Shown here: positions 1 to 64,000 of the stretch, piece by piece
Numbering within the stretch: position 1 is the first letter of the stretch
Layout of the letters: every line of letters begins with the position of its first letter
Assembly: GCF_004364165.1 (NCBI RefSeq)
Contig: NZ_SOAY01000010.1
Span: 1,515,098-1,579,097, forward strand
Reading direction: 5' to 3'
DNA length: 64,000 nt
Origin: Maribacter spongiicola
GTDB lineage: Bacteria; Bacteroidota; Bacteroidia; Flavobacteriales; Flavobacteriaceae
Made by a program: the position numbers and the translations under genes
The notes under the pieces: generated by a model
The model's input: the letters and a program-made list of their open reading frames with translations, nothing else
Database searches by the model: none
Told to the model about the DNA's origin: nothing

Positions 1-513
1 GTCTGGGCTCGCGCCAACTACCGGCTCTGTAAATAATGGTACATCGCCCCATACTCTAACTGCTTGAAAATAAGCGTATGCTCTCATCGCTTGTGCTTCG
101 GCTAATAGGTCAGTATCAAACCCACTTATTTGAGGTAGGTTGGCTATTACTAAATTGGCCCTGTTAATAAGATCATAATAGTCGTCCCATCTCAATACTC
201 CTGCATTACCAGAGGTAACATCATTTGTTGTAAGCTCGATATTATTTGCACTTGCACCATCATTTCCATTAATATAACTATCACCACGAAATTCGCCCCA
301 ATAATAGTGTTTTAATCGAAAAGCTGGTTGCATGCCATCATACATGCCAATAACAGATGCTAAAGCATCGCTGTTATTTCTAAAAAAATTGTCTGGCGAG
401 ATTTCACTTATTGGACTTTCATCTACCAAGTCTTCACATGATGATATAGATATGGTACCCATTAAAATGGCTACACTACCTATTATATATTTATTTATTT
501 TCTTTAGTTCCAT
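1..513 (-). CDS. SusD-like outer-membrane lipoprotein (partial, N-terminal 171 residues)
   Basis: The reading frame starts at 513 and runs open to base 1, so the C-terminus lies outside the window. The first residues form a lipoprotein signal ending in S-I-S-S-C (Cys26), followed by the acidic ED residues common in surface-exposed Bacteroidota lipoproteins. The remaining sequence has the SusD/RagB N-terminal pattern: an ISPDNFF-like segment, then the helical YDLINRANLVIANL and AEAQAMRAYAYF stretches of the TPR-like domain. It lies 11 bp downstream of a SusC gene on the same strand and so forms its pair. SusD proteins cap the SusC channel and bind glycans at the cell surface. The substrate is inferred only from the neighbouring rhamnose and uronate genes. 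Confidence 0.93.
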   Translation of the reverse strand, partial: MELKKINKYIIGSVAILMGTISISSCEDLVDESPISEISPDNFFRNNSDALASVIGMYDGMQPAFRLKHYYWGEFRGDSYINGNDGASANNIELTTNDVTSGNAGVLRWDDYYDLINRANLVIANLPQISGFDTDLLAEAQAMRAYAYFQAVRVWGDVPLFTEPVVGASPD

Positions 514-524
514 TATAGTTTTTT

Positions 525-3500
525 TTAAAATTTAAGATTAAGGCCTAAAATTACTTCACGGTCATTTGGAAATCTTAAGTTATCCACTCCCGGTTCTAAC
601 GGATTGCCTCTTGTACCTAATTCAGGATTAAAGCCTGGGTAATTTGTCCATGTTAGTAAATTGTTTCCAGAAATATAAAAAGAACACTTTTTAACAAAAC
701 CAAAATTCTCTAAGGCACTTTTTGGTAGGTCATAACCTAGTCTGACAAATCGTAACTTTATAAAACTACCATCGGTTACAAAGAAACTATTAGGGCGATC
801 TCTATTTTGAGGTACTCTAGTCAACCTTGGGTATACAGTAATGTCGCCAGGGTTTGACCAAGCGCCAAGAATACGATCAGGACCTGGAGTTTCTCCTCCT
901 GAATTCAAATCATTTCTTGCTTCATCCCAACGTCTCCATGTTTCGTTGCCTAATGTGAAATCGAATAAAAAGCTTAGACTTATATCTTTATATTTAAAAT
1001 CATTTGAGAAACCACCGAAAGAGGTCGGTAAACCATTACCGATTGTTTGTCTGTCTTCATTAGTAATTACAAAATCACCATCGACATCGTCCCAAATGAT
1101 ATCACCACCTTCTGCAACACGACCATCATTTCTTATCTGATTGACATCACCAGTAAATTCTGATCCGTTTAATGTATAATTAACGAACTCACCAGCATTA
1201 TCAAAATTTGGTGTTAGTTGAACACCATCGTCGGTATAAGCGTTTGACTCGTTATATTGATAGACTCCTAAATTTTTGAATCCGTAGATATTACCAAGCG
1301 GTTGACCTTCTTCAATTAGGTAATCGCCAGATTGAAATGCCGTACCACCAAATAACTGGGTAACTTCATTTTCTTGAAAACTGATGTTGAAATTAGTGTT
1401 CCAACTAAAATTCTTAGATTGTAAAATACGACCGCCGACATTTATATCTATACCTTGGTTTCTTACACCACCGACATTTTGTCTAATTCCAGAGAAGCCA
1501 GATTCTTCAGGCAGTGGAACGTTTGCTAATAAATCTTCTGTATCTTTTCTCCAAATGTCAAAGTTTACGGTTAGTCTATTTTTAAACATACCTAAGTCAA
1601 AACCGAAGTTTGTGGCGATTGTACTTTCCCAACTTAATTCTGGGTTACCCAATCTTGTTGGCGATACACCACTTATACCATCATAAATAGCACCAGGAGA
1701 AAGAGCAGAGGTAAATTCATAATCACCAATTCTGTCATTACCTGTTTCACCGTAACTAGCTCTAAATAGAAGATTATTAACTTTACTTCCGATATTCTTG
1801 AAGAAAGGTTCGTTACTTAACCTCCAACCTATAGAACCTGATGGGAAATAACCAAATTCTTTATTGTCGCCAAATCTTGATGAACCATCTCGTCTTAATG
1901 TGGCACTAATAAGATATCGGTTATCGAAATCATAATTGAAACCACCGAAGAAAGAATACAGATTACTTCTAGTATTGAAAGTTTGACCTCCATTAATACC
2001 TAAACCATTAGGGTCGGCATTATTAAATGTTTGTACATCTTCTGATACGAATAAGGCGTTCGAAATCCCAAAATTTTCCTCTACTCTTTTAAGTATTTGC
2101 ATACCGGCAAAAGAAGAGACACTATGTTTTCCAAAATCTTTATTATAGTTTACAAAATTCTCTTGCTGTATATCGTAGTCTATTCTATCTCTAATACTAC
2201 CTAACGGATTTGTGTTGTTTGGGTTTAAGACCAATAATGGTTGAAAATCATTGTTTCGCCTTAATCTAAAATTTATACCTAATGTAGATTTAATAGAGAA
2301 TGATGGTGTAATCTTATATTGTATAGAGTTGAAACTTTGTGCTCGCCACGTTCTTAATTTTTGTTGTCTTAATTGTGCTTCTGCTAAAGGGTTCTGTCTA
2401 CCACCAAATTCAGGTGTAAAACTTCCGTCAGGTTCAAAAACAGGGTAATAGGCAATACGCTCTACCAATTGTTGAAAGACCTGATTTTCATTTAAACCGC
2501 TAAACTCTTCAAAAGATGCGTTAAAGCTTGTGCTCAACGTTAGTTTTTTATTAGGCATAAAGTCTAATTTAAAACGGCTATTGATTCTTTTAAATCTGCT
2601 ATTGACTACAATGCCTTCTTCATTTAGAAAACCATTGTTCCAATACGCTTTTAATTTATCACTACCTCCACTAACGGCAACGTTTACTTGATTACGTATA
2701 CCAGCTCTAGTGATCAAATCTTGAAGATCGAAAGAATTACGGTTTCTAAGACTCAAAGAATCTCTCTGCAGTCCTGTAGGGTTTTCACGTTGGGCTGCTG
2801 TTCGTCGCACGTCTTCATAAAACAAACGCTGCTTAGTATTTGCTACGGGTATGGCACCATTTAAGGTATTGATACCACTTACAACGTTAACGTCAATGCT
2901 GACATCGCCAGATTTTCCTGATTTTGTAGTAATCAATACAACCCCATTAGCACCTCTAGTACCGTATATTGCGGTTGTTGCACCATCTTTAAGTACCTCA
3001 AGAGAAGCAATATCATTGGGGTCAATATTGTCAATATTATCTAATTGCTGACCATCTACTACATATAAAGGTCCTGTACCGCCAGCACTAAAAGTAGAAG
3101 TACCACGTACTCTTATATCGAAGCCTGCTCCAGGTCCACCATTACTTGCTATCTGTACCCCGGCCAATCTACCTTGAACACCTTCAAAGGCATTGGTAGG
3201 TGTTACTGACGCAATTTTTTCTGATTTTACAGAAGTTAAAGCGCCTAAAACTTTTTCTCTAGATACTGTTGAGTAACCAATAACGACAACTTCGTCTAGG
3301 TTTTCTGTATCCTCTTCTAACGATACATTTATAGTAGAAGAATTAACCGTCACTTCTTTAGTGTTGAAGCCTATATAAGAGAAGATTAATATTTTAGATC
3401 CTGGTACAAGTTTTATCGAGTAATTACCATCAAAATCACTTGATAACCCGTTGTTTGTTCCTTTTTGTACTACGTTCACCCCTGGTAGAGGCTCTCCGTT

Positions 3501-3632
3501 AGTGTCAGTTACCGTTCCGGTTACAGCTTGTACTTGTGCGAATGATGACGTAATTGACAATAAGAATAATGCCATTGATGCCAAAACCGAGAAGGTAGCA
3601 ATACGCGAACGTTTGTTACACTTTTTTTTCAT
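525..3632 (-). CDS. SusC/RagA-type TonB-dependent transporter (SusCD pair 1)
   Basis: A 1035-residue protein with a Sec signal ending near SSFAQ (about residue 33). A carboxypeptidase-regulatory-like beta-sandwich follows (about 36-110, TGTVTDTNGEPLPGVNV), then a TonB-box-like DEVVVIGY. The plug domain carries the SusC signature LKDGATTAIYGTRGANGVVL, and a 22-strand-type barrel ends in the aromatic C-terminus NLKF. It imports oligosaccharides across the outer membrane with the SusD encoded 11 bp downstream. A copy of the shared regulatory element lies about 130 bp upstream (3765-3784). This predicts co-regulation with the rhamnose and uronate catabolic operons. Length and domain order are normal for the family. 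Confidence 0.96.
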   Translation of the reverse strand: MKKKCNKRSRIATFSVLASMALFLLSITSSFAQVQAVTGTVTDTNGEPLPGVNVVQKGTNNGLSSDFDGNYSIKLVPGSKILIFSYIGFNTKEVTVNSSTINVSLEEDTENLDEVVVIGYSTVSREKVLGALTSVKSEKIASVTPTNAFEGVQGRLAGVQIASNGGPGAGFDIRVRGTSTFSAGGTGPLYVVDGQQLDNIDNIDPNDIASLEVLKDGATTAIYGTRGANGVVLITTKSGKSGDVSIDVNVVSGINTLNGAIPVANTKQRLFYEDVRRTAAQRENPTGLQRDSLSLRNRNSFDLQDLITRAGIRNQVNVAVSGGSDKLKAYWNNGFLNEEGIVVNSRFKRINSRFKLDFMPNKKLTLSTSFNASFEEFSGLNENQVFQQLVERIAYYPVFEPDGSFTPEFGGRQNPLAEAQLRQQKLRTWRAQSFNSIQYKITPSFSIKSTLGINFRLRRNNDFQPLLVLNPNNTNPLGSIRDRIDYDIQQENFVNYNKDFGKHSVSSFAGMQILKRVEENFGISNALFVSEDVQTFNNADPNGLGINGGQTFNTRSNLYSFFGGFNYDFDNRYLISATLRRDGSSRFGDNKEFGYFPSGSIGWRLSNEPFFKNIGSKVNNLLFRASYGETGNDRIGDYEFTSALSPGAIYDGISGVSPTRLGNPELSWESTIATNFGFDLGMFKNRLTVNFDIWRKDTEDLLANVPLPEESGFSGIRQNVGGVRNQGIDINVGGRILQSKNFSWNTNFNISFQENEVTQLFGGTAFQSGDYLIEEGQPLGNIYGFKNLGVYQYNESNAYTDDGVQLTPNFDNAGEFVNYTLNGSEFTGDVNQIRNDGRVAEGGDIIWDDVDGDFVITNEDRQTIGNGLPTSFGGFSNDFKYKDISLSFLFDFTLGNETWRRWDEARNDLNSGGETPGPDRILGAWSNPGDITVYPRLTRVPQNRDRPNSFFVTDGSFIKLRFVRLGYDLPKSALENFGFVKKCSFYISGNNLLTWTNYPGFNPELGTRGNPLEPGVDNLRFPNDREVILGLNLKF

Positions 3633-3737
3633 TTCAAATTGAGTTTTGTTAAAATTAAATGTTGAATTAATCTTAGTTGCAAGACGAATTTTTGTTAATT
3701 AATTAAAATAATCCATCATTAATTATAAGATTCTTAA

Positions 3738-3784
3738 CAATTATATTAACAGGAAATTAGGAAGGCATCCTGTACTGTACTGTA
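3738..3784 (-). promoter_or_regulatory. SusCD-1 promoter with shared regulatory element (site A)
   Basis: Read on the gene strand, the element TACAGTACAGTACAGGATGC occupies 3784-3765. A 19-bp spacer follows, then TATAATTG at 3745-3738, a variant of the Bacteroidota -7 box TAnnTTTG. This site has three tandem CTGTA units on the plus strand. The same arrangement occurs at six other promoters in the window. Confidence 0.75.
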
Positions 3785-3862
3785 GGGATATTTTGAGTGT
3801 AATAATTTTTAAATTTTTAAATAATATCCAATATTTTGAAAATCAACGGTTTATGTAAAATT

Positions 3863-3895
3863 AAAAAGCTGAGTATAGAATATACCCAGCTTTTT
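3863..3895 (-). terminator. Intrinsic terminator downstream of the GntR-type regulator
   Basis: An inverted repeat, AAAAAGCTGAGTATA against TATACCCAGCTTTTT, with a 3-base GAA loop and one mismatched or wobble pair. It is flanked by A and T runs. It lies between the regulator's stop at 3985 and the SusC promoter, so it probably ends the regulator transcript. Confidence 0.7.
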
Positions 3896-3984
3896 AAAAT
3901 TTAACTATTTAAAAAAAACCTTGCTAGTTTACAGAAAGAATATGATGTAAATAGTTCATATTAAGGTTTGATTAATAATTTAGC

Positions 3985-5031
3985 TTATACTGAATGACGG
4001 TCTATGAAATTAAAATCATTTTTAATTTCTACCCTTTTGTTATCGACAATCATTTTAGCCGCTTCTTCACCCATTTTTTTGAAATCTGTACTAATAACAG
4101 TAATACCTAGTAATTCTTTTAATGGAGTATCATTGTACGATATAATACCGATATCTTCCCCTAATTTATAATGTCTATCTCTGCTCTGTTTTACTAAGTT
4201 TACTAAGTCAGATTCTTCTATAATGATATATAAATCACCTAATTGCAATTCCATGCTATCGTAGATTTCATCTAATATTTCATAATCCATATCATGTTGA
4301 ATGCAAAATCTCTTAAAACCAGTTACAATTCCTTTAGGGTAAGGATAAACACCTTTACTTGGATATACTAAAATAACTTTTTTATATTTTGATAATTTTT
4401 CTAAACCTGCTGTTAATGCATTATAGATATCCTCTGTAAAGTCTTGATATATACGTCCTGCTTCTTTAGATAAGCTTTTCAGATTACGATCCATTATAAT
4501 CAACTTTCCATTAGGTATAGAGTGTATTGCTTTTAGTATATCATCTGTACAACCCATATGTTGAAGGTTTTCATTTTTAAAATGTGGCATGATTACAAAA
4601 TAATCATATAAATTTTTTTTATGTTCGATGATATTGCTAAATACTAATGGCTCGCAATGATAAATGTCTAAATCCACCTTTGCATTTGCACCTAAGCTAT
4701 TGACAAACGAGTTGAATATTCTCATTTTATAGGTACTTAGTTTATTGATGAGGAATAGGACTTTCACTTTAATCGTTAGATCAGTTTTAGAAATGTAATA
4801 ACCCTTACCTTTTACTGAAATAATTATGTTCTGTTCTTTTAGCATACCGTATGCTTTTTCTACAGTATCTCTTGATAATAGATATTCTTCGCTTACTTCA
4901 TTAATTGATGGTATTTTTTCTCCTATTCCCAAATTACCTTTATGTATGCTATTTATAATAGAATCCATAACTTGTTTATACTTGGGTATTCTAGATTCAG
5001 TGTCTACATAAATATATTCAAGTCTTTTCAA
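3985..5031 (-). CDS. GntR-family transcriptional regulator with LacI-like sensor domain
   Basis: A 348-residue protein. Residues about 13-77 form a GntR winged helix (YKQVMDSIINSIHKGNLGIG, then IPSINEVSEEYLLSRDTVEKAY). Residues about 88-345 resemble a periplasmic-binding-protein/LacI-type effector domain (segments such as LIIMDRNL, VILVYPSKGVYPYPKGIVTGF and EDIGIISYNDTPLKELLGITVI). The same architecture is known for Bacillus AraR and Bacteroides FucR, which sense pentose- or deoxyhexose-derived signals. The gene is divergent from the rhamnose operon, with a shared element in between. It is the most plausible reader of the seven shared elements in this window and may sense rhamnose or a pathway intermediate. 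Both of those points are inference. Whether it represses or activates cannot be read from sequence. Confidence 0.88.
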   Translation of the reverse strand: MKRLEYIYVDTESRIPKYKQVMDSIINSIHKGNLGIGEKIPSINEVSEEYLLSRDTVEKAYGMLKEQNIIISVKGKGYYISKTDLTIKVKVLFLINKLSTYKMRIFNSFVNSLGANAKVDLDIYHCEPLVFSNIIEHKKNLYDYFVIMPHFKNENLQHMGCTDDILKAIHSIPNGKLIIMDRNLKSLSKEAGRIYQDFTEDIYNALTAGLEKLSKYKKVILVYPSKGVYPYPKGIVTGFKRFCIQHDMDYEILDEIYDSMELQLGDLYIIIEESDLVNLVKQSRDRHYKLGEDIGIISYNDTPLKELLGITVISTDFKKMGEEAAKMIVDNKRVEIKNDFNFIDRHSV

Positions 5032-5090
5032 GCTATTTGTTTTTAGTTTAATACTACTGAGTTGTATTCGAAAATATTCTTATAAAAACT

Positions 5091-5098
5091 CAAACTTA
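5091..5098 (-). promoter_or_regulatory. Candidate -7 box of the GntR-type regulator gene
   Basis: On the minus strand this reads TAAGTTTG, a perfect match to the Bacteroidota -7 consensus TAnnTTTG, 60 bp upstream of the regulator's ATG. I see no convincing -33 TTTG. The shared element at 5142-5161 lies about 43 bp further upstream and could also affect this promoter. Confidence 0.45.
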
Positions 5099-5141
5099 TG
5101 TATTTCTAATTTCTTTTTGATTTAATTTAAGAAAATTAACT

Positions 5142-5188
5142 TACAGTATAGTACAGGATGCTTTGTTTTTATTCATATCCTACTTTCG
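5142..5188 (+). promoter_or_regulatory. Rhamnose operon promoter with shared regulatory element (site B)
   Basis: TACAGTATAGTACAGGATGC at 5142-5161, a 19-bp spacer, then TACTTTCG at 5181-5188 as the -7 box. Transcription would start near 5194. That is downstream of the in-frame TTG at 5189 and about 25 bp before the ATG at 5219. This promoter geometry is the main reason for choosing the ATG as start of the first gene. Confidence 0.8.
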
Positions 5189-5218
5189 TTGACAACCATA
5201 ATTAAAAACAACACATTA

Positions 5219-7318
5219 ATGCAGGTCAAGACATATAAACACGTAGATTATCTTTGGGACGAAGCAAAAGCGTCTAAATTAGGAGACAACCAAGTAGAAT
5301 TGTTTCTATATAGGTCTAATATATTAGGAGCAGACCTTCGCATAACTAATTTCGGTGGTGGTAATACAAGTTGTAAAACCATTGAGAAAGATCCTCTAAC
5401 CAATGATGAGGTAGAAGTTATGTGGATAAAAGGTTCTGGAGGTGATATTGGTACACTTACCAAGGCAGGTATCGCTGGGCTTTATACAGAACGTCTTAGA
5501 AATTTAAAAAATGTTTATGGAGGTCTTGAAGATGAAGATCGTATGGTTGGTTTGTTCAATCATTGTATTTATGATTTAGATAGTAAAGCACCTTCTATAG
5601 ATACACCATTACATGGTTTACTACCATTTAAACATATTGATCATTTACACCCAGATGCTTTAATAGCAGTTGCTGCGGCAAAAGATAGTGAGAAAGTAAC
5701 CAAAGAAATTTGGGGAGATACAATGGGCTGGGTTCCTTGGCAACGACCAGGTTTTGACTTAGGTCTACAATTAGAAAAATGTTTAAACGATAACCCAGGT
5801 ATTCGTGGCATTGTTTTAGGTAGTCATGGTTTGTTTACATGGGGCGATACCTCTTATGAATGTTATTTAAATAGTTTGGAGGTTATAGAAATGGCTTCTG
5901 AATTTATTGAAAATAAAATTACTGAAAACGGGAGTGTTTTTGGAGGCCAGAAAATTGAAAGTCTTGAAGCGGATCAGCGAAAAGATAAGGCGGCAAAACT
6001 AATGCCTTTATTAAGAGGCCTTTGTTCTTCTGAAAATCAAATGATCGGGCATTTTACAGATACTGATGTGGTTTTGGAGTATATTAATAGTAATGATTTA
6101 GAAAGATTAGCGCCAATGGGCACTTCTTGTCCTGATCATTTCTTAAGAACAAAAATACAACCGTTAGTACTTACTTTAGGTACTGCTGAGGATCTTTCAG
6201 ATAGCTCAAAAGTTTTAGAGAAATTAACACCTGCATTCGAAGAATATAGAAAGGGATACGCATCTTATTATGAAAATTGTAAGCATGATAACAGCCCTGG
6301 AATGAGAGATCCTAACCCTGTCATAATAATATATCCAGGGGTAGGTATGTTCAGTTTCGCAAAAAATAAACAAACCACTAGAGTAGCAAGTGAGTTTTAT
6401 ATCAATGCTATTAATGTAATGAGGGGCGCTGAAGCTATATCCGCATATACTTCATTACCTAGACAAGAAGCTTTTGATATTGAGTATTGGCTTTTAGAAG
6501 AAGCTAAATTGCAACGTATGCCAAAGGAACAACCTTTGTCAAGAAAAGTAGCTTTGGTAACTGGTGCCGGTGGTGGTATTGGCAAGGCTATAGCAGATAA
6601 ACTTGCAGCAGAAGGTGCTAACGTAATCCTTACTGATATTGTAGAAGATAGATTAGTAGAGGGTATGGCAACATACAAAAGAGATGTAGCTAGTTATGCC
6701 GTTTGCGATGTTACCAATACCGAATCTATTGCTAATGCGTTCAAAAAAGCATGTTTAGAATTCGGTGGGGTAGATATCATAGTTCATAGTGCTGGTTTGG
6801 CAATTTCGAAGCCTCTGGAAGAAACTACTGATAAAGACTGGGAATTATTGCAGAACGTTCTTGTTAAAGGTCAATTTGATCTAGCAAAACAAGGAGTTGC
6901 CGTTATGAGAGATCAAGGTTTAGGTGGAAACTTTATTAGCATCGCGAGCAAAAACGGATTAGTTTCCGGTCCTAACAACGTGGCTTACGGTACCTCCAAA
7001 GCAGCGCAACAACATATGAGCCGTTTATTGGCAGCCGAACTTGGTAAAGATAAAATTAGAGTGAATGTTGTAAACCCTGATGGAGTGATAGTGGGTAGTA
7101 AAATATGGGAAGGAGACTGGGCAGAAGGTCGTGCTAAAGCTTATGGTATAACTGTAGATGAGTTGCCGGCACATTACGCCAAAAGAAATTTATTAAATGA
7201 AATTATATACCCTGAGGACATTGCTAACGGTGTTTTTGCATGCGTAGGAATTTTGGATAAATCAACTGGTAATATTATCAATGTTGATGGCGGTATGGCC
7301 AACGCATTTGTAAGGTAG
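5219..7318 (+). CDS. rhaDE: Bifunctional rhamnulose-1-phosphate aldolase / L-lactaldehyde dehydrogenase
   Basis: About 699 residues. The N-terminal two thirds is a class II aldolase/adducin domain with the histidine-rich HIDHLHPDALIA segment and GSHGLFTWG. The C-terminal third is a short-chain dehydrogenase with TGAGGGIG (about 448-455) and the catalytic YGTSK (Tyr about 590). This fusion is the known RhaD/RhaE (YuxG-like) protein: it splits L-rhamnulose-1-phosphate into DHAP and L-lactaldehyde and oxidises the latter to L-lactate. The frame can be extended to a TTG at 5189, but that codon overlaps the predicted -7 box, so the ATG at 5219 is preferred. It is the first gene of a five-gene operon. 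A hairpin separates it from the isomerase. Confidence 0.95.
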   Translation: MQVKTYKHVDYLWDEAKASKLGDNQVELFLYRSNILGADLRITNFGGGNTSCKTIEKDPLTNDEVEVMWIKGSGGDIGTLTKAGIAGLYTERLRNLKNVYGGLEDEDRMVGLFNHCIYDLDSKAPSIDTPLHGLLPFKHIDHLHPDALIAVAAAKDSEKVTKEIWGDTMGWVPWQRPGFDLGLQLEKCLNDNPGIRGIVLGSHGLFTWGDTSYECYLNSLEVIEMASEFIENKITENGSVFGGQKIESLEADQRKDKAAKLMPLLRGLCSSENQMIGHFTDTDVVLEYINSNDLERLAPMGTSCPDHFLRTKIQPLVLTLGTAEDLSDSSKVLEKLTPAFEEYRKGYASYYENCKHDNSPGMRDPNPVIIIYPGVGMFSFAKNKQTTRVASEFYINAINVMRGAEAISAYTSLPRQEAFDIEYWLLEEAKLQRMPKEQPLSRKVALVTGAGGGIGKAIADKLAAEGANVILTDIVEDRLVEGMATYKRDVASYAVCDVTNTESIANAFKKACLEFGGVDIIVHSAGLAISKPLEETTDKDWELLQNVLVKGQFDLAKQGVAVMRDQGLGGNFISIASKNGLVSGPNNVAYGTSKAAQQHMSRLLAAELGKDKIRVNVVNPDGVIVGSKIWEGDWAEGRAKAYGITVDELPAHYAKRNLLNEIIYPEDIANGVFACVGILDKSTGNIINVDGGMANAFVR

Positions 7319-7337
7319 TTGTTTGTAGTTTTTTTAA

Positions 7338-7375
7338 AAGCTTTTATAGGTGAAAATCTATAGAAGCTTATTTTT
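7338..7375 (+). terminator. Hairpin in the rhaDE-rhaI gap (attenuator or processing site)
   Basis: AAGCTTTTATAG (7338-7349) pairs with CTATAGAAGCTT (7358-7369), with one wobble pair and an 8-base loop, and is followed by ATTTTT. It resembles an intrinsic terminator but lies inside the operon, 19 bp before the next start. It may be a partial terminator or an mRNA stabiliser that sets the ratio of the first protein to the rest. Confidence 0.55.
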
Positions 7376-7393
7376 AATGGGAAATTAGTACTT

Positions 7394-8674
7394 ATGAGAG
7401 TAGACGAGAATCAATTAGAAGGAATAAATAAAGAACATCTGTCCTTACATGATGATACATATAATTTTTTAGGCAATATGTTGTCTAAGCAAGGAAAAGA
7501 TGTGGATGGAATATTAAAGAAACTTGCAGACTTTCAAGTGGCTATTCCTAGTTGGGCATTAGGTGCAGGTGGTACCAGATTTGGTCGCTTTGGTTTTCAA
7601 GGAGAGCCTAGCACGTTAGAACAAAAAATAGATGATGTAGGTATATTACACAAATTAACACAGACCGCCGGGGCTATTTCTTTACACATTCCTTGGGATG
7701 TGCCAAGTGATTATAAGGCAATAAAGGAAGTAGCGGCTTCTCATGATATCATATTCGATGCTGTTAACTCCAATACCTTTCAAGATCAAAAAAATGCTAA
7801 AGAGAGCTATAAGTTTGGATCATTGTCCAATATTAACAAGGCGTCTAGAGACCAAGCTATTGCACACAATATAGATGTAATCAATATAGGTGATAAATTA
7901 GGTTCAAAGAGCTTGACCATTTGGTTGGCGGATGGTTCTAATTTTCCTGGTCAGAGTAATTTTCAACATGTACTTCAAAATACAGAAGATAGTGTTAAAG
8001 AAATATACAAGGCACTACCGGAAGACTGGAAAATGTTTATTGAATATAAACCTTATGAACCAAATTTTTACAGTACTGTAATTCAAGATTGGGGAACTTC
8101 TTTTATGTTGGCCAATGCATGCGGAGACAAAGCATACAGTTTGGTAGACCTTGGTCATCACTTGCCCAATACCAATATAGAGCAGATCGTATCAACTTTA
8201 ATGATGAAGGGTAAATTAGGTGGTTTTCATTTTAACGATAGTAAATATGGTGATGATGATGTTACTGTTGGTAGCATTAAGCCTTATTCATTGTTCTTGA
8301 TTTTTAATTCTTTGGTATATGGTATGGAAAATAATCCTCAAAATCCGTATCCAGCTTGGATGATTGATGCCAGTCATAATATAAAAGATCCTTTAGAAGA
8401 TTTAATACAATCTTTAGAGGCAATTCAAGAAGCATATGCAAAAGCATTGCTGATCGATCAAGATCAGTTGGCAGCAGCTCAAAAGGATAATGATGTTGTT
8501 AAATGTCAAGAAATACTTCAAAATGCTTACCGTACAGATGTTAGACCGTTGATTGAAAAAGCAAGAATCTCTAGAGGAGGAGCAATAAACCCTATAGAAA
8601 CCTATCGTGCCTTAAAAGTTAGACAGGGTTTAATAAAAGAAAGAGGAATAAACTCGGTAGCATCGGGATTATAG
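7394..8674 (+). CDS. rhaI: L-rhamnose isomerase (Pseudomonas stutzeri RhaI type)
   Basis: A 426-residue TIM-barrel isomerase converting L-rhamnose to L-rhamnulose. Metal ligands can be placed by a constant two-residue offset from the P. stutzeri enzyme: Glu217 (FIEYKP), Asp252 (SLVDLGHH), His279 (GGFHFND), Asp287 and Asp289 (KYGDDD), and Asp325 (WMIDASHN). The N-terminal GAGGTRFGRF is also typical. The short flexible N-terminus before residue 25 fits this family rather than the longer E. coli RhaA. It lies between the aldolase fusion and the kinase, with 9 bp to the next gene. The symbol rhaA is used by some annotators for the same activity. Confidence 0.95.
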   Translation: MRVDENQLEGINKEHLSLHDDTYNFLGNMLSKQGKDVDGILKKLADFQVAIPSWALGAGGTRFGRFGFQGEPSTLEQKIDDVGILHKLTQTAGAISLHIPWDVPSDYKAIKEVAASHDIIFDAVNSNTFQDQKNAKESYKFGSLSNINKASRDQAIAHNIDVINIGDKLGSKSLTIWLADGSNFPGQSNFQHVLQNTEDSVKEIYKALPEDWKMFIEYKPYEPNFYSTVIQDWGTSFMLANACGDKAYSLVDLGHHLPNTNIEQIVSTLMMKGKLGGFHFNDSKYGDDDVTVGSIKPYSLFLIFNSLVYGMENNPQNPYPAWMIDASHNIKDPLEDLIQSLEAIQEAYAKALLIDQDQLAAAQKDNDVVKCQEILQNAYRTDVRPLIEKARISRGGAINPIETYRALKVRQGLIKERGINSVASGL

Positions 8675-8683
8675 CTGAAGATT

Positions 8684-10057
8684 ATGAAAACGAATGTAAC
8701 CGCAGTATTTGATATAGGTAAGACGAATAAGAAATTTTTTCTGTTCGATGAAGATTATCAAGAGATTTATCGAGAATATACCCGTTTTGATTCTATTGTA
8801 GATGAAGACGGTCATCCAACCGAAGATTTACATTCGCTACAAGCTTGGTTAAAAGAGGTTTTTGATAGAATACTAAATGCAAAAGAGCATAATATAACGG
8901 CTATAAACTTTTCTACATACGGTGCCAGTTTTGTACATCTCGATGAAAATGGTAAAGTACTGACACCATTGTATAATTATACAAAACCAATGGATGCAAA
9001 GGTTTTGAATGATTTTTATAAAAAGTATGGTCCTAAAAACGAATTTGTAAAAGTAACAGGCTCATCTGATTCAGGTATGTTAAATTCTGGAATGCAGTTA
9101 TATTGGATAAAACATACAAAGCCTGAAATTTATGATAAGATTGCCTTTTCATTGCATCTTCCACAGTACTTAAGTTACATTTTTACGGGTATACCTTTAA
9201 GCGAATATACAAGTATTGGTTGCCATACAGGCTTGTGGAATTATGCACAAAAAGATTATCACTCTTGGGTGTATAAAGAAGGTATTCATCGAATACTTCC
9301 TCCAATTGTTTCTACCGAGACAAGTATAAATATGAACTATAACGGTAAACGCATTAAAATAGGCGTAGGTATACATGATAGTTCTGCAGCTTTATTACCC
9401 TATGTAAGAAGTATTAAAAAGAAGTTTATTTTAGTGTCTACCGGTACTTGGAGTATAGCTTTGAATCCTTTCTCACAAAAGCACCTAACAGAAAAAGATA
9501 TAGAAAAAGATTGTATTAATTATATGAGAATTAATGGTAAGCCTGCAAAAGCAAGTCGTTTATTTTTAGGTAATGAGTATAGTTTGCAAGTAAAAAAGTT
9601 AAGCGAGAAGTTCAACGTACCTAAAGATTTTCATAAATCAGTTGAATTTAGTTATGATACCTTCTTTGCACTAATTAAAGACTTTAATTATTGCTTTAAA
9701 TGGGATGGTATTTCAGATAAGAACATGCCTTCTCAAACCAAATTTAATTTTGATAAGTTCGAGCATGCATATCATCAATTGATGATAGAATTAGTTCTGC
9801 TGCAAGTTGAAAGTATAAAGACAGCTACTGGTGATGATGTTATAGAAAAGTTATATATAGATGGTGGTTTTAGCGATAATGATGTATATATAAAATTGGT
9901 GTCTCATTACTTGAGAAATATGGAATTACGAACTACAGATTCTTCTCTAGGATCGGCATTGGGTGCTGCAATCGCTATTTCAGATACGGAGCTTAATTCA
10001 AAATTTTTGAAAAAGAACTACGCATTAAAAAAACACGTGCCCTTTATTATTAAATAA
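8684..10057 (+). CDS. rhaB: L-rhamnulokinase (FGGY-family carbohydrate kinase)
   Basis: A 457-residue FGGY kinase. The N-terminal phosphate-binding segment FDIGKTNKKFFLFD (about 10-23), the central LVSTGTWSIALNPF and the C-terminal LYIDGGFSDNDVYIKLVSHY correspond to the two actin-like lobes. The family includes kinases for other sugars. Its position directly after the rhamnose isomerase supports L-rhamnulose as substrate, giving L-rhamnulose-1-phosphate for the aldolase fusion. Ten bases separate it from the lactate dehydrogenase gene. Length and motifs look intact. Confidence 0.92.
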   Translation: MKTNVTAVFDIGKTNKKFFLFDEDYQEIYREYTRFDSIVDEDGHPTEDLHSLQAWLKEVFDRILNAKEHNITAINFSTYGASFVHLDENGKVLTPLYNYTKPMDAKVLNDFYKKYGPKNEFVKVTGSSDSGMLNSGMQLYWIKHTKPEIYDKIAFSLHLPQYLSYIFTGIPLSEYTSIGCHTGLWNYAQKDYHSWVYKEGIHRILPPIVSTETSINMNYNGKRIKIGVGIHDSSAALLPYVRSIKKKFILVSTGTWSIALNPFSQKHLTEKDIEKDCINYMRINGKPAKASRLFLGNEYSLQVKKLSEKFNVPKDFHKSVEFSYDTFFALIKDFNYCFKWDGISDKNMPSQTKFNFDKFEHAYHQLMIELVLLQVESIKTATGDDVIEKLYIDGGFSDNDVYIKLVSHYLRNMELRTTDSSLGSALGAAIAISDTELNSKFLKKNYALKKHVPFIIK

Positions 10058-10067
10058 GTAGAACTAT

Positions 10068-11216
10068 ATGGCAAATGAATTCAATTCAGATTATCCATCT
10101 GTAGACGATTTAAGAAATAAAGCAATGAGGAGAATTCCGAGATTTGCTTTCGAATATTTAGATGGCGGCTGTAATGAAGATATAAGTATTTCTAGAAATA
10201 CGTCAGAAATACGCGAGGTTCAACTTCAACCCCGGTATTTAAGGAATTATGGAACAAGTTCGATTAAAACCAAGGTTATGGGTATGGAGTTCGATGCTCC
10301 TTTTGGTATAGCACCTGTGGGTTTACAAGGTCTAATGTGGCCAAATACCCCAGCTATTTTAGCAAAGGCGGCACACAAGCATAATATACCTTTTATACTT
10401 AGTACCGTAACCACTATGGATATTGAAAAGGCTAGCGAACTTACAGAAGGTAATGCTTGGTTTCAATTATATAATCCGGTAGATGATGCTATTAGAGATA
10501 GTATTATTGATAGGGCAGAAGCTGCAGGTTGCCCTGTTTTAGTATTACTTTGCGATGTACCTACTTTTGGTTATAGACCTAGAGATTTTAGAAATGGATT
10601 GGCACTGCCGCCTAAAATGACAGCAACGAACATCATGCAGATTTTAGGTAAACCAACTTGGGCGTATAATACGCTAAAATATGGGCAGCCTACTTTTGAA
10701 ACGTTAAAACCGTATACTCCTGAAGGACTTAACCTAAAGCAATTAGGAGCCTTTATGGACAAAACTTTTTCTGGTAGATTAAATGAAGAGAAAATAAAAC
10801 CTATAAGAGACAGATGGAAAGGAAAATTGGTCTTGAAAGGTGTCGCCTCTGAACAAGATACCCAAGATGCCATACGAATGGGATTTGATGGAATTATCGT
10901 TTCTAACCACGGAGGAAGACAATTAGATGCAGCGCAATCAACCATTAATTCTTTACAGGAAATTGCTGCAAAATACAGTGATCAAATTGAGGTGATGATG
11001 GATAGTGGCTTACGTTCAGGTCCAGATATTGCTAGGGCTATGGCCAGCGGAGCAAAATTTACTTTTATGGGTCGTTCATTCGTATATGGTACTGGCGCTT
11101 TAGGTAATAAAGGCGGTGATCATACTATAGGTATGTTGAAGACTCAATTTAAACAAGTAATGGACCAACTTTGCTGTGAGCGAGTTGAAGATTTACCAAA
11201 TCACCTTATTAAATAA
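10068..11216 (+). CDS. lldD: FMN-dependent alpha-hydroxy-acid (L-lactate) dehydrogenase
   Basis: A 382-residue member of the FMN alpha-hydroxy-acid dehydrogenase family (LldD, lactate oxidase, glycolate oxidase). Visible features are the FMN-binding APVGLQGLMWPN segment, KGVAS with the conserved Lys, and the catalytic SNHGGRQLD, where His281 is the base and Arg284 binds the carboxylate. The C-terminal DSGLRSGPDIARAMASGA binds FMN phosphate. In this operon the substrate is predicted to be L-lactate made by the RhaE half of the first protein, giving pyruvate and electrons for the respiratory chain. Other 2-hydroxy acids cannot be excluded from sequence. Confidence 0.88.
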   Translation: MANEFNSDYPSVDDLRNKAMRRIPRFAFEYLDGGCNEDISISRNTSEIREVQLQPRYLRNYGTSSIKTKVMGMEFDAPFGIAPVGLQGLMWPNTPAILAKAAHKHNIPFILSTVTTMDIEKASELTEGNAWFQLYNPVDDAIRDSIIDRAEAAGCPVLVLLCDVPTFGYRPRDFRNGLALPPKMTATNIMQILGKPTWAYNTLKYGQPTFETLKPYTPEGLNLKQLGAFMDKTFSGRLNEEKIKPIRDRWKGKLVLKGVASEQDTQDAIRMGFDGIIVSNHGGRQLDAAQSTINSLQEIAAKYSDQIEVMMDSGLRSGPDIARAMASGAKFTFMGRSFVYGTGALGNKGGDHTIGMLKTQFKQVMDQLCCERVEDLPNHLIK

Positions 11217-11230
11217 AAACAACCAAAATT

Positions 11231-12643
11231 ATGAGCCAAAACCATCATGAAGAAGATATAGTTGAAGAAATAGCTGGCGGTGAATTTGAAAGAGAACCGG
11301 TTCCACAATCGAAATTAAAAAGTTGGAAAAGCTTTCTTGGTATGTATGCAGGTGAACATGCTGCAGGTACCGAATTTGTAATTGGACCATTATTTTTAAC
11401 CACAGGTGTTAGTGCTTTCGATTTGATTATTGGCCTTTTGCTAGGTAATTTAATGGCAGTATTAAGTTGGCGATTTTTAACTTCGGAAATTGCAGTAAAA
11501 AGACGTTTGACCTTATACTACCAATTGGAAAAAATTTGTGGTAAAAAATTGGTCATTGGGTATAATTTGGCAAACGGTATTTTATTCTGCTTTTTAGCGG
11601 GTGCTATGATCACCGTTTCGGCTACTGCAGTGGGTATTCCTTTTGATATGGAAATGCCTAAACTTACCGATACACTACCAAATGGACCTACCTGGATTAT
11701 TATAGTATTAGTTATTGGTGCCGTTATATCATTAATAGCATCTAAGGGTTATGATACAGTTTCAAAAGCAGCTAATTGGATGTCGCCAATTATAGTTTTA
11801 GCCTTTGTTGCCTGCGGTATTGTTGCATTGCAGCAATTAGGCGTTGGTAGTTTTCAAGATTTTTGGAATATATGGGGTGAGGGTGGAGAACCTTTTCCAG
11901 GTCAAATTAAATATACGTTTTGGCATGTTTTCTTTTGGTCATGGTTTGCTAATGGTGCTATGCATATTGGTATGTCAGATCTTTCTGTATTTCGTTTTGC
12001 GAAAAAAGCAAGTTCAGGGTGGACAACCGCAGCAGGTATGTATGTAGGTCATTATATGGCTTGGATTGCAGCTGCATTGTTATATGCCGTTTACGTGCAA
12101 ACGCCAGAAGCTCAAGCATTATTGGGTCAAGGTTTGGCGCCCAACGTAGCTCCGGGTCCTTTAGCATATAACGCAATTGGTGTATTCGGTATTATTGCAG
12201 TGGTATTGGCAGGTTGGACGACCGCAAACCCTACCATTTATAGAGCAGGTCTTGCTTTTCAGGCAATTATGCCAAAAACATCAACATTTTGGGTAACTAT
12301 ATTGGCAGGTTCTATTGCAACTATCGCAGGTCTTTTTCCTGCTTTTGCTATGAAGTTACTTGATTTTGTAGCATTATATGGTTTTATTTTAGCTCCTGTA
12401 GGTGCTGTAATTGTATTTGAACATTTCTTTCACAACCAAGCAGGCATCGTTCAAAATTATGCAGAGTTGGCAGGTGAAAAATTCAATAAATCTGTATTAC
12501 TGGCATGGGGTATCAGTTTTGGGCTTTTCTATTACATATCAATTCAATTTGATGTCTTTTTATCATTCGTAACATTACCAGCGTGGTTATTATGTGGTGT
12601 TTTGTTCTTGATATTCAGTAAAAAGTTTCAAAAGAAAATGTAA
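11231..12643 (+). CDS. NCS1-like (purine-cytosine permease-type) membrane transporter
   Basis: A 470-residue integral membrane protein with about 11-12 hydrophobic helices after a hydrophilic, acidic N-terminus of about 35 residues. The first helices (FLGMYAGEHAAGTEFVIGPL, then LIIGLLLGNLMAVLSWRF) and the Trp-rich WHVFFWSWFANGAMHIGMSD resemble the nucleobase:cation symporter-1 fold. As the last gene of the rhamnose operon it is unlikely to carry nucleobases. L-rhamnose, or lactate, is the inferred substrate. No other rhamnose permease such as RhaT is seen in the window. Family placement is by pattern only. Confidence 0.7.
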   Translation: MSQNHHEEDIVEEIAGGEFEREPVPQSKLKSWKSFLGMYAGEHAAGTEFVIGPLFLTTGVSAFDLIIGLLLGNLMAVLSWRFLTSEIAVKRRLTLYYQLEKICGKKLVIGYNLANGILFCFLAGAMITVSATAVGIPFDMEMPKLTDTLPNGPTWIIIVLVIGAVISLIASKGYDTVSKAANWMSPIIVLAFVACGIVALQQLGVGSFQDFWNIWGEGGEPFPGQIKYTFWHVFFWSWFANGAMHIGMSDLSVFRFAKKASSGWTTAAGMYVGHYMAWIAAALLYAVYVQTPEAQALLGQGLAPNVAPGPLAYNAIGVFGIIAVVLAGWTTANPTIYRAGLAFQAIMPKTSTFWVTILAGSIATIAGLFPAFAMKLLDFVALYGFILAPVGAVIVFEHFFHNQAGIVQNYAELAGEKFNKSVLLAWGISFGLFYYISIQFDVFLSFVTLPAWLLCGVLFLIFSKKFQKKM

Positions 12644-12646
12644 GGG

Positions 12647-12676
12647 TATCATTGAAATTAATTCGATGATAGTTTT
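12647..12676 (+). terminator. Terminator of the rhamnose operon
   Basis: TATCATTGAA (12647-12656) pairs with TTCGATGATA (12662-12671) around an ATTAA loop, with one wobble pair, followed by GTTTTA. It starts 4 bp after the permease stop codon. Confidence 0.6.
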
Positions 12677-12762
12677 ATTAGTTATATAACATTGGTTAAG
12701 GGTGTTTAAACTAAATTATAATGCCTATAACTAGTGTATATTTTAATACTTAAACACTTCTA

Positions 12763-13737
12763 ATGAAATTAATAAAGTGGGGAATTATTGGATGCGGAAA
12801 TGTAGCTGAGGTCAAAAGTGGTCCGGCTTTCAATAAAACGGAAAACTCAGAACTGATTGGAGTCATGCGGCGTAATGGTGCAAAGGCAAAAGATTTTGCT
12901 GATAGACATAGTGTACCCTACTGGACAGATAACGCCGATGATTTATTGAACAATGACGATATTAATTCCATTTACATTGCAACACCACCCTCTACGCATT
13001 TAGAATATGCATTAAAGGCGCTTTCATTGCATAAAAATGTTTATCTAGAAAAACCGATGGCATTAACTTTTAAAGAAGCAGAGACCATTGGTGAGGCTGT
13101 AAAAAGTTCTCGAGGAAAGTTAAGTGTTGCCCATTATCGTAGAAAATTACCTGCCTTTAGTAAAGTGAAAGAATTAATCGATGCCAATGCTATAGGCAAA
13201 ATACTGATTGCTGACATTCAAATTCTACAACCTAAAAAATCTAAATTAATCGCGAATTCAGAAGAGAATTGGCGGTTAAACCCACAAGTTTCCGGTGGTG
13301 GATTGTTTTATGATATAGCACCACATCAAATCGATTTAATGTATCACTATTTTGGGGCTTTTAAGAACATTTCAGGATCGTCGACATCAAGTAATTCTGA
13401 AATGGTAGAAGATACTGTAAACGGGATTATTGAGTTTGAAAATGGAGTGCAATTTCGCGGAATTTGGAACTTTGTTGGGAATGAACTTTATAGCAAAGAA
13501 CAATGTATTATTTATGGTACACAGGGCAGTATAAGTTTTTCATTTTATGGAGATAGTATCGTTGTTAGAACCAAAGACAAAGAAGATGTTTTAAAGTTTA
13601 ATAATCCAAAACACATACAACAGCCTATGATTGCTTCGGTGGTTTCTTATTTTCTAGGAAATAAAGAAAATCCTTGCGCAGTTGAAGAAGGTATTCTAGT
13701 TATGAAAGCGTTGGAGAAATTAAGTGGGCGTCAGTAA
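12763..13737 (+). CDS. Gfo/Idh/MocA-family oxidoreductase
   Basis: A 324-residue NAD(P)-dependent oxidoreductase. The N-terminal Rossmann motif is GIIGCGNVAEVKSGP (about 7-21). The conserved LEKPMALTFKEA follows in the middle, then the C-terminal alpha/beta domain with GGGLFYDIAPHQIDLM. Members act on sugars, inositols or sugar derivatives, and the exact substrate is not readable. It has no signal peptide, so it is cytosolic. It stands alone, 119 bp after the rhamnose operon and beyond a likely terminator, and lacks the shared element. It is convergent with the GMC oxidoreductase gene. A pairing of the two in 3-keto-sugar chemistry is possible but unproven. Confidence 0.85.
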   Translation: MKLIKWGIIGCGNVAEVKSGPAFNKTENSELIGVMRRNGAKAKDFADRHSVPYWTDNADDLLNNDDINSIYIATPPSTHLEYALKALSLHKNVYLEKPMALTFKEAETIGEAVKSSRGKLSVAHYRRKLPAFSKVKELIDANAIGKILIADIQILQPKKSKLIANSEENWRLNPQVSGGGLFYDIAPHQIDLMYHYFGAFKNISGSSTSSNSEMVEDTVNGIIEFENGVQFRGIWNFVGNELYSKEQCIIYGTQGSISFSFYGDSIVVRTKDKEDVLKFNNPKHIQQPMIASVVSYFLGNKENPCAVEEGILVMKALEKLSGRQ

Positions 13738-13804
13738 ATAAGCTATCGATTATCTACTGACTTTTTCCCAAGAAATTTTAAATATTTACAACTAAAATTA
13801 AAGC

Positions 13805-15505
13805 TTAAAGATTTCGCTTTTTTAGTTCCTCTACAGCATGGTTTGCTGCTCTGGCGGTTAATGCCATATAAGTTAATGATGGATTTTGGTTTGCAGACGA
13901 GGCCATACATGCCCCATCGGTAACATATACATTCTTTACTTCATGTAACTGATTGTGTTTATTTAGTATCGATGTTTTTGGGTCGTGCCCCATTCTTGCA
14001 GTACCCATTTCATGAATACCACCGCCCATATAAGAATCTCGTTTATTTGCTCTTACATCCTTAAACCCTGAAGTTTCAAGCATTTCTTGTGCTTGAATAA
14101 TCCAATCTTCTTTCATCAACTTTTCGTTTTCTTTGAATTCTGCATCAAAAACTATAGTTGGCAGACCATACTGATCTAGTTTATCATAATTAAGCCACAT
14201 ATGGTTTTCGTGATAGGGCAGTACCTCGCCAAAACCACCAAGGTTAATTCTCCAACCACCTGGTTCTAGCATAGCTTCTTTAAACTTTACGCCATAATTA
14301 TATTCAGGTATTACGGTACCGTAATCATTACGACTTGCCCCACCTTGATAGCCATAACCTCTTATGAAATCTGTTTTTTCAGAATTGGAGTTAATATTTC
14401 TGAATCTAGGGATATAAAATCCATTAGGTCTTCTGCCTTTATAATATTTGTCATCATAACCATCAATTTTAGCAGAAGCTCCACCACCTAATTGATGATC
14501 CATTATGTTATGCCCTAATTCTCCACTAGCGTTACCCATACCGTTAGGGAACGTTTCAGATTTGGACTGCATTAAAATTGCTGTTGAAGCCATAGATGAG
14601 GCACATAAAAAAATAACTTTTGCTTTAAATTCTAAAACTTCTTTTGTGTTTCTATCGATGATTCTAACCCCTGTGGCTTTCTTTCTATCCTTGTCGTATA
14701 ATACCTCTGTAACTATAGAATCTGGTCTAAGTGTCATATTTCCAGTAGCCTCAGCCATTGGTATGGTCGATGAATTGGAGCTGAAATAAGCTCCGTAAGG
14801 GCACCCGCGTTTGCATCTATTTCTATATTGACAAGTACCTCTACCTGCACCTGGTTTTGAACCTTCGGTAATATGAGCAACTCGACCTATTGTCAATACT
14901 CTATCGCTATAGTTCTTTTCTATGCCATTTTTTAAGTGTTCTTCAACACAATTAAGTTCCATTGGCTTTAAAAATATACTATCAGGCAAATGTGGTAAAC
15001 CCAATGCTTCACCACTAATACCTACATGTTTTTCTACATATTCGTACCATGGTTCTATGTCTTTGTAACGAATGGGCCAATCTACGCCAATGCCATCTTT
15101 GGCATTTGCTTCAAAATCTAAATCTGACCAACGGTAAGTTTGTTTACCCCATATTAATGAACGCCCACCAACTTGAGTACCTCTTATCCAATCAAAACGT
15201 TTAGCTTCTTGATAATCATATTCTGAATCATCGTTAAAAAAATGGCGTGTAGTTTCATCGATTTTCCAACGAGATTGTTTTGGGTATTTGGCTTTTGTTT
15301 CGGCAGTCATCTCTCCTGCATGCGGCAAATCCCAAGGGTCTAGGTGCATGTGAGGATAGTCTATAACATGGTTTACCATTCTTCCACGTTCCAAAACAAG
15401 GGTTTTTAAGCCTTTTTCGCATAACTCTTTTGCAGCCCAACCTCCGCTAATACCAGTACCTACAACTATAGCATCAAAAGTTTCGTTTATCGTATTTTCT
15501 GACAT
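13805..15505 (-). CDS. GMC-family FAD-dependent oxidoreductase
   Basis: A 566-residue flavoprotein. It has the FAD-binding GTGISGG (16-22), the second nucleotide-binding segment RGTQVGGRSLIWGKQTYRW, and C-terminal HEMGTARMGHDP and NQNPSLTYMALTARAA. The middle contains C225, C231 and C235 (CQYRNRCKRGCPYGA), as in bacterial sugar-oxidising GMC enzymes that pair with a small Tat-exported subunit. No such subunit gene is adjacent and this protein has no signal peptide. It is a single-gene unit with its own copy of the shared element (15554-15573), so it belongs to the same regulon as the rhamnose genes. Its substrate, perhaps a sugar or oligosaccharide, is unknown. Confidence 0.88.
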   Translation of the reverse strand: MSENTINETFDAIVVGTGISGGWAAKELCEKGLKTLVLERGRMVNHVIDYPHMHLDPWDLPHAGEMTAETKAKYPKQSRWKIDETTRHFFNDDSEYDYQEAKRFDWIRGTQVGGRSLIWGKQTYRWSDLDFEANAKDGIGVDWPIRYKDIEPWYEYVEKHVGISGEALGLPHLPDSIFLKPMELNCVEEHLKNGIEKNYSDRVLTIGRVAHITEGSKPGAGRGTCQYRNRCKRGCPYGAYFSSNSSTIPMAEATGNMTLRPDSIVTEVLYDKDRKKATGVRIIDRNTKEVLEFKAKVIFLCASSMASTAILMQSKSETFPNGMGNASGELGHNIMDHQLGGGASAKIDGYDDKYYKGRRPNGFYIPRFRNINSNSEKTDFIRGYGYQGGASRNDYGTVIPEYNYGVKFKEAMLEPGGWRINLGGFGEVLPYHENHMWLNYDKLDQYGLPTIVFDAEFKENEKLMKEDWIIQAQEMLETSGFKDVRANKRDSYMGGGIHEMGTARMGHDPKTSILNKHNQLHEVKNVYVTDGACMASSANQNPSLTYMALTARAANHAVEELKKRNL

Positions 15506-15526
15506 TTTAAATTCTTATGTTCATTC

Positions 15527-15573
15527 TAAAATTACTGTTTTGAGATAAAGGTAGTATCCTGTACTATGCGGTA
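15527..15573 (-). promoter_or_regulatory. GMC oxidoreductase promoter with shared regulatory element (site C)
   Basis: On the gene strand TACCGCATAGTACAGGATAC spans 15573-15554. A 19-bp spacer follows, then TAATTTTA at 15534-15527. The predicted transcript start is only about 16 bp before the ATG at 15505. No terminator is visible between this promoter and the uronate operon upstream, so read-through is possible. Confidence 0.75.
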
Positions 15574-15608
15574 AATTTAAAATGGAATTGAATACTAATA
15601 ATGATGGA

Positions 15609-16793
15609 TTATAATTGTTTGACAGTAACTATTAATGGGTTTTTAAGTCGTTTTGAAAAGGTATTCAAATAGGCATTCCATTCTTCTTGCGAATTAAATT
15701 GGCTACTTTTTTTCCAACCAAAACCTGCATAATAAATTACTTTGCCATCAGTTACCTTAATAGTAGAAAAGAGGTTGCTCTCATCTTTTTTGTTGGTAAC
15801 ATAGTGCTCGTAACCTATCATATTATCATTAGGTACCACAATTGCCGTTCCTATTTCAGAATCATCAAGAGGTTCCCAATAACTTACCCAACCGTTTTGT
15901 TCGTTTACTGCAATTTCTCCTTCTTTATTATGAAGTGTAAGTCCGGCAGAAATAGTATCAGTACCTTTTAAAGAAATCTCAAATCTTGATAAATTGCTAC
16001 CATAGTCTAAAGAAATCTTTTTTTCTTCTGAAATTATACTCCCATCAGCGTTCCATTTTTCATAAGTTAAAATGAAGCTAGTTCTAATTGGACCAGTTGT
16101 AATGGTTTTCCAAGTTGTAAAATTTTTGGAAAAATAATAAATGGAATCGACCTTTTTTGCAATGCCACCGACACCACGGCTAACACCTACATGAAAGTTA
16201 TCTAAACCTTCACCGTCATCTTTATGATAACTACCATCTGTCTTCAACTCTTTATGGTACCATTTGTTTATGATTGGGTAATCGACCCTTTTTAGCCATG
16301 CATCGATACCGCTAGATAATGTACCCCCTTTTACACCATCTTCTTTCATCTTTTGAGCAACCGGACCATAAGTTCTAAAAGCTACCCTATTGTTTTCCCA
16401 TGCATAATCATCTGTTCTTTCAGGTACAAACCTTGAATAGCATATTGGGATACTATCTGTTTCTTTAGACTTTTCTTTAAAGATAACTTCAAATGTTTTT
16501 TTGCTTTTTGCCGGTATTTCGGGTTGAAACAAAAGATAATCCATCCTTTTATCACCATCATTGTCTACAACTTGCGATATTAATTCCTCTTTTGAATCAA
16601 AATCGCGAATTACAATCTCTTGTTCTTTATTCTCAAATTTAAATGCATCTAAATCAATAGAAACAGTTTCTAAAGAACGATCTGCCTCGGTAGTATTTTC
16701 AATAATTATTTGAGGATAGGATTTGCCTTGTTCATTGCAAGAAAAAAAAAGAAATAAAAAAGAGAAGCTGAATAAAAGGATGGATTTTCTCAT
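15609..16793 (-). CDS. DUF4861-family lipoprotein
   Basis: About 394 residues from the ATG at 16793. This start gives a lipoprotein signal (MRKSILLFSF to FFSC, Cys19). An in-frame ATG at 16832 would overlap the upstream gene and bury the signal. The body has no known catalytic motif that I recognise. Segments such as RVAFRTYGPVAQ, DNFHVGVSRGVGGIA and YAGFGWKKSSQF match the DUF4861 family as I recall it, whose members often sit next to kduI and kduD in uronate clusters. It is the last gene of the uronate operon, 13 bp after kduD. A role in periplasmic handling of unsaturated uronates is inferred from context only. Confidence 0.8.
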   Translation of the reverse strand: MRKSILLFSFSFLFLFFSCNEQGKSYPQIIIENTTEADRSLETVSIDLDAFKFENKEQEIVIRDFDSKEELISQVVDNDGDKRMDYLLFQPEIPAKSKKTFEVIFKEKSKETDSIPICYSRFVPERTDDYAWENNRVAFRTYGPVAQKMKEDGVKGGTLSSGIDAWLKRVDYPIINKWYHKELKTDGSYHKDDGEGLDNFHVGVSRGVGGIAKKVDSIYYFSKNFTTWKTITTGPIRTSFILTYEKWNADGSIISEEKKISLDYGSNLSRFEISLKGTDTISAGLTLHNKEGEIAVNEQNGWVSYWEPLDDSEIGTAIVVPNDNMIGYEHYVTNKKDESNLFSTIKVTDGKVIYYAGFGWKKSSQFNSQEEWNAYLNTFSKRLKNPLIVTVKQL

Positions 16794-16806
16794 AGTTTTT
16801 TGGGTT

Positions 16807-17601
16807 TTAATCTTCATTACTTGGTTTGCCAATAGTGGCTAAAATTCCGCCATCAACATAAACTACATGACCATTAACAAAATCACTTGCTTTAGAAGCC
16901 AAAAAAATTGCAGCTCCTGCTAAATCATCTGGGTCACCCCATTTGGCAGCCGGTGTTCTGTTAATGATAAAATCGTTAAATGGGTGTCCATCTACCCTTA
17001 TAGGCGCAGTTTGTGAAGTAGCAAAATACCCTGGACCGATACCATTGGTCTGAATATTGTGTTTAGCCCATTCGGTCGCCATATTTTGTGTAAGCATTTT
17101 TAATCCGCCCTTTGCTGCAGCATATGCCCCAACGGTATTACGACCAAGCTCACTCATCATAGAACAAATATTTATGATCTTACCTTGCTTTCTAGCAATC
17201 ATGTCTTTGACCACATGTTTAGATACTATGAAAGGACTAACCAAATCAATATCAATGACCTGCTTAAAATCTGCTACTTCCATTTCCTCTAAAGGTGTTC
17301 TCTTTATAATACCTGCATTGTTCACCAATATATCAATTGGGCCAACTTCGTTTTGAATAGCATTTATGGCATTGATTACTTGAGTTTCATCTGCGACGTT
17401 AAATTTGTAGCCAACCGCATTAATGCCTTCATTTTTGTAATGGGCTACAGCATCATCAATTTTTTGTTGAGATGAATTTCCGTTGACTATTATTGTTGCC
17501 CCGGCTTTACCTAAACCTTTGGCCATGGCCATACCAAGACCATGGGTACTACCGGTTACTAAAGCAATCTTTCCTTTTAGATTAAAAAGTTCTATACTCA
17601 T
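16807..17601 (-). CDS. kduD: 2-dehydro-3-deoxy-D-gluconate 5-dehydrogenase-type SDR (KduD)
   Basis: A 264-residue classical short-chain dehydrogenase: cofactor motif TGSTHGLG (16-23), NNAG (94-97) and catalytic Tyr160/Lys164 (YAAAK). The C-terminal DGHPFNDFIINRTPAAKWGD and VYVDGGILATIG fit KduD and gluconate-5-dehydrogenase relatives. In the pathway it reduces 3-deoxy-D-glycero-2,5-hexodiulosonate (DKII) to 2-keto-3-deoxygluconate. It lies 4 bp after kduI, whose product it would use. SDR substrate assignments by sequence are not certain, but the pairing with kduI makes this one strong. Confidence 0.9.
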   Translation of the reverse strand: MSIELFNLKGKIALVTGSTHGLGMAMAKGLGKAGATIIVNGNSSQQKIDDAVAHYKNEGINAVGYKFNVADETQVINAINAIQNEVGPIDILVNNAGIIKRTPLEEMEVADFKQVIDIDLVSPFIVSKHVVKDMIARKQGKIINICSMMSELGRNTVGAYAAAKGGLKMLTQNMATEWAKHNIQTNGIGPGYFATSQTAPIRVDGHPFNDFIINRTPAAKWGDPDDLAGAAIFLASKASDFVNGHVVYVDGGILATIGKPSNED

Positions 17602-17605
17602 ATAT

Positions 17606-18445
17606 TTATCTTAAGTCAGTTATTTTGGCTACATCCATATCCCCGTAATCTAAATTTTCACCTGCCATACCCCAAATAAATGTATAGTTAGATGTACCTG
17701 AACCACAGTGAATTGACCATGGTGGTGAAATAACGGCTTCGTGGTTTTGCATCCATATATGACGGGTTTCTTGTGGTTGTCCCATAAAATGACATACAGA
17801 TTGTCCTTCAGGTACATCTAAATAGAAATAAACCTCCATTCTTCTGTCATGTACGTGAGCAGGCATGGTATTCCACACACTACCGGTTTTTAACTCTGTC
17901 ATTCCCATTTGTAGTTGACAAGTTCTTACTACGCCGCCAATAATCATTTGGCTAACCGTTCTATGATTAGCTGTTTCTAAAGAGCCAAGTTCTAGTTTGT
18001 TAGCATCGGCAAGACTTACTTTCTTAGTAGGATATGATGTATGAGCTGGAGCGGAGTTCAAATAAAACTTTGCTACATCTTTTACGTCATCACTTTTAAA
18101 AGATATTTCTTTAGCTCCCATACCAATGTAAAGCGCATCTTTATGGTTTAAATTATATATGGTGCCATCTACTTCTACAGTACCTGAGCCGCCTACATTT
18201 ATGATACCTAGTTCTCTACGATCAAGAAAATATTCGGATTTCAATGGGTCTATGGCCTCTAACTTTAAAGGTTCAACTGGTACGGCCGATCCGGCAATAT
18301 ATCTGTCATAATGTGTATAGGTAAGATTGATTTTACCGTCTCGCATTAAGTTGTTGATCAAAAACTCTTCGCGTAGTTCAGTAGTGTCGTATTGTTTTAC
18401 AGCTTCTGGATTAGAAGCATATCTAGTTTCGTATGATATTGACAT
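17606..18445 (-). CDS. kduI: 5-dehydro-4-deoxy-D-glucuronate isomerase
   Basis: A 279-residue cupin-fold isomerase converting DKI, the open form of unsaturated uronates freed by GH88 and GH105 enzymes, to DKII. The zinc ligands appear as His197 and His199 (MPAHVHDRR), Glu204 (MEVYFYLD) and His246 (PPWSIHCG), one residue offset from the E. coli enzyme. Length is normal. It lies between uxuA and kduD in one operon. Its presence shows that the organism expects unsaturated uronates, that is, the products of polysaccharide lyase or dehydratase action. Confidence 0.96.
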   Translation of the reverse strand: MSISYETRYASNPEAVKQYDTTELREEFLINNLMRDGKINLTYTHYDRYIAGSAVPVEPLKLEAIDPLKSEYFLDRRELGIINVGGSGTVEVDGTIYNLNHKDALYIGMGAKEISFKSDDVKDVAKFYLNSAPAHTSYPTKKVSLADANKLELGSLETANHRTVSQMIIGGVVRTCQLQMGMTELKTGSVWNTMPAHVHDRRMEVYFYLDVPEGQSVCHFMGQPQETRHIWMQNHEAVISPPWSIHCGSGTSNYTFIWGMAGENLDYGDMDVAKITDLR

Positions 18446-18462
18446 TTTTCTATTTTTAAATA

Positions 18463-19647
18463 TTAGTTTAGTATTGATTTTCTTATTCCTAATTCAAGCC
18501 CACGTAATTCTGCTAAACCCCTTAATCGACCAATTCCAGAGTAGCCTGGGTTCGTTTTTTTCGTTAAGTCATCTAGCATTTTATGACCATGATCTGGTCT
18601 CATTGGCATTCTTATATCTTTTCTGCCTGCCAGTTTTCTTTTTTCTTGTTCTTGAATTAAAGCCTTCATTACCCCGTACATATCTACATCACCCTCAAGA
18701 TGGTTTGCTTCATGAAAATTACCTTCGCTATCTCGCTGGGTACTTCTTAAATGTATAAAATGAATTCTATCTGCAAGACGTCTAACCATTTCTGGTAAAT
18801 CATTATCTGGTAGTACGCCAAAAGAGCCTGTGCAGAATGTTAAACCACAATTAGGACTGTCAATTGCTCTATACAATTCAAGTATATCCTGTTGTGTACT
18901 TACAATTCTTGGTAAACCAAGAATTGGATATGGCGGGTCATCTGGATGAATACACATCAAAATCTTTGCTTTTTCTGCTGTAGAAATAATATGTCCTAAA
19001 AATTCATATAAATGCTTTTTTAGGTCTAATGGCGTAATGTCATTGTAATTTGCTAAAATACTATTGAATTCTTCTAAAGTATAACCCTCCTCAGCACCAG
19101 GAAGACCGGCTATTATATTTTTGGTCAGTTTATCTTTATCATCATCGCTAAGTGAATCAAAGTAGCTTTTAGCTGTAGATATTTCCTGTTTTGAATAACT
19201 CTTTTCTGCACCTGGTCTTTTAAGTAAAAAAAGTTCAAATGCAGCAAAAGCCTTTGCCTCAAAACGTAGGGCTGTAGAGCCATCTTCCATTTTAAACTCT
19301 AAGTCTGTTCGGGTCCAATCTAATACGGGCATGAAATTGTAACACACGATATCTATACCACATGAACCTAAATTGGTTAAGGTTTCTTTGTAATTTTCTA
19401 CATAGTCCATGTATCCATCTGCTTGAGTTTTGATAGATTCATGTATGGGTACACTTTCGACTACGGACCAAGTAAGACCGGCTGCTTCTATACTTTCTTT
19501 TCTCTTTTGTATTTCCGAAACTAGCCACACCTCTCCATTAGGTATGTGGTGCAGTGCAGAAACAACGCCTGTAGCCCCGGCCTGTTTAATATCGGAAAGG
19601 GAAACTGGGTCTTTTGGCCCATACCATCTCCAAGTTTGTTCTAACAT
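18463..19647 (-). CDS. uxuA: D-mannonate dehydratase
   Basis: A 394-residue protein of the UxuA family, starting with the characteristic [20 protein letters not shown]. Later segments include [40 protein letters not shown] and [12 protein letters not shown], which hold the metal-binding His, Cys and Asp residues of the TIM barrel. It dehydrates D-mannonate to 2-keto-3-deoxygluconate, the last step of the glucuronate branch. It is 18 bp downstream of the SDR gene predicted to supply mannonate. Uronate isomerase (UxaC), needed one step earlier, is not in the window. Confidence 0.95.
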
Positions 19648-19665
19648 AGGTTTATTTATTATTTT

Positions 19666-20496
19666 TTATACTCCGCTAAAAGCGCTAAATCCACCATCAA
19701 TAGGTACAACAATACCAGTAACAAAGGCTGCGTGGTCCCCACATAGCCATAATGTGGTTCCAACCAAATCATCTGGTTCTCCAAATCGTCCCATAGGTGT
19801 TTGCTCGATAATAGTATTGCCTCTAGCTGTTAAAGAACCATCAGATTGAGTTAGTAGCGACCTATTTTGATCAGTTAGAAAAAAGCCTGGTGCTAATGCA
19901 TTTACGCGAATACCTACTTTAGAAAAATGTACTGCCAACCACTGTGTAAAATTAGAAACTGCAGCCTTAGCGCCACTATATGCAGGTATTTTTGTTAAAG
20001 GTGTAAAAGCGTTCATAGATGATATGTTAAGTATGCTACATCCTTTACGGCCGATCATGTCTTGGGCAAATACCTGTGTAGGCAATAATGTACCAATAAA
20101 ATTAAGATTGAACGTAAACTCTATGCCCGAGGATTCTAGATTAAAGAAAGTTTTAAAACCTTCGGTAGTATTGTTTAAATCTTCCTCTTCTAAATAAGAC
20201 TTACTAGTTGTACCTAATGGATGATTTCCACCAGCTCCGTTAATCAAAATATCACAAGCGCCTAATGAGTTGTTCACTTCTTTTTTTGCGTTTTGCAATG
20301 ATTCTTTATCAAGAACGTTGGCTACTACACCTATAGCTTCGCCACCTGTTTTATTGATTTCTTCTGCTACTTTTTGTGCAGCATCTTTGCTAAGGTCCAA
20401 TACAGCAATTTTATAATTTTCTTTTGAAAGAGCTTTTGCTAAAGTGCTACAAAGAACACCGCCGGCACCTGTTAATACTACTACCTTTTTAATCAT
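19666..20496 (-). CDS. SDR-family D-mannonate oxidoreductase (fructuronate reductase)
   Basis: A 276-residue short-chain dehydrogenase: TGAGGVLC (9-16), NGAGG (86-90), and catalytic Ser159/Ser160 with Tyr173/Lys177 (YSGAK). A long insertion around residues 93-127 (HPLGTTSKSYLEEEDLNNTT) is typical of the SDR group found beside uxuA, which replaces the unrelated UxuB polyol dehydrogenase. It would reduce D-fructuronate to D-mannonate. It is the first gene of the uronate operon, and a shared regulatory element lies about 175 bp upstream. The start is at the first good ATG after a 140-base leader. Confidence 0.87.
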   Translation of the reverse strand: MIKKVVVLTGAGGVLCSTLAKALSKENYKIAVLDLSKDAAQKVAEEINKTGGEAIGVVANVLDKESLQNAKKEVNNSLGACDILINGAGGNHPLGTTSKSYLEEEDLNNTTEGFKTFFNLESSGIEFTFNLNFIGTLLPTQVFAQDMIGRKGCSILNISSMNAFTPLTKIPAYSGAKAAVSNFTQWLAVHFSKVGIRVNALAPGFFLTDQNRSLLTQSDGSLTARGNTIIEQTPMGRFGEPDDLVGTTLWLCGDHAAFVTGIVVPIDGGFSAFSGV

Positions 20497-20923
20497 CCTA
20501 TTCTCTTATTTTGTTTTCGTCAATGCGTTTTGAGTATCTGCTGACCGTTTTCTCAAATTTTAAATTTTTAATTTAAAAGAACTAATGACTAGCTTAAACA
20601 ATAGTACATTTTAAGGGGTCAATTCGTTCATTTTAATTGTTACAAGGGTACTTTATACTTTTCTTAAATGCATCCTGTAGTATCTTGTCTAAGAACTGTA
20701 ATTAGAGGTGGTCTTACTTCAAAAGGTCTAATTTTTATGTATAATTTATTTCAAGAAGTTTGATAATATTTATTGTTTTCTTTTGAATAGTTATATCAAG
20801 ATGGTTTTTTGCTAAGGAATTGTTTTAACTGATTTTTAAACTTTCTTATAGTCTTTTAAGTGAGTTAAAAATTATAGTTTTAAAATCATTAGTGCTAAAT
20901 AGAGTGTACATTATAAATATATT
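20497..20923. other. Divergent promoter region between uronate operon and HTCS gene
   Basis: A 427-bp gap holding site D (20643-20689), which serves the minus-strand uronate operon. For the plus-strand regulator I see only a weak -7 candidate, TAGTTTTA at 20874-20881, without a clear -33 box. No coding frame is supported here. Confidence 0.6.
20643..20689 (-). promoter_or_regulatory. Uronate operon promoter with shared regulatory element (site D)
   Basis: On the gene strand GACAAGATACTACAGGATGC spans 20689-20670. A 19-bp spacer follows, then TACCCTTG at 20650-20643. The leader to the first ATG at 20496 is about 140 bases. Confidence 0.75.
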
Positions 20924-23900
20924 ATGTTGAAAAAGATTTTTAATTTATTCTTTTTTTTATTGGTTAGTTCAGGCATAGCCCAAGTAGAACAGAACACCTA
21001 TCAGTTTAAGCATTTAAGTACTTCTGATGGTTTGTCGCAAAGCTCGGTTATAGCAATTGAACAAGATAATTTAGGGCGCATGTGGTTGGGTACAAGAGAC
21101 GGACTCAATCTCTATGATGGTAAAGAGTTTAGGGTTTATAGAAATATCGGTTTAGATAGTACCTCTATCAGTAATAGTGACATTCTTGCAATAAAAGAAG
21201 ATAGTTCTGGGTTTGTATGGGTCGGTACTTACAACGGGTTAAATAGATATGACCCTAAAAAAAATTCTTTTAAACGGTTTTATCATTTCAATGATAAAAC
21301 ATCATTAAGTAATAATACCGTATGGGCTATTGAGGAACTTTCTAATGGAGAAATTTGGATAGGTACATCGAACGGAATTTCCATATACAATAAAACCAAC
21401 GATAGCTTTACCAATTTATACACCAATTCAGAGAATAATAATGGGTTGCCATCAAACTACATTCTAAGTATAAAAGAGGCAAAAAATGGTACGGTTTGGC
21501 TAGGTACTTCTAAAGGTCTTTGTAAAATAGTTGCTACAGAAAATAAAGGTTTTGAGTTTATGGTTTTTAAGCCCAACGATTCTGACAAAAAACCATTTAT
21601 ACAAGATATTTCTTCCTGCGATGAAAACACCATTTGCATTGGCACAAAAAATATGGGTTTATTAAAATTCGATTTAATTTCTGAACGATTTTTACCAAGA
21701 GAATTTATTAATGGTGATGAGGATGTAAGAGCTGTTAAAGCTGGTGATAACGGAATGATATGGGTAGGAAGCTCTAATGGAATAACCCTTTTCGATTCAG
21801 ATGATAATGTAAAATCTATTACATATGATCCTTCTGATAAAAATAGTTTAAGCCATAATTATATAAAATCTATTTTCAAGGATAAAAAAGGTTCTGTGTG
21901 GATTGGGTCTTATTATGGGGGAGTGGATATTTGGGATATTTCTAATGCCAATTTTATCAATTACACTGAAAATTTCGGTGAAAAACGTTTGGGTCATAAA
22001 GTAGTCAGTTCAATTGTAAACGACGATAACGAAAATTTATATTTTGGCACTGAAGGTGGTGGTTTAACAATTTTTAATGAACAGCAAAACAAAACAAGTT
22101 TTTTAAATACAGCAAATTCATCTTTGCTAGAAAGTGATAATGTGAAATCATTATTGTTAGATGATCATGTTTTGTGGATAGGTACATTTAACAAAGGAGT
22201 TAAAACTTATAATGTTGAAAGTAATAGATTCTACAACAATTTGGTGTCAGATAAATTAAACGCATTAATTGATCAAACTGGTGTCTATGCTATTAAACAA
22301 GGTATAAACAATGATATTTGGTTGGGTACATTTGGGCATGGTCTTATTAAATATAATACCAAAAATGAATCAATAGATAAATTTGCACATATATCAACGA
22401 ATAATAATAGTTTATCGAGTGATAGAGTAAGAAGTCTATTGGTCGATAAAAATTCAAATATTTGGATAGGTACCCAAAGCGGACTTAATCTTTTACCGCA
22501 TTCTGAAAAAGGATATTGTGATACGAACGTTACAAGATTTTTTTATGATTTAGAAACAGATTCAGGTGATGATATTCTATATATATTTCAAGACAGTAAT
22601 GGCGTTATATGGGTAGGTATACGGGCTAAAGGATTATATAGGTATGATGGAAGAGAATTTAAGAATATCAGCCTAGGTCTCAATAACCAAATTACCTCAA
22701 TTTACTCTATTCTTGAAGGTGAAGACAATACCTTGTTAATGAGTAGTAACCAAGGAGTTTTAAAGTATAATGTACCAGATGATACCTTTGTTGTGTACAC
22801 CAAAAAAGATGGTCTTGTTGGTAATGAATTTAGTAGCGGTGCAGCGTTAAAAAAAGGAAAATCAAAATTTTATTTTGGAGGTCCGGAAGGAGTATCTTAT
22901 TTCGATGCAAATCAATTAGCTCGCAATAATTATAATCCGCAGGTAATTTTGACAGATTTAAAAATTAAAAATAAATCTGTTTCTGTAGGAGAAGAGAATG
23001 AGGTGTTAACCCAAAGCATGCCTTTTACAAAAGAAATAATTCTTGAATATGATAAAGCTAACTTTTCAATAGACTATTCAATTCCCAATTTCATCAACCC
23101 AGAAAGTAACCAATATCAATATCGTTTGGTCGGTTTAGAGGATAATTGGGTAATTACAGATCGTACTAGTGCAAATTATACGATACAAAAGCCAGGTAAG
23201 TATGTTTTTGAGGTAAAAGGGTCTAATAATGACAGACTATGGAATTCAAAAGCAACATCACTAATTATTATAGTTAAACCTGCGCCGTGGTTAAGTAACT
23301 GGGCGTTTTTTTTATATACCCTAATAATTTTAATGGGTTTGCTAGGCTTATACAATATGATAAGATCTAAAACTAAGCTTAAACACAAATTACAATTAGA
23401 ACATTTAGAAAATGAAAGAAATCAAGAGGTCAATGATGCTAAATTGCGTTTTTTTACGAATATATCGCATGAATTCAGAACGCCTTTAACCCTCATTACC
23501 GGACCTTTACAGCAATTATTAGAAGATTATAAGGGTAGTAGAATCGTGTATAAAAAACTGTTGGTAATTGAAAGTAACGCAAATCATTTATTGCAGTTGA
23601 TTAATAGGTTGATGGATTTTAGAAAGCTAGAGCATAATAATTATAAGCTTGAGGCTGCAGAAGGTAATTTAGTAAAGTTTTTAAGAGAAATCTTTTTGTC
23701 TTTTTCAGAATTCGCAAAGGTTAACAATTACGAGTATTCGTTTGAAACTAGTAATGATGAGATTTTGGTTTATTATGATAGGTCTAAACTTGAGCAGGTA
23801 TTTTATAATCTTATTTCTAATGCATTCAAATACACCCCTGCCAGTGGTAACATAAAAATAGTGGTCAAAAAAGAAAAGCATTCTGTAAAAATAGAAGTAA

Positions 23901-25033
23901 TTGATTCTGGACCCGGTATACCAGAAAAATATAAGAGTAAAGTTTTTGAACGTTTTTTTGAAGTGCCTGAATATATAACTATCAATTCGGTTCAAAGTAC
24001 TGGTACAGGAATAGGTCTATCAATAGCAAAAAGTATTGTAGAGCTCCATAAAGGTTCTATTTCTGTAGAAAATGGAATACATACGGGCAGTGTTTTTGTA
24101 GTAGAACTTAAACTTGGAAGCTCTCATATCCTTAAAGATGAAATAATTCAAGACTTTAAGTTCAGCGATGACGTGGGGTTATATACTTCGCAGTTATCTA
24201 ATATGCTACCAGAGAAAGCTATAGTTAATACAGAGAATATAATAGTAGACAAAGAACTTGATGTTGTTCTTATAGTAGAAGACAATATACCCTTAAGAAG
24301 ATTCATTAAAGATTTATTAAAAGATTCCTATTCTATACTTGAAGCCAGCAATGGTAAAGAGGCAATGGTAAAAGCATTGAAATACGTACCATCATTAATA
24401 ATTTCTGATGTTATTATGCCCGAAATGGTTGGTACAGAGCTTTGTGCCAAAATCAAATCAAATATTAAAACAAGTCATATTCCGGTAGTATTATTAACTT
24501 CAAGAACCTCTTTACTATACAAATATGAAGGTCTTGAGAGTGGTGCCGATGATTATATTAGTAAACCTTTTAACATTAAAGAATTTAAACTAAGAATAAA
24601 AAACTTAATAGATTCTTCAAGTAGAATGCGGGCAAAGTTCTCTACGGATCAGAATTTTGTTCCCAATGATATCGTAATATCTTCTATCGACGAACAATTA
24701 CTTAAAAAAGCACTTTTTATTGTAGAGGAGAATATTTCTAATGATCAATTCGATATCATAGCCTTTAGCACTGAACTTGGTATAAGTAGAACATTATTGT
24801 TTACTAAAATAAAAGCTTGGACTAATTTTACCCCAAACGAGTTCATTCAAGAGATTAGAATGAAACGTGCTGCGCAGCTATTAGAAAAAGGAAGTTTAAA
24901 TATTTCTGAAATAAGTTACATGGTAGGTTTTAAAAATCCGAAATACTTCAGCAAGTGCTTTCAAAAAAAGTTTGGTTTAAGCCCTTCGGCATATATTACC
25001 AAATTCTCAGAAAACATATTCGATTTTGAGTAA
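20924..25033 (+). CDS. Hybrid two-component system regulator (sensor kinase / receiver / AraC)
   Basis: A 1369-residue one-protein signalling system. A Sec signal (about 1-20) precedes a periplasmic sensor of about 14 beta-propeller repeats (recurring W-x-GT-x-x-G-L motifs, 30-660) and a Y_Y_Y domain (about 700-785). One membrane helix lies at about 793-812. The cytoplasmic part has a histidine kinase (SHEFRTPL, His849), an ATPase domain (NLISNAFKYTP; DSGPGIP; GTGIGLSIAKS), a receiver with phospho-acceptor Asp1162 (SDVIMP), and a C-terminal AraC-type HTH (about 1265-1365). Such HTCS proteins bind oligosaccharides in the periplasm and switch on the adjacent SusCD genes, here the pair starting 202 bp downstream. 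Confidence 0.96.
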   Translation: MLKKIFNLFFFLLVSSGIAQVEQNTYQFKHLSTSDGLSQSSVIAIEQDNLGRMWLGTRDGLNLYDGKEFRVYRNIGLDSTSISNSDILAIKEDSSGFVWVGTYNGLNRYDPKKNSFKRFYHFNDKTSLSNNTVWAIEELSNGEIWIGTSNGISIYNKTNDSFTNLYTNSENNNGLPSNYILSIKEAKNGTVWLGTSKGLCKIVATENKGFEFMVFKPNDSDKKPFIQDISSCDENTICIGTKNMGLLKFDLISERFLPREFINGDEDVRAVKAGDNGMIWVGSSNGITLFDSDDNVKSITYDPSDKNSLSHNYIKSIFKDKKGSVWIGSYYGGVDIWDISNANFINYTENFGEKRLGHKVVSSIVNDDNENLYFGTEGGGLTIFNEQQNKTSFLNTANSSLLESDNVKSLLLDDHVLWIGTFNKGVKTYNVESNRFYNNLVSDKLNALIDQTGVYAIKQGINNDIWLGTFGHGLIKYNTKNESIDKFAHISTNNNSLSSDRVRSLLVDKNSNIWIGTQSGLNLLPHSEKGYCDTNVTRFFYDLETDSGDDILYIFQDSNGVIWVGIRAKGLYRYDGREFKNISLGLNNQITSIYSILEGEDNTLLMSSNQGVLKYNVPDDTFVVYTKKDGLVGNEFSSGAALKKGKSKFYFGGPEGVSYFDANQLARNNYNPQVILTDLKIKNKSVSVGEENEVLTQSMPFTKEIILEYDKANFSIDYSIPNFINPESNQYQYRLVGLEDNWVITDRTSANYTIQKPGKYVFEVKGSNNDRLWNSKATSLIIIVKPAPWLSNWAFFLYTLIILMGLLGLYNMIRSKTKLKHKLQLEHLENERNQEVNDAKLRFFTNISHEFRTPLTLITGPLQQLLEDYKGSRIVYKKLLVIESNANHLLQLINRLMDFRKLEHNNYKLEAAEGNLVKFLREIFLSFSEFAKVNNYEYSFETSNDEILVYYDRSKLEQVFYNLISNAFKYTPASGNIKIVVKKEKHSVKIEVIDSGPGIPEKYKSKVFERFFEVPEYITINSVQSTGTGIGLSIAKSIVELHKGSISVENGIHTGSVFVVELKLGSSHILKDEIIQDFKFSDDVGLYTSQLSNMLPEKAIVNTENIIVDKELDVVLIVEDNIPLRRFIKDLLKDSYSILEASNGKEAMVKALKYVPSLIISDVIMPEMVGTELCAKIKSNIKTSHIPVVLLTSRTSLLYKYEGLESGADDYISKPFNIKEFKLRIKNLIDSSSRMRAKFSTDQNFVPNDIVISSIDEQLLKKALFIVEENISNDQFDIIAFSTELGISRTLLFTKIKAWTNFTPNEFIQEIRMKRAAQLLEKGSLNISEISYMVGFKNPKYFSKCFQKKFGLSPSAYITKFSENIFDFE

Positions 25034-25087
25034 ATGCTCGTGTTTATAGCGGTTTTTAAGTCGTATATGTATTTTTAACCCCCTAAT

Positions 25088-25123
25088 TTTGGATTATTTT
25101 CATCAGATATAATCATAGTTTTG
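25088..25123 (+). promoter_or_regulatory. Canonical promoter of SusCD pair 2
   Basis: TTTG at 25088-25091 serves as the -33 box and TAGTTTTG at 25116-25123 is a perfect -7 box. The sequence lacks the TACAGGAT core found at seven other promoters. Control by the neighbouring HTCS is therefore more likely here, probably through sequence around 25040-25090, where I see no clear repeat. Confidence 0.6.
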
Positions 25124-25235
25124 AAGTCAAGAAGATATTCTATTTCTATACTATTGATTGTACACCGTATACCTCTATGTATTGAATTAGTTAATCAGAA
25201 TAATTAATTATCAACAAAACTCAAAAATCACACTT

Positions 25236-28200
25236 ATGTTAAAACATGAAAAAACTAAATGGATCAAAATGCTACTTTTTAGTAGTCTATTGATCATGAC
25301 TAGCTTAGGTTTTGCCCAAGACAGTTATAATTTGACCGGTACGGTAACTGATGAACTCAAAATGCCTGTGCCTGGTGCCAGCGTTGTCATTAAAAATACC
25401 ACTACCGGAACTTCAACCGATTTTGATGGTAATTTTGCCATAACGGTAAAAAGCGGAGATGTATTAGAATTTTCGTCTATAGGTTATGCTAAGAAAACAA
25501 TTGCGTTGAACGGTCAACAGGTATTGAATGTTATACTTAGCGAAGATGCCAGTCAGTTAGAAGAAGTAGTCGTAGTGGGTTATGGATCACAAAAGAAAAG
25601 TGACATTACAGGGTCGGTTTCTTCGGTCAAAGCAGAAGAACTTGCAGCTTTTCCTGTTTTAAGTGCAGAACAGGCATTGCAGGGTAGGGCAGCTGGTGTA
25701 GCCGTACAATCTAATAATGGTGGTGAACCTGGGGCACCTATTAATGTAAGTATTAGAGGTAACACATCAATTGGAGCCAGTAGTGCCGCACTTGTTGTTG
25801 TTGATGGTTTTGTAGGGGGGGCTTTACCGCAACCAAATGATATTGAATCTATAGAGGTTTTAAAAGATGCTTCTGCAACGGCTATTTACGGCTCTAGGGG
25901 TGCCAATGGTGTTATTTTGGTAACCACTAAAAAAGGACGCAGTGGTAAAATGCAAATTGAATTAAATAGTAGTTATTCATCGCAAAGTGTATCTAATCGA
26001 TTAGACTTGTTGAATGCATCTCAATTCGCAGCTTATCGTCAAGTTATTAACCCTGCTTATGTTCAGGGCAATGCCGAGACAGATTGGCAAGATTTAATAT
26101 ACCGATCGGGTACTATTGCAAACCATCAACTTTCATTTTCAGGTGGGTCAGATAAAATCAACTATTACGTATCTGGAAATTATTTTAATCAAAAGGGTGT
26201 GGTTATAAATTCAGGATTTGAACGATTTTCATTTTTAAGTAATGTTGATGTTCAGGCTACAGATCGATTAAAACTAGGCTTTAACGCTTATGCTAATAGA
26301 GGTACAAAAGATGGAGTTCAGAGTCAGGCTGGTAGTGGCGGTAGTGGCGGCGGAGATGTTATCTCTACAGCATATAGGTTTGCCCCAGATACTGCGGTAC
26401 GAGATGCAAATGGTATTAATACGACAAACCCTGTCGGTGATCAGTTCGATAACCCTTTTGCGATTGCGACTGAGTCTATAGATGAGACTAAAACAGATGA
26501 TTACCGTGCTAACTTCTATGCAGATTATGAGATTTTAAGTGGCTTATCTTTTAAAACAACTTTCGGGTTTAGTTCTGAGAATAGAACAAGAGGTAGATTT
26601 TTACCTTCTACGTTAATTGGGCAAGCTAGTGTTCAAGGTGGTATAGGTAGTTTAGAGTCGTTAAAAGGCACGAATATTCTTTCTGAAAATTACCTGACCT
26701 ACACTAAAGAAATTGGAAAAGGTAATTTGACTGCATTGTTGGGGTATTCTTATCAGAAATCAAGAAATGAATCTTTTGGGGCTGCTTCTCAAAACTTCAT
26801 TAGTAACAGTTTGTCTTATTTTAATTTAGGTGCGGGATCAAATATACAGACACCGTTTTCTTCGTTAACAGAACAAGAAATTATTTCTCAATTTGGTAGA
26901 TTAAATTATGAGTACGATGATCGTTACCTATTAACTTTTACGGCTAGACGAGATGGAGCTTCTAATTTCTCGAAAAATAATAAATATTCTTTTTTTCCTT
27001 CAGGTGCTCTTGGCTGGAGAATATCGAACGAGCAATTTTTAAAGGATAGCGAAACGATTTCTAATTTAAAATTACGTGCTAGTTATGGTGTAACCGGTAA
27101 CCCGGCTATTGCACCTTACCAATCTTTAGCAAATTTTGAAAGTATTTACTCTAATGTTGGCGACCAGGTCGTAAATGCAGTGGTTCCAGAACAATTGGCA
27201 AACCCAAATTTAAAATGGGAAACATCATACCAAACAAATGTAGGTTTAGATTTAGGACTTCTAAACGATAGAATAGGGCTTACTTTAGATTACTATACTA
27301 TTGATACAAAGGATCTTATATTGGGAGATTCATCTGCTCCAGAATATATAGGTTTTGCTAATTTGACTTCTTTGCGCAATATTGGGGAAATCAATAATAA
27401 GGGTTTTGAGATTACCCTTAATACTAAAAATATAGTAAAAGAAAATTTTTCTTGGTCTACGGATTTTAACTGGTCACGAAATAGAAATGAAGTAGTGGCT
27501 TTAGTTGATGGTCAAGATATATTTTTAGATTCTTCACCGGGTTCATTCTTGCAAGATGAGACGCATCTTTTACGAGAGGGCGAAGCTGTTGGTGTATTTT
27601 GGGGTTATGAATATAGAGGTGTAAACCAAGGCACACCTGAAACTGGTACAGCGGGTTATCCAAACTCAGTTGCTGGTGACGAATTGTTTTCAGATTTGAA
27701 TGATGATGGTGTAATAGATGGTGATGATCGTAAAATAATTGGGGATCCTAACCCAGACTGGCAAGCTGGTCTTAATAATAATTTCAGGTATAAAGATTTT
27801 GATTTAAATGTATTTTTTCAAGCTTCAGTTGGTGGTGATATTTTTAGCTATACTTTCTTAGAGCTGGCTTCTGGAGAGTCAAATGCAACAACAGAAGTAT
27901 TGAATGCATGGACCTCGTCAAACACGAATACTAATATACCTTCAGCAAATGTTAGAGAAAAACGTATTACAGATCGTTTTGTATATGATGGTAGTTATGT
28001 ACGATTAAAAAACCTTTCACTAGGGTATAACATTCCGTTTGATGTTGCAAATAAAATAGGTATGAATGGTATCAGATTAAGCCTTAGTGGGCAAAATCTA
28101 CTGACATTTACAGATTTTCCAGGTACAGATCCGGAGGCTAGTTATAGAAGTAGCGGTAGTCAAAATAGTAATACAAATAGAGGTTTCGACTATGGTAGTT

Positions 28201-28247
28201 ACCCTAACATCAGATCTTATACAATATCAGTAAACTTAAAATTTTAA
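25236..28247 (+). CDS. SusC/RagA-type TonB-dependent transporter (SusCD pair 2)
   Basis: A 1003-residue outer-membrane transporter. It has a signal peptide ending at GFAQ (about residue 27), a carboxypeptidase-regulatory-like domain (TGTVTDELKMPVPGASVVIK), a TonB-box-like EEVVVVGYG, a plug with LKDASATAIYGSRGANGVIL, and a barrel ending in SVNLKF. A glycine- and serine-rich loop occurs near residues 364-372. It is followed after 10 bp by its SusD partner. It differs clearly from pair 1 in sequence, suggesting a different oligosaccharide size or charge. It stands directly behind the HTCS gene that probably controls it. Confidence 0.96.
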   Translation: MLKHEKTKWIKMLLFSSLLIMTSLGFAQDSYNLTGTVTDELKMPVPGASVVIKNTTTGTSTDFDGNFAITVKSGDVLEFSSIGYAKKTIALNGQQVLNVILSEDASQLEEVVVVGYGSQKKSDITGSVSSVKAEELAAFPVLSAEQALQGRAAGVAVQSNNGGEPGAPINVSIRGNTSIGASSAALVVVDGFVGGALPQPNDIESIEVLKDASATAIYGSRGANGVILVTTKKGRSGKMQIELNSSYSSQSVSNRLDLLNASQFAAYRQVINPAYVQGNAETDWQDLIYRSGTIANHQLSFSGGSDKINYYVSGNYFNQKGVVINSGFERFSFLSNVDVQATDRLKLGFNAYANRGTKDGVQSQAGSGGSGGGDVISTAYRFAPDTAVRDANGINTTNPVGDQFDNPFAIATESIDETKTDDYRANFYADYEILSGLSFKTTFGFSSENRTRGRFLPSTLIGQASVQGGIGSLESLKGTNILSENYLTYTKEIGKGNLTALLGYSYQKSRNESFGAASQNFISNSLSYFNLGAGSNIQTPFSSLTEQEIISQFGRLNYEYDDRYLLTFTARRDGASNFSKNNKYSFFPSGALGWRISNEQFLKDSETISNLKLRASYGVTGNPAIAPYQSLANFESIYSNVGDQVVNAVVPEQLANPNLKWETSYQTNVGLDLGLLNDRIGLTLDYYTIDTKDLILGDSSAPEYIGFANLTSLRNIGEINNKGFEITLNTKNIVKENFSWSTDFNWSRNRNEVVALVDGQDIFLDSSPGSFLQDETHLLREGEAVGVFWGYEYRGVNQGTPETGTAGYPNSVAGDELFSDLNDDGVIDGDDRKIIGDPNPDWQAGLNNNFRYKDFDLNVFFQASVGGDIFSYTFLELASGESNATTEVLNAWTSSNTNTNIPSANVREKRITDRFVYDGSYVRLKNLSLGYNIPFDVANKIGMNGIRLSLSGQNLLTFTDFPGTDPEASYRSSGSQNSNTNRGFDYGSYPNIRSYTISVNLKF

Positions 28248-28257
28248 AAAGAAAATT

Positions 28258-29772
28258 ATGAAAAATATAAAATATTTAGGACTACTCTTGGTTGTCATAT
28301 TTATAGGGTGTTCAGATTTGGAAGAAGTACCAGTAGGTAGACTTTCACCAGATGGTCTCGTAAACTCACCGCAAGATATACAGACATTAATAAACGGTGC
28401 TATAGGTAATATGGCAACAGAGGCATATTGGGGGCGAAAATTGTCTTTACCTATAATGTTAAGAAGCGATATGGCAACTATCGGCGATGCTGGTACACCT
28501 GGCCGTAGACAGGAGGTTGACAACTTTTCTATGGGCCCTGATAACGGAATGGTTACGGCACTTTGGCCTAAGGTATATCAAGTAATTGCCGGTACTAACG
28601 AAGCAATTGCAGGGGCTGCATTAATTGACGCTGCACCAGACCAAATTGATCCTATAACTGGTCAAGCTTATTTTTTTAGAGCTTATACCTATTATCATTT
28701 GGTAAGATTGTTTGGGGCAATACCTTATCTAGATGCGCCAGTAGATAATATTGACGAGGCTAAACTATTGACTAAGTCAACTGTAGATGAGGTGTATGCT
28801 AATATTATTAAAGATTTAGAACAGGCAAAATTAACGTTACCTGAGACACAGCCATCATCTTCTTACCCAACTAAAGCTACTGCCGCAGGTTTTTTAGCTT
28901 CGGTTTATTTAACACTAGGGGAATATCAAAAATCATATGATCAAGCAAAATTTGTAATAGATAATGAAACTAATTTTCAATTAGGCTTGGCTGCCGATTA
29001 TCAAGATCTTTTTGACTTTAGCAAGCAGTCTAGTACAAATGAATTTCTGTTAACTTTAGATTTTAATGGTTTTAGCGATGGTGATACTGGTAGAGATTAT
29101 GCTCCAGCATTAACAGGTATAAGAGGTAATGAAAGAGGTGATATCGGTGGCGGTTGGTCTGTGGCCGTACCTTCTGTTGAGGTCTATAATACTTGGGACG
29201 GTCGAGATTACCGAAAGGCCGTTAGTTTAGATACTACAGGTATTTTTGGTGGCGTAATCGAACCATTTGTAAAATTCCCAGAATTTGATTCTAGAAATAT
29301 ACCAAGTGCATACATAGCGAAGTACACACGCGCTATTGGTCCAACAGGTACCGGTAACGGTAGAGCATCTAGTCTTAATTATGGTTTAATGCGCTACGCC
29401 GAGGTTTTACTAACAGCTGCAGAAGCTTTAAATGAAATAACCCCAGGTTCAGAAGAGGCTGCAGGCTATGTAAACCGTGTACGCGAAAGAGCAAGGTCAG
29501 GTAATGGCGCTGATTATCCAGAAAATGTTGCAGGTGGTATGTCCCAAACCGATTTTAGAAATATGGTACTTGATGAAAGAAAATGGGAGTTGGCCTTCGA
29601 ATTCCAAAGATGGTATGATATTAAAAGAAGACAACTTGGTTCAGAAGTTTTTGGAGCGAACGGTTTAGAGCCCCAGCCTAATTTCGACCCAAATAGAGAT
29701 TATCTTTTTCCATTGCCTTTCGATGAGTTAAACAGGAATCCGAATTTGGCACCGAATAATCCAGGATATTAA
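28258..29772 (+). CDS. SusD/RagB-family glycan-binding lipoprotein (pair 2)
   Basis: A complete 504-residue SusD protein. The lipoprotein signal MKNIKYLGLLLVVIFIGC puts the acylated Cys at 18, followed by SDLEE. TPR-like helices include YFFRAYTYYHLVRLFGAIPY, a SusD hallmark, and the C-terminal part has EFQRWYDIKRRQ and the closing NPGY. It partners the SusC encoded 10 bp upstream. The ligand is not readable, but the gene is in the same transcription block as GH88 and GH2 enzymes, so a uronate-containing oligosaccharide is likely. A terminator hairpin follows. Confidence 0.96.
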   Translation: MKNIKYLGLLLVVIFIGCSDLEEVPVGRLSPDGLVNSPQDIQTLINGAIGNMATEAYWGRKLSLPIMLRSDMATIGDAGTPGRRQEVDNFSMGPDNGMVTALWPKVYQVIAGTNEAIAGAALIDAAPDQIDPITGQAYFFRAYTYYHLVRLFGAIPYLDAPVDNIDEAKLLTKSTVDEVYANIIKDLEQAKLTLPETQPSSSYPTKATAAGFLASVYLTLGEYQKSYDQAKFVIDNETNFQLGLAADYQDLFDFSKQSSTNEFLLTLDFNGFSDGDTGRDYAPALTGIRGNERGDIGGGWSVAVPSVEVYNTWDGRDYRKAVSLDTTGIFGGVIEPFVKFPEFDSRNIPSAYIAKYTRAIGPTGTGNGRASSLNYGLMRYAEVLLTAAEALNEITPGSEEAAGYVNRVRERARSGNGADYPENVAGGMSQTDFRNMVLDERKWELAFEFQRWYDIKRRQLGSEVFGANGLEPQPNFDPNRDYLFPLPFDELNRNPNLAPNNPGY

Positions 29773-29782
29773 ATTTAATCAT

Positions 29783-29834
29783 AGCTCCTTTGATTTACTT
29801 CAGTTATATATTGAAGTGCTTAAAGGAGTTTTTT
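29783..29834 (+). terminator. Terminator after SusD-2
   Basis: CTCCTTT (29785-29791) pairs with AAAGGAG (29822-29828). A second inner pairing, ACTTCA with TGAAGT, extends the stem, and six T residues follow. It ends 12 bp before the GH88 gene, so some read-through or a promoter inside this short gap would be needed to express GH88. Confidence 0.65.
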
Positions 29835-29846
29835 AAAAATAAATAA

Positions 29847-31034
29847 ATGAATAGAGTTAGTTATGCTATCTTATCTATTGGTTTCTTTTTGCTTGTTGGG
29901 GCATGTAAGCCAAATGGTAATGATACTAAAAGTTCTGCGTCCATATCTATAGACTCCTTATTACAAATTCGGTATACCAATTTATTAGAGTATCCTATAG
30001 ATTCTGTTGGTTTCCCAAGAAATTATAATTTAAAGACAGCGAAGCTTCGAAAAGTACCATCTAAAGATTGGACTAGCGGGTTTTTTCCAGGTAATTTATG
30101 GCATTTATATCAACTTACCCAAAATACCGAATACAAAGAAAAGGCAAAAGCGTGGACGGTATTTATGGAAAAGGAGAAATTTAACGGTGGCACACATGAC
30201 ATGGGGTTTAAAGTGTATTCGAGTTTTGGAGAAGGACTGAAAGTTGAACCCAATTCGGATTATGAACAAGTCATTGTTAAAGCGGCAAATACCTTAAGTA
30301 CAAGATTTAATGAGAACGTAGGTAGTTTACGATCATGGGATTTTAATAAAGATATATGGGAGTTTCCGGTCATTATTGATAATATGATGAATTTAGAATT
30401 GTTGTTCGAAGCAACTAAAATTTCTGGTGACAGTAGCTATCATAAAATTGCGGTGTCTCATGCAAATACTACGCTTAAAAATCATTTTAGAGATGATGGT
30501 AGTAGTTATCATGTAGTGGTGTACGATACCATAACCGGAAAATCAAAAGATAAGGTAACACATCAAGGTTTCAATGCAAGTTCGGCATGGGCTAGGGGTC
30601 AGGCATGGGGTATTTATGGTTATACTATGTGCTATAGATATACGAAAGATGCAAAATATTTAGAGCGTGCCAAAGCCAGTGCTTCATTTTATTTAAATCA
30701 TCCGCTTATGAGAGAAGATGGTATTCCTTATTGGGATTTTAATGATCCATCAATACCAGATGCGGCTAGAGATGTTTCTGCAGCCACTGTAATTGCCTCT
30801 GCGTTTTATGAATTAACCAATTACGATAATGATCCAAAATATATAGCATATGCAGATAAAGTGCTTAAAAATTTACAAACTGAAGAGTATGTATTAGAAG
30901 CATCTGTAAGTGCACCTTTTATTCTTAAACATAGTACTGGTAATTGGCCTAAAAATGATGAAATCGACGAGCCTATCGTATATGGCGATTATTATTTTCT
31001 AGAGGCTTTATTGAGACAGAAAAATAAAAAATGA
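29847..31034 (+). CDS. GH88 unsaturated glucuronyl hydrolase (lipoprotein)
   Basis: A 395-residue protein with a lipoprotein signal (LVGAC, Cys20). The (alpha/alpha)6 family motifs are WTSGFFPGNLWHLY (75-88), THDMGF with Asp118, VIIDNMMNLELLFEA with Asp178, HQGF (239-242) and SSAWARGQAWGIYGY (245-259). Asp118 and Asp178 align with the catalytic pair of Bacillus UGL. Such enzymes hydrate the 4,5 double bond of a non-reducing-end unsaturated uronic acid and release it, after which it opens to DKI, the KduI substrate. The enzyme is probably periplasmic. It complements the GH105 enzyme encoded at 36606-37733. Confidence 0.92.
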   Translation: MNRVSYAILSIGFFLLVGACKPNGNDTKSSASISIDSLLQIRYTNLLEYPIDSVGFPRNYNLKTAKLRKVPSKDWTSGFFPGNLWHLYQLTQNTEYKEKAKAWTVFMEKEKFNGGTHDMGFKVYSSFGEGLKVEPNSDYEQVIVKAANTLSTRFNENVGSLRSWDFNKDIWEFPVIIDNMMNLELLFEATKISGDSSYHKIAVSHANTTLKNHFRDDGSSYHVVVYDTITGKSKDKVTHQGFNASSAWARGQAWGIYGYTMCYRYTKDAKYLERAKASASFYLNHPLMREDGIPYWDFNDPSIPDAARDVSAATVIASAFYELTNYDNDPKYIAYADKVLKNLQTEEYVLEASVSAPFILKHSTGNWPKNDEIDEPIVYGDYYFLEALLRQKNKK

Positions 31035-31160
31035 AATTCAATACTAATCCGATATTAGATTTTTATAGAAATATTAAATAAATGACGTGTCAAAAAATCG
31101 GTCTTTAAATAATTGATCTTTATATCAAGAATTAGCGCTCAACACTCTTAAAATTTAAAA

Positions 31161-33569
31161 ATGAAATTAAATTATAGTGTTCTTTTATGTTTTACGTTTC
31201 TTATAAGCTGTACTCAAAAAGAGGATAAAATAAATTCAAGAACAAAACAGAATATTAATAATAGCTGGTTTTATTTAGCACATGCCACCGAGGAAATTGA
31301 CAGTGCACGAGCTCAATTAGATTGGACATCAATTGACCTGCCACATACTTGGAACAATGAAGATGTGTTAGATAGTGAACCCGGGTACAGGAGAACGACA
31401 AGTTGGTACAAAAAAGATATTCTGTTAAACGAAGTATATGAAAATGATACATACCTACTTTATTTTGAAGGTTCGAATATTACTACAACAGTATATGTAA
31501 ACGGAGAAGAAGCCGGTGGTCATATCGGGGGTTATATTGGTTTTGAAATCGATATTACCACATTTATTAAAACGGGAACAAATGAAATATATGTAAAAGT
31601 TGATAATGGTTATAATCCAGATATTATTCCTTCTCAAAAAAGTGATTTCTTTATTTACGGTGGTATTACCAGAGATGTTTGGCTCATAACCAAGCCAAAA
31701 CAATCTATTGGTAAAATAAAGTTGACTACCCCTAACGTTTCTCAAGAGTCGGCATCGTTAGAAATCGATGTTCCTTTAGCTTTAAATGAAGATATTACAG
31801 ATTTAAAATTGCATGTTTTTTTAAGAAATCCTGAAGGCAAAATTATTAGCTCAGAAATAGAAAATGTTACAGGTAATGCTATAAAAGTTAACTTTAAATC
31901 TATTCAACAACCAAAGCTATGGGATATTGATTCGCCCAAATTATATACTGTTGATGTTTATTTGAAAAAAGGCGAAGAAGAATTAGATAACGTATCTGAA
32001 AGAGTAGGTTTTCGTTGGTTCGAGTTTGTAGAAAATGGACCGTTTTATTTAAACGGTAAAAGGGTTTTGTTGCGCGGTACGCATAGGCACGAAGAACATG
32101 CCGGTGTTGGTGCAGCAATGTCTAACGAGCTTCATAGAAAAGATATAGAATTAATAAAGGAAATGGGCGCAAATTTTGTTCGTCTAGCACATTACCCTCA
32201 AGATCCAGAAATATACAAAGCTTGTGACGAGCTAGGTCTTTTAGTTTGGGATGAATTGCCCTGGTGCCGTGGTGGCTTAGGTGGTGAGATTTGGCAAAGT
32301 AATACCAAGAACATGTTACGAGAAATTATAGATCAAAATTATAACCATCCAAGTGTTATTATTTGGTCTTTAGGTAATGAAATGTATTGGTTGCCAGATT
32401 TTGAAAATGGTAATGATACTGAAAAAATGAACACTTTTCTAACTAAACTCAATACCATTGCTCATACCATGGATCCAAGTAGAAAAACAGCTATACGTAA
32501 ATACTATGAAGGTGCCAATATTGTAGATGTGTTTTCACCCTCTATTTGGTCTGGCTGGTATTCAGGTAGCTATAAAAGTTATCAAAAAGCAATAGATACC
32601 TACAAACCTCTATATAAAAGTTTTCTGCATGCCGAGTATGGCGGGTCAAGTCAGGTTGGTAGACATACAGAAAACCCTATTACGGGTGAAGGAGTTATAA
32701 GTTCAGATGGATGGGAAGAGGCAATTGTACAGACCAAAGCGGCTAATATTGCTCAAATAGGTGACTGGAGCGAGAATTACATAGTAGATCTTTTTGATTG
32801 GCATTTAAGAATTTCTGAGACAGATTCTAGTTTTGTAGGTAATGCACAATGGGCTTTTAAAGATTTTGGTACACCGTTACGACCTGAAAATGATATCCCA
32901 TATTTGAATCAAAAAGGTTTAGTAGACCGTTCAGGCAACCCTAAAGATGCATTTTATGTATTTAAAAGTTATTGGGCAAAAAAACCATTTGCATATATAG
33001 AATCGCATAGTTGGACAGAAAGACAAGGTCCTGAAGGTTTGGCGAGAGAAATTAGTGTATTTAGTAATTGTAAAGAAGTAACATTATTCCATAATGGTAA
33101 ATCCCTCGGTACTAGAACAAAAGACATTAGTAAATTTCCTGCATCGGGTTTAACTTGGAATATTCAGTTTTCAGAAGGTAAAAACGAGCTAATTGCAAAG
33201 GCAAATATCGAAAATGGAGAAATGGTCGAAGATATTCTTGAAGTAAATTATAGATATACCAAAAACAATGTCGCCGAAGAATTGGTGCTAACTGCCAAAA
33301 AGATGGAGAATGGGAATTTTATGGTCACTGCTGTAGCTATCGATGAAAATGGTTTAAGGTGTTTGGATTATGAAGACAAAGTCTATTTTCAAACATTAGA
33401 AGGTGGTCATAGTATAAAGAATCAAGGTACCCCTACAGGAAGTGAAATTATTAGTATGGCCAATGGTAAAGCGTCTTTGGAAATAAAACCTGATGATACA
33501 AAAACTACTTTAAAAGTAATGGTAATGAATCAGAATTTTAAAGGTACTTATTTGACTATTGCTGAATAA
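31161..33569 (+). CDS. GH2 glycoside hydrolase (lipoprotein)
   Basis: An 802-residue GH2 enzyme with a lipoprotein signal (FLISC, Cys17). It has an N-terminal jelly roll with LPHTWNNEDV and YFEGSNITTTVYVNG, an Ig-like domain, and a TIM barrel. The acid/base is Glu407 (IWSLGNEMYW) and the nucleophile Glu492 (FLHAEYGG). RGTHRHEEHAG and RLAHYPQD are also typical. Beta-galactosidase, beta-glucuronidase and other specificities all occur in GH2. In this locus a beta-glucuronidase or a xylo-/galacto-side activity is possible, but the sequence does not decide. A terminator follows 22 bp after the stop codon. Confidence 0.92.
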   Translation: MKLNYSVLLCFTFLISCTQKEDKINSRTKQNINNSWFYLAHATEEIDSARAQLDWTSIDLPHTWNNEDVLDSEPGYRRTTSWYKKDILLNEVYENDTYLLYFEGSNITTTVYVNGEEAGGHIGGYIGFEIDITTFIKTGTNEIYVKVDNGYNPDIIPSQKSDFFIYGGITRDVWLITKPKQSIGKIKLTTPNVSQESASLEIDVPLALNEDITDLKLHVFLRNPEGKIISSEIENVTGNAIKVNFKSIQQPKLWDIDSPKLYTVDVYLKKGEEELDNVSERVGFRWFEFVENGPFYLNGKRVLLRGTHRHEEHAGVGAAMSNELHRKDIELIKEMGANFVRLAHYPQDPEIYKACDELGLLVWDELPWCRGGLGGEIWQSNTKNMLREIIDQNYNHPSVIIWSLGNEMYWLPDFENGNDTEKMNTFLTKLNTIAHTMDPSRKTAIRKYYEGANIVDVFSPSIWSGWYSGSYKSYQKAIDTYKPLYKSFLHAEYGGSSQVGRHTENPITGEGVISSDGWEEAIVQTKAANIAQIGDWSENYIVDLFDWHLRISETDSSFVGNAQWAFKDFGTPLRPENDIPYLNQKGLVDRSGNPKDAFYVFKSYWAKKPFAYIESHSWTERQGPEGLAREISVFSNCKEVTLFHNGKSLGTRTKDISKFPASGLTWNIQFSEGKNELIAKANIENGEMVEDILEVNYRYTKNNVAEELVLTAKKMENGNFMVTAVAIDENGLRCLDYEDKVYFQTLEGGHSIKNQGTPTGSEIISMANGKASLEIKPDDTKTTLKVMVMNQNFKGTYLTIAE

Positions 33570-33591
33570 TAAGGAGTAGAGTTGTTAGCTA

Positions 33592-33627
33592 AATGCCGTG
33601 TTCAGTTAACCGATCACGGCATTTTTT
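33592..33627 (+). terminator. Terminator after the GH2 gene
   Basis: A perfect 9-bp stem, AATGCCGTG (33592-33600) with CACGGCATT (33615-33623), and a 14-base loop run into a T tract. This is the cleanest intrinsic terminator in the window and probably ends the SusCD-2 block. Confidence 0.85.
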
Positions 33628-33798
33628 GTAAATTGAAATTTAATAATTTAACACGCTTCGCCATAAAAGAAGTTTGAAAAAAAACATTCTAATGAAGAGT
33701 ATGCGATTTATTAAGTTGCTTAACATTCCGCTCTATATTTTATCTATCACATTTGGTCTCAAAAAAATAACGATGCCATTTTACCCATTATAAAGTTT

Positions 33799-34938
33799 AT
33801 GAAAAATTATATTAAGCATTTAATACTCCTCATCTTTTTATGCAACGGTTGTGCTGAAAATTCAACAAAAACCTTATTATTTATTGGTAGTTTTACAGAA
33901 GGTATAGCAAGTACTGGTATTTATATTTATGAATTGGATACAAAAACAGGAGAGCTAAGTCTATTGAATTCAGAACAAAATCTCATCAACCCTTCTTTTT
34001 TGAAAATTGCGCCAAACGGTAAATATTTATATTCCGTTTTAGAAAGTCAATTACCAAATAACGGAAAAGTGGCCGCCTTTGCCATAGACTCTTTAAATGG
34101 CAAATTACAACTTTTGAATACGCAAGATTCTGGAGGTCGAAATCCTGCTCATTTATCAATACATCCAAACGAAGAATACTTAATTAATTCTAATTATACC
34201 GATGCCAGTTTCTCTGTTTACAATATAAAAAAGGATGGGGGGGTGGCTCCATTACATCAAATCATTACATTCAAAGACAGTAGTATAGTAGAAGGAAGAC
34301 AAGATGAAGCTCATATACACTCTACTAATTTTTCACCCGATGGTAAATTTCTATTTGCCCAAGATTTAGGGTCAGATAAAATTTGGAATTTCAACGTTAA
34401 GAAAGAAAGTGATACTAAATTTAATTTAGTCTCCAATGGTTTTGTAAAGGTAAGACCAGGTAGCGGTCCAAGACATTTTACCTTTCATCCTAACGGTTCT
34501 TTTGCTTACGGTATAGCAGAATTAAGTGGTAGCGTTACCGCATATTCTTACGAAAATGGTAATTTAAATTTTATAGAAAATTATTTAACATATAGGAGTG
34601 ATCAAGAAATTTACAGGGCTGCAGATATACATATTTCACCAGACGGTAAATTTTTGTATGCTTCTAATAGAGGACCAAATGAAGATTCTATAGCTATTTA
34701 TTCTATTGATCGAAAAACTGGTAGATTAGAGTTAAAAGGTCATCAAGATACTCATGGTGAGCACCCAAGAAATTTTGCAATAGACCCTTCGGGGAAATTT
34801 CTTTTAGTGGCCAATCAATTTACAGATAATGTTGTTATTTTTCGTCGCGATATTAAAACAGGAATACTTAAAAAACTACCTCAAGAGTTGACTGTTCCAA
34901 ATGCATCAAGCTTACAGCTTAGAACTTACCTTCGTTAG
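33799..34938 (+). CDS. Lactonase-family 7-bladed beta-propeller lipoprotein
   Basis: A 379-residue protein with a lipoprotein signal (LCNGC, Cys18). The body follows the 6-phosphogluconolactonase (YbhE/Pgl) pattern of repeated propeller blades: NPSFLKIAPNGKYLYSV, GGRNPAHLSIHPNEEYLI, EAHIHSTNFSPDGKFLFAQD, GSGPRHFTFHPNGSFAYG and HPRNFAIDPSGKFLLVANQ. The acylated signal puts it outside the cytoplasm, so phosphogluconolactone is unlikely to be its substrate. It may open a sugar lactone or act as a binding protein. It is convergent with rhaM, with only 19 bp between the two stop codons, and lies beyond a strong terminator, so it probably has its own promoter. Confidence 0.85.
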   Translation: MKNYIKHLILLIFLCNGCAENSTKTLLFIGSFTEGIASTGIYIYELDTKTGELSLLNSEQNLINPSFLKIAPNGKYLYSVLESQLPNNGKVAAFAIDSLNGKLQLLNTQDSGGRNPAHLSIHPNEEYLINSNYTDASFSVYNIKKDGGVAPLHQIITFKDSSIVEGRQDEAHIHSTNFSPDGKFLFAQDLGSDKIWNFNVKKESDTKFNLVSNGFVKVRPGSGPRHFTFHPNGSFAYGIAELSGSVTAYSYENGNLNFIENYLTYRSDQEIYRAADIHISPDGKFLYASNRGPNEDSIAIYSIDRKTGRLELKGHQDTHGEHPRNFAIDPSGKFLLVANQFTDNVVIFRRDIKTGILKKLPQELTVPNASSLQLRTYLR

Positions 34939-34957
34939 TCATTATCAAAACTTGTCC

Positions 34958-35272
34958 TTATTCCATATAAAATACCTCGTCCAAATGTTTTGAAATAGGG
35001 GAGTTATCATTATTGGTATCCATAAGATCTGCCATATATGCCCACCATTTCTTTACAATTGGGTTCTGGCTTAAATCTTGTGAACCACCATCGCCTGACA
35101 CTTTTTGAAATGCAAAAAGTGTGTTCGTTTCATCATCTAAAAAGATGGAGTATTCACTTACGCCAGCTTTCTTTAGCAGTTCTTTTAGTTCTGGCCATAT
35201 TTCATTGTGCCTTTTTGTGTATTCTTCTTTAGCACCGGCCTTTAATTTCATTATAAATGACAATCGTTTCAT
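34958..35272 (-). CDS. rhaM: L-rhamnose mutarotase
   Basis: A 104-residue ferredoxin-fold protein, the normal RhaM length. The catalytic His22 (KRHNEIWPEL), Tyr18 and Trp76/Trp77 (KKWWAYMADLM) sit at the family positions. It interconverts the alpha and beta anomers of L-rhamnose so that sugar released by rhamnosidases can enter the isomerase. It is the last gene of the GH78 operon, about 22 kb from the other rha genes. This places rhamnose release and rhamnose entry in one transcription unit. Confidence 0.95.
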   Translation of the reverse strand: MKRLSFIMKLKAGAKEEYTKRHNEIWPELKELLKKAGVSEYSIFLDDETNTLFAFQKVSGDGGSQDLSQNPIVKKWWAYMADLMDTNNDNSPISKHLDEVFYME

Positions 35273-35303
35273 CTTAATAATTGTTATGGTTGGTAATAAT
35301 ATA

Positions 35304-36596
35304 TTAACGATTACAGGGGTATAGCAATAAATCTAAATGGTCTATTTCTTTAATGTCAAAACCAAGTTTACAATACTCGTTTATACTTAACATGCTGCCT
35401 GTGTTTCTAAACATTTGTTTTAGTCTTTTAACAGCGTTATCCATGCTGCCCAATTGCTCAAAAGACCATTGATTTTGAGTGTTTAAAAAGGGTAATAGGT
35501 ATTGGTAAGCTTTTTGTATATCGCCGTTATTTGATCGGTAGTTCCATATATCTATTTGAATACCATCTTTTCTGCCAAAAAAGGCAAGTTTTGTCAATCC
35601 TGTTAAATTTAAGATACTGTATGTTAATGATTTTGTTCGTTGAAGTTCATGGGGTTGCTTGCCATCTGCTTCAATTTGAGTTTCAACTCGTTTTTCAACT
35701 ACCGATGTTAAAACATTTTTTGCTTCTTCAGTTTTGTCTAGAAATAGGAGTAAGGCTACCACTTGCACGTCATAAAGAGTGGCATGATTATTTTTTCTCG
35801 AATTTTCCAATTGCCCAAGTTCACTTGTTTGTAACCAATTTAGATAACTGTTTAACCAGGCCTTAAGTTTATTACCTAGACTTGATTCAAATGAATTGTC
35901 TAATTCTAAAATTTCAACAGCGGTGATGATATTTGTAATTCCTGAAAACTCTATTATTCCAAAACATCTTCCTTCACTTGATCCAGGTACCCCTTGTGCG
36001 TAATTTAAATTGGGATTCATTTTTGTCTCTGCGTCTACAAACCATACTTTAAGAAGCTCTTTAGTTTTTTCGGCGTATTTAATGTCTCCAGAAAAAAAAT
36101 ATGCCAATGAGAGAACCTTAACGTTACCCATCATTTTATCTTTAATAGGTTCATCGACGTTTTGACCTCTTGTAAGCGGATTTATTTTACCATCCTTCCG
36201 AATCCAAGGTAAACCATCATCTTTAGTAGGATCTGGCCACCAGTAGGGTGCCAAGCTCAAATAATCATGCTTGTCACCACTAACGGCAACTTGCTTTTTA
36301 GAGACTACAGAGAAACTACCTTCTTTTAGCGCTTTATCTGCCGCTTTGATCAGTGCTTTATAAGCAGGTAGAAAATCATCATCTTTTTCTCTAATTGCTA
36401 GTTTTACTTGAGAGAGCAGTTTGTAGTCGTAAACAGTAAGCTCATTACCAACTATATGCCCACTAGGCTTAGCCGAATAAATAGTAGGTACATCATCTTG
36501 AAATGCACCTACCTTTTTTTCTTTTTTTTGACCAGAAGCATTAATGATTATGAACACTACTAAAAGTAAAGTAGCTTTTAAAGTGTTTTTGTTCAT
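35304..36596 (-). CDS. Alginate-lyase-superfamily protein (candidate uronate lyase or oligosaccharide dehydratase)
   Basis: A 430-residue secreted protein (signal peptide ending about NASGQ). The DYLSLAPYWWPDP (111-123), KNNHATLYDVQ (268-278) and ELQRTKSLTYS (317-327) blocks are hallmarks of the PF05426-type (alpha/alpha) fold of PL5/PL38 enzymes. The NNH pair and the Tyr are plausible catalytic residues. It lies 9 bp after GH105 and 31 bp before rhaM. A lyase on glucuronan-like substrates fits this fold. Formosa agariphila ulvan work also describes an oligosaccharide dehydratase that creates the GH105 substrate, and this gene is a reasonable counterpart. I have not aligned them. Confidence 0.8.
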   Translation of the reverse strand: MNKNTLKATLLLVVFIIINASGQKKEKKVGAFQDDVPTIYSAKPSGHIVGNELTVYDYKLLSQVKLAIREKDDDFLPAYKALIKAADKALKEGSFSVVSKKQVAVSGDKHDYLSLAPYWWPDPTKDDGLPWIRKDGKINPLTRGQNVDEPIKDKMMGNVKVLSLAYFFSGDIKYAEKTKELLKVWFVDAETKMNPNLNYAQGVPGSSEGRCFGIIEFSGITNIITAVEILELDNSFESSLGNKLKAWLNSYLNWLQTSELGQLENSRKNNHATLYDVQVVALLLFLDKTEEAKNVLTSVVEKRVETQIEADGKQPHELQRTKSLTYSILNLTGLTKLAFFGRKDGIQIDIWNYRSNNGDIQKAYQYLLPFLNTQNQWSFEQLGSMDNAVKRLKQMFRNTGSMLSINEYCKLGFDIKEIDHLDLLLYPCNR

Positions 36597-36605
36597 CTAA
36601 ATAAC

Positions 36606-37733
36606 TTATTTAAGTTTTAAGATTTCACTACCTGCTAATAAAAATGCCCCGGTACCATAATTTTGCCAGCTATCTGCAGTTGCTGGCTGAGGATCAGCAC
36701 CTATATCTTGTACCCAGCCTACCATGCCATTTTCATGTTGGCAGGCAGCCAATGCTTGCCATGCTTTAGTTACTGCAGGCGTATATTCTGCTTTATTCAA
36801 AAGGCCATTATTTATACCCCATGTCAACGCAAAGGTGTAAAACCCACTTGCGCTAACTTCACCATGATTAAAAGATTCTGGTGAAAGTAAACTTGTACGC
36901 CATAGCCCATCTTCTTGTTGTAGTCCTTTAATTCTAGCAGCCATTTTTTTGTATAGGTTGACATAAAAATTACGATGTTCATAATCTTCAGGCATATCAG
37001 ATAGTATTAAAGCAAGTCCGCCAAGTACCCAGCCATTACCTCTGGCCCAGAAAATTTTCTTTCCGTTCGGTTCTTTTAAATCTTTTTTGTTTACACCCCA
37101 TTGATAGCGAGTATCTCTTGCAAAAAGCTGTTCTTCTTTATCATACAGCAGATTATAGGTTTCCATATAGTACTTGTGCATGGCATCTAAGTATTTTTGC
37201 TCACCTGTTTGTTTTGTATATAGAGTAATTACAGGAGGGGCCATAAATAAGGCATCACACCACCACCATAGAATTTTTTGCTCTGCATTTTTTTCAGAAC
37301 CATTGTTCCACTCATTTGGTTCAAAAAGATGGGTATCTAAAAATTCTTTGGTAGGTGCTAAGTCTACAAGATTTTTTCTTGTCGAATTTGCATATAAGTA
37401 AGTATAAGAAATCGCTATATCATCTGCATGATGGGTTCGGTACAATGGTTTCCAATCATTAGTATAACCCATAGTTTTTAACGCAGCTAAAAAGATAGGA
37501 TTCTTTGTAGTTTGGTGTGCCCTTGTAACACCAATATAATATGCCCCATTGGTCCAATCGGTTGGTGCTAAGGCAAAAATAGGATGGGCTTCTTGCCATT
37601 CTAAAGCCTTGATCATAGCCTGTTCTATATTCGAGTTATCTACTTGCTTTTGCGCTTGTGTTTTTACACCGTAAAAGAATGAAAGTAAGATCACTGTTGT
37701 ATGAATGATTTTTCTGATTTGTTTGTTCTTCAT
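36606..37733 (-). CDS. GH105 unsaturated uronyl hydrolase
   Basis: A 375-residue protein with a signal peptide (ends about KTQAQ). (alpha/alpha)6 motifs of GH105: [16 protein letters not shown] (57-72), HHADD (101-105), [13 protein letters not shown] with Asp160 at the catalytic position of YteR Asp143, [13 protein letters not shown] (228-240) and DGLWRTSLL. It removes unsaturated uronic acid from the non-reducing end of rhamnose-containing oligosaccharides by hydrating the double bond. Both pectic and ulvan-specific members exist. The sulfatases here favour an ulvan-like substrate. It sits between the two lyase-like genes, whose products it would use. Confidence 0.93.
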
Positions 37734-37765
37734 TATGAGTTGTTTAAAATTGACTTTATAGTTTT

Positions 37766-40387
37766 TTAGTTATAAATTTTAGCCTTTGAATTATTGCTTT
37801 TAAGCGTAATACTATGTTTAGTATTTACCTTAAGGTCAGTATTTTTAAAATCAATGAATAGAGATGTTGACTGCCCTGAGTTTGATATTATAGAGATATC
37901 TTCAAATTTTAAAAACGAACCTTCGCCAACGTAAACAGAACTTAGATTTTCTTTTTCATCTAAAGTAATTACAGCATAACTTCCAGTAAATTCAATTTGT
38001 TTGTCAGATGTAGCGAAAGTAGTATCTTTCGAATCTTGAATAATTATATATTGCTTTATACGCTTATTTTCAAGTGAACTGTTCACTACAAAGCCTTTAA
38101 AAATATCATCTTCCTTAATTTCTTCGACAGAAGCTATACTTCCATTATTCCCTTTAATGGGTTCGTATATTACGGCAAAAGGATTTTGCCATGCTTCGTT
38201 CTTTTTGCGAATTACCAGTGTAGGGGTTTTGGCAGATTTATAAGGTTTAGGTCCTTCTGTGGTTGGTGGTGCTAATACAGAAGTATATTCCCTGTCTTCT
38301 GCACCAAGTATAAAAGCCTTCATTTTTATTGGTGCGGGGTTTAATTTATTTGCCGTGAACGTAGCGGTAATATTATTCGATGTCGGTTTTGAAGTTTCAA
38401 TCGATTCAAAATAATGCCAACCTGGGTGCTTTGCTTTCTTATTATTCATCCATGGTTTATCTCTTGAATTCGAAAACCTATTTTTATCTGAAAATAGGGG
38501 TAATGCTTTTTCACCTGAGTCTATACGTAATGATTCTCCTATATTATGATAAATATAGTCGTGATACTGATTAGGAAGAGATGATTTTGACCTAAAAACG
38601 TCTATATAATATCCAGTTTTTGAAGAGGTTCTAACAATACCTAATGTTCTTTCTTGAAGGGCTTTGGTTTTTTCACCCTTATCATCTTTAAATCGTGTTA
38701 TTGAAAAGGAATTATAAGGTGAAATAGCCGCTGTTTTAGGTGTTGGTTCAACCGCAATTTTTTCAACCGTATTGATTTCCAGACCTGCCCAACCGCCTTT
38801 CCCCTCAGATGATCCATTAACAACAACGGTGTTATTAGAAGCAAATAATCTATAATAGTTTTCATGTATTTCTGTACGATATTGGGTTCTACCAGATTTG
38901 CCGCCTAAAACAAAACCTTTTCCGTACAACTCCATAAACATACCTGTAGCATGCCCATGAACATAATGCCCACCACCTACAAAGCCCATAAGATCGTCTT
39001 CGGCATTTTGATTGTCGCTTAAATTACGTTGCAGTACAATGCCTGCAAAAGGTAATTCATCGGTAACGGGTAAGGGGTAATCTTTTACGCTACCCTCAAT
39101 TTCAGGTTCAAACCAAAGTAGTTTAGTGGGTTCATTATAAAACCTTGCACCATAACTTCGTTCACCTAATTGAAATCTTTTATAGTTGCCTTGGGCTATA
39201 TTACTATTTAAAAGCGACCCATAAATATTGACGAACTGTTCTTGTTTTTCTAGTTTGGCTAAATAATAAGCCGTTTCATAAGCATGGTAGTTGGGACTGT
39301 ATTTACGATGACCATCACCAAAGAGTATTGTCTCTTCTTTGTTAGGATAGGTCATGTAATACGGTTTTGGTAGCGCTTCTAGAATTTGAGGATACTTTTG
39401 ACCTAAATGCAGAGACGGATCATACTTGGTCAATAAGGTCATCAAATAAGTAAGAAACGTGTTCACACCGTTTGAATAGTTTATACTCTCGGGCCAATCA
39501 CCATTATACTCCAAATAATGATTTGCTATTTTTTGTAATGCATCTTGATGTTTAGTGTTGATCGTTAAAAAATAGGGTAACAGTTCATTGCGTTCCTGTT
39601 CATCATCCAATGCTAAAATATTTCCTACAAGGCTAGGAGATTCTAATATAGGCCAGTTACAATTTATAATACCGCGTTCAAGAGCCAGATCGACATAGGT
39701 TCGAAATATCTTTTGGCCATCTTCAAAATTATAGGGCACCATAGCTGTTTGCCCTAAGTCATATACTTTACCATTATTGTTTAAGTATTGATATACGAAA
39801 TCGTAAATAATGGGTAGTTGAGCACCAATTTCTCGAGCTTCTCTAAGGTGGTCTTTTGTATACAACCAGCCTGCATTATGGTTTTCTTTTGGCTCCGGAA
39901 GCGCTAATAATCCTTTTGATATATTAAATAAAACCGACCCAGAATATTCTGCATATTGTTCATCATCTGTTAAAAAATAAAGAACTCCACAATCAATTGC
40001 GGTTTGCAAATAATGCATTATGGTATTTTGCTGTTCCCTTTCTTTTCCGTCAAAACTCACATAAGTATGTAAAGGAGGAAAATCTGATGGTTTAACATCA
40101 TTATAATTCCAAGGTAATTTTTTTAGATAGGTCTCTTTATTATTTTGGTATGCTTTAAGATCATTTTCTACCCTTTTCGTAAAGTTTTTATAATAATCGT
40201 TAATGTCACTATTGGTCTTAATTTTATTGAGAATAATAGCTTTGTCTGCCGGTTTTACCCAAATAGATGGCCGTTTGACCGTCTGAGAAAAAACAGTCGT
40301 ATAACAACATAAAAAAGTCACTAGCATCAGTTGCCCGATACAAGTATGCCTTTTTAATAATTTAACTATTTTACAGCGTTTGTACAT
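37766..40387 (-). CDS. Heparinase II/III-like polysaccharide lyase
   Basis: An 873-residue secreted protein (signal ending about TVFSQ, residue 35). Residues about 50-420 form an alpha-toroid ([52 protein letters not shown]). Residues from about 440 form the heparinase II/III beta-sandwich with the His-rich [18 protein letters not shown] (474-491), followed by [15 protein letters not shown]. Asn/His/Tyr residues in these blocks fit beta-elimination chemistry. Ulvan lyases of CAZy PL37 and PL40 share this architecture, so it is the best endo-lyase candidate in the window. The start is 2 bp after the GH3 stop, which suggests translational coupling. Confidence 0.85.
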
Positions 40388-40389
40388 GC

Positions 40390-42654
40390 CTATTTTTCTA
40401 ATCTAAACTTCGTTGTTTTTACATCTTGTGAAGAAGTACCGATCATAATAGTATAATCACCTGTCTCCAATATCTTATCCATAGTTAAACCGGTAAATTC
40501 CAACATTCTTGGAGTTATGGTAAAACTTACTTTCTTTGATTCACCTGGTGAGAGTTCTATTTTTTTAAAACCTTTTAATTCTTTATCTGGGCGGGTAACA
40601 GAACCAATATCATCTTTTATATACATTTGAACCACTTCTTTAGCTTTCATTTTGCCAATGTTGGTGATGGTTGTACTAACGGTAAGTTCGGTATTGGGTG
40701 TAATCATATCATTAGAGATTTTGAGGTCACCATACTCAAACTGGCTATAGCTTAAACCATGACCAAATGGATAAAGCGGACCGTCTTCAAGAAATAAATA
40801 TCCTTTTTTATAATTTATTTCCTTCATACTATAGTGAAAAGGAATTTGACCAATGGATCGTGGTACGGTTACGGGAGATTTTCCTGAAGGTGAAACTTCC
40901 CCAAATATTATTCTTGCCAATGAAGAATCCCCAAGCTCACTCAAATCCCATCCGTCTAAAATCGCATCGGCTTTATCGGCTATAGTATTTATAGAAAGCG
41001 TTCTTCTATGCTTTAAAACAACAATTACAGTTTTGCCTAAACCTTTTATTTTTTCAATTAATTCATCTTGTGCGCCAACAGGGTCAATTGATGCACGGTC
41101 TCCTAACGCATTGTTGAAAAAGGCTTCTTTTGAAGTAAATTCGTCCCCTCCCAAAAATAGAATAGTTACGTCGGCTTCTTTTGCCATACCTACCATTTTA
41201 TCAATAGTACTATCACTTGTTTCTAAAAGTTGTGGTACACCTGTGTTCTGATCGGTCAATTCAAAACCTTTATCTGCAGTGAAAGTTACTTTATTGCCTG
41301 CAACCGACTCAAAAGCTTCTTTGGTTCCTTCATTTAATAATGGTCCAAGTAAGGCTATTTTTTGAGTTCCTTTTTGAAGTGGTAATGTATTTGCTTCATT
41401 CTTTAAGAGAATTATAGATTCTAAATCTGCTTCTTGTGCTAATGATAATGAAGCTTGTGAACGAACTTCTTTTTCAACTTTTTTGATATTTACATAGGGG
41501 TTGTCAAAAAGACCTAAAATCATTTTAGTTCTTAGTACCCTTTTTACAGAACGATCGATCATTTTTTCGATACTAGGGTCTTTTTTTACCATTTCCGGTA
41601 AATATGCATATGAATCTTCTGCATAAAGATCAATATCTATACCTGCCGTTAAACCAAGTAAGGCTGCTGCTTCTGGAGACTCAGCTACTTTCATAAAATA
41701 GTATAAACGAGCTATGTCATTGGAGTCAGAAACTACATAACCATCAAAGCCCCATTGGTCTCTAAGTATTCCTGTAAGTAGTTCTGGGTTGCCGTGACTT
41801 GCAATTCCGTTTAGATCTCCATGAGATGCCATTATGCCCAATGTTCGGGCTTCTTTTACTGCTGCTTCAAAAGGAGGGTAGATTTCATCTATCAATGTAC
41901 GTGGAGATATTTCTATTGCCGCAAAATTAGATCCACCTAGAACTTGACCATAACCAGCAAAGTGTTTTGCAACAGCACCAATATGTGTTCCATTACCCAA
42001 CCCTTCATAGTTACCTTGTACACCTTTAATGGCGTTCACGACCATTTGTGTAGTCAAGTAGGTATCTTCTCCAAAGGCCTCAGACATTCTGCCAAAACGA
42101 GGGTCCCTTACCAAATCCGCCTCGGGTGAATGACACATATGCATACCTCTTAGTCTTGCCTCTTTTCCAACAACGTCCCAAACACGACGTACCAAATCTG
42201 GGTTAAATGATGCCGCTGAAGTAATAGGTCTACCAAATTTAGTACAGCCTTCTGCATCTACCCCATTATATGATTCTGTAACGAACATTGCAGGGATGCC
42301 CCAACGATTATTTTCAATTATATACTTTTGAAGTTCATTGTTAAGTTTCGCAGCTGCTAGTGGAGATATGTGCTCACCAGGATTTTTGATTCCTGCAATA
42401 CCTAGTTTTAATTTTTCAATTACCCTATCCGATAGTTCCATGTTTCCCTTTTCATCAGATTTTACACCGATATTGGCATGAAAAATTCGCATTTGTGCCA
42501 CTTTCTCTTCTAACGACAATCTGGGTAAAAGATCATTTACCCGTTCTTCTATAGAAAGAGATGCATCTTTGTAAGGCATTTTATTTTTTTGAGCCGATAC
42601 GCCGAACGTTATTAGGAAAAGGAAAAATAAGATGTAATATTTCATTGGTTTCAT
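40390..42654 (-). CDS. GH3 beta-glycosidase
   Basis: A 754-residue secreted GH3 enzyme (signal ending GVSAQ). The N-terminal TIM barrel has the substrate-binding DPRFGRMSEAFGED (184-197) and KHFAGYG (230-236). The nucleophile is Asp310 in GYVVSDSNDI. The alpha/beta sandwich and a C-terminal fibronectin-III-like domain (TNIGKMKAKEVVQMYIKDD) complete the usual architecture. In ulvan loci GH3 enzymes are often beta-xylosidases or beta-glucosidases. Here xylose release is a guess from context. It precedes the heparinase-like gene by 2 bp and follows the small lipoprotein by 48 bp. Confidence 0.94.
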   Translation of the reverse strand: MKPMKYYILFFLFLITFGVSAQKNKMPYKDASLSIEERVNDLLPRLSLEEKVAQMRIFHANIGVKSDEKGNMELSDRVIEKLKLGIAGIKNPGEHISPLAAAKLNNELQKYIIENNRWGIPAMFVTESYNGVDAEGCTKFGRPITSAASFNPDLVRRVWDVVGKEARLRGMHMCHSPEADLVRDPRFGRMSEAFGEDTYLTTQMVVNAIKGVQGNYEGLGNGTHIGAVAKHFAGYGQVLGGSNFAAIEISPRTLIDEIYPPFEAAVKEARTLGIMASHGDLNGIASHGNPELLTGILRDQWGFDGYVVSDSNDIARLYYFMKVAESPEAAALLGLTAGIDIDLYAEDSYAYLPEMVKKDPSIEKMIDRSVKRVLRTKMILGLFDNPYVNIKKVEKEVRSQASLSLAQEADLESIILLKNEANTLPLQKGTQKIALLGPLLNEGTKEAFESVAGNKVTFTADKGFELTDQNTGVPQLLETSDSTIDKMVGMAKEADVTILFLGGDEFTSKEAFFNNALGDRASIDPVGAQDELIEKIKGLGKTVIVVLKHRRTLSINTIADKADAILDGWDLSELGDSSLARIIFGEVSPSGKSPVTVPRSIGQIPFHYSMKEINYKKGYLFLEDGPLYPFGHGLSYSQFEYGDLKISNDMITPNTELTVSTTITNIGKMKAKEVVQMYIKDDIGSVTRPDKELKGFKKIELSPGESKKVSFTITPRMLEFTGLTMDKILETGDYTIMIGTSSQDVKTTKFRLEK

Positions 42655-42702
42655 TAGTGTTGGATTTCTATTAACTAAAATATTTTAAGGTGCTATTTAA
42701 TT

Positions 42703-43473
42703 TTAAGGTCTTACAATGGTACTTCTTTCTGCATTTTGTGCTTCTGTCAATGTTTTTCCTTCTATGAACAAAACAAAACGGTCTAAAGCATGAAATTTAG
42801 AACGACCGGAAACTTCCATGGTATAAATGCCCGGCTCATCAAATTTTACGAAAATATTATGTGGATCGTTATCGCTAGTATTCGAACGCCAAAACCATTC
42901 ACCTACACGGTTCATATAAATTTTAAACCAACCGTCTGTGCTACTGCCCTCAGGAACCGGAGTTTTTCCAAGCCCTTTCGGATAAACAGTGCTGCCATCT
43001 CGCCGACCAAAGAAATCAGTGGCATCTGAAAAGCGCAACCAAGAATCATTTCCCTCAGATTGACTATCACCTTCAGATATTCTTGAACGCCAAAAAAACT
43101 GATAGGTACCTGGGATAGTGATATTTAATTTATAAACTAAAGTACCTACGCCTGGTGTATTAAAATTGTCTTCTTTATTCCAACGTAGGTAACCTGTACC
43201 TTCAAAATCATTAATTGTATCTCCACGTTCCCATTCTAAATCTCCTTCTACAGTTTCGAATTCGACACTTATGATACCATCAGTTTCCAAATAGCTAATA
43301 ACATCAAGATCACTGTTCGGTGTTTTAGGGTCGTCCATTATTTCTTCTTCTGTGGTATTAGAATCTCCCGTCATCTCCACTATAGGCTCTTCTGTATTGA
43401 GATCAGAAATACACGAGAAATTTAAAGTCAAAAGGCAGGTTAGTAAGCCTATTCTAAAAAAGTAAATTTTCAT
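42703..43473 (-). CDS. Putative surface glycan-binding lipoprotein, unknown family
   Basis: A 256-residue protein I do not recognise as a named family. It has a lipoprotein signal (LNFSC, Cys21), an acidic linker rich in Glu, Asp and Thr (about 25-57), then one beta-rich domain. The segments GTGYLRWNKEDNF, YKLNITIPGTYQFFWRSRIS, DSWLRFSDATDFFGRR and VKFDEPGIYTMEVSGRSKFHALDRFVLF resemble the carbohydrate-binding beta-sandwich appended to GH115-type enzymes. The many exposed Trp residues fit glycan binding. Its ATG overlaps the GH78 stop codon by 4 bp, so the two are probably coupled. It occupies the slot where many loci encode a surface glycan-binding protein. Confidence 0.8.
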   Translation of the reverse strand: MKIYFFRIGLLTCLLTLNFSCISDLNTEEPIVEMTGDSNTTEEEIMDDPKTPNSDLDVISYLETDGIISVEFETVEGDLEWERGDTINDFEGTGYLRWNKEDNFNTPGVGTLVYKLNITIPGTYQFFWRSRISEGDSQSEGNDSWLRFSDATDFFGRRDGSTVYPKGLGKTPVPEGSSTDGWFKIYMNRVGEWFWRSNTSDNDPHNIFVKFDEPGIYTMEVSGRSKFHALDRFVLFIEGKTLTEAQNAERSTIVRP

Positions 43474-46325
43474 CTTTTGTAGCTTATTTGGTAATCACCC
43501 GACCCTAATCTTACTTGATTTTCGGTTGTAGTTTCTTGGTGAAATTTTTTCCAATCGGTACCATTAATACTTAAACTATTTCTTTGATTTTCGTTTAATG
43601 GTAATAGTGCGGTTGTATTGAACGGTACGTTCAATTGCATTATAAAAGTTCCATCTTCTAAAGACCATTTAGAATCGATATTTCCATATGGTGTTGGCAC
43701 AGAAACTGCTGTATGGGTTACTGTTTTTGGGAATTTTGGGTCTACAATGAATTCTTTATAGCCTGGTTTGTCCTTAGATGATTTTATACCTCCTAAAGAT
43801 TCGTAGAAATATGCTGCGAAACCACTATGCATAGGGTGATTTAATGAATTTGTAGGGCCTTCCATTTTCTCCCATTCAAATTGTCGTTCGGGCCATGTTG
43901 TAAATCCTGAATTCATGACGTATGTTTGACTAGGAAACTCAGGTGTCGTTAGAATTTCATAAGCTAAATCCTCTTTACCGTACTTGTTCAAAACAGTATA
44001 GATATATCTGTTACCATGAATACCTGTGGCGTGATGCCCACCCTTAACTTCGGTTATATTATGTGCTAGACCGTTCACTACTTTTTCTATATCGTTTTCT
44101 GGTACCATACCAAACTGCAAAGCTTGTACGGTTGCGGTCTGACTTTGATACCACTTATGCTCAGTGTTTGGAATATTTTTAAGATATGCCTTGTTGAACG
44201 CATTTTTTAAGGCCTCTTTTTCTTCTTTCATCTGTGCTGCAAAAGCTACATCGTCGTTCATTTTAGCAAAAGTTTCCATAATTCCCAATACATCATAAAA
44301 ATAGGCGTTAGCAGAAATGATGGGGTCGGTTTCCATGGCGCTCGGATTTAACCTTCTGTCCCACAACGGCGGACACCAATCGCCCATACCGTCTTGCATG
44401 ATTCCGTTTTCATCTTTAAATGATAGATAGAAGTTGGTTAACTCTTTCATCTCCTCGTAGTATTCCTTAACTATGGTTTCATCTCCATAATATCTATAAC
44501 TGTACCATGGTAAGTACATGGTGGCAACGCCCCAGTCTATTTTGGCGTAAGTGGATGTTCGTTTGCCAGGAGCAATCATGGTGGGTACTTGAAATTTAAT
44601 ATCTGGATTATTATGTCCTTTTGTTGGTCGCATTTGGGTGCGTATATCTTCCATGTATTTATTATAAAAATCATGCATGTCATAATTATAGAGTGCATAT
44701 TCTGCAAAAGCATGAGAATCGCCTAACCAACCACATTTTTCTCGGTGTGGACAATCTTCAGGAATACCATGTAAATTATCAACTATTGTCCACTTGCTAA
44801 TGCTATGCATCTTATTGAATAATTCATCTGAACTAGTGAAACTACCTGTTTCATTTATGTCGGTAGCTACTAGTACAGCTTTTATCATATCTGCATTTGG
44901 TTTTGAAGATACCCCCTTTACCTTCGCATATCTAAAACCGTGATAGCTGAATTTTGGCTCCCAAGATTCCGGTTCACTACTTTTACAGATATATTCATAA
45001 ATCTGTGGCATACCATTTGCTCCGCCACCTGTAGCGCCTTGAAAAATATCTGAGCCATCGGTTAAAAGTGCTTCTGTAGTAGTTACTTCAATTAACTGCC
45101 CTTCTTTTTCTTGTACATTAAGTTTAACCCAGCCTGCTATATTTTGACCAAAATCAACGATCCATTCACCATCGGCTCCTTTAAAAACCTCTTTTGGTTC
45201 TAATTCTTTCAGTTTTTTAATTGCAGGTATTTGCTGCGCACTAATTGTTTTTAATTCGGGTGTGGCTATTTTCGGGTTGCTCCAATCTTTATCATTAAAT
45301 CCTACAGTGTTCCAACCATTTATTTCGTGTCGTGCATCATAAGTATCGCCGCCGTAAATGTTGTTGAATACAATTGGTCCTGTAGATTCTTTCCATGTTT
45401 CATCTGTATAAAATTCAGCTTCTTGACCATCTGTATATGTTACTTTTATTAAAAGCTTGACGGCAGGTGGACCATAGGATAAATCTTTTTCAGATTCAGG
45501 GTCATTTTTCCATGAGATATTTTGACCATAAAATCCGTTTCCTAAAATAATACCTAAGGCGTTGGTACCTGGTTCTAGAATATCTGTAAGGTCGTAGTCT
45601 ACATAATATGCTTGCTTGTCATAATTTGATGGTGCGGGGTCTAAGACATGGTCTCCAACTTTATTTCCATTTAAGTATAGCTCATAATAACCTAAACCAC
45701 AGATATACGCTTTGGCACTTTCTATTTCTTTAGTAACATCAATTTCATTTCTAAAATAACTGGCAGCGAAACCTTTTACGGCAGTAGGTTTACTCATTTT
45801 ACCGGTTTTATACTCTCGGTACTGGTGTGGGGATGTTCTTTTGTCTTCGTTTAATGTTATCCACGCAGAAGAACCCCAGTTTTTAATGTCTATAAGCCCC
45901 ATATTAAATTGTTGAATAGAAGACCATTTTGATAGGTTTTCATCTTCGTCCCAAATAAGAACTTTCCAATAATAGGTATGTAAGGCTTCTAAAGGCTCTC
46001 CATTATATTTTACAAATGAAGATGTAGATTTTAATATTTTTCCCGAATTCCATTTATCTGCATCTTCCTCATTCAACTTTTCTTTTGAAGATGCGACCAG
46101 TATATGAAATGCAGATTGAGATTTATTAAATTCCTCTGAATCTAACTGCCAAGAAAACAACGGATGTTGATCCTCAATAGCGGTAGGGTTTTCTTTATAG
46201 TTACAAGTTAGTTTTGTGAAAATTAAAGAATCATTGCTTTTTGGCTCACTGCAAGAACAGTAAAGTACTGTAATGGCAATAGTTATTATGGGTTTCAGAA
46301 AATTTTGTTTGTAAATTTTTATCAT
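43470..46325 (-). CDS. GH78 alpha-L-rhamnosidase (lipoprotein)
   Basis: A 951-residue GH78 enzyme with a lipoprotein-type signal (YCSCS, Cys near 23-25). It has two N-terminal beta-sandwiches (NPTAIEDQHPLFSWQL; AYICGLGYYELYLNGNKVGD), then the (alpha/alpha)6 catalytic domain with the signature DCPHREKCGWLGD (524-536), whose Glu is the family's general acid position. A C-terminal beta-sandwich (TAVSVPTPYGNIDSKWSLED) follows. It removes alpha-L-rhamnose from oligosaccharides after desulfation. It is the first gene of a seven-gene operon that ends with rhamnose mutarotase, under shared element E. Confidence 0.95.
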   Translation of the reverse strand: MIKIYKQNFLKPIITIAITVLYCSCSEPKSNDSLIFTKLTCNYKENPTAIEDQHPLFSWQLDSEEFNKSQSAFHILVASSKEKLNEEDADKWNSGKILKSTSSFVKYNGEPLEALHTYYWKVLIWDEDENLSKWSSIQQFNMGLIDIKNWGSSAWITLNEDKRTSPHQYREYKTGKMSKPTAVKGFAASYFRNEIDVTKEIESAKAYICGLGYYELYLNGNKVGDHVLDPAPSNYDKQAYYVDYDLTDILEPGTNALGIILGNGFYGQNISWKNDPESEKDLSYGPPAVKLLIKVTYTDGQEAEFYTDETWKESTGPIVFNNIYGGDTYDARHEINGWNTVGFNDKDWSNPKIATPELKTISAQQIPAIKKLKELEPKEVFKGADGEWIVDFGQNIAGWVKLNVQEKEGQLIEVTTTEALLTDGSDIFQGATGGGANGMPQIYEYICKSSEPESWEPKFSYHGFRYAKVKGVSSKPNADMIKAVLVATDINETGSFTSSDELFNKMHSISKWTIVDNLHGIPEDCPHREKCGWLGDSHAFAEYALYNYDMHDFYNKYMEDIRTQMRPTKGHNNPDIKFQVPTMIAPGKRTSTYAKIDWGVATMYLPWYSYRYYGDETIVKEYYEEMKELTNFYLSFKDENGIMQDGMGDWCPPLWDRRLNPSAMETDPIISANAYFYDVLGIMETFAKMNDDVAFAAQMKEEKEALKNAFNKAYLKNIPNTEHKWYQSQTATVQALQFGMVPENDIEKVVNGLAHNITEVKGGHHATGIHGNRYIYTVLNKYGKEDLAYEILTTPEFPSQTYVMNSGFTTWPERQFEWEKMEGPTNSLNHPMHSGFAAYFYESLGGIKSSKDKPGYKEFIVDPKFPKTVTHTAVSVPTPYGNIDSKWSLEDGTFIMQLNVPFNTTALLPLNENQRNSLSINGTDWKKFHQETTTENQVRLGSGDYQISYKR

Positions 46326-46435
46326 AATATTATTATAGAGTATAAGTGATATTTTAAAAGATGCAGATTGTAACCACGAAAATGTGGCTACTTAGTCGAT
46401 CTATAATTATTAAACGTGAATCACTTAGTATTGAT

Positions 46436-46482
46436 CTAAAATAATTTAAAACCCCTGTTTTAGTATCCTGTACTATAGGGCA
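46436..46482 (-). promoter_or_regulatory. GH78 operon promoter with shared regulatory element (site E)
   Basis: On the gene strand TGCCCTATAGTACAGGATAC spans 46482-46463. A 19-bp spacer follows, then TATTTTAG at 46443-46436. The central part, CCTATAGTACAGG, is palindromic at all but one pair. The other sites do not share that symmetry. Confidence 0.75.
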
Positions 46483-46616
46483 AGTAAGCGTATTTAATTG
46501 GTTTGTAGATTTTTAATGTACTATTAAAATTCGAAGACAATTTTAACATGTTCTTGCTCAGTAGTAAAGAGTTGTCATTATATAGTTTTAGATGAAATGA
46601 CTTATAGCTGTCAAAA

Positions 46617-46648
46617 CCTCAAATTAGATTATTATATAATTTGAGGTA
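46617..46648 (-). terminator. Terminator of the DUF1549/DUF1501 operon
   Basis: ACCTCAAATTA (46617-46627) pairs perfectly with TAATTTGAGGT (46638-46648) around a 10-base AT loop. T-rich sequence follows on both strands, so it could work in both directions. It lies 24 bp after the propeller gene's stop. Confidence 0.8.
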
Positions 46649-46672
46649 CTATTTTTTTGAAGGAAGCAAAAG

Positions 46673-47773
46673 TTAAACTCTTTCTAATTTCATAGGATAA
46701 GTATTATTTGCATTCCATTGGCATACATATAAATTTTCATCATTGTCAACACATACATCATGGCAATGTTTGAAAATTTCATCCTTTTGAACCATTCTTT
46801 GTAATTGTCCATTTTTATAATGAGGTTCAACACCGCCTGGGTTTGAAACTACTTTGCCGTTTTTATCTAAAATGGTAACAAAACCAGATTTTGGACTTGT
46901 TCGTGTTGGGTGTGTATTCATATCACCTTCTTCAAAATCGGTTTCAGAAGACCAACATACACCCGAATATAAATTGCTATTATGAATTACAGGGCGACAA
47001 ACAAATGCACCGGGTACATCTATTTGTTCGATAAAAATACCATCGAGGGTAAAACGCTTAAAACAATTGGTTGCTCTAGAAGTTATCAGTAGGGTAGGTT
47101 GTCCTTTTTCTCTGTAATCTATGCAAATGCCATGTGCTGTTTGAAATTGATGTTGACCGATACCTCGGCCTTCCCCAATTTTACGTATAAATTCGCCGTC
47201 TTTAGTAAATTGTAAAATGTAGTTCGATCCATAACCATCCGCAATATAGATGTCTCCGTTTGGGGCAATGGCGCTCTCTGTTGGTTTAAATGCATCATTC
47301 TCATTATAGGCACCATACTTAGACGGATGCTCAATTATCATTAATTCTCTACCGTTTGTAGTGGTTTTGATAAGGCTTTCTCCGTTAGTATCACATATAA
47401 ACAAGAAGTCTTCCGAGCCATCATTCCATAAAGTTAAACCATGACCGCCGTTATAGCGAATACCCCAAGAATCTAAAAGTTTGCCAGATTTATCATAAAT
47501 TAAAATATTATTATGGGTATCGTCACCGACCATTATGAGTCGGCCTCGAGAATCCATAACCATTTCATGACAGTTTTTTATAGGCGTACGGCTTCTGTCC
47601 AAAACTCCCCAATCTTTATGTACACGGTACTTAAAATCACCATGGCCAATAACAGTTTGGTATAATTTAGGTTTCGATTTTATGATATTAAAATGCGGAA
47701 CTATCACTAAGCCTAGACCAGCTTTCGCAGACTTATTTAAAAAATATCTTCTATTAATTTCTAACTTCGCCAT
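46673..47773 (-). CDS. NHL-type six-bladed beta-propeller protein with twin-arginine signal
   Basis: A 366-residue protein. The N-terminus has a twin-arginine-type signal (NRRYFLNKSAKAGLGLVIVP, Arg8-Arg9), which suggests export in folded form. The rest is built of NHL-like blades: CHEMVMDSRGRLIMVGDD, NGGHGLTLWNDGSEDFLFICD, PTESAIAPNGDIYIADGYG, FQTAHGICIDYREKG and KHCHDVCVDNDENLYVCQW. It has conserved His and Asp in turn positions as in peptidyl-amidating-lyase-like propellers, but no catalytic role can be assigned. It is the third gene of an operon with a DUF1501 protein and a DUF1549/DUF1553 cytochrome, 5 bp after the DUF1501 gene. Confidence 0.8.
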   Translation of the reverse strand: MAKLEINRRYFLNKSAKAGLGLVIVPHFNIIKSKPKLYQTVIGHGDFKYRVHKDWGVLDRSRTPIKNCHEMVMDSRGRLIMVGDDTHNNILIYDKSGKLLDSWGIRYNGGHGLTLWNDGSEDFLFICDTNGESLIKTTTNGRELMIIEHPSKYGAYNENDAFKPTESAIAPNGDIYIADGYGSNYILQFTKDGEFIRKIGEGRGIGQHQFQTAHGICIDYREKGQPTLLITSRATNCFKRFTLDGIFIEQIDVPGAFVCRPVIHNSNLYSGVCWSSETDFEEGDMNTHPTRTSPKSGFVTILDKNGKVVSNPGGVEPHYKNGQLQRMVQKDEIFKHCHDVCVDNDENLYVCQWNANNTYPMKLERV

Positions 47774-47778
47774 GATAA

Positions 47779-49263
47779 TTATGCATTTTTAGTACCTTGT
47801 TCTTTTGAGCTAAACGTTTTGCCGAATAAATCTAAAATAGGTTCTCCTTTACCGTCTGGTGTAGTGTAAAATGGTCTACTTTCAATCTCGTAATGTGTTT
47901 GAGAATCTATGCCTAAAGCATGATAGATCGATTGATGTACCTGATCTATAACAACAGGTTTTTCAATAGAAACACATGGTCTTTCATCTGCTGTTTTTCC
48001 ATAGACTAGACCTTTTTCAATACCACCTCCCCACATTAATATGGAACCTCCATCAGTAAAATGACGGTGCATGCCATAATGTTTAACTTCTTGAATTACA
48101 TCTGGTTGATTTCTTGCCTGATCTTTAACTTCTTCGCCCGGTCTACCTTCCATAAGAGCATCTCTACTAAATTCGCTTGCCAAAATAATCAGGGTTTTAT
48201 CTAAATGACCAGATTCCTCTAAATCTTTAATTAATTGAGCTACAGGTTTATCAATTAGAGCTTTCATTTGTTTTGCACGGGTATGACCATTTGCATGGGT
48301 GTCCCAGCCTATAAAAGGTTCGTATTCGGTAGATACACTAATAAACCTACCACCATTCATAGCTAAACGTTTTGCTAATAGGCACCCTAAACCAAAGCGA
48401 CCGGTGTTGTAAGTGTCGTACACTTCTTTTGGTTCTTGAGATAGATCAAATACTTTAGCTTCTGGTGAATTCAACAACATGTACGATTGTTCCATCGACC
48501 TCATTAAAGACTCGCGTTGATAATCGCTTGCCTGCTCCATAACGTTACTTTTGTTCGCAAGCTCTTTGTATAACTTATATCGTGCCTCAAAGCGTTTAAG
48601 TGACATACCTTGTGGCGGTCGTACACTATCTAAACCTTCTGAAGGGTCAGGAATTAAAAACGGACCATATTCATTGCCTAGAAATCCTGCCGTATGAAAA
48701 GCTTTCAGTTCTTCTGCTTCGCCCATGGTAAAACGTTGCCCTATAGAAATAAATGGAGGAATTACAGGGTTGATCGGTCCAAGTTCTTTTGCGATCCATG
48801 CACCAATATGTGGAGCTTGTACAGACTGTGGTGGCTCATAACAGGTATGCCAATGAAACTGATGTCTGGTGTGTAAAATATGACCTAGATCTGCAGCTTT
48901 GTACGATTTAATAATAGCACCTTTATCCATTACATTACCGATGGACTGTAAGCCTTCAGAAAATTCTAAACCATCTACTGCAGTCGGGTGTTTAGGAAAA
49001 GTGCTTAGCACTTTATTAATATTCAAACCTTTCTCAAAAGGTGCGTAAGCTTTTGGGTCAAATGTTTCGGTATGTGCCATGCCACCGGCCATCCATAGTA
49101 AAATAACACTATCTGCTGTTGCCGCTATTTTTTGAACATCTGGTGAGCAAGAACTTAAAAAACTTGCGATAGGTATGGTCGTCGCTGATGCCGCAAGACT
49201 TGCGGCAGACATTTTTTTTATAAACTCTCTTCGAGAATTTTGCGTTTCAAAGCTATTCTTCAT
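47779..49263 (-). CDS. DUF1501-family exported protein (sulfatase/phosphatase-like fold)
   Basis: About 494 residues from the ATG at 49263. The frame extends to 49284, but the later start gives a compact Tat-type signal (SRREFIKKMSAASLAASA, ending before a Cys in LSSC). DUF1501 proteins are distant relatives of alkaline phosphatases and sulfatases. Here the family blocks VILLWMAGGMAHTETFDPK, HTRHQFHWHTCYEP, WDTHANGH and LIILASEFSRDALMEGRPG are visible, with Asp/His metal-ligand candidates. There is no C-x-P-x-R formylglycine motif. In Planctomycetes these genes are nearly always paired with DUF1549/DUF1553 genes, as here (21 bp apart). Biochemical function is not established. Confidence 0.88.
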   Translation of the reverse strand: MKNSFETQNSRREFIKKMSAASLAASATTIPIASFLSSCSPDVQKIAATADSVILLWMAGGMAHTETFDPKAYAPFEKGLNINKVLSTFPKHPTAVDGLEFSEGLQSIGNVMDKGAIIKSYKAADLGHILHTRHQFHWHTCYEPPQSVQAPHIGAWIAKELGPINPVIPPFISIGQRFTMGEAEELKAFHTAGFLGNEYGPFLIPDPSEGLDSVRPPQGMSLKRFEARYKLYKELANKSNVMEQASDYQRESLMRSMEQSYMLLNSPEAKVFDLSQEPKEVYDTYNTGRFGLGCLLAKRLAMNGGRFISVSTEYEPFIGWDTHANGHTRAKQMKALIDKPVAQLIKDLEESGHLDKTLIILASEFSRDALMEGRPGEEVKDQARNQPDVIQEVKHYGMHRHFTDGGSILMWGGGIEKGLVYGKTADERPCVSIEKPVVIDQVHQSIYHALGIDSQTHYEIESRPFYTTPDGKGEPILDLFGKTFSSKEQGTKNA

Positions 49264-49284
49264 TTTAATAAAGTTTATATGCAA

Positions 49285-52119
49285 TTAATTAATGAATTGA
49301 AATTCTGGAGACGTTAGAACCGACCAAAATATATCTTGTAGATTTTCTGTACTTGGTTCACTTCCTAAGGCATTGAGTAAAATATTTTTCTCATCGCTTG
49401 ATGGTAACCTTCCTAGTAATTTTTGGTAAACATTATCAACAATTAAAGTACTGTTGTGATTATATTCTTTCAACCATTTTTTTGATCCTTGTTCTAGTTT
49501 TTTATTGAAAAAGGCACCATTTGTGAGCTCTAGAGCTTGCAATAATGTCGCTTGTTCTTCTCTTTTTGAAATTACAATTTCTCGACTTGGTCTACCTAAA
49601 GCTTTCATGAAAGGATGTTGTTTGACAAGGCTCGCTCTTGCAAAACTTTTTTGATAGTCATTAAATGTAAAATCCATTAGTTTTCCCCAATTATCAGTCC
49701 CGTAGTTATGAACTTCTAGCCATTTACTATCATTAAAATCTACGCTCGACCAGTTTGTTGAAGGTCCAACATTTGTGCTTACCCAAGTTTTATCTGAAAA
49801 TAACTTAACTGATTTACCATCTTTAAAATTAATTTTCATTGCAAACAATAGACTTGCCGGATTATCTATTTTACCTTCATTAATACCTTTTATGGCAATT
49901 GTATTTTTACCCGCTTTTAAATGAGTTGTTATATCGAATTTACCTACTTCTGTCCATTCACTTCCTTGTCCTATTTTTTTGCCATTTATAAAAAGCTCAT
50001 AAACGTCGTCAACAGAGATTAATGCTGAGGCATTGGTAATCTGTTTATGATCAAGTTTGAAATTCTTTCTAAAATATCGTGCGCCTGGTAGTGGAAGTAC
50101 GGTATTTGTTAAGTCTTTTTCATGATGCCAAACTCGTAGTGCTGGCATTTTCTCTTCGTTAGGGTTAAATTCTACTGCAGTATATATGGGTGTTATTACC
50201 TGACTAATAGCATCTGAAAATTGCTCTGCACTAATTCGTCTTAATAGAGGTCCTTTAAAAACATATTCGTTTTTTACACTTGCAGCACTAATATAATTTA
50301 CAGTAGGTAATTGGTATGCTTTAGAAGTCATTATTTGTTTGATGAGATGCTTTAAATCTGCACCTGAATCAATAAAATCTGCCGATAGCCAATCTAGCAA
50401 CTCTCCATCCCATGGTGCATTGTCCATTTCATCAACGGGTTCAATGATACCTCTACCCATTAACCTGTCCCAAATACGGTTGGTTATGGTTCTGTACAAC
50501 CTACCGTTATCTCGGCTTATCATTACCTCAGATAATTTTAGCAATCTATCATCTATAGTTTCTCCGTCGACATTTCCTAGCTCAGGATATAGAAAATTTA
50601 CTTTAGCTATTTTGCCTATTGGTATATCACATCTATTTAATTCTAGAGGTTCTTTTGCGAAAATAGAAGCAAAGCCATATACCTGATCTAAGGTCAAGTT
50701 ACTTACAAAACTATTGTGGCATGAAGCGCATTTTACGTTAGTGCCCAATAGAGATTGACCAATATTTTGTGCTGCCTGCATTTCTGTGGTTTGGCTAGCA
50801 TTAACTAGACCTCGCCATTCTATACCTTTTATAAAACCTTCAGAATCTTTATTCGGATTCATCAGCTCACTTACCATTACATCATATGGTTTGTTCTTCT
50901 GTAAAGCATCATACAACCAACCTGTAATTTGTGAACGTCCTCTTGTTATAAAACCTGTACCACTGTAATCATTTCGTAATAGATCATTCCAAAAGCTTAA
51001 CCAATGCTGTGTATAGTTATCAGAATCACTTAATAATTCATCTATTAAAAGTTCTCTTTTTTTCGGGTCAGTATCTTCAATAAAGGTATTTATAGCCGCT
51101 GGTTCTGGTAATAGCCCTATAATATCTAGATATGCACGTTTTATAAAAAACCTGTCGTTTACCGACGTTGACCATTCTATATTTTCTTTTGCAAAATATG
51201 AGTCAACCAATTTGTCTACCGGGTGGTTTACATTTGTTGCAGTGGGTAAATCTGGTTTAATAAGCGCAAGTTCAGCTTCAGGAAATACTTTAAGGGCTTG
51301 ATCAGACCAATGTGCACCTTCATCGATCCAAAGTCTAATAAGTTCTATTTCATCTGCAGTAAGTAGTTTGCCTTTAGTTGGCATAACATCTTTATGACCG
51401 GCCGGAAGAATAATTCGTTTATAGATTTCACTTTCTTTTGCATTACCGGGCACAACTGCCAACCCAGTTTCACCACCTTTAAAGACACCGGCTTTATTTT
51501 CAAGAACTAATTCACCTTTCTTTTTGTTCTCTCCATGACACTGGTAACACTTATGGGCAAAAATACCCCTTACCTCAAGATTTAATTTATCTTTTTGTAA
51601 GATAGAAAGCGAATCGGCAGATTTTAAGTCCTGTAATAATGCAACTGTATTTTCGTTGTCATATTTTGTATTATTACTTGGTAATACAGCTGTTAAATAA
51701 TCTTCTCCATGTGTAAGGTTTGCGCCTAAATGACCTGCTACGCTAAGTAAAACAATTGTTATGGTAAAGATGGATCTATAAAGGGTTAGTTTTTTTGATT
51801 CACGTAAACTGTAATTTAAAATTATTGCCGTTGCTAGAGCGAGTACAGCGGTAGCTATACCAGTATTTTGATGGTTAACTACTAAATTACCGGCATAATC
51901 TTCTTGTGTTTTTAATAACCATCCTACTATAGCAGAGAGTATAGCAAAAAAAGCACCAATATATACCATGAACTTAATACCTTCTCTAAGAGAATTTCTT
52001 TTTCCTTTAAGGGTAAGTAGTTCTAAAACAAAAGAAACAACCAATAATCCTATAGGAAAATGTACCAGCAAAGGGTGTAGCCTGCCCAAAAGTTGAAGTA
52101 TCCAATTTGAAGTTTCCAT
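49285..52119 (-). CDS. Fused DUF2231-like membrane / PSCyt1 cytochrome / DUF1549-DUF1553 protein
   Basis: A 944-residue protein. Residues 1-145 form about four membrane helices with HPLLVHFPIGLL and GHLGANLTHG, as in DUF2231. A planctomycete-type cytochrome domain has haem motif CYQCH (191-195) and the possible axial Met in DVMPTKG (about 246). DUF1549 (about 300-500) contains a second CxxCH, CASCH (464-468). DUF1553 lies at about 530-650 and resumes at about 820-944. A lectin-like beta-sandwich is inserted between (about 672-815, with YELFINGKKIGQGSEW). It is thus a membrane-anchored haem protein with a probable glycan-binding module. It is first in an operon under shared element F. Its function is unknown; electron transfer to or from a carbohydrate is inference. 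Confidence 0.85.
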   Translation of the reverse strand: METSNWILQLLGRLHPLLVHFPIGLLVVSFVLELLTLKGKRNSLREGIKFMVYIGAFFAILSAIVGWLLKTQEDYAGNLVVNHQNTGIATAVLALATAIILNYSLRESKKLTLYRSIFTITIVLLSVAGHLGANLTHGEDYLTAVLPSNNTKYDNENTVALLQDLKSADSLSILQKDKLNLEVRGIFAHKCYQCHGENKKKGELVLENKAGVFKGGETGLAVVPGNAKESEIYKRIILPAGHKDVMPTKGKLLTADEIELIRLWIDEGAHWSDQALKVFPEAELALIKPDLPTATNVNHPVDKLVDSYFAKENIEWSTSVNDRFFIKRAYLDIIGLLPEPAAINTFIEDTDPKKRELLIDELLSDSDNYTQHWLSFWNDLLRNDYSGTGFITRGRSQITGWLYDALQKNKPYDVMVSELMNPNKDSEGFIKGIEWRGLVNASQTTEMQAAQNIGQSLLGTNVKCASCHNSFVSNLTLDQVYGFASIFAKEPLELNRCDIPIGKIAKVNFLYPELGNVDGETIDDRLLKLSEVMISRDNGRLYRTITNRIWDRLMGRGIIEPVDEMDNAPWDGELLDWLSADFIDSGADLKHLIKQIMTSKAYQLPTVNYISAASVKNEYVFKGPLLRRISAEQFSDAISQVITPIYTAVEFNPNEEKMPALRVWHHEKDLTNTVLPLPGARYFRKNFKLDHKQITNASALISVDDVYELFINGKKIGQGSEWTEVGKFDITTHLKAGKNTIAIKGINEGKIDNPASLLFAMKINFKDGKSVKLFSDKTWVSTNVGPSTNWSSVDFNDSKWLEVHNYGTDNWGKLMDFTFNDYQKSFARASLVKQHPFMKALGRPSREIVISKREEQATLLQALELTNGAFFNKKLEQGSKKWLKEYNHNSTLIVDNVYQKLLGRLPSSDEKNILLNALGSEPSTENLQDIFWSVLTSPEFQFIN

Positions 52120-52151
52120 ATGATAAGTCTTTGTCTCGGTTTGATAAAAAC

Positions 52152-52198
52152 TAAACTTATCAATATTTTTTTATGGCACTATCCTGTAGTATCTGTAT
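52152..52198 (-). promoter_or_regulatory. DUF1549/DUF1501 operon promoter with shared regulatory element (site F)
   Basis: On the gene strand ATACAGATACTACAGGATAG spans 52198-52179. A 19-bp spacer follows, then TAAGTTTA at 52159-52152. The transcript would begin about 27 bp before the ATG at 52119. Confidence 0.75.
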
Positions 52199-52331
52199 TG
52201 GTTTGTTGTTATTAATGTTAAATGGTTATTTTATTGGGTATTTTTTTGAAATTGCCTCAAATTTTATATTCATTTAGTTCTACTCGTCAGTAGTATTATG
52301 AAAGATATATAACATGTAGAATATATACTAA

Positions 52332-53774
52332 TTAATCAAACCACTCTTTCTCATAAATGGTACGCATTCTATCCAAATCTTGTTTAAAGTTGGGGTCATT
52401 GGTAAAGTGAGTAGTCTCAAATGGGTCTAGTTCTAAATTTAATAATTGCTCTTCAATGCCATCTGCATCATAGCGAATGTATTTTATCCCATTAGTATCA
52501 ATAACCATTTTGCCTATTTCACTTTCAACACCCAGGGTTTCTCGCCATTTAACATTTTTACCTTCTAACAGTGGTCTTAGGCTTTTACCTCTTACGTCTG
52601 AAATACCAGTAATATTTGCATAATCGCAAACGGTAGGTAGTATATCTAAACCGTTTGAAATCAAATTTTGATCATTAATTAGACCTTTTGGAATATGGTT
52701 TTTCCACATTGCCAATAAGGGAATATTAGCTGATTCTTCATAAAGGGTAGATTTATGCTCCATACGGTGACTTGCACTCATTTCGCCATGGTCGCTTGAA
52801 AATATTATTAAGGTATTTTCTTCTTGTCCGCTTGCTTTTATGGCATTTAATAATAATTGAACTTCTTTATCTAATACTTCGGTTAGCCTATGATATGCAT
52901 ACCTATGGTGTTTCCAATCATTTTCTGTAAAATTCTCTCTGGCATTCTTTCTGAAGGGTCTGTCATTAATTAATTTTTTGATGGCCCTTGGCTCATCCTT
53001 TTGAGGTTCAAAGTTGGGGGGTAAAGGCGGGCAGTAATCTGTGTAAAATTCAGTTTCACTGATGCCCTCCGGTATTTTCATGGCATTATTCAAGGTAGCT
53101 ATTTCAACTTCTGCGCGTTTAAGTAATAAGGCATCATTTGCACTTGTTGCCTTTTCTCTTAAGGCCATGTAGCATATATCATGTGGGTTTATTAATGATA
53201 CCACCATAAAATAAGGTTTTTTATGCTCCTCATTAATAATTTCTACCGCTTTATTTACCATTTGGCCCCTTTCATTGTCAGAGAATTTGTTAAAACCTAG
53301 TGTATTAGGTGTTAAAGATTCGGGCAAATGCTCCTTGCCTCCAAAATACAATTCATAATTCGCCTTTTTAAGAAAAGATGCAATGGTCGTATTTTTTACT
53401 TCTGACGATACCTCAGGTATTTTCATAGAAGCTCTGTTCTCCCTAACTTCATTTCCCTGATTATCTTTAAAATAACTTGGAAATCTACCTGTCATTAAGC
53501 TTACCCTTGCCGGAGAGCAAACCGGGTTGGTCGTATATGCTTTTGTAAACCTAATACCGTTATTGGCTATATAATCTATAGCTGGCGTATTTAAATATGT
53601 GTTGCCGGCGCAACTCATCATGTTTGCACTCATTTGATCAACATAAATGTAAATTATGTTGGGTTGCCCATTTTCAACCGACTTGTTTTTATCTTGACAT
53701 GAGGCAATTAGTGAAATAAAAATGGTAAAGAATACTGTTTTTATTTTTTTCGGATATTTAATACAGATCATCAT
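52332..53774 (-). CDS. Type-I sulfatase (lipoprotein), CSPAR
   Basis: A 480-residue arylsulfatase-like enzyme with a lipoprotein signal (SLIASC, Cys26). The formylglycine site is CSPARVSLMTGR (86-97), and VDQMSA (45-50) supplies the first metal Asp. FSSDHGEMSASHRMEHKST provides the second Asp/His metal ligands. A C-terminal block reads LLNLELDPFETTHFTND. It removes sulfate esters, presumably from rhamnose-3-sulfate or a similar residue. It is the last of three sulfatase genes behind GH106 and starts 6 bp after the previous gene. Sulfatase subfamily cannot be fixed by eye. Confidence 0.94.
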   Translation of the reverse strand: MMICIKYPKKIKTVFFTIFISLIASCQDKNKSVENGQPNIIYIYVDQMSANMMSCAGNTYLNTPAIDYIANNGIRFTKAYTTNPVCSPARVSLMTGRFPSYFKDNQGNEVRENRASMKIPEVSSEVKNTTIASFLKKANYELYFGGKEHLPESLTPNTLGFNKFSDNERGQMVNKAVEIINEEHKKPYFMVVSLINPHDICYMALREKATSANDALLLKRAEVEIATLNNAMKIPEGISETEFYTDYCPPLPPNFEPQKDEPRAIKKLINDRPFRKNARENFTENDWKHHRYAYHRLTEVLDKEVQLLLNAIKASGQEENTLIIFSSDHGEMSASHRMEHKSTLYEESANIPLLAMWKNHIPKGLINDQNLISNGLDILPTVCDYANITGISDVRGKSLRPLLEGKNVKWRETLGVESEIGKMVIDTNGIKYIRYDADGIEEQLLNLELDPFETTHFTNDPNFKQDLDRMRTIYEKEWFD

Positions 53775-53780
53775 GAAATT

Positions 53781-55214
53781 TTATTTGTTTAAAAAATCTT
53801 TGCCCCAATTTTGTCTTAATTCTTTAGAAAGTAAATTAACTTTTTGATGATATTCAGGTTTCTCTGCCAAATTATCAAGTTCTAAAGAATCTGTTGAATG
53901 GTCAAATAACATTCTTGCGTAGGCAGTACCATCATCTTTGATCCATTCAGTATAAAATAGATCACCTTTGATATATGTAACGGCATCTTTGAATTTACTT
54001 ACTGCCCAATCTTTACTAGATTTTTCACCTTTTAAAAGAGGGACAAAACTTTTGCCTTGTACGGTTTTTGGAACATTTTCAATATCAACAAGTTCTGCAA
54101 TACTTGGGTAAATATCTATATATTCTGTTATAGCATCTGTTGTTTGTCCACTGGTTTTTCCTGGAACTTTTAGTAGTAAGGGTGTTCTTAAGGCCGTTTC
54201 AAATGTGACATGTTTACACCATAATTTATGATCTCCTAAATTCCAACCATGATCTCCCCAAAGAACAACTATTGTATCATCTTCTAAATCTAAGCGTTTT
54301 AACTCGTCTAATACCAAACCAATTTGCGCATCAACATAACTTACGCAAGCATAATAACCATGTATGAGTTCTTTTGCTAAATCATCAGGGATTTCCCCAC
54401 TTTTAGGAATGTTGCCATAGTTGCGCAATTCTCCAAAATTATGAAAGGCTTCACTAGGTGTAGTTTCTGGTTGTACATAACTTTGAGGTAATTCTATTTC
54501 GTTTCTATCATAAAGGTCCCAATATTTTTTTGGTGCAGTAAACGGTAGGTGTGGCTTCATAAAACCTAGAGCCAAGAAAAAAGGTTTTTTCTCGTTTTTC
54601 AGCAATTTTAGCTCAGCAATACCTTTTTGGGCAATTTTACCATCAAAATAAGCGGTGTCATTAACTTCTGCCATTTCAAATGCGGTAGCTCCTGCAACAG
54701 CTAGATTGGCATTTCCGTTTTCTTCAATATTTTTTTTAAGTTGATAATTACGAATATTACCGTCAGGAAACCAAATGGCATCCCAAGCTAAACTATCATC
54801 ATCTATTTGATGATAAATTTTACCGTTAGATCGTGTTGTATAACCATTTTGTTTAAGAAACTTAGGTAATGAAGTAGCAAAGGGTACGTCCACATCTGCT
54901 CTAGTGCTATAATCAATGAAACGATTTCTTGTAGGTCTCATACCAGTAAGTATGCTTGCTCTTGATGCACCGCATACCGGTATATTACAATATGCTCGGT
55001 TAAAGACTAAACTTTCACTGGCCAATTTGTTCAAGTTTGGTGAAATTATGTGTTTGGCACCATAAAAATTTAATTCTGGGCGCAGATCATCAACTGCAAT
55101 GAACAATATGTTTTTCGGTTTTTTATCTTGGGTTACAATAGGTTTATTATTTTCACTTTTACATGAAAATAATAAGGTTGCCAAAAATAATATGATATAT
55201 AAAAATCTATTCAT
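53781..55214 (-). CDS. Type-I sulfatase (lipoprotein), iduronate-2-sulfatase-like, CGASR
   Basis: About 477 residues from the ATG at 55214, which gives a clean lipoprotein signal (LATLLFSC). The frame can extend to 55244, but that start would overlap the preceding gene. The modification site is [18 protein letters not shown], using Ala in place of Pro in the C-x-P/A-x-R motif. [13 protein letters not shown] carries the metal Asp pair. [20 protein letters not shown] and [21 protein letters not shown] are typical of the iduronate-2-sulfatase-like group. It is related to the sulfatase at 60324-61775. The DD pair and the C-x-A-x-R site suggest an active enzyme. Confidence 0.93.
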
Positions 55215-55230
55215 GTTAATTTTTTTATGT

Positions 55231-56691
55231 TTACCAATGTTCAATTATTGTATAGTCTTCTTTTTGCAATGTGTTTTTTAGTGAATCGGCAATTTGTCGT
55301 GTTGGCGTATCTTGATCCAACTTAAATCCTTTATTTCCACTAGGAGTTATAATGGGCATATTACCTGCGATTTTATTAAGAATATCGCCTTGAGAATTCA
55401 TCCAAATGAACATTTTTTTTGAAAGGGTGTCTTTTACTGATTTTAATTCTTCATCATTTGCCAAGTTGTGCTGTTCAAATGGGTCGTTCTGAATATCATA
55501 TAACTCTTCAAATGGTTCATTTTTAAATTTATTTGCCCCTCTTTTAATAAAGTAATCTACATATGTTTTTCCCGTGAGATTATTCTCTACTACTTCTAGA
55601 GAATTAAAGTTTCTAATGTATTTGTATTTCTTATTACGAATCATTCTTGAGGGGAAAATTTCTGAATTCAGTATATTTTGGTTGGTTCTAACACCGTATA
55701 CATATTCGTTTATTTCAACATCCTTACCCTGAAGGATTGGCAGAAAACTTTTGCCGTCCATATCTGGCATAGCTTTTCCGCCTGCAATATCCAAAAAGGT
55801 GGGGAGTATATCTGTGTAATGAACAAGTTGGTCAGAGACTGTGCCAGCCTTTATTACTTTTGGCCAACGCATTACTAAGGGTACTTTAAGACCAATATCC
55901 TTAACAGTGAATTTGCCAGAAACACCATGATCTGCACTATAAATAAAAAGTGTATTGTTACTTAAATACGTGTCAACTAAATTTAAAACACGTTCTAGTT
56001 GCGTATTATCTTCTTTTATACTTCTATAGTAACCTGCTTTAGACTTTACATATTCTGGGTCTGTCTTTTTATCCTCATTAAATGGATAAAATTTAATATC
56101 CTCTGCTTTAGGGTTATCAACTTCAAAATATTTTCCGTGCGGATATTTTGAGGTTATGAACATACAAAATGGTTTAGTCTTATTTTTTAAATAATTTTCT
56201 ATGCTATCTAACGGAATGTAATCTCTTGGTACGTTTTCTTTAGGTACTGGTTGCCATTCGCTATCCCATTGATAAACATTAGAGGGTTTTACATGACTTT
56301 TTCCGGCCAATACTACTTCATACCCCAATTTTTTCATGTGGTCCGTAACACTTTCCATGGTTGGTCTCGTAGCAGTATGATTGGCAAAACAGCCATTCTT
56401 TAATGGATATTTTCCTGTAAAGAGTTGAGATCTACTTGGTGCACAAATTGCTTGACCGGTAAACGCATTTGTGAACAATAAACCTTCTTGAGCTAAACGG
56501 TCTACGGCAGTTGTATGTACTTTTTCATTGCCATAACAACCATAATCATATACATCTTGGTCATCTGCCAAATAGAAAATGATATTGGGCTGAGCTGGGT
56601 TATCTAATGTTACTTTATCTATTTTATACTCCCTACATGAGGTGATAATTACGAATGCTAAAAGAATTGTTATGACTTTTGATTTTTTCAT
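55231..56691 (-). CDS. Type-I sulfatase (lipoprotein), CAPSR
   Basis: A 486-residue sulfatase with a lipoprotein signal (FVIITSC, Cys19). The formylglycine motif [14 protein letters not shown] begins at residue 83. Metal ligands are in [14 protein letters not shown] (41-54) and [18 protein letters not shown]. It belongs to the heparan N-sulfatase-like/arylsulfatase branch ([17 protein letters not shown]). It follows the GH106 gene by 28 bp. Together with the two downstream sulfatases it suggests removal of at least two differently placed sulfates before or after rhamnosidase action. Confidence 0.94.
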
Positions 56692-56719
56692 TTTACGACG
56701 CTTATTATTTACAAATTTT

Positions 56720-59700
56720 TTAATCAGTATTTAATAATTTGTTTACTGAAAACACATTAATTTGAACAGGACCCAATAGACCAGAAGTGAGTAAATTAGA
56801 ATCTTTGTCATAATGATTCCATGAAGGAAATGTGTTTCTCCCAGATGTACGTTCGGTTTTATTTTTCAACCAACTGGGTACATTCTTTAATTGTTTGCCA
56901 TTTCGTTCAATATCCAATGGTAATAACTCATCACCAATCAATCTATTTGACCAGAGATTGGTCACTTTCACTTCAATTGTGTTTTTTCCTTTTTTTACAA
57001 AACCGTCAATAACTGTTCTATAAGGAGCTTTCCATAAAGTATTTACTTTTTTACGATTTACAAATACTTCAGCTATGACTGCTACACTTCCTAAGTCGAG
57101 TTCTAAGCTTTTATCAGATTCAATATGTTGGGCAGTTAATTTAAACTCCCTCTTGTAAGATGCCGTTCCTGAAAAGTATCTTATTTTATCATTTTTATTA
57201 TTTGACCAAGAAGTTAACTGGTTATATTTATCTTGTATACTGGAACCAGATAACAACGGAAATTCTACATGCCACGAATTCGATAAATCAATGGGATCAA
57301 GAATAGATTTGACATTAATCGTTTTGGTTTTGCCAATTGTTGTTGTGTAAGTAACCTTACCGGTATACGGTGTTACCAAAGTGGTAACCTTATCTTTATA
57401 AATAAATTTTGGTTTAATTATTTCTTTTGACAGGTTTACTGTTTGACCTTCAGGTATAAAAAGTGTACGTTCTTCACCTTCTGTAATAAAGGTGATCTTT
57501 AGGGTTGTTTTTTTACCTTTAGGAATTTTATTTTCAATTAATTTATTGGTGACAGATATGTTATAATTGCCTGATAGTACTTGTTTTTGAATCTCTTGAG
57601 TAACATCATACCTTTTATAATGTTGCGGAATACCTGTGGTTTCACCTTTAAATTTACCGAATACGGCTTTGAGTACCTTTAGTTTTTGATTGCCTGCATT
57701 AATTTTAATATGTTCTCGTTCTTCTGCATACAATTGCTTTTTAGTGTCACCAAGTTGATATTCCATTCGAAACTCTTTTTTGTAGCCCATCGCTGGGTCG
57801 CAATCGCAAAAAGCACGTGACATAGTAAAATCTAATGTTCCGTTTTTTATAGCATCATTGACTTTATCGGTAATGTCAATTAACCCTTCTTGTAGAAATG
57901 TACCGTATTCTGCTTTTATAATTTTAAGATTGGGTAGTGGTTGTGCTTTGGGTTTATCTAAATCCATTTTAGTTGCTACTAAATGGTTGTTAATTATCGA
58001 TTTTTTAAAGACGATAAATACTGCTTCTTCTGAACCTAATTGTAATGGAATAGTTGTAGTGCCATCTTCATTTTCTTTAAAAACAACGATATCTTCTATA
58101 GTTCCTTTTTCTGAATTCCAAAGTTCGGGTTGTTTTCCTGTAACTCTAAAACTGGTCGTAATATCTCGTGCTTCTTTTCTGGCATTTGCTACAAAGTAAA
58201 TATCTGCTTCTTCTGTTTTTCTGTGGATGAAACCCAAGTCAGATTCATCTCCCATTATAACCTTAAAATCTGGTGTATTTTTGTTTAAAACAGTTTCTAT
58301 AGCAATATCTTTTACCAAACCTGAACTCCATAATTTTTCAACTTGTTTTTTGATATCATCATCACAATCGGGATAATTGGTTAAACTTGGCGATCGCATT
58401 GGTTTTTTACCAATAACTATAGCGCCACCATTTACCAATTCTATTACTTTTACTAAGGTCTCAGGTTTGATAAAATCAGATTCTGGTAATACTAACACCG
58501 TATAAGTATTACCAACAGATGAATAGATGATCCCGTCTTTTACAGATAGGTCTTTTAACTTATTGGCTCCAATTAAATCATAATCGAAACCCATTTCTTT
58601 GATCTGGGGTTTTATAAATCCGATATTCGGAGAAGATTCTCCTGTAAATACCAATACATCTGCAACATTATTACCTTGCTGTAACAAGTATTGAGAACGT
58701 GCCAAATAATCCATGTAGGCTTTACTTTGCGACCACCATGTATTTAATCTGTTAAAGTCAAAACCATGATAACTTAATGCTAATCCTGGTGCAAAATCCC
58801 AAGGTTGGTGTACATAGGTATGGAAAATAAAGCGTGTGATACCCTCTGCCCAAGCGCGATCTCCAATAGATTTTAAGTCAGCTGGGTGTTTGTCCCAACC
58901 ACCGATACCCGTAAAGGACTCTGCACCTACAATAGAGCTGCCGTTTAAATGTGCTATAGATGACACAAACTTGGCAGAATCAAAAAATGGATAACCACCG
59001 CTCCAGAATTCGCACATTACAATATCGCCTGTCGCGCCCACTTGCATATTGTCAAAAGGGCCCCAATAGGGTTCTACAGAAAATTTCATACCGTTTTTAT
59101 GACATAGATCTGCAAAATGGGCATAGTAGTTTTCGGCGATTAGATCGCCTATGGTTCTTCTAAAGTCCCAAAGAAAACGTTCTGAAACTTCGCCGCTTTC
59201 TACATAATAGCCTGCTAATGTTGGCAGGTAAGAGATTAAATTATAACCTCGTAAGTTTTTAAATTGTGTTTCAAAACCACTTGTCCAATTAGTGGTTTCT
59301 ACTTCGTAACTATCAATTAGGCAATTATTAACAGTAGTTCCTATTAAATTGCCTAGTTTATCAATTATTGGTTGCACGCCACCTTTCCAATACGCATCTA
59401 CTGCGCTTTTACTCATTTTATCCACTTCTAAGCCTTTAGCTTCTGGTGGTGCAGGACGATTAGTTGTACCTATAGGTGTATGCCCGAATCTTAAAATAAT
59501 CCATTCGCCTTGTGGTGCGTTCCATTCTAAAAGTCCATCTTTGGACACTTTAGAGGTGACATCTAAAACACTCTCTTTTGAAATAATAGACGCGTTAGAA
59601 ATAGATGTAGTATCAGGTAACAAATGATTACGAACACGCTCAGATAGTATTTTATAATCTAATCCACCTATTTTCTTAAATTCCTTTGGCTTTGGAAATG

Positions 59701-60196
59701 CCAATATAGCAATGTCTTGATAATACTCAAATTTGGTCTTAGGTTTTGGTAGTTGCTCGTTTATGAAACTTCCGCCTTCAACTTCAAGTTCAGTAAAAAC
59801 TACCGTTTGCATTGAATTTTCTTCTGTCACCCAAGGACCGCCAGAAGATGACCAGCCCGGACTATTGTGAAATGCCAATTCTAAACCTAAACGTTTTGCT
59901 TCTTCCGCCGAAAATTTAAATAAGTCTAGCCACTCTTTGCTTAAATATTTTACTGGACCCTTTGGAAAACCCAAATGTAAATTGAATAATTGTGCTTCTT
60001 GAATGCCAACTGCTTTCATGGCCTCTAAATCTTTTGTAATGCCAGATTTAGAAACGTTGCCACTGATCCAGTGCCACCAAGTTCTTGCTTTTGCTTCATT
60101 AGGTGGGGTGTAGAAACCTTGTTCCAAAGACTTAAATTCTTGCGCAAATAAATTGTTAAGGCAAATTGCCGCAAGAATTAAGATCAATTTTTTCAT
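56720..60196 (-). CDS. GH106 alpha-L-rhamnosidase
   Basis: An 1158-residue secreted protein (signal ending NLFAQ, residue 19). The N-terminal block PPNEAKARTWWHWISGNVSK (31-50), followed by DLEAMKAVGIQEAQLF and LAFHNSPGWSSSGGPWV, is the signature of GH106 alpha-L-rhamnosidases. The TIM barrel continues with FSVEPYWGPFDNM and GAESFTGIGG. The C-terminus has several beta-sandwiches, including a GH2-like sugar-binding module (LDLGSVAVIAEVFVNRKKVN). It would release L-rhamnose from complex oligosaccharides. It leads a four-gene operon with three sulfatases under shared element G. It complements the GH78 enzyme, perhaps on a different linkage or sulfation state. Confidence 0.92.
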   Translation of the reverse strand: MKKLILILAAICLNNLFAQEFKSLEQGFYTPPNEAKARTWWHWISGNVSKSGITKDLEAMKAVGIQEAQLFNLHLGFPKGPVKYLSKEWLDLFKFSAEEAKRLGLELAFHNSPGWSSSGGPWVTEENSMQTVVFTELEVEGGSFINEQLPKPKTKFEYYQDIAILAFPKPKEFKKIGGLDYKILSERVRNHLLPDTTSISNASIISKESVLDVTSKVSKDGLLEWNAPQGEWIILRFGHTPIGTTNRPAPPEAKGLEVDKMSKSAVDAYWKGGVQPIIDKLGNLIGTTVNNCLIDSYEVETTNWTSGFETQFKNLRGYNLISYLPTLAGYYVESGEVSERFLWDFRRTIGDLIAENYYAHFADLCHKNGMKFSVEPYWGPFDNMQVGATGDIVMCEFWSGGYPFFDSAKFVSSIAHLNGSSIVGAESFTGIGGWDKHPADLKSIGDRAWAEGITRFIFHTYVHQPWDFAPGLALSYHGFDFNRLNTWWSQSKAYMDYLARSQYLLQQGNNVADVLVFTGESSPNIGFIKPQIKEMGFDYDLIGANKLKDLSVKDGIIYSSVGNTYTVLVLPESDFIKPETLVKVIELVNGGAIVIGKKPMRSPSLTNYPDCDDDIKKQVEKLWSSGLVKDIAIETVLNKNTPDFKVIMGDESDLGFIHRKTEEADIYFVANARKEARDITTSFRVTGKQPELWNSEKGTIEDIVVFKENEDGTTTIPLQLGSEEAVFIVFKKSIINNHLVATKMDLDKPKAQPLPNLKIIKAEYGTFLQEGLIDITDKVNDAIKNGTLDFTMSRAFCDCDPAMGYKKEFRMEYQLGDTKKQLYAEEREHIKINAGNQKLKVLKAVFGKFKGETTGIPQHYKRYDVTQEIQKQVLSGNYNISVTNKLIENKIPKGKKTTLKITFITEGEERTLFIPEGQTVNLSKEIIKPKFIYKDKVTTLVTPYTGKVTYTTTIGKTKTINVKSILDPIDLSNSWHVEFPLLSGSSIQDKYNQLTSWSNNKNDKIRYFSGTASYKREFKLTAQHIESDKSLELDLGSVAVIAEVFVNRKKVNTLWKAPYRTVIDGFVKKGKNTIEVKVTNLWSNRLIGDELLPLDIERNGKQLKNVPSWLKNKTERTSGRNTFPSWNHYDKDSNLLTSGLLGPVQINVFSVNKLLNTD

Positions 60197-60212
60197 GTTT
60201 ACATATTTGATA

Positions 60213-60259
60213 TAAATCTACCTGAAGTACTTATCTATATCATCCTGTAATGTCATGCT
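60213..60259 (-). promoter_or_regulatory. GH106/sulfatase operon promoter with shared regulatory element (site G)
   Basis: On the gene strand AGCATGACATTACAGGATGA spans 60259-60240. A 19-bp spacer follows, then TAGATTTA at 60220-60213. This is the most divergent copy in its left half, but the TACAGGAT core and spacing are intact. Confidence 0.7.
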
Positions 60260-60323
60260 TAATTGATGTTTTAACTTTTTTAGGATATACCGTTTAATTG
60301 ACGAAGAATAAATTTGGCACCTC

Positions 60324-61775
60324 CTAATTATTTCGTGGAATATCATTTTGCAAGAATGGGTTGATATCTCTTGGAAATTCTTTCTCTAGTAACTTTTTCA
60401 TTCTTTGTTCTACTGATGTAAAGTCTGAATTTCCTGATAGGTTTTTATACGACAGGAGATTATTTTTATGTTGGTATAATTCTGCTCCCAAAATTTCATG
60501 GGTTTGAGAGTTCCTCCATTCCGTATAGCGCCAATCACCATCGGTAGTTGTAACACCCATAATCTTTTTACCTCTTGCATACACACTATATGCTGCTTTT
60601 TCCCACTTTTTAGAAGGATTTTCCATTATGGGTAGTATGCTTTTACCATCTGTCTTAGGGGCACCTTTTAAATTGCAAACTTCAACCAATGTGGAATATA
60701 TATCTACACTTTCAATTAAGGCATTTGATATTTTACCCGTATTCCTATTTTTATGATCAGTTTCTCTACTGATGATCATTGGTATTCTTACATCTATTTC
60801 CATATTAGATTGTTTGCACCAAGAAGCGTACTCGCCAATTTTATAACCATGATCACTCATGAAAATAATCATGGTATTTTTTCTAAGATCTAGATTGTTC
60901 AACGTTTTCATTATTTTACCGATCTGGGCATCTATATAACTTACGGAAGCATGATATCCGTGAATTAAGTTCCGTGTTAAATCATCGTCTAAATTTCCTT
61001 TGCCGGGAATATTTGAATAAGCTTTTAATTCTCCCCAAGGACTTAATGCCAGTCTGTACGCATCTTCTGGTTTTTTTCTGGAAGGAATTTCAAAATTATT
61101 TTTATCGTATAGGTCCCAATATTTTTTAGGGGCATTAAATGGTAAATGTGGTTTGCTCAAACCTACGAACATTATAAATTTATCATCTTTTAGCTTGCGT
61201 AGTGTTTCTATGGCATATTTAGCGACACGGCCGTCTTTATAGGCGTCGTCAGCTACATCTGCATTTTCAAAAGCAGGTCCCTTTAAAGGTTTGCCTTCTT
61301 CTTTTAAATGCCTTAATATTTCAATATTTTCTGGTTTATAATAAATGTTTTGTTCTTTTTCAAAATAAGTTGACCATTCATTTTTGTCGTCACTGGCATG
61401 GTGGTATACTTTACCGATACTTACAGTTTTATAACCATTCTTATTAAACAATTGAGGAATTGAAACAATTTCTTTATGAACTTTTCTCAATGGAGTAAAT
61501 ATGCTATGTATGCCTAATGTCTCTGGTCGCAGACCCGTTAACATACTCATTCTTGAGGGGGCGCAAATAGCTTGCTGTACATAAGCTTTATTGAATAATA
61601 TACCATCATTTGCCAGTTTGTCAATGTGCGGGGTAATGGCAGTTTTACTACCATAGCAACCTAGTTCGGCTCTTAGGTCGTCTATATAGAATATTAGAAC
61701 ATTTGGCTGTTTTTCCTGTGCATTACTACCTACGAAATAAAAAGTAGTAATGAATAGTATTATAAATTTTTTCAT
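60324..61775 (-). CDS. Type-I sulfatase, iduronate-2-sulfatase-like, CAPSR
   Basis: A 483-residue sulfatase with an ordinary Sec signal ending VGSNAQ (residue 20), so it is probably soluble and periplasmic, unlike the lipoprotein sulfatases around it. The modification site is [15 protein letters not shown] (71-85). Metal ligands are in [13 protein letters not shown] and [37 protein letters not shown] matches the iduronate-2-sulfatase-like sulfatase at 53781-55214, so the two may be paralogues with different regiospecificity. It ends 127 bp before the GH106 start and is the last gene of an operon that begins beyond the window. Confidence 0.94.
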
Positions 61776-61798
61776 TTAGTACTTGGTACATCTTATCA

Positions 61799-63292
61799 TT
61801 AATCTAGTTGTATTGGTTTAGGTGATTGGACCTCACCGGTACCTTCATCAAATTCCCAATATGGAATTGCTTTTCTTTTCTCATCAAAAGAATAATTATA
61901 CTTATTTAAATAATATTCTCTAGGCCGTATTTTATCACCAATTTTAGTTAGCTTTTCCTTTAAGGTATTATCTAATTCTGTCTGTATAGTTTTAAATTCA
62001 GGTTTGTCAAGTAAATTATTTTGTTGGTAAGGGTCTGCTACATTATCATAGAACATATTTGGCCCATCAATACTTACGGCATAAGTGTAACGTTTTGTTC
62101 TTATAGCTCTAAATGGCGTATCATTTTTATTACCTGCAAAAGGAGCAACATTCATAACCAAAGCGGCCCGGTCTGTATTTGGGTTGGGGTTTAGTATTAA
62201 CTGTGATAAATCTTCACCTTCTATTTCATCATTTATTTTTATTTTAGATAGGCCTAACAATGAAGGTAATATGTCAGGAGTATTAATAGGTGCATTTACT
62301 ACAGCACCTTTGTTTTCTTTTATACCAGGATATTTTATTAAAAATGGTACTCGTAAAGACTCGTCCCAAGCCATTTGTTTTGCAAAAGGTCTTACCCCAT
62401 GGGCTCCCATCATTTCACCGTGGTCTGCGGAAAAAACTATAATCGTATTATCAGAAAGGCCTAAATCTTCTATCTGCTGTAGTAATTGGCCAATGGCTTC
62501 ATCGGTGGCGGTAGCATGGGCATAATAACCCTGTAATTCTTTTCGAATTCTATTTTCTATAGATGATTTAGTAACATTTGGGTTAAGTTTTAATGATTCT
62601 GGTTGATATAGGTCTTTATATTTCTGAGGTGCTGAATCATGAGGAAAATGTGGTGTAGCAATAGATACCATAGCTAAAAATGGTTTTTCATCTTTTGCAT
62701 GCTCTTTTAAGTAAGTGTTGGCATCTTCTACTATGGCAAAGGGTGAATATTGCTCCCAATGTTTTAATTGGGGATTGTCATTATCATAATAGGGCATTTT
62801 ATTATAATTATGTGAACATTCTAGCGCTTTCCAATAATCGAATCCTTGACGTCTTTCTTTGGGAATGAACGTTGAGCGCCCATGACCGTCTAAATGCCAC
62901 TTACCCCAATAAGCAGTATTATAGCCTTCTGCTTTAAATATTTCTGCCATTGTGAGTTCTTCAGATGGCAAATAAATATCATTGACAATCATACCTGTTG
63001 AAGTAGGAAATTTACCTGTCAAAAGTGCTGCACGATGAGGAGTACAAACAGGGGTTACGGATACGGCATTGGTAAAGTTTATAGATTCTTTTGAGAAGGC
63101 ATCGAGATTTGGTGTTTTTACGTTCGGGTCACCAGCGTAACCCAACGCATCGCCTCGCCATTGGTCGGTTAAAATGTAGACTATGTTTGGTTTTTTAGGC
63201 TGTTTAATAGCTTCTGTTTTTACTTCTTTTTTACAACTTAAAAAAGCTGCAAAAAAGAAGGTTAGAATAAGGGCTTGATTTATTGTTTTCAT
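61799..63292 (-). CDS. Type-I sulfatase (lipoprotein), CTPHR
   Basis: A 497-residue sulfatase with a lipoprotein signal (AAFLSC, Cys20). The formylglycine motif is CTPHRAALLTGKFP (83-96). Metal-ligand blocks are LTDQWRGDALGYAG (41-54) and FSADHGEMMGAHGVRPFAKQ. Other recognisable blocks are GYNTAYWGKWHLDGHGR and FLAMVSIATPHFPHDSAP. This pattern is common among marine polysaccharide sulfatases. It starts 7 bp after the preceding gene and is followed after 23 bp by another sulfatase, so the three genes form one unit. Confidence 0.94.
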   Translation of the reverse strand: MKTINQALILTFFFAAFLSCKKEVKTEAIKQPKKPNIVYILTDQWRGDALGYAGDPNVKTPNLDAFSKESINFTNAVSVTPVCTPHRAALLTGKFPTSTGMIVNDIYLPSEELTMAEIFKAEGYNTAYWGKWHLDGHGRSTFIPKERRQGFDYWKALECSHNYNKMPYYDNDNPQLKHWEQYSPFAIVEDANTYLKEHAKDEKPFLAMVSIATPHFPHDSAPQKYKDLYQPESLKLNPNVTKSSIENRIRKELQGYYAHATATDEAIGQLLQQIEDLGLSDNTIIVFSADHGEMMGAHGVRPFAKQMAWDESLRVPFLIKYPGIKENKGAVVNAPINTPDILPSLLGLSKIKINDEIEGEDLSQLILNPNPNTDRAALVMNVAPFAGNKNDTPFRAIRTKRYTYAVSIDGPNMFYDNVADPYQQNNLLDKPEFKTIQTELDNTLKEKLTKIGDKIRPREYYLNKYNYSFDEKRKAIPYWEFDEGTGEVQSPKPIQLD

Positions 63293-63299
63293 ATTTCTA

Positions 63300-64000
63300 T
63301 TAATTTGATATCCAAAATGTTGAGCTAACTGGCTTTAACGTTAGTGTAGCTTTTGTAAACTCTTGATTGTTGAATTTTGAATGAGTAAGGTTTTTTATTT
63401 TTTCAATATGTCCATTATGCGGGTCTGCATTGAATAGGTAATGTTTACCTTGTAGCGTTACCTCAGTAGTAATGGTCTCGTCGCTAGAATTAGAAAAGAA
63501 ATAGAAATCTTTACCTTCTTTTACTTTATGTACATAGTTAAACTTACCCATGTCTGTAGACAGTTTTGGATTTGGGTTGAATGCAACATCTGTTACCATA
63601 CTTGCTTTTAGTGCTTCAGATAACGTGTTTTCATTTGGTTTCGAAATATGAATAGCTTTTCCGCCAGCCGAATTACTATTAATTTGTAATTCAGAAATTT
63701 CTATAGCTTCAGGGTTTACCTTGAAAATTTCGAGTATTAAGGACTTGACTTTGTCATCTTGCCCCATCTCAGATGATTTAAATGGTAACTGCCCGGTAGA
63801 AATTACTAAACCACCTTTGTCAAAATAGTTCTTTACCTTTTGTAATGTTTTTAATGAAATAATTTTACAGCCGGTAATTATAAGTGCATCGTATTTTTGT
63901 TTGTTCGTAACATTATTCAATATGACCGAACCTTGCTCTATTTCATATTTGTTATCTAAGAAATATTCTGGATGTATAAATGTAAAGTCCCGCCGAATAT
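63300..64000 (-). CDS. C-terminal fragment of a large enzyme, possibly GH106-like (partial)
   Basis: The frame is open from the window's right edge to a stop at 63300, giving about 233 residues of a larger protein. The TTG at 63918-63920 is not a real start, because in-frame coding sequence continues upstream (FIHPEYFLDNKYEIEQG). The visible part has a DALIITGCKIISLKTLQKV segment and GGLVISTGQLPFKS. These resemble the glutamine-amidotransferase-like domain inside GH106 and related glycosidases, where EMLVLPE-type strands precede a VNGGAIV segment. It then ends in a beta-sandwich (GKDFYFFSNSSDETITTEV). This suggests the C-terminus of a third rhamnosidase-like or related glycoside hydrolase. 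The family call is tentative. Confidence 0.6.
   Translation of the reverse strand, partial: IRRDFTFIHPEYFLDNKYEIEQGSVILNNVTNKQKYDALIITGCKIISLKTLQKVKNYFDKGGLVISTGQLPFKSSEMGQDDKVKSLILEIFKVNPEAIEISELQINSNSAGGKAIHISKPNENTLSEALKASMVTDVAFNPNPKLSTDMGKFNYVHKVKEGKDFYFFSNSSDETITTEVTLQGKHYLFNADPHNGHIEKIKNLTHSKFNNQEFTKATLTLKPVSSTFWISN

Follow-up and report, generated by a model that had tools for sequence, protein, structure and literature searches.

Described systems

In the sections of He et al. 2017 (PMC5615132) drawn on here, planctomycete-type cytochromes with PSCyt1, PSCyt2 and PSD1 domains have PSCyt2 genes that usually lie beside an unknown gene family, which in our reading is DUF1501. These cytochromes carry fused Bac_rhamnosid_N and other CBMs, sulfatase genes are found close by, and a carbohydrate role was proposed for them. 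A second related arrangement, in the part of PMC5122149 used here, is the DUF1501-DUF1800 pair, in which a Tat-type DUF1501 protein stands beside a second uncharacterised protein.

The locus analysed here resembles the former in its domains, fused carbohydrate modules and sulfatase neighbours, but its DUF2231 anchor is fused to the core, its CBM lies inside PSD1, it has a DNA element in common with rhamnose genes, and it belongs to Bacteroidota. With the DUF1501-DUF1800 pairs it has a Tat-type DUF1501 protein and an uncharacterised neighbour in common; the partner there is DUF1800, whereas here it is a haem protein. The original prediction of an undescribed system was too strong, since domain combinations, neighbours, fused modules and sulfatase neighbours are already in the cited sections of PMC5615132. 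The protein families are known; what is new here is the tie to the rhamnose-gene element, the sugar-binding-type module and the ulvan-type locus. We tentatively read the trio as the PSCyt2/DUF1501 system in a form that belongs to the rhamnose regulon and would oxidise a rhamnose-containing oligosaccharide or a released sugar in the periplasm, and give this redox proposal a little less than an even chance.

The operon and its locus

The window (the whole stretch of 64,000 nucleotides analysed, from a marine bacterium that feeds on seaweed sugars) holds three minus-strand ORFs of 366, 501 and 944 aa in coordinate order, with intergenic gaps of 5 and 0 nt (Table 1). A single operon for a membrane haem protein (here PSD944), a sulfatase-fold partner and a propeller, as originally predicted, was borne out, the partner having an alkaline-phosphatase-superfamily fold. 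The predicted dedication of the locus to a sulfated rhamnose-rich glycan is supported; the window has sulfatases, GH78, GH106, GH88 and an Alginate_lyase-family (PF05426) gene. The rhamnose operon encodes a rhaD-ADH fusion, a RhaI-type isomerase, an FGGY kinase, an FMN L-lactate-dehydrogenase-type enzyme and a 470-aa protein without assignment. No PL28 ulvan lyase was matched among the window proteins scanned (the SusC-like ORF 25236-28247 was outside the scan), and PL28 homologues lie close to the trio in relatives. By gene content the trio appears to sit in an ulvan/rhamnan-type locus. Promoter and terminator scans did no better than shuffles.

Table 1. Positions of the operon, its domains, the upstream elements and neighbouring genes in the window
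Feature	Position	Strand	Evidence or remark
Operator-like element ATACTACAGGATAG, ~73 nt before PSD944	52179..52192	-	
Same element, before GH78 operon	46463..46476	-	
Same element, between GntR gene and rhamnose catabolic operon	5148..5161	+	
Same element, before GMC dehydrogenase gene	15554..15567	-	
Same element, before uronate operon (SDR, UxuA, KduI, SDR)	20670..20683	-	
Element with 1 mismatch, before TonB receptor gene 525-3632	3765..3778	-	
GntR/Peripla_BP_3 regulator, candidate rhamnose regulator	3985..5031	-	
Rhamnose catabolic operon	5189..12643	+	
GMC dehydrogenase gene	13805..15505	-	Closest solved relative: fructose dehydrogenase large subunit
GH78 alpha-L-rhamnosidase (NF041572)	43470..46325	-	Profile match
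NHL beta-propeller, Tat-type N-terminus	46673..47773	-	Pfam NHL/DUF5128
DUF1501 protein, Tat lipoprotein-type N-terminus, predicted alkaline-phosphatase-superfamily fold	47779..49284	-	Pfam, AF2, structure and profile comparison
PSD944, 944-aa membrane c-type cytochrome (predicted)	49285..52119	-	Pfam and CxxCH
CBM67-type module, aa ~660-815 of PSD944, inserted within PSD1	49675..50142	-	phmmer and site positions
PSCyt2/DUF1549 domain, aa 300-489; C464xxCH468	50653..51222	-	Pfam and alignment
PSCyt1 domain, aa 191-247; C191xxCH195, Met246	51379..51549	-	Pfam and alignment
DUF2231 membrane domain, aa 14-136 of PSD944	51712..52080	-	Pfam
Five S1-type sulfatase genes and one GH106 gene	52332..63920	-	Upstream of trio
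GH106-like fragment	Window end, within 52332..63920	-	Below model cut-off

A shared upstream element

The sequence ATASTACAGGATRS occurs upstream of the trio, the GH78 rhamnosidase, the rhamnose catabolic operon, the uronate operon and the GMC dehydrogenase; TASTACAGGATRS has 5 occurrences in the genome (4.46 Mb), all at this locus, and the reversed control has 0. At up to 2 mismatches the element was counted 7 times in the window; of 100 shuffles, 2 had as many or more (mean 2.28). Since shuffles sometimes reach 7, the case for the element is made by the exact matches, by where they lie and by the relatives. Among these, the element (up to 2 mismatches) was found in 14/17 rhamnose-operon upstream regions against a shuffle mean of 0.24, and in 22 of the 76 PSD944 upstream regions against a mean of 0.6. 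Exact matches, placement and relatives thus confirm that the trio and the rhamnose genes have a regulatory element in common. Counted against the redox proposal are the 54 of 76 PSD944 upstream regions that lack the element at this threshold and the fact that a common element does not reveal the substrate of the trio. The candidate GntR-type rhamnose regulator and candidate operator are without mention in a 2013 comparative study of rhamnose regulons, in whose main text GntR occurs 0 times.

The membrane cytochrome and its CBM67-type module

PSD944 exceeds the Pfam gathering scores of PF07583 and PF07587 (140.9 and 132.9 bits, respectively) in one protein with CxxCH motifs. Its domains are, in order, DUF2231 (4 predicted TM), PSCyt1, PSCyt2/DUF1549 and PSD1/DUF1553, the last split by the CBM67-type module. 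In an alignment of 79 sequences (the window protein and 78 rows of named loci), both CxxCH motifs (C191-H195 and C464-H468) are kept in 79/79, and covalent haem is predicted from this motif. His15, 20, 83, 130 and 137 of DUF2231 are likewise invariant in all 79 orthologue rows, and in 11/11 when the window protein is set beside ten paralogues chosen by BLAST alone. The AF2 model built from 22 orthologues was poor (pLDDT 53) and shows neither the haem geometry nor any catalytic pocket, which counts against the redox proposal.

The insert in PSD1, Bac_rhamnosid_N-like by its Pfam label, matched residues 142-294 of 3W5M, which we take to be the CBM67 of SaRha78A, with E=4e-20 in phmmer, and the fungal lectins 6T0Q/6KBJ with E=1e-23. 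The calcium/rhamnose site of CBM67 presumably consists of D179, N180, W203, N228 and P233. The equivalent residues of the module are D704, W722 and P754, each in 79/79, and N747 in 76/79; the position of N180 is His in 47, Asn in 14, Asp in 13 and another residue in 5 of 79 sequences, a variation counted against the redox proposal. By these matches the insert is a CBM67-type module in which four of the five sugar-site positions are invariant or nearly so, and PSD944 would carry a rhamnose-binding-type module, a putative L-rhamnose binder. The likeness to the CBM67 of the Streptomyces avermitilis rhamnosidase SaRha78A (3W5M/3W5N) and to the Pleurotus lectin (6KBJ, 6T0Q) is a significant match over ~150 residues with conserved site positions, but here, besides the variable N180, the module is on a cytochrome and not on a glycosidase or lectin. 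Two Asp and the Pro of the CBM67 site are reported in the part of PMC11512411 used here. The module is present in all 79 aligned sequences, in ulvan loci or not. In paralogues the core bears other carbohydrate-type modules (CBM6, Laminin_G_3), which counts for the redox proposal.

The DUF1501 protein

The middle ORF matched Pfam DUF1501 with E=1e-70. Judged from the N-termini of orthologues, its start is probably an internal ATG (residue 8, 49263) and not the listed TTG. The twin-arginine R18R19 is kept in 55/55 and a lipobox-like Cys46 in 21/21 orthologues; among propellers of the named loci, RR occurs in 24/28 (L081, L083 and L087 have RK, L099 neither). The Tat export foreseen for both proteins is thus consistent with their twin-arginine N-termini.

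The AF2 model of DUF1501 (pLDDT 80) gave VIA Z-scores of ~19 to ENPP6/PafA (for ENPP6 Z 19.4, rmsd 4.8, 270 residues aligned) and ~18 to sulfatases, with a range of 17.5-19.4 among the 50 matches listed, from which the absence of a family excludes nothing. Foldseek gave E 9e-8 to an S1_19 sulfatase at TM-scores of only 0.3-0.4, and hhalign a probability of 95.5 against S1 sulfatases, compared with 0.1-17.4 for three unrelated control families; solved structures searched with the DUF1501 sequence gave chance matches only. By model and profile, the predicted fold is that of the alkaline-phosphatase superfamily (ENPP6, PafA, S1 sulfatases), including an Asp/His/His set resembling metal site 1 (Asp328, His330, His408, invariant in 55/55). 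DUF1501 differs in an invariant His138, in lacking the sulfatase motif, and in having E371-F372 where hhalign places the sulfatase D-H metal pair of the second site. The motif C/S-x-P/A-x-R is present in each of the five window sulfatases and occurs 0 times in the window DUF1501; among 55 DUF1501 relatives the C-x-P/A-x-R form occurs in 0 and the C/S form in 2. The reading of DUF1501 as a true sulfatase was rejected, as the formylglycine motif is absent and the D-H pair is replaced. The window DUF1501 shares ~20% identity with the short DUF1501 proteins aligned from other Bacteroidota. A further DUF1501 gene of this genome (L237) is in a DUF1501-DUF1800-like setting, its neighbour presumably being DUF1800.

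Conservation in relatives

Full-length PSD944 orthologues (60-72%) were found in 21 other genomes, with 299 Flavobacteriaceae searched, own included. The haem protein and DUF1501 genes are adjacent in 21/21 of these relatives and in 76 of 80 named loci (gap limit 400 nt), the exceptions being L135 (contig end), L138 (568 nt left), L149 (upstream DUF1501 fragment) and L151 (gap just >400 nt). With the propeller present in only 7/22 family genomes and 28/80 named loci, a fixed three-protein unit was rejected. The conserved unit is the pair; the propeller is outside the invariant core and joins the pair mainly in one clade within ulvan-type loci. The lipobox, the CBM67 character of the insert and this place of the propeller go beyond the original prediction.

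Conservation of the trio by ulvan/rhamnan loci held mainly in that clade. Propeller-carrying loci with long flanks had GH/PL, sulfatase or Sus homologues in 24/25 cases, so the trio is not mostly outside glycan loci; for the core pair this is so only in part, as in 11/29 propeller-less loci none of the reference glycan genes lies within 10 kb. The latter figure, and the restriction of the ulvan association largely to one clade, count against the redox proposal. Testing propeller or element against ulvan genes by independent pairs was without power, and the Fisher values computed here take no account of relatedness and do not count as independent evidence.

Among the best 80 relatives, below which Planctomycetes may rank, orthologues were spread over Bacteroidota, some in Balneolaceae, and a MAG of Luteitalea (Acidobacteriota) had one relative at 48%. 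A recent import from Planctomycetes, as "Planctomycete-style" had implied, was rejected on this spread; the genome also holds two further, divergent systems. PSD944/DUF1501 here is a Bacteroidota subfamily. 3-keto-glycoside oxidation had been considered as partner pathway, since a paralogous system has a gene for a 3-keto-disaccharide hydrolase nearby; this was rejected because the shared neighbour is mannonate dehydratase UxuA, and no such hydrolase was matched among the window proteins scanned.

Alternative explanations

PSD944 could be an electron conduit, with a separate dehydrogenase oxidising the sugar and passing electrons on, the GMC dehydrogenase being the local candidate and molybdo-hydroxylases those of some relatives. 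The GMC gene has the same element upstream, and its closest solved relatives are the FAD subunits of fructose and glucose dehydrogenases, which work with cytochrome c subunits; molybdo-hydroxylase genes (2Fe-2S and MoCoBD) come after the pair in two relatives, G011 and G172, and after the longer operon in a third, G189, which also counts for the redox proposal, as does a molybdopterin oxidoreductase gene within 9 kb in 3 other relatives. However, the FAD motif of the GMC protein lies almost at its start and no export signal is visible, the locus has no Gluconate_2-dh3 match (the two of the genome are elsewhere), molybdenum genes lie by only 5/80 loci, and no dehydrogenase gene accompanies the pair throughout the gene orders compared. 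We consider a conduit unlikely. Still more doubtful is a hydrolytic system, in which DUF1501 would act on rhamnose oligosaccharides by cleaving a phosphate or sulfate ester or other bond, with the haem protein as anchor, scaffold or sensor. The fold matches of DUF1501 to phosphodiesterases, PafA and sulfatases, its invariant Asp/His/His set and the sulfatase-rich neighbourhood fit this, but the E-F pair, the missing sulfatase motif and haem sites too perfectly conserved for a mere scaffold do not.

It seems quite improbable that the pair is a module of general respiratory or stress function which one lineage recruited to its ulvan loci and which does not act on the glycan. Many relatives sit among genes such as dnaE and acyl-CoA dehydrogenase, the ulvan link of the trio is mostly that of one clade, and for Rhodopirellula a PSD1/PSC2 gene is reported to be connected with a stress-induced ECF sigma factor (PMC2754498, in the part used here). 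Against it stand the CBM67-type module, retained outside ulvan loci too, and the element, retained before PSD944 as counted above and found before the ECF gene in 5/9 named loci with an ECF match.

Proposed mechanism and significance

For the redox proposal, the most likely mechanism, which we partly infer, is that of a redox complex in the inner membrane which is linked to quinone and acts in the periplasm on oligosaccharides ending in rhamnose. The shared element, the CBM67-type site positions, the haem sites, the DUF2231 histidines and the adjacency of the pair all count for the proposal. PSD944 would lie in the inner membrane, its haem domains facing the periplasm; rhamnose-ended oligosaccharides imported by the SusC/D system would be held by the CBM67-type module. 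Electrons from the substrate-oxidising step might pass from the PSCyt2/PSD1 haem to the PSCyt1 His/Met haem and a DUF2231 haem b, and so to the quinone pool. The sugar or its ester may be handled at a metal site in DUF1501; in ulvan-type loci the propeller may contribute a step that handles substrate or product. Counted against the proposal, no activity reported for any of the three families was found in the literature searched, where titles and abstract openings announced no functional study of DUF1501, PSCyt2, PSD1 or DUF2231.

A wider version is rather unlikely: that a quinone-linked periplasmic redox enzyme, formed by an alkaline-phosphatase-fold DUF1501 whose one metal site has been rebuilt (His138, Asp328, His330, Glu371, His408) and a CBM67-carrying membrane cytochrome, oxidises rhamnose-ended (sulfated) oligosaccharides in a step not yet described, and that, with other modules (CBM6, LamG), PSCyt2/DUF1501 pairs are general glycan oxidoreductases. 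If true, this reading would account for many PSCyt2/DUF1501 pairs in Planctomycetes, Verrucomicrobia and Bacteroidota. Because the system is tied to a rhamnose element, a defined module and an ulvan-type locus, the function of PSCyt2-type cytochromes becomes testable with a substrate class, in Flavobacteriia including named strains.

Organization of the operon and the surrounding locus

The original prediction described an operon encoding a haem protein, a protein of sulfatase fold and a propeller. These three ORFs were confirmed, lying nearly end to end on the minus strand (Table). They are surrounded by genes for glycan degradation and for rhamnose and uronate catabolism, and the locus probably targets a sulfated, rhamnose- and uronate-containing, ulvan-like glycan. 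The GH78 rhamnosidase passed the NCBIfam model NF041572. The scanned window proteins, exclusive of the ORF at the SusC position, gave no PL28 match.

Table. Features of the window (nt positions; residues of PSD944 as aa)
Feature	Position	Strand	Description
Trio operon	46673-52119	-	three genes
PSD944	49285-52119	-	first gene, 944 aa; Pfam: DUF2231 aa 14-136, PSCyt1 191-247, PSCyt2/DUF1549 300-489, PSD1/DUF1553 from 527
DUF1501	47779-49284	-	second gene; DUF1501 at E=1e-70
Propeller	46673-47773	-	third gene; NHL/DUF5128
GntR/Peripla_BP_3 regulator plus intergenic stretch	3985-5188		divergent from rhamnose operon
Rhamnose catabolic operon
Uronate operon			KduI, UxuA, SDRs
GMC dehydrogenase	13805-15505
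Putative SusC	25236-28247		assigned by position before SusD
SusD; hybrid two-component regulator
Glycan-degrading genes			five S1 sulfatases, GH106, GH78, GH3, two GH88-type, one Alginate_lyase-family
470-aa protein	11231-12643		no Pfam match
873-aa protein	37766-40387		no Pfam match; relative in one other locus (L116)
256-aa protein	42703-43473		no Pfam match; relatives in several trio loci
206-aa ORF	63300-63920		window end; resembles C-terminal part of GH106 only, just below Pfam cut-off
Element, exact	5148	+	precedes rhamnose operon
Element, exact	15554	-	precedes GMC gene
Element, exact	20670	-	precedes uronate operon
Element, exact	46463	-	precedes GH78
Element, exact	52179	-	precedes trio
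Element, one mismatch	3765		precedes TonB receptor gene
Element, two mismatches	62721		within sulfatase gene

The shared regulatory element

The regulatory element that the trio had been predicted to share with the rhamnose genes proved to be real; exact copies of ATASTACAGGATRS precede both the trio and the rhamnose operon. At up to two mismatches the window holds 7 copies, modestly more than expected by chance (shuffle mean 2.28; 7 was reached by 2 of 100 shuffles). The form TASTACAGGATRS occurs 5 times in the 4.46-Mb genome, always within the window locus, and the reversed control gave 0. The pattern was derived from the window's own sites, so independent tests matter. Across the 22 Flavobacteriaceae genomes with PSD944, 33 exact matches were found (28 without the own genome) versus 5 for the reversed control, with no exact match in 6 of the 22. 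In the best 80 of 407 loci from named genomes, the 320 nt upstream of PSD944 contained the element in 15 of 76 usable rows at no more than one mismatch and in 22 of 76 at no more than two. The corresponding means of 40 dinucleotide-shuffle rounds were 0 and 0.6, and 333 genes of the same loci without a reference match had the element at 11 and 22. It was also present, at up to two mismatches, upstream of 8 of 18 GH78 orthologs. Nine of these best 80 of 407 loci have an ECF match. In five of them (L103, L105, L126, L153 and L156) an ECF gene stands first in a set ECF-FecR-SusC-SusD-PSD944, and it is this gene that the element precedes, with 0-1 mismatch.

Conservation of the core pair and the propeller

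In a scan of 299 Flavobacteriaceae genomes including the own, with at most two PSD944 candidates scored per genome, 83 had a match at E<=1e-20. Full-length orthologs were present in 22, the other 21 being 60-72% identical and separated by a clear gap from partial matches at about 40%. A partial relative, 98% identical, was seen in a Maribacter MAG (L090), which makes Maribacter or a close relative the probable source of the window. Strains that carry the trio include Maribacter huludaoensis, Algibacter pectinivorans and Winogradskyella flava. The DUF1501 gene (79-90%) is directly downstream of PSD944 in all 21 relatives, one copy being truncated by a contig end; the propeller gene was found in 7 of the 22 genomes. 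Similarly, PSD944 and DUF1501 are adjacent in 76 of the 80 named loci (best 80 of 407), and the propeller occurs in 28 of the 80. Of the four loci without adjacency, L135 stops at a contig end, L138 has 568 nt remaining, L149 has a DUF1501 fragment on the upstream side, and in L151 the gap slightly exceeds the limit.

The trio had also been expected to be conserved beside glycan genes. This held for loci carrying the propeller, 24 of 25 of which have GH/PL, sulfatase or Sus homologs within 10 kb, but for only 18 of 29 propeller-less loci. On a FastTree tree of 79 PSD944 rows the propeller and the ulvan-type genes each needed 6 changes and the element 7, and 26 of 30 propeller rows fall in a single clade of 27, so that counts of loci are not independent. 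The glycan-gene counts cover the 54 long-flank loci of the best 80 of 407 and a reference set made of the genes of the window and its relatives, other glycan genes being uncounted.

A 638-aa protein with no Pfam family (L044:900-2813; relatives in G045, G265 and several of loci L079-L101) is in many loci a neighbor of the trio and of PL28 ulvan lyases, and in L098 its gene is preceded by the element with 1 mismatch. A tandem second PSCyt2/PSD1 and DUF1501 set directly follows the PSD944-DUF1501 pair and SusC/SusD in L045, L048, L049 and L100, from Pareuzebyella, Kriegella, Arenibacter and one other member of the Flavobacteriaceae.

Domains of the encoded proteins

Both CxxCH motifs of PSD944 (C191xxCH195 and C464xxCH468), together with Met246 and Met447, are conserved in 79 of 79 rows (the window and 78 from the best 80 of 407 loci), and each motif would carry haem. 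Five His of DUF2231 (15, 20, 83, 130 and 137) are likewise conserved in 79 of 79, and in 11 of 11 sequences when the window protein is set beside ten distant paralogs. A low-confidence model has four helices with basic loops following helices 1 and 3, an arrangement that would place the five His near the periplasmic face, where they might hold haem b or another cofactor and connect to the quinone pool.

An all-beta stretch of PSD944 was matched by Bac_rhamnosid_N and Glyco_hydro_2_N. Residues 660-815, approximately, match positions 142-294 of SaRha78A (3W5M, E=4e-20), which we take to be CBM67, and also lectin entries from Pleurotus ostreatus (E about 1e-23). If D179, N180, W203, N228 and P233 of SaRha78A form, as we assume, the calcium/rhamnose site, the equivalent PSD944 residues are largely retained in the rows from the best 80 of 407: D704, W722 and P754 in 79/79 and N747 in 76/79, with position 705 (D705) being His in 47, Asn in 14, Asp in 13 and other in 5. 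Because these positions are conserved, the module likely carries a sugar site, and its ligand may be rhamnose. CBM67 is described as calcium-dependent, with calcium bound by two Asp and a contribution from Pro in the Pleurotus lectin (PMC11512411).

The AlphaFold2 model of DUF1501 (55 sequences; pLDDT 80, pTM 0.81) was aligned by VIA-align to ENPP6 (Z 19.4, rmsd 4.8, 270 aligned), PafA (Z 19.1) and sulfatases (Z 17.5-18.1). The top Foldseek match was an S1_19 sulfatase (E 9e-8), though TM-scores were just 0.3-0.4. By hhalign, 113 C-terminal columns matched the sulfatases of the loci (probability 95.5, E 1.5e-8), versus 17.4 for the propeller, 0.1 for GH78 and 0.2 for PSD944 as control families. 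Invariant in 55/55 are R18, R19, G67, H138, D328, H330, F372, R374, H408 and G480; E371 is kept in at least 90%. From these residues and the alignment to sulfatases the protein can be read as having kept what we call the first metal site of the alkaline phosphatase type and lost the second. The C/S-x-P/A-x-R motif, present in 5/5 window sulfatases, is absent from the window DUF1501; among its relatives the C form occurs in 0/55 and the C/S form in 2/55. This absence, together with E371-F372 aligning where sulfatases have D-H, rules out an S1 sulfatase.

PSCyt2 matches occur at three places in the own genome. The two further systems, of four and five genes, encode PSCyt2/PSD1, DUF1501, a propeller (46-50% identical to that of the trio) and a separate DUF2231-PSCyt1 protein; one has an extra 264-aa protein, and a GH29 fucosidase gene follows one of them. 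Since DUF2231-PSCyt1 and PSCyt2/PSD1 are separate proteins there, PSD944 looks like a fusion of the two. The carbohydrate-type module varies by copy: CBM67-type inside PSD1 in PSD944, Laminin_G_3 between PSCyt2 and PSD1 in one paralog, and CBM6 in the tandem paralog of relatives (one scanned). An additional DUF1501 gene lies at L237 (G000:C1:634000-640000), beside what looks like a DUF1800 partner.

He et al. 2017 (PMC5615132) describes PSCyt/PSD domain combinations with conserved neighbor genes, fused CBMs, including Bac_rhamnosid_N, and nearby sulfatases, and proposes a carbohydrate role, the function being unknown. A 2016 paper (PMC5122149) reports DUF1501-DUF1800 operons, and according to a 2009 paper (PMC2754498) Rhodopirellula baltica has two such domains in 41 copies each. 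Not seen in the available portions of these three sources were a variant with the anchor fused on, an assignment of the module to CBM67 together with its conserved site positions, the rhamnose element, and any separation of the core pair from the propeller. In the literature searched, we found no paper announcing a functional study of these families.

Possible function

The evidence best fits a membrane-bound redox complex in the periplasm that would act on rhamnose-ended oligosaccharides and be induced together with rhamnose catabolism. The sequences directly show the domain make-up, its conservation and the shared element; regulator binding, haem loading, topology, the quinone link, sugar binding and the reaction itself are proposed. 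PSD944 might instead be an electron conduit serving another dehydrogenase. One candidate, the GMC enzyme, has the element upstream and the fructose dehydrogenase large subunit as its nearest solved relative, but has no visible export signal and no small subunit locally; the other, a molybdo-hydroxylase, is encoded after the pair in two relatives and, in a third, after the longer operon. Elsewhere (L238) lies a further GMC gene of similar appearance, adjoined by a Gluconate_2-dh3 match. The 2Fe-2S and molybdopterin-binding (MoCoBD) genes of the three relatives are at L056:2649-5290 and, by homology, in L060 and L045; in three other genomes, G032, G037 and G184, a gene for a molybdopterin oxidoreductase lies no more than 9 kb away.

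Another explanation would make DUF1501, with its phosphatase- and sulfatase-like fold, hydrolytic and the haem protein structural. The pair might also be a general module recruited by lineage.

A candidate rhamnose regulator

The GntR regulator has homologs in 20 of the 22 PSD944 genomes, and the rhaD fusion is found in 18 of them. With up to two mismatches allowed, the element is present in 14 of 17 rhaD upstream stretches (mononucleotide-shuffle mean 0.24, maximum 2); rhaD has the GntR gene as its neighbor in 14 of these stretches, of which 13 carry the element. An extended form in relatives, between the GntR gene and the rhamnose operon, is about CAGTACAGTACAGGATA. Because the element recurs upstream of both PSD944 and rhaD, with the GntR gene neighboring rhaD, the trio most likely belongs to a rhamnose regulon under this GntR protein, which would bind the element. 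The available main text of a 2013 comparative study of rhamnose regulons (PMC3870299) makes no mention of 'GntR', the type of the candidate rhamnose regulator described here.
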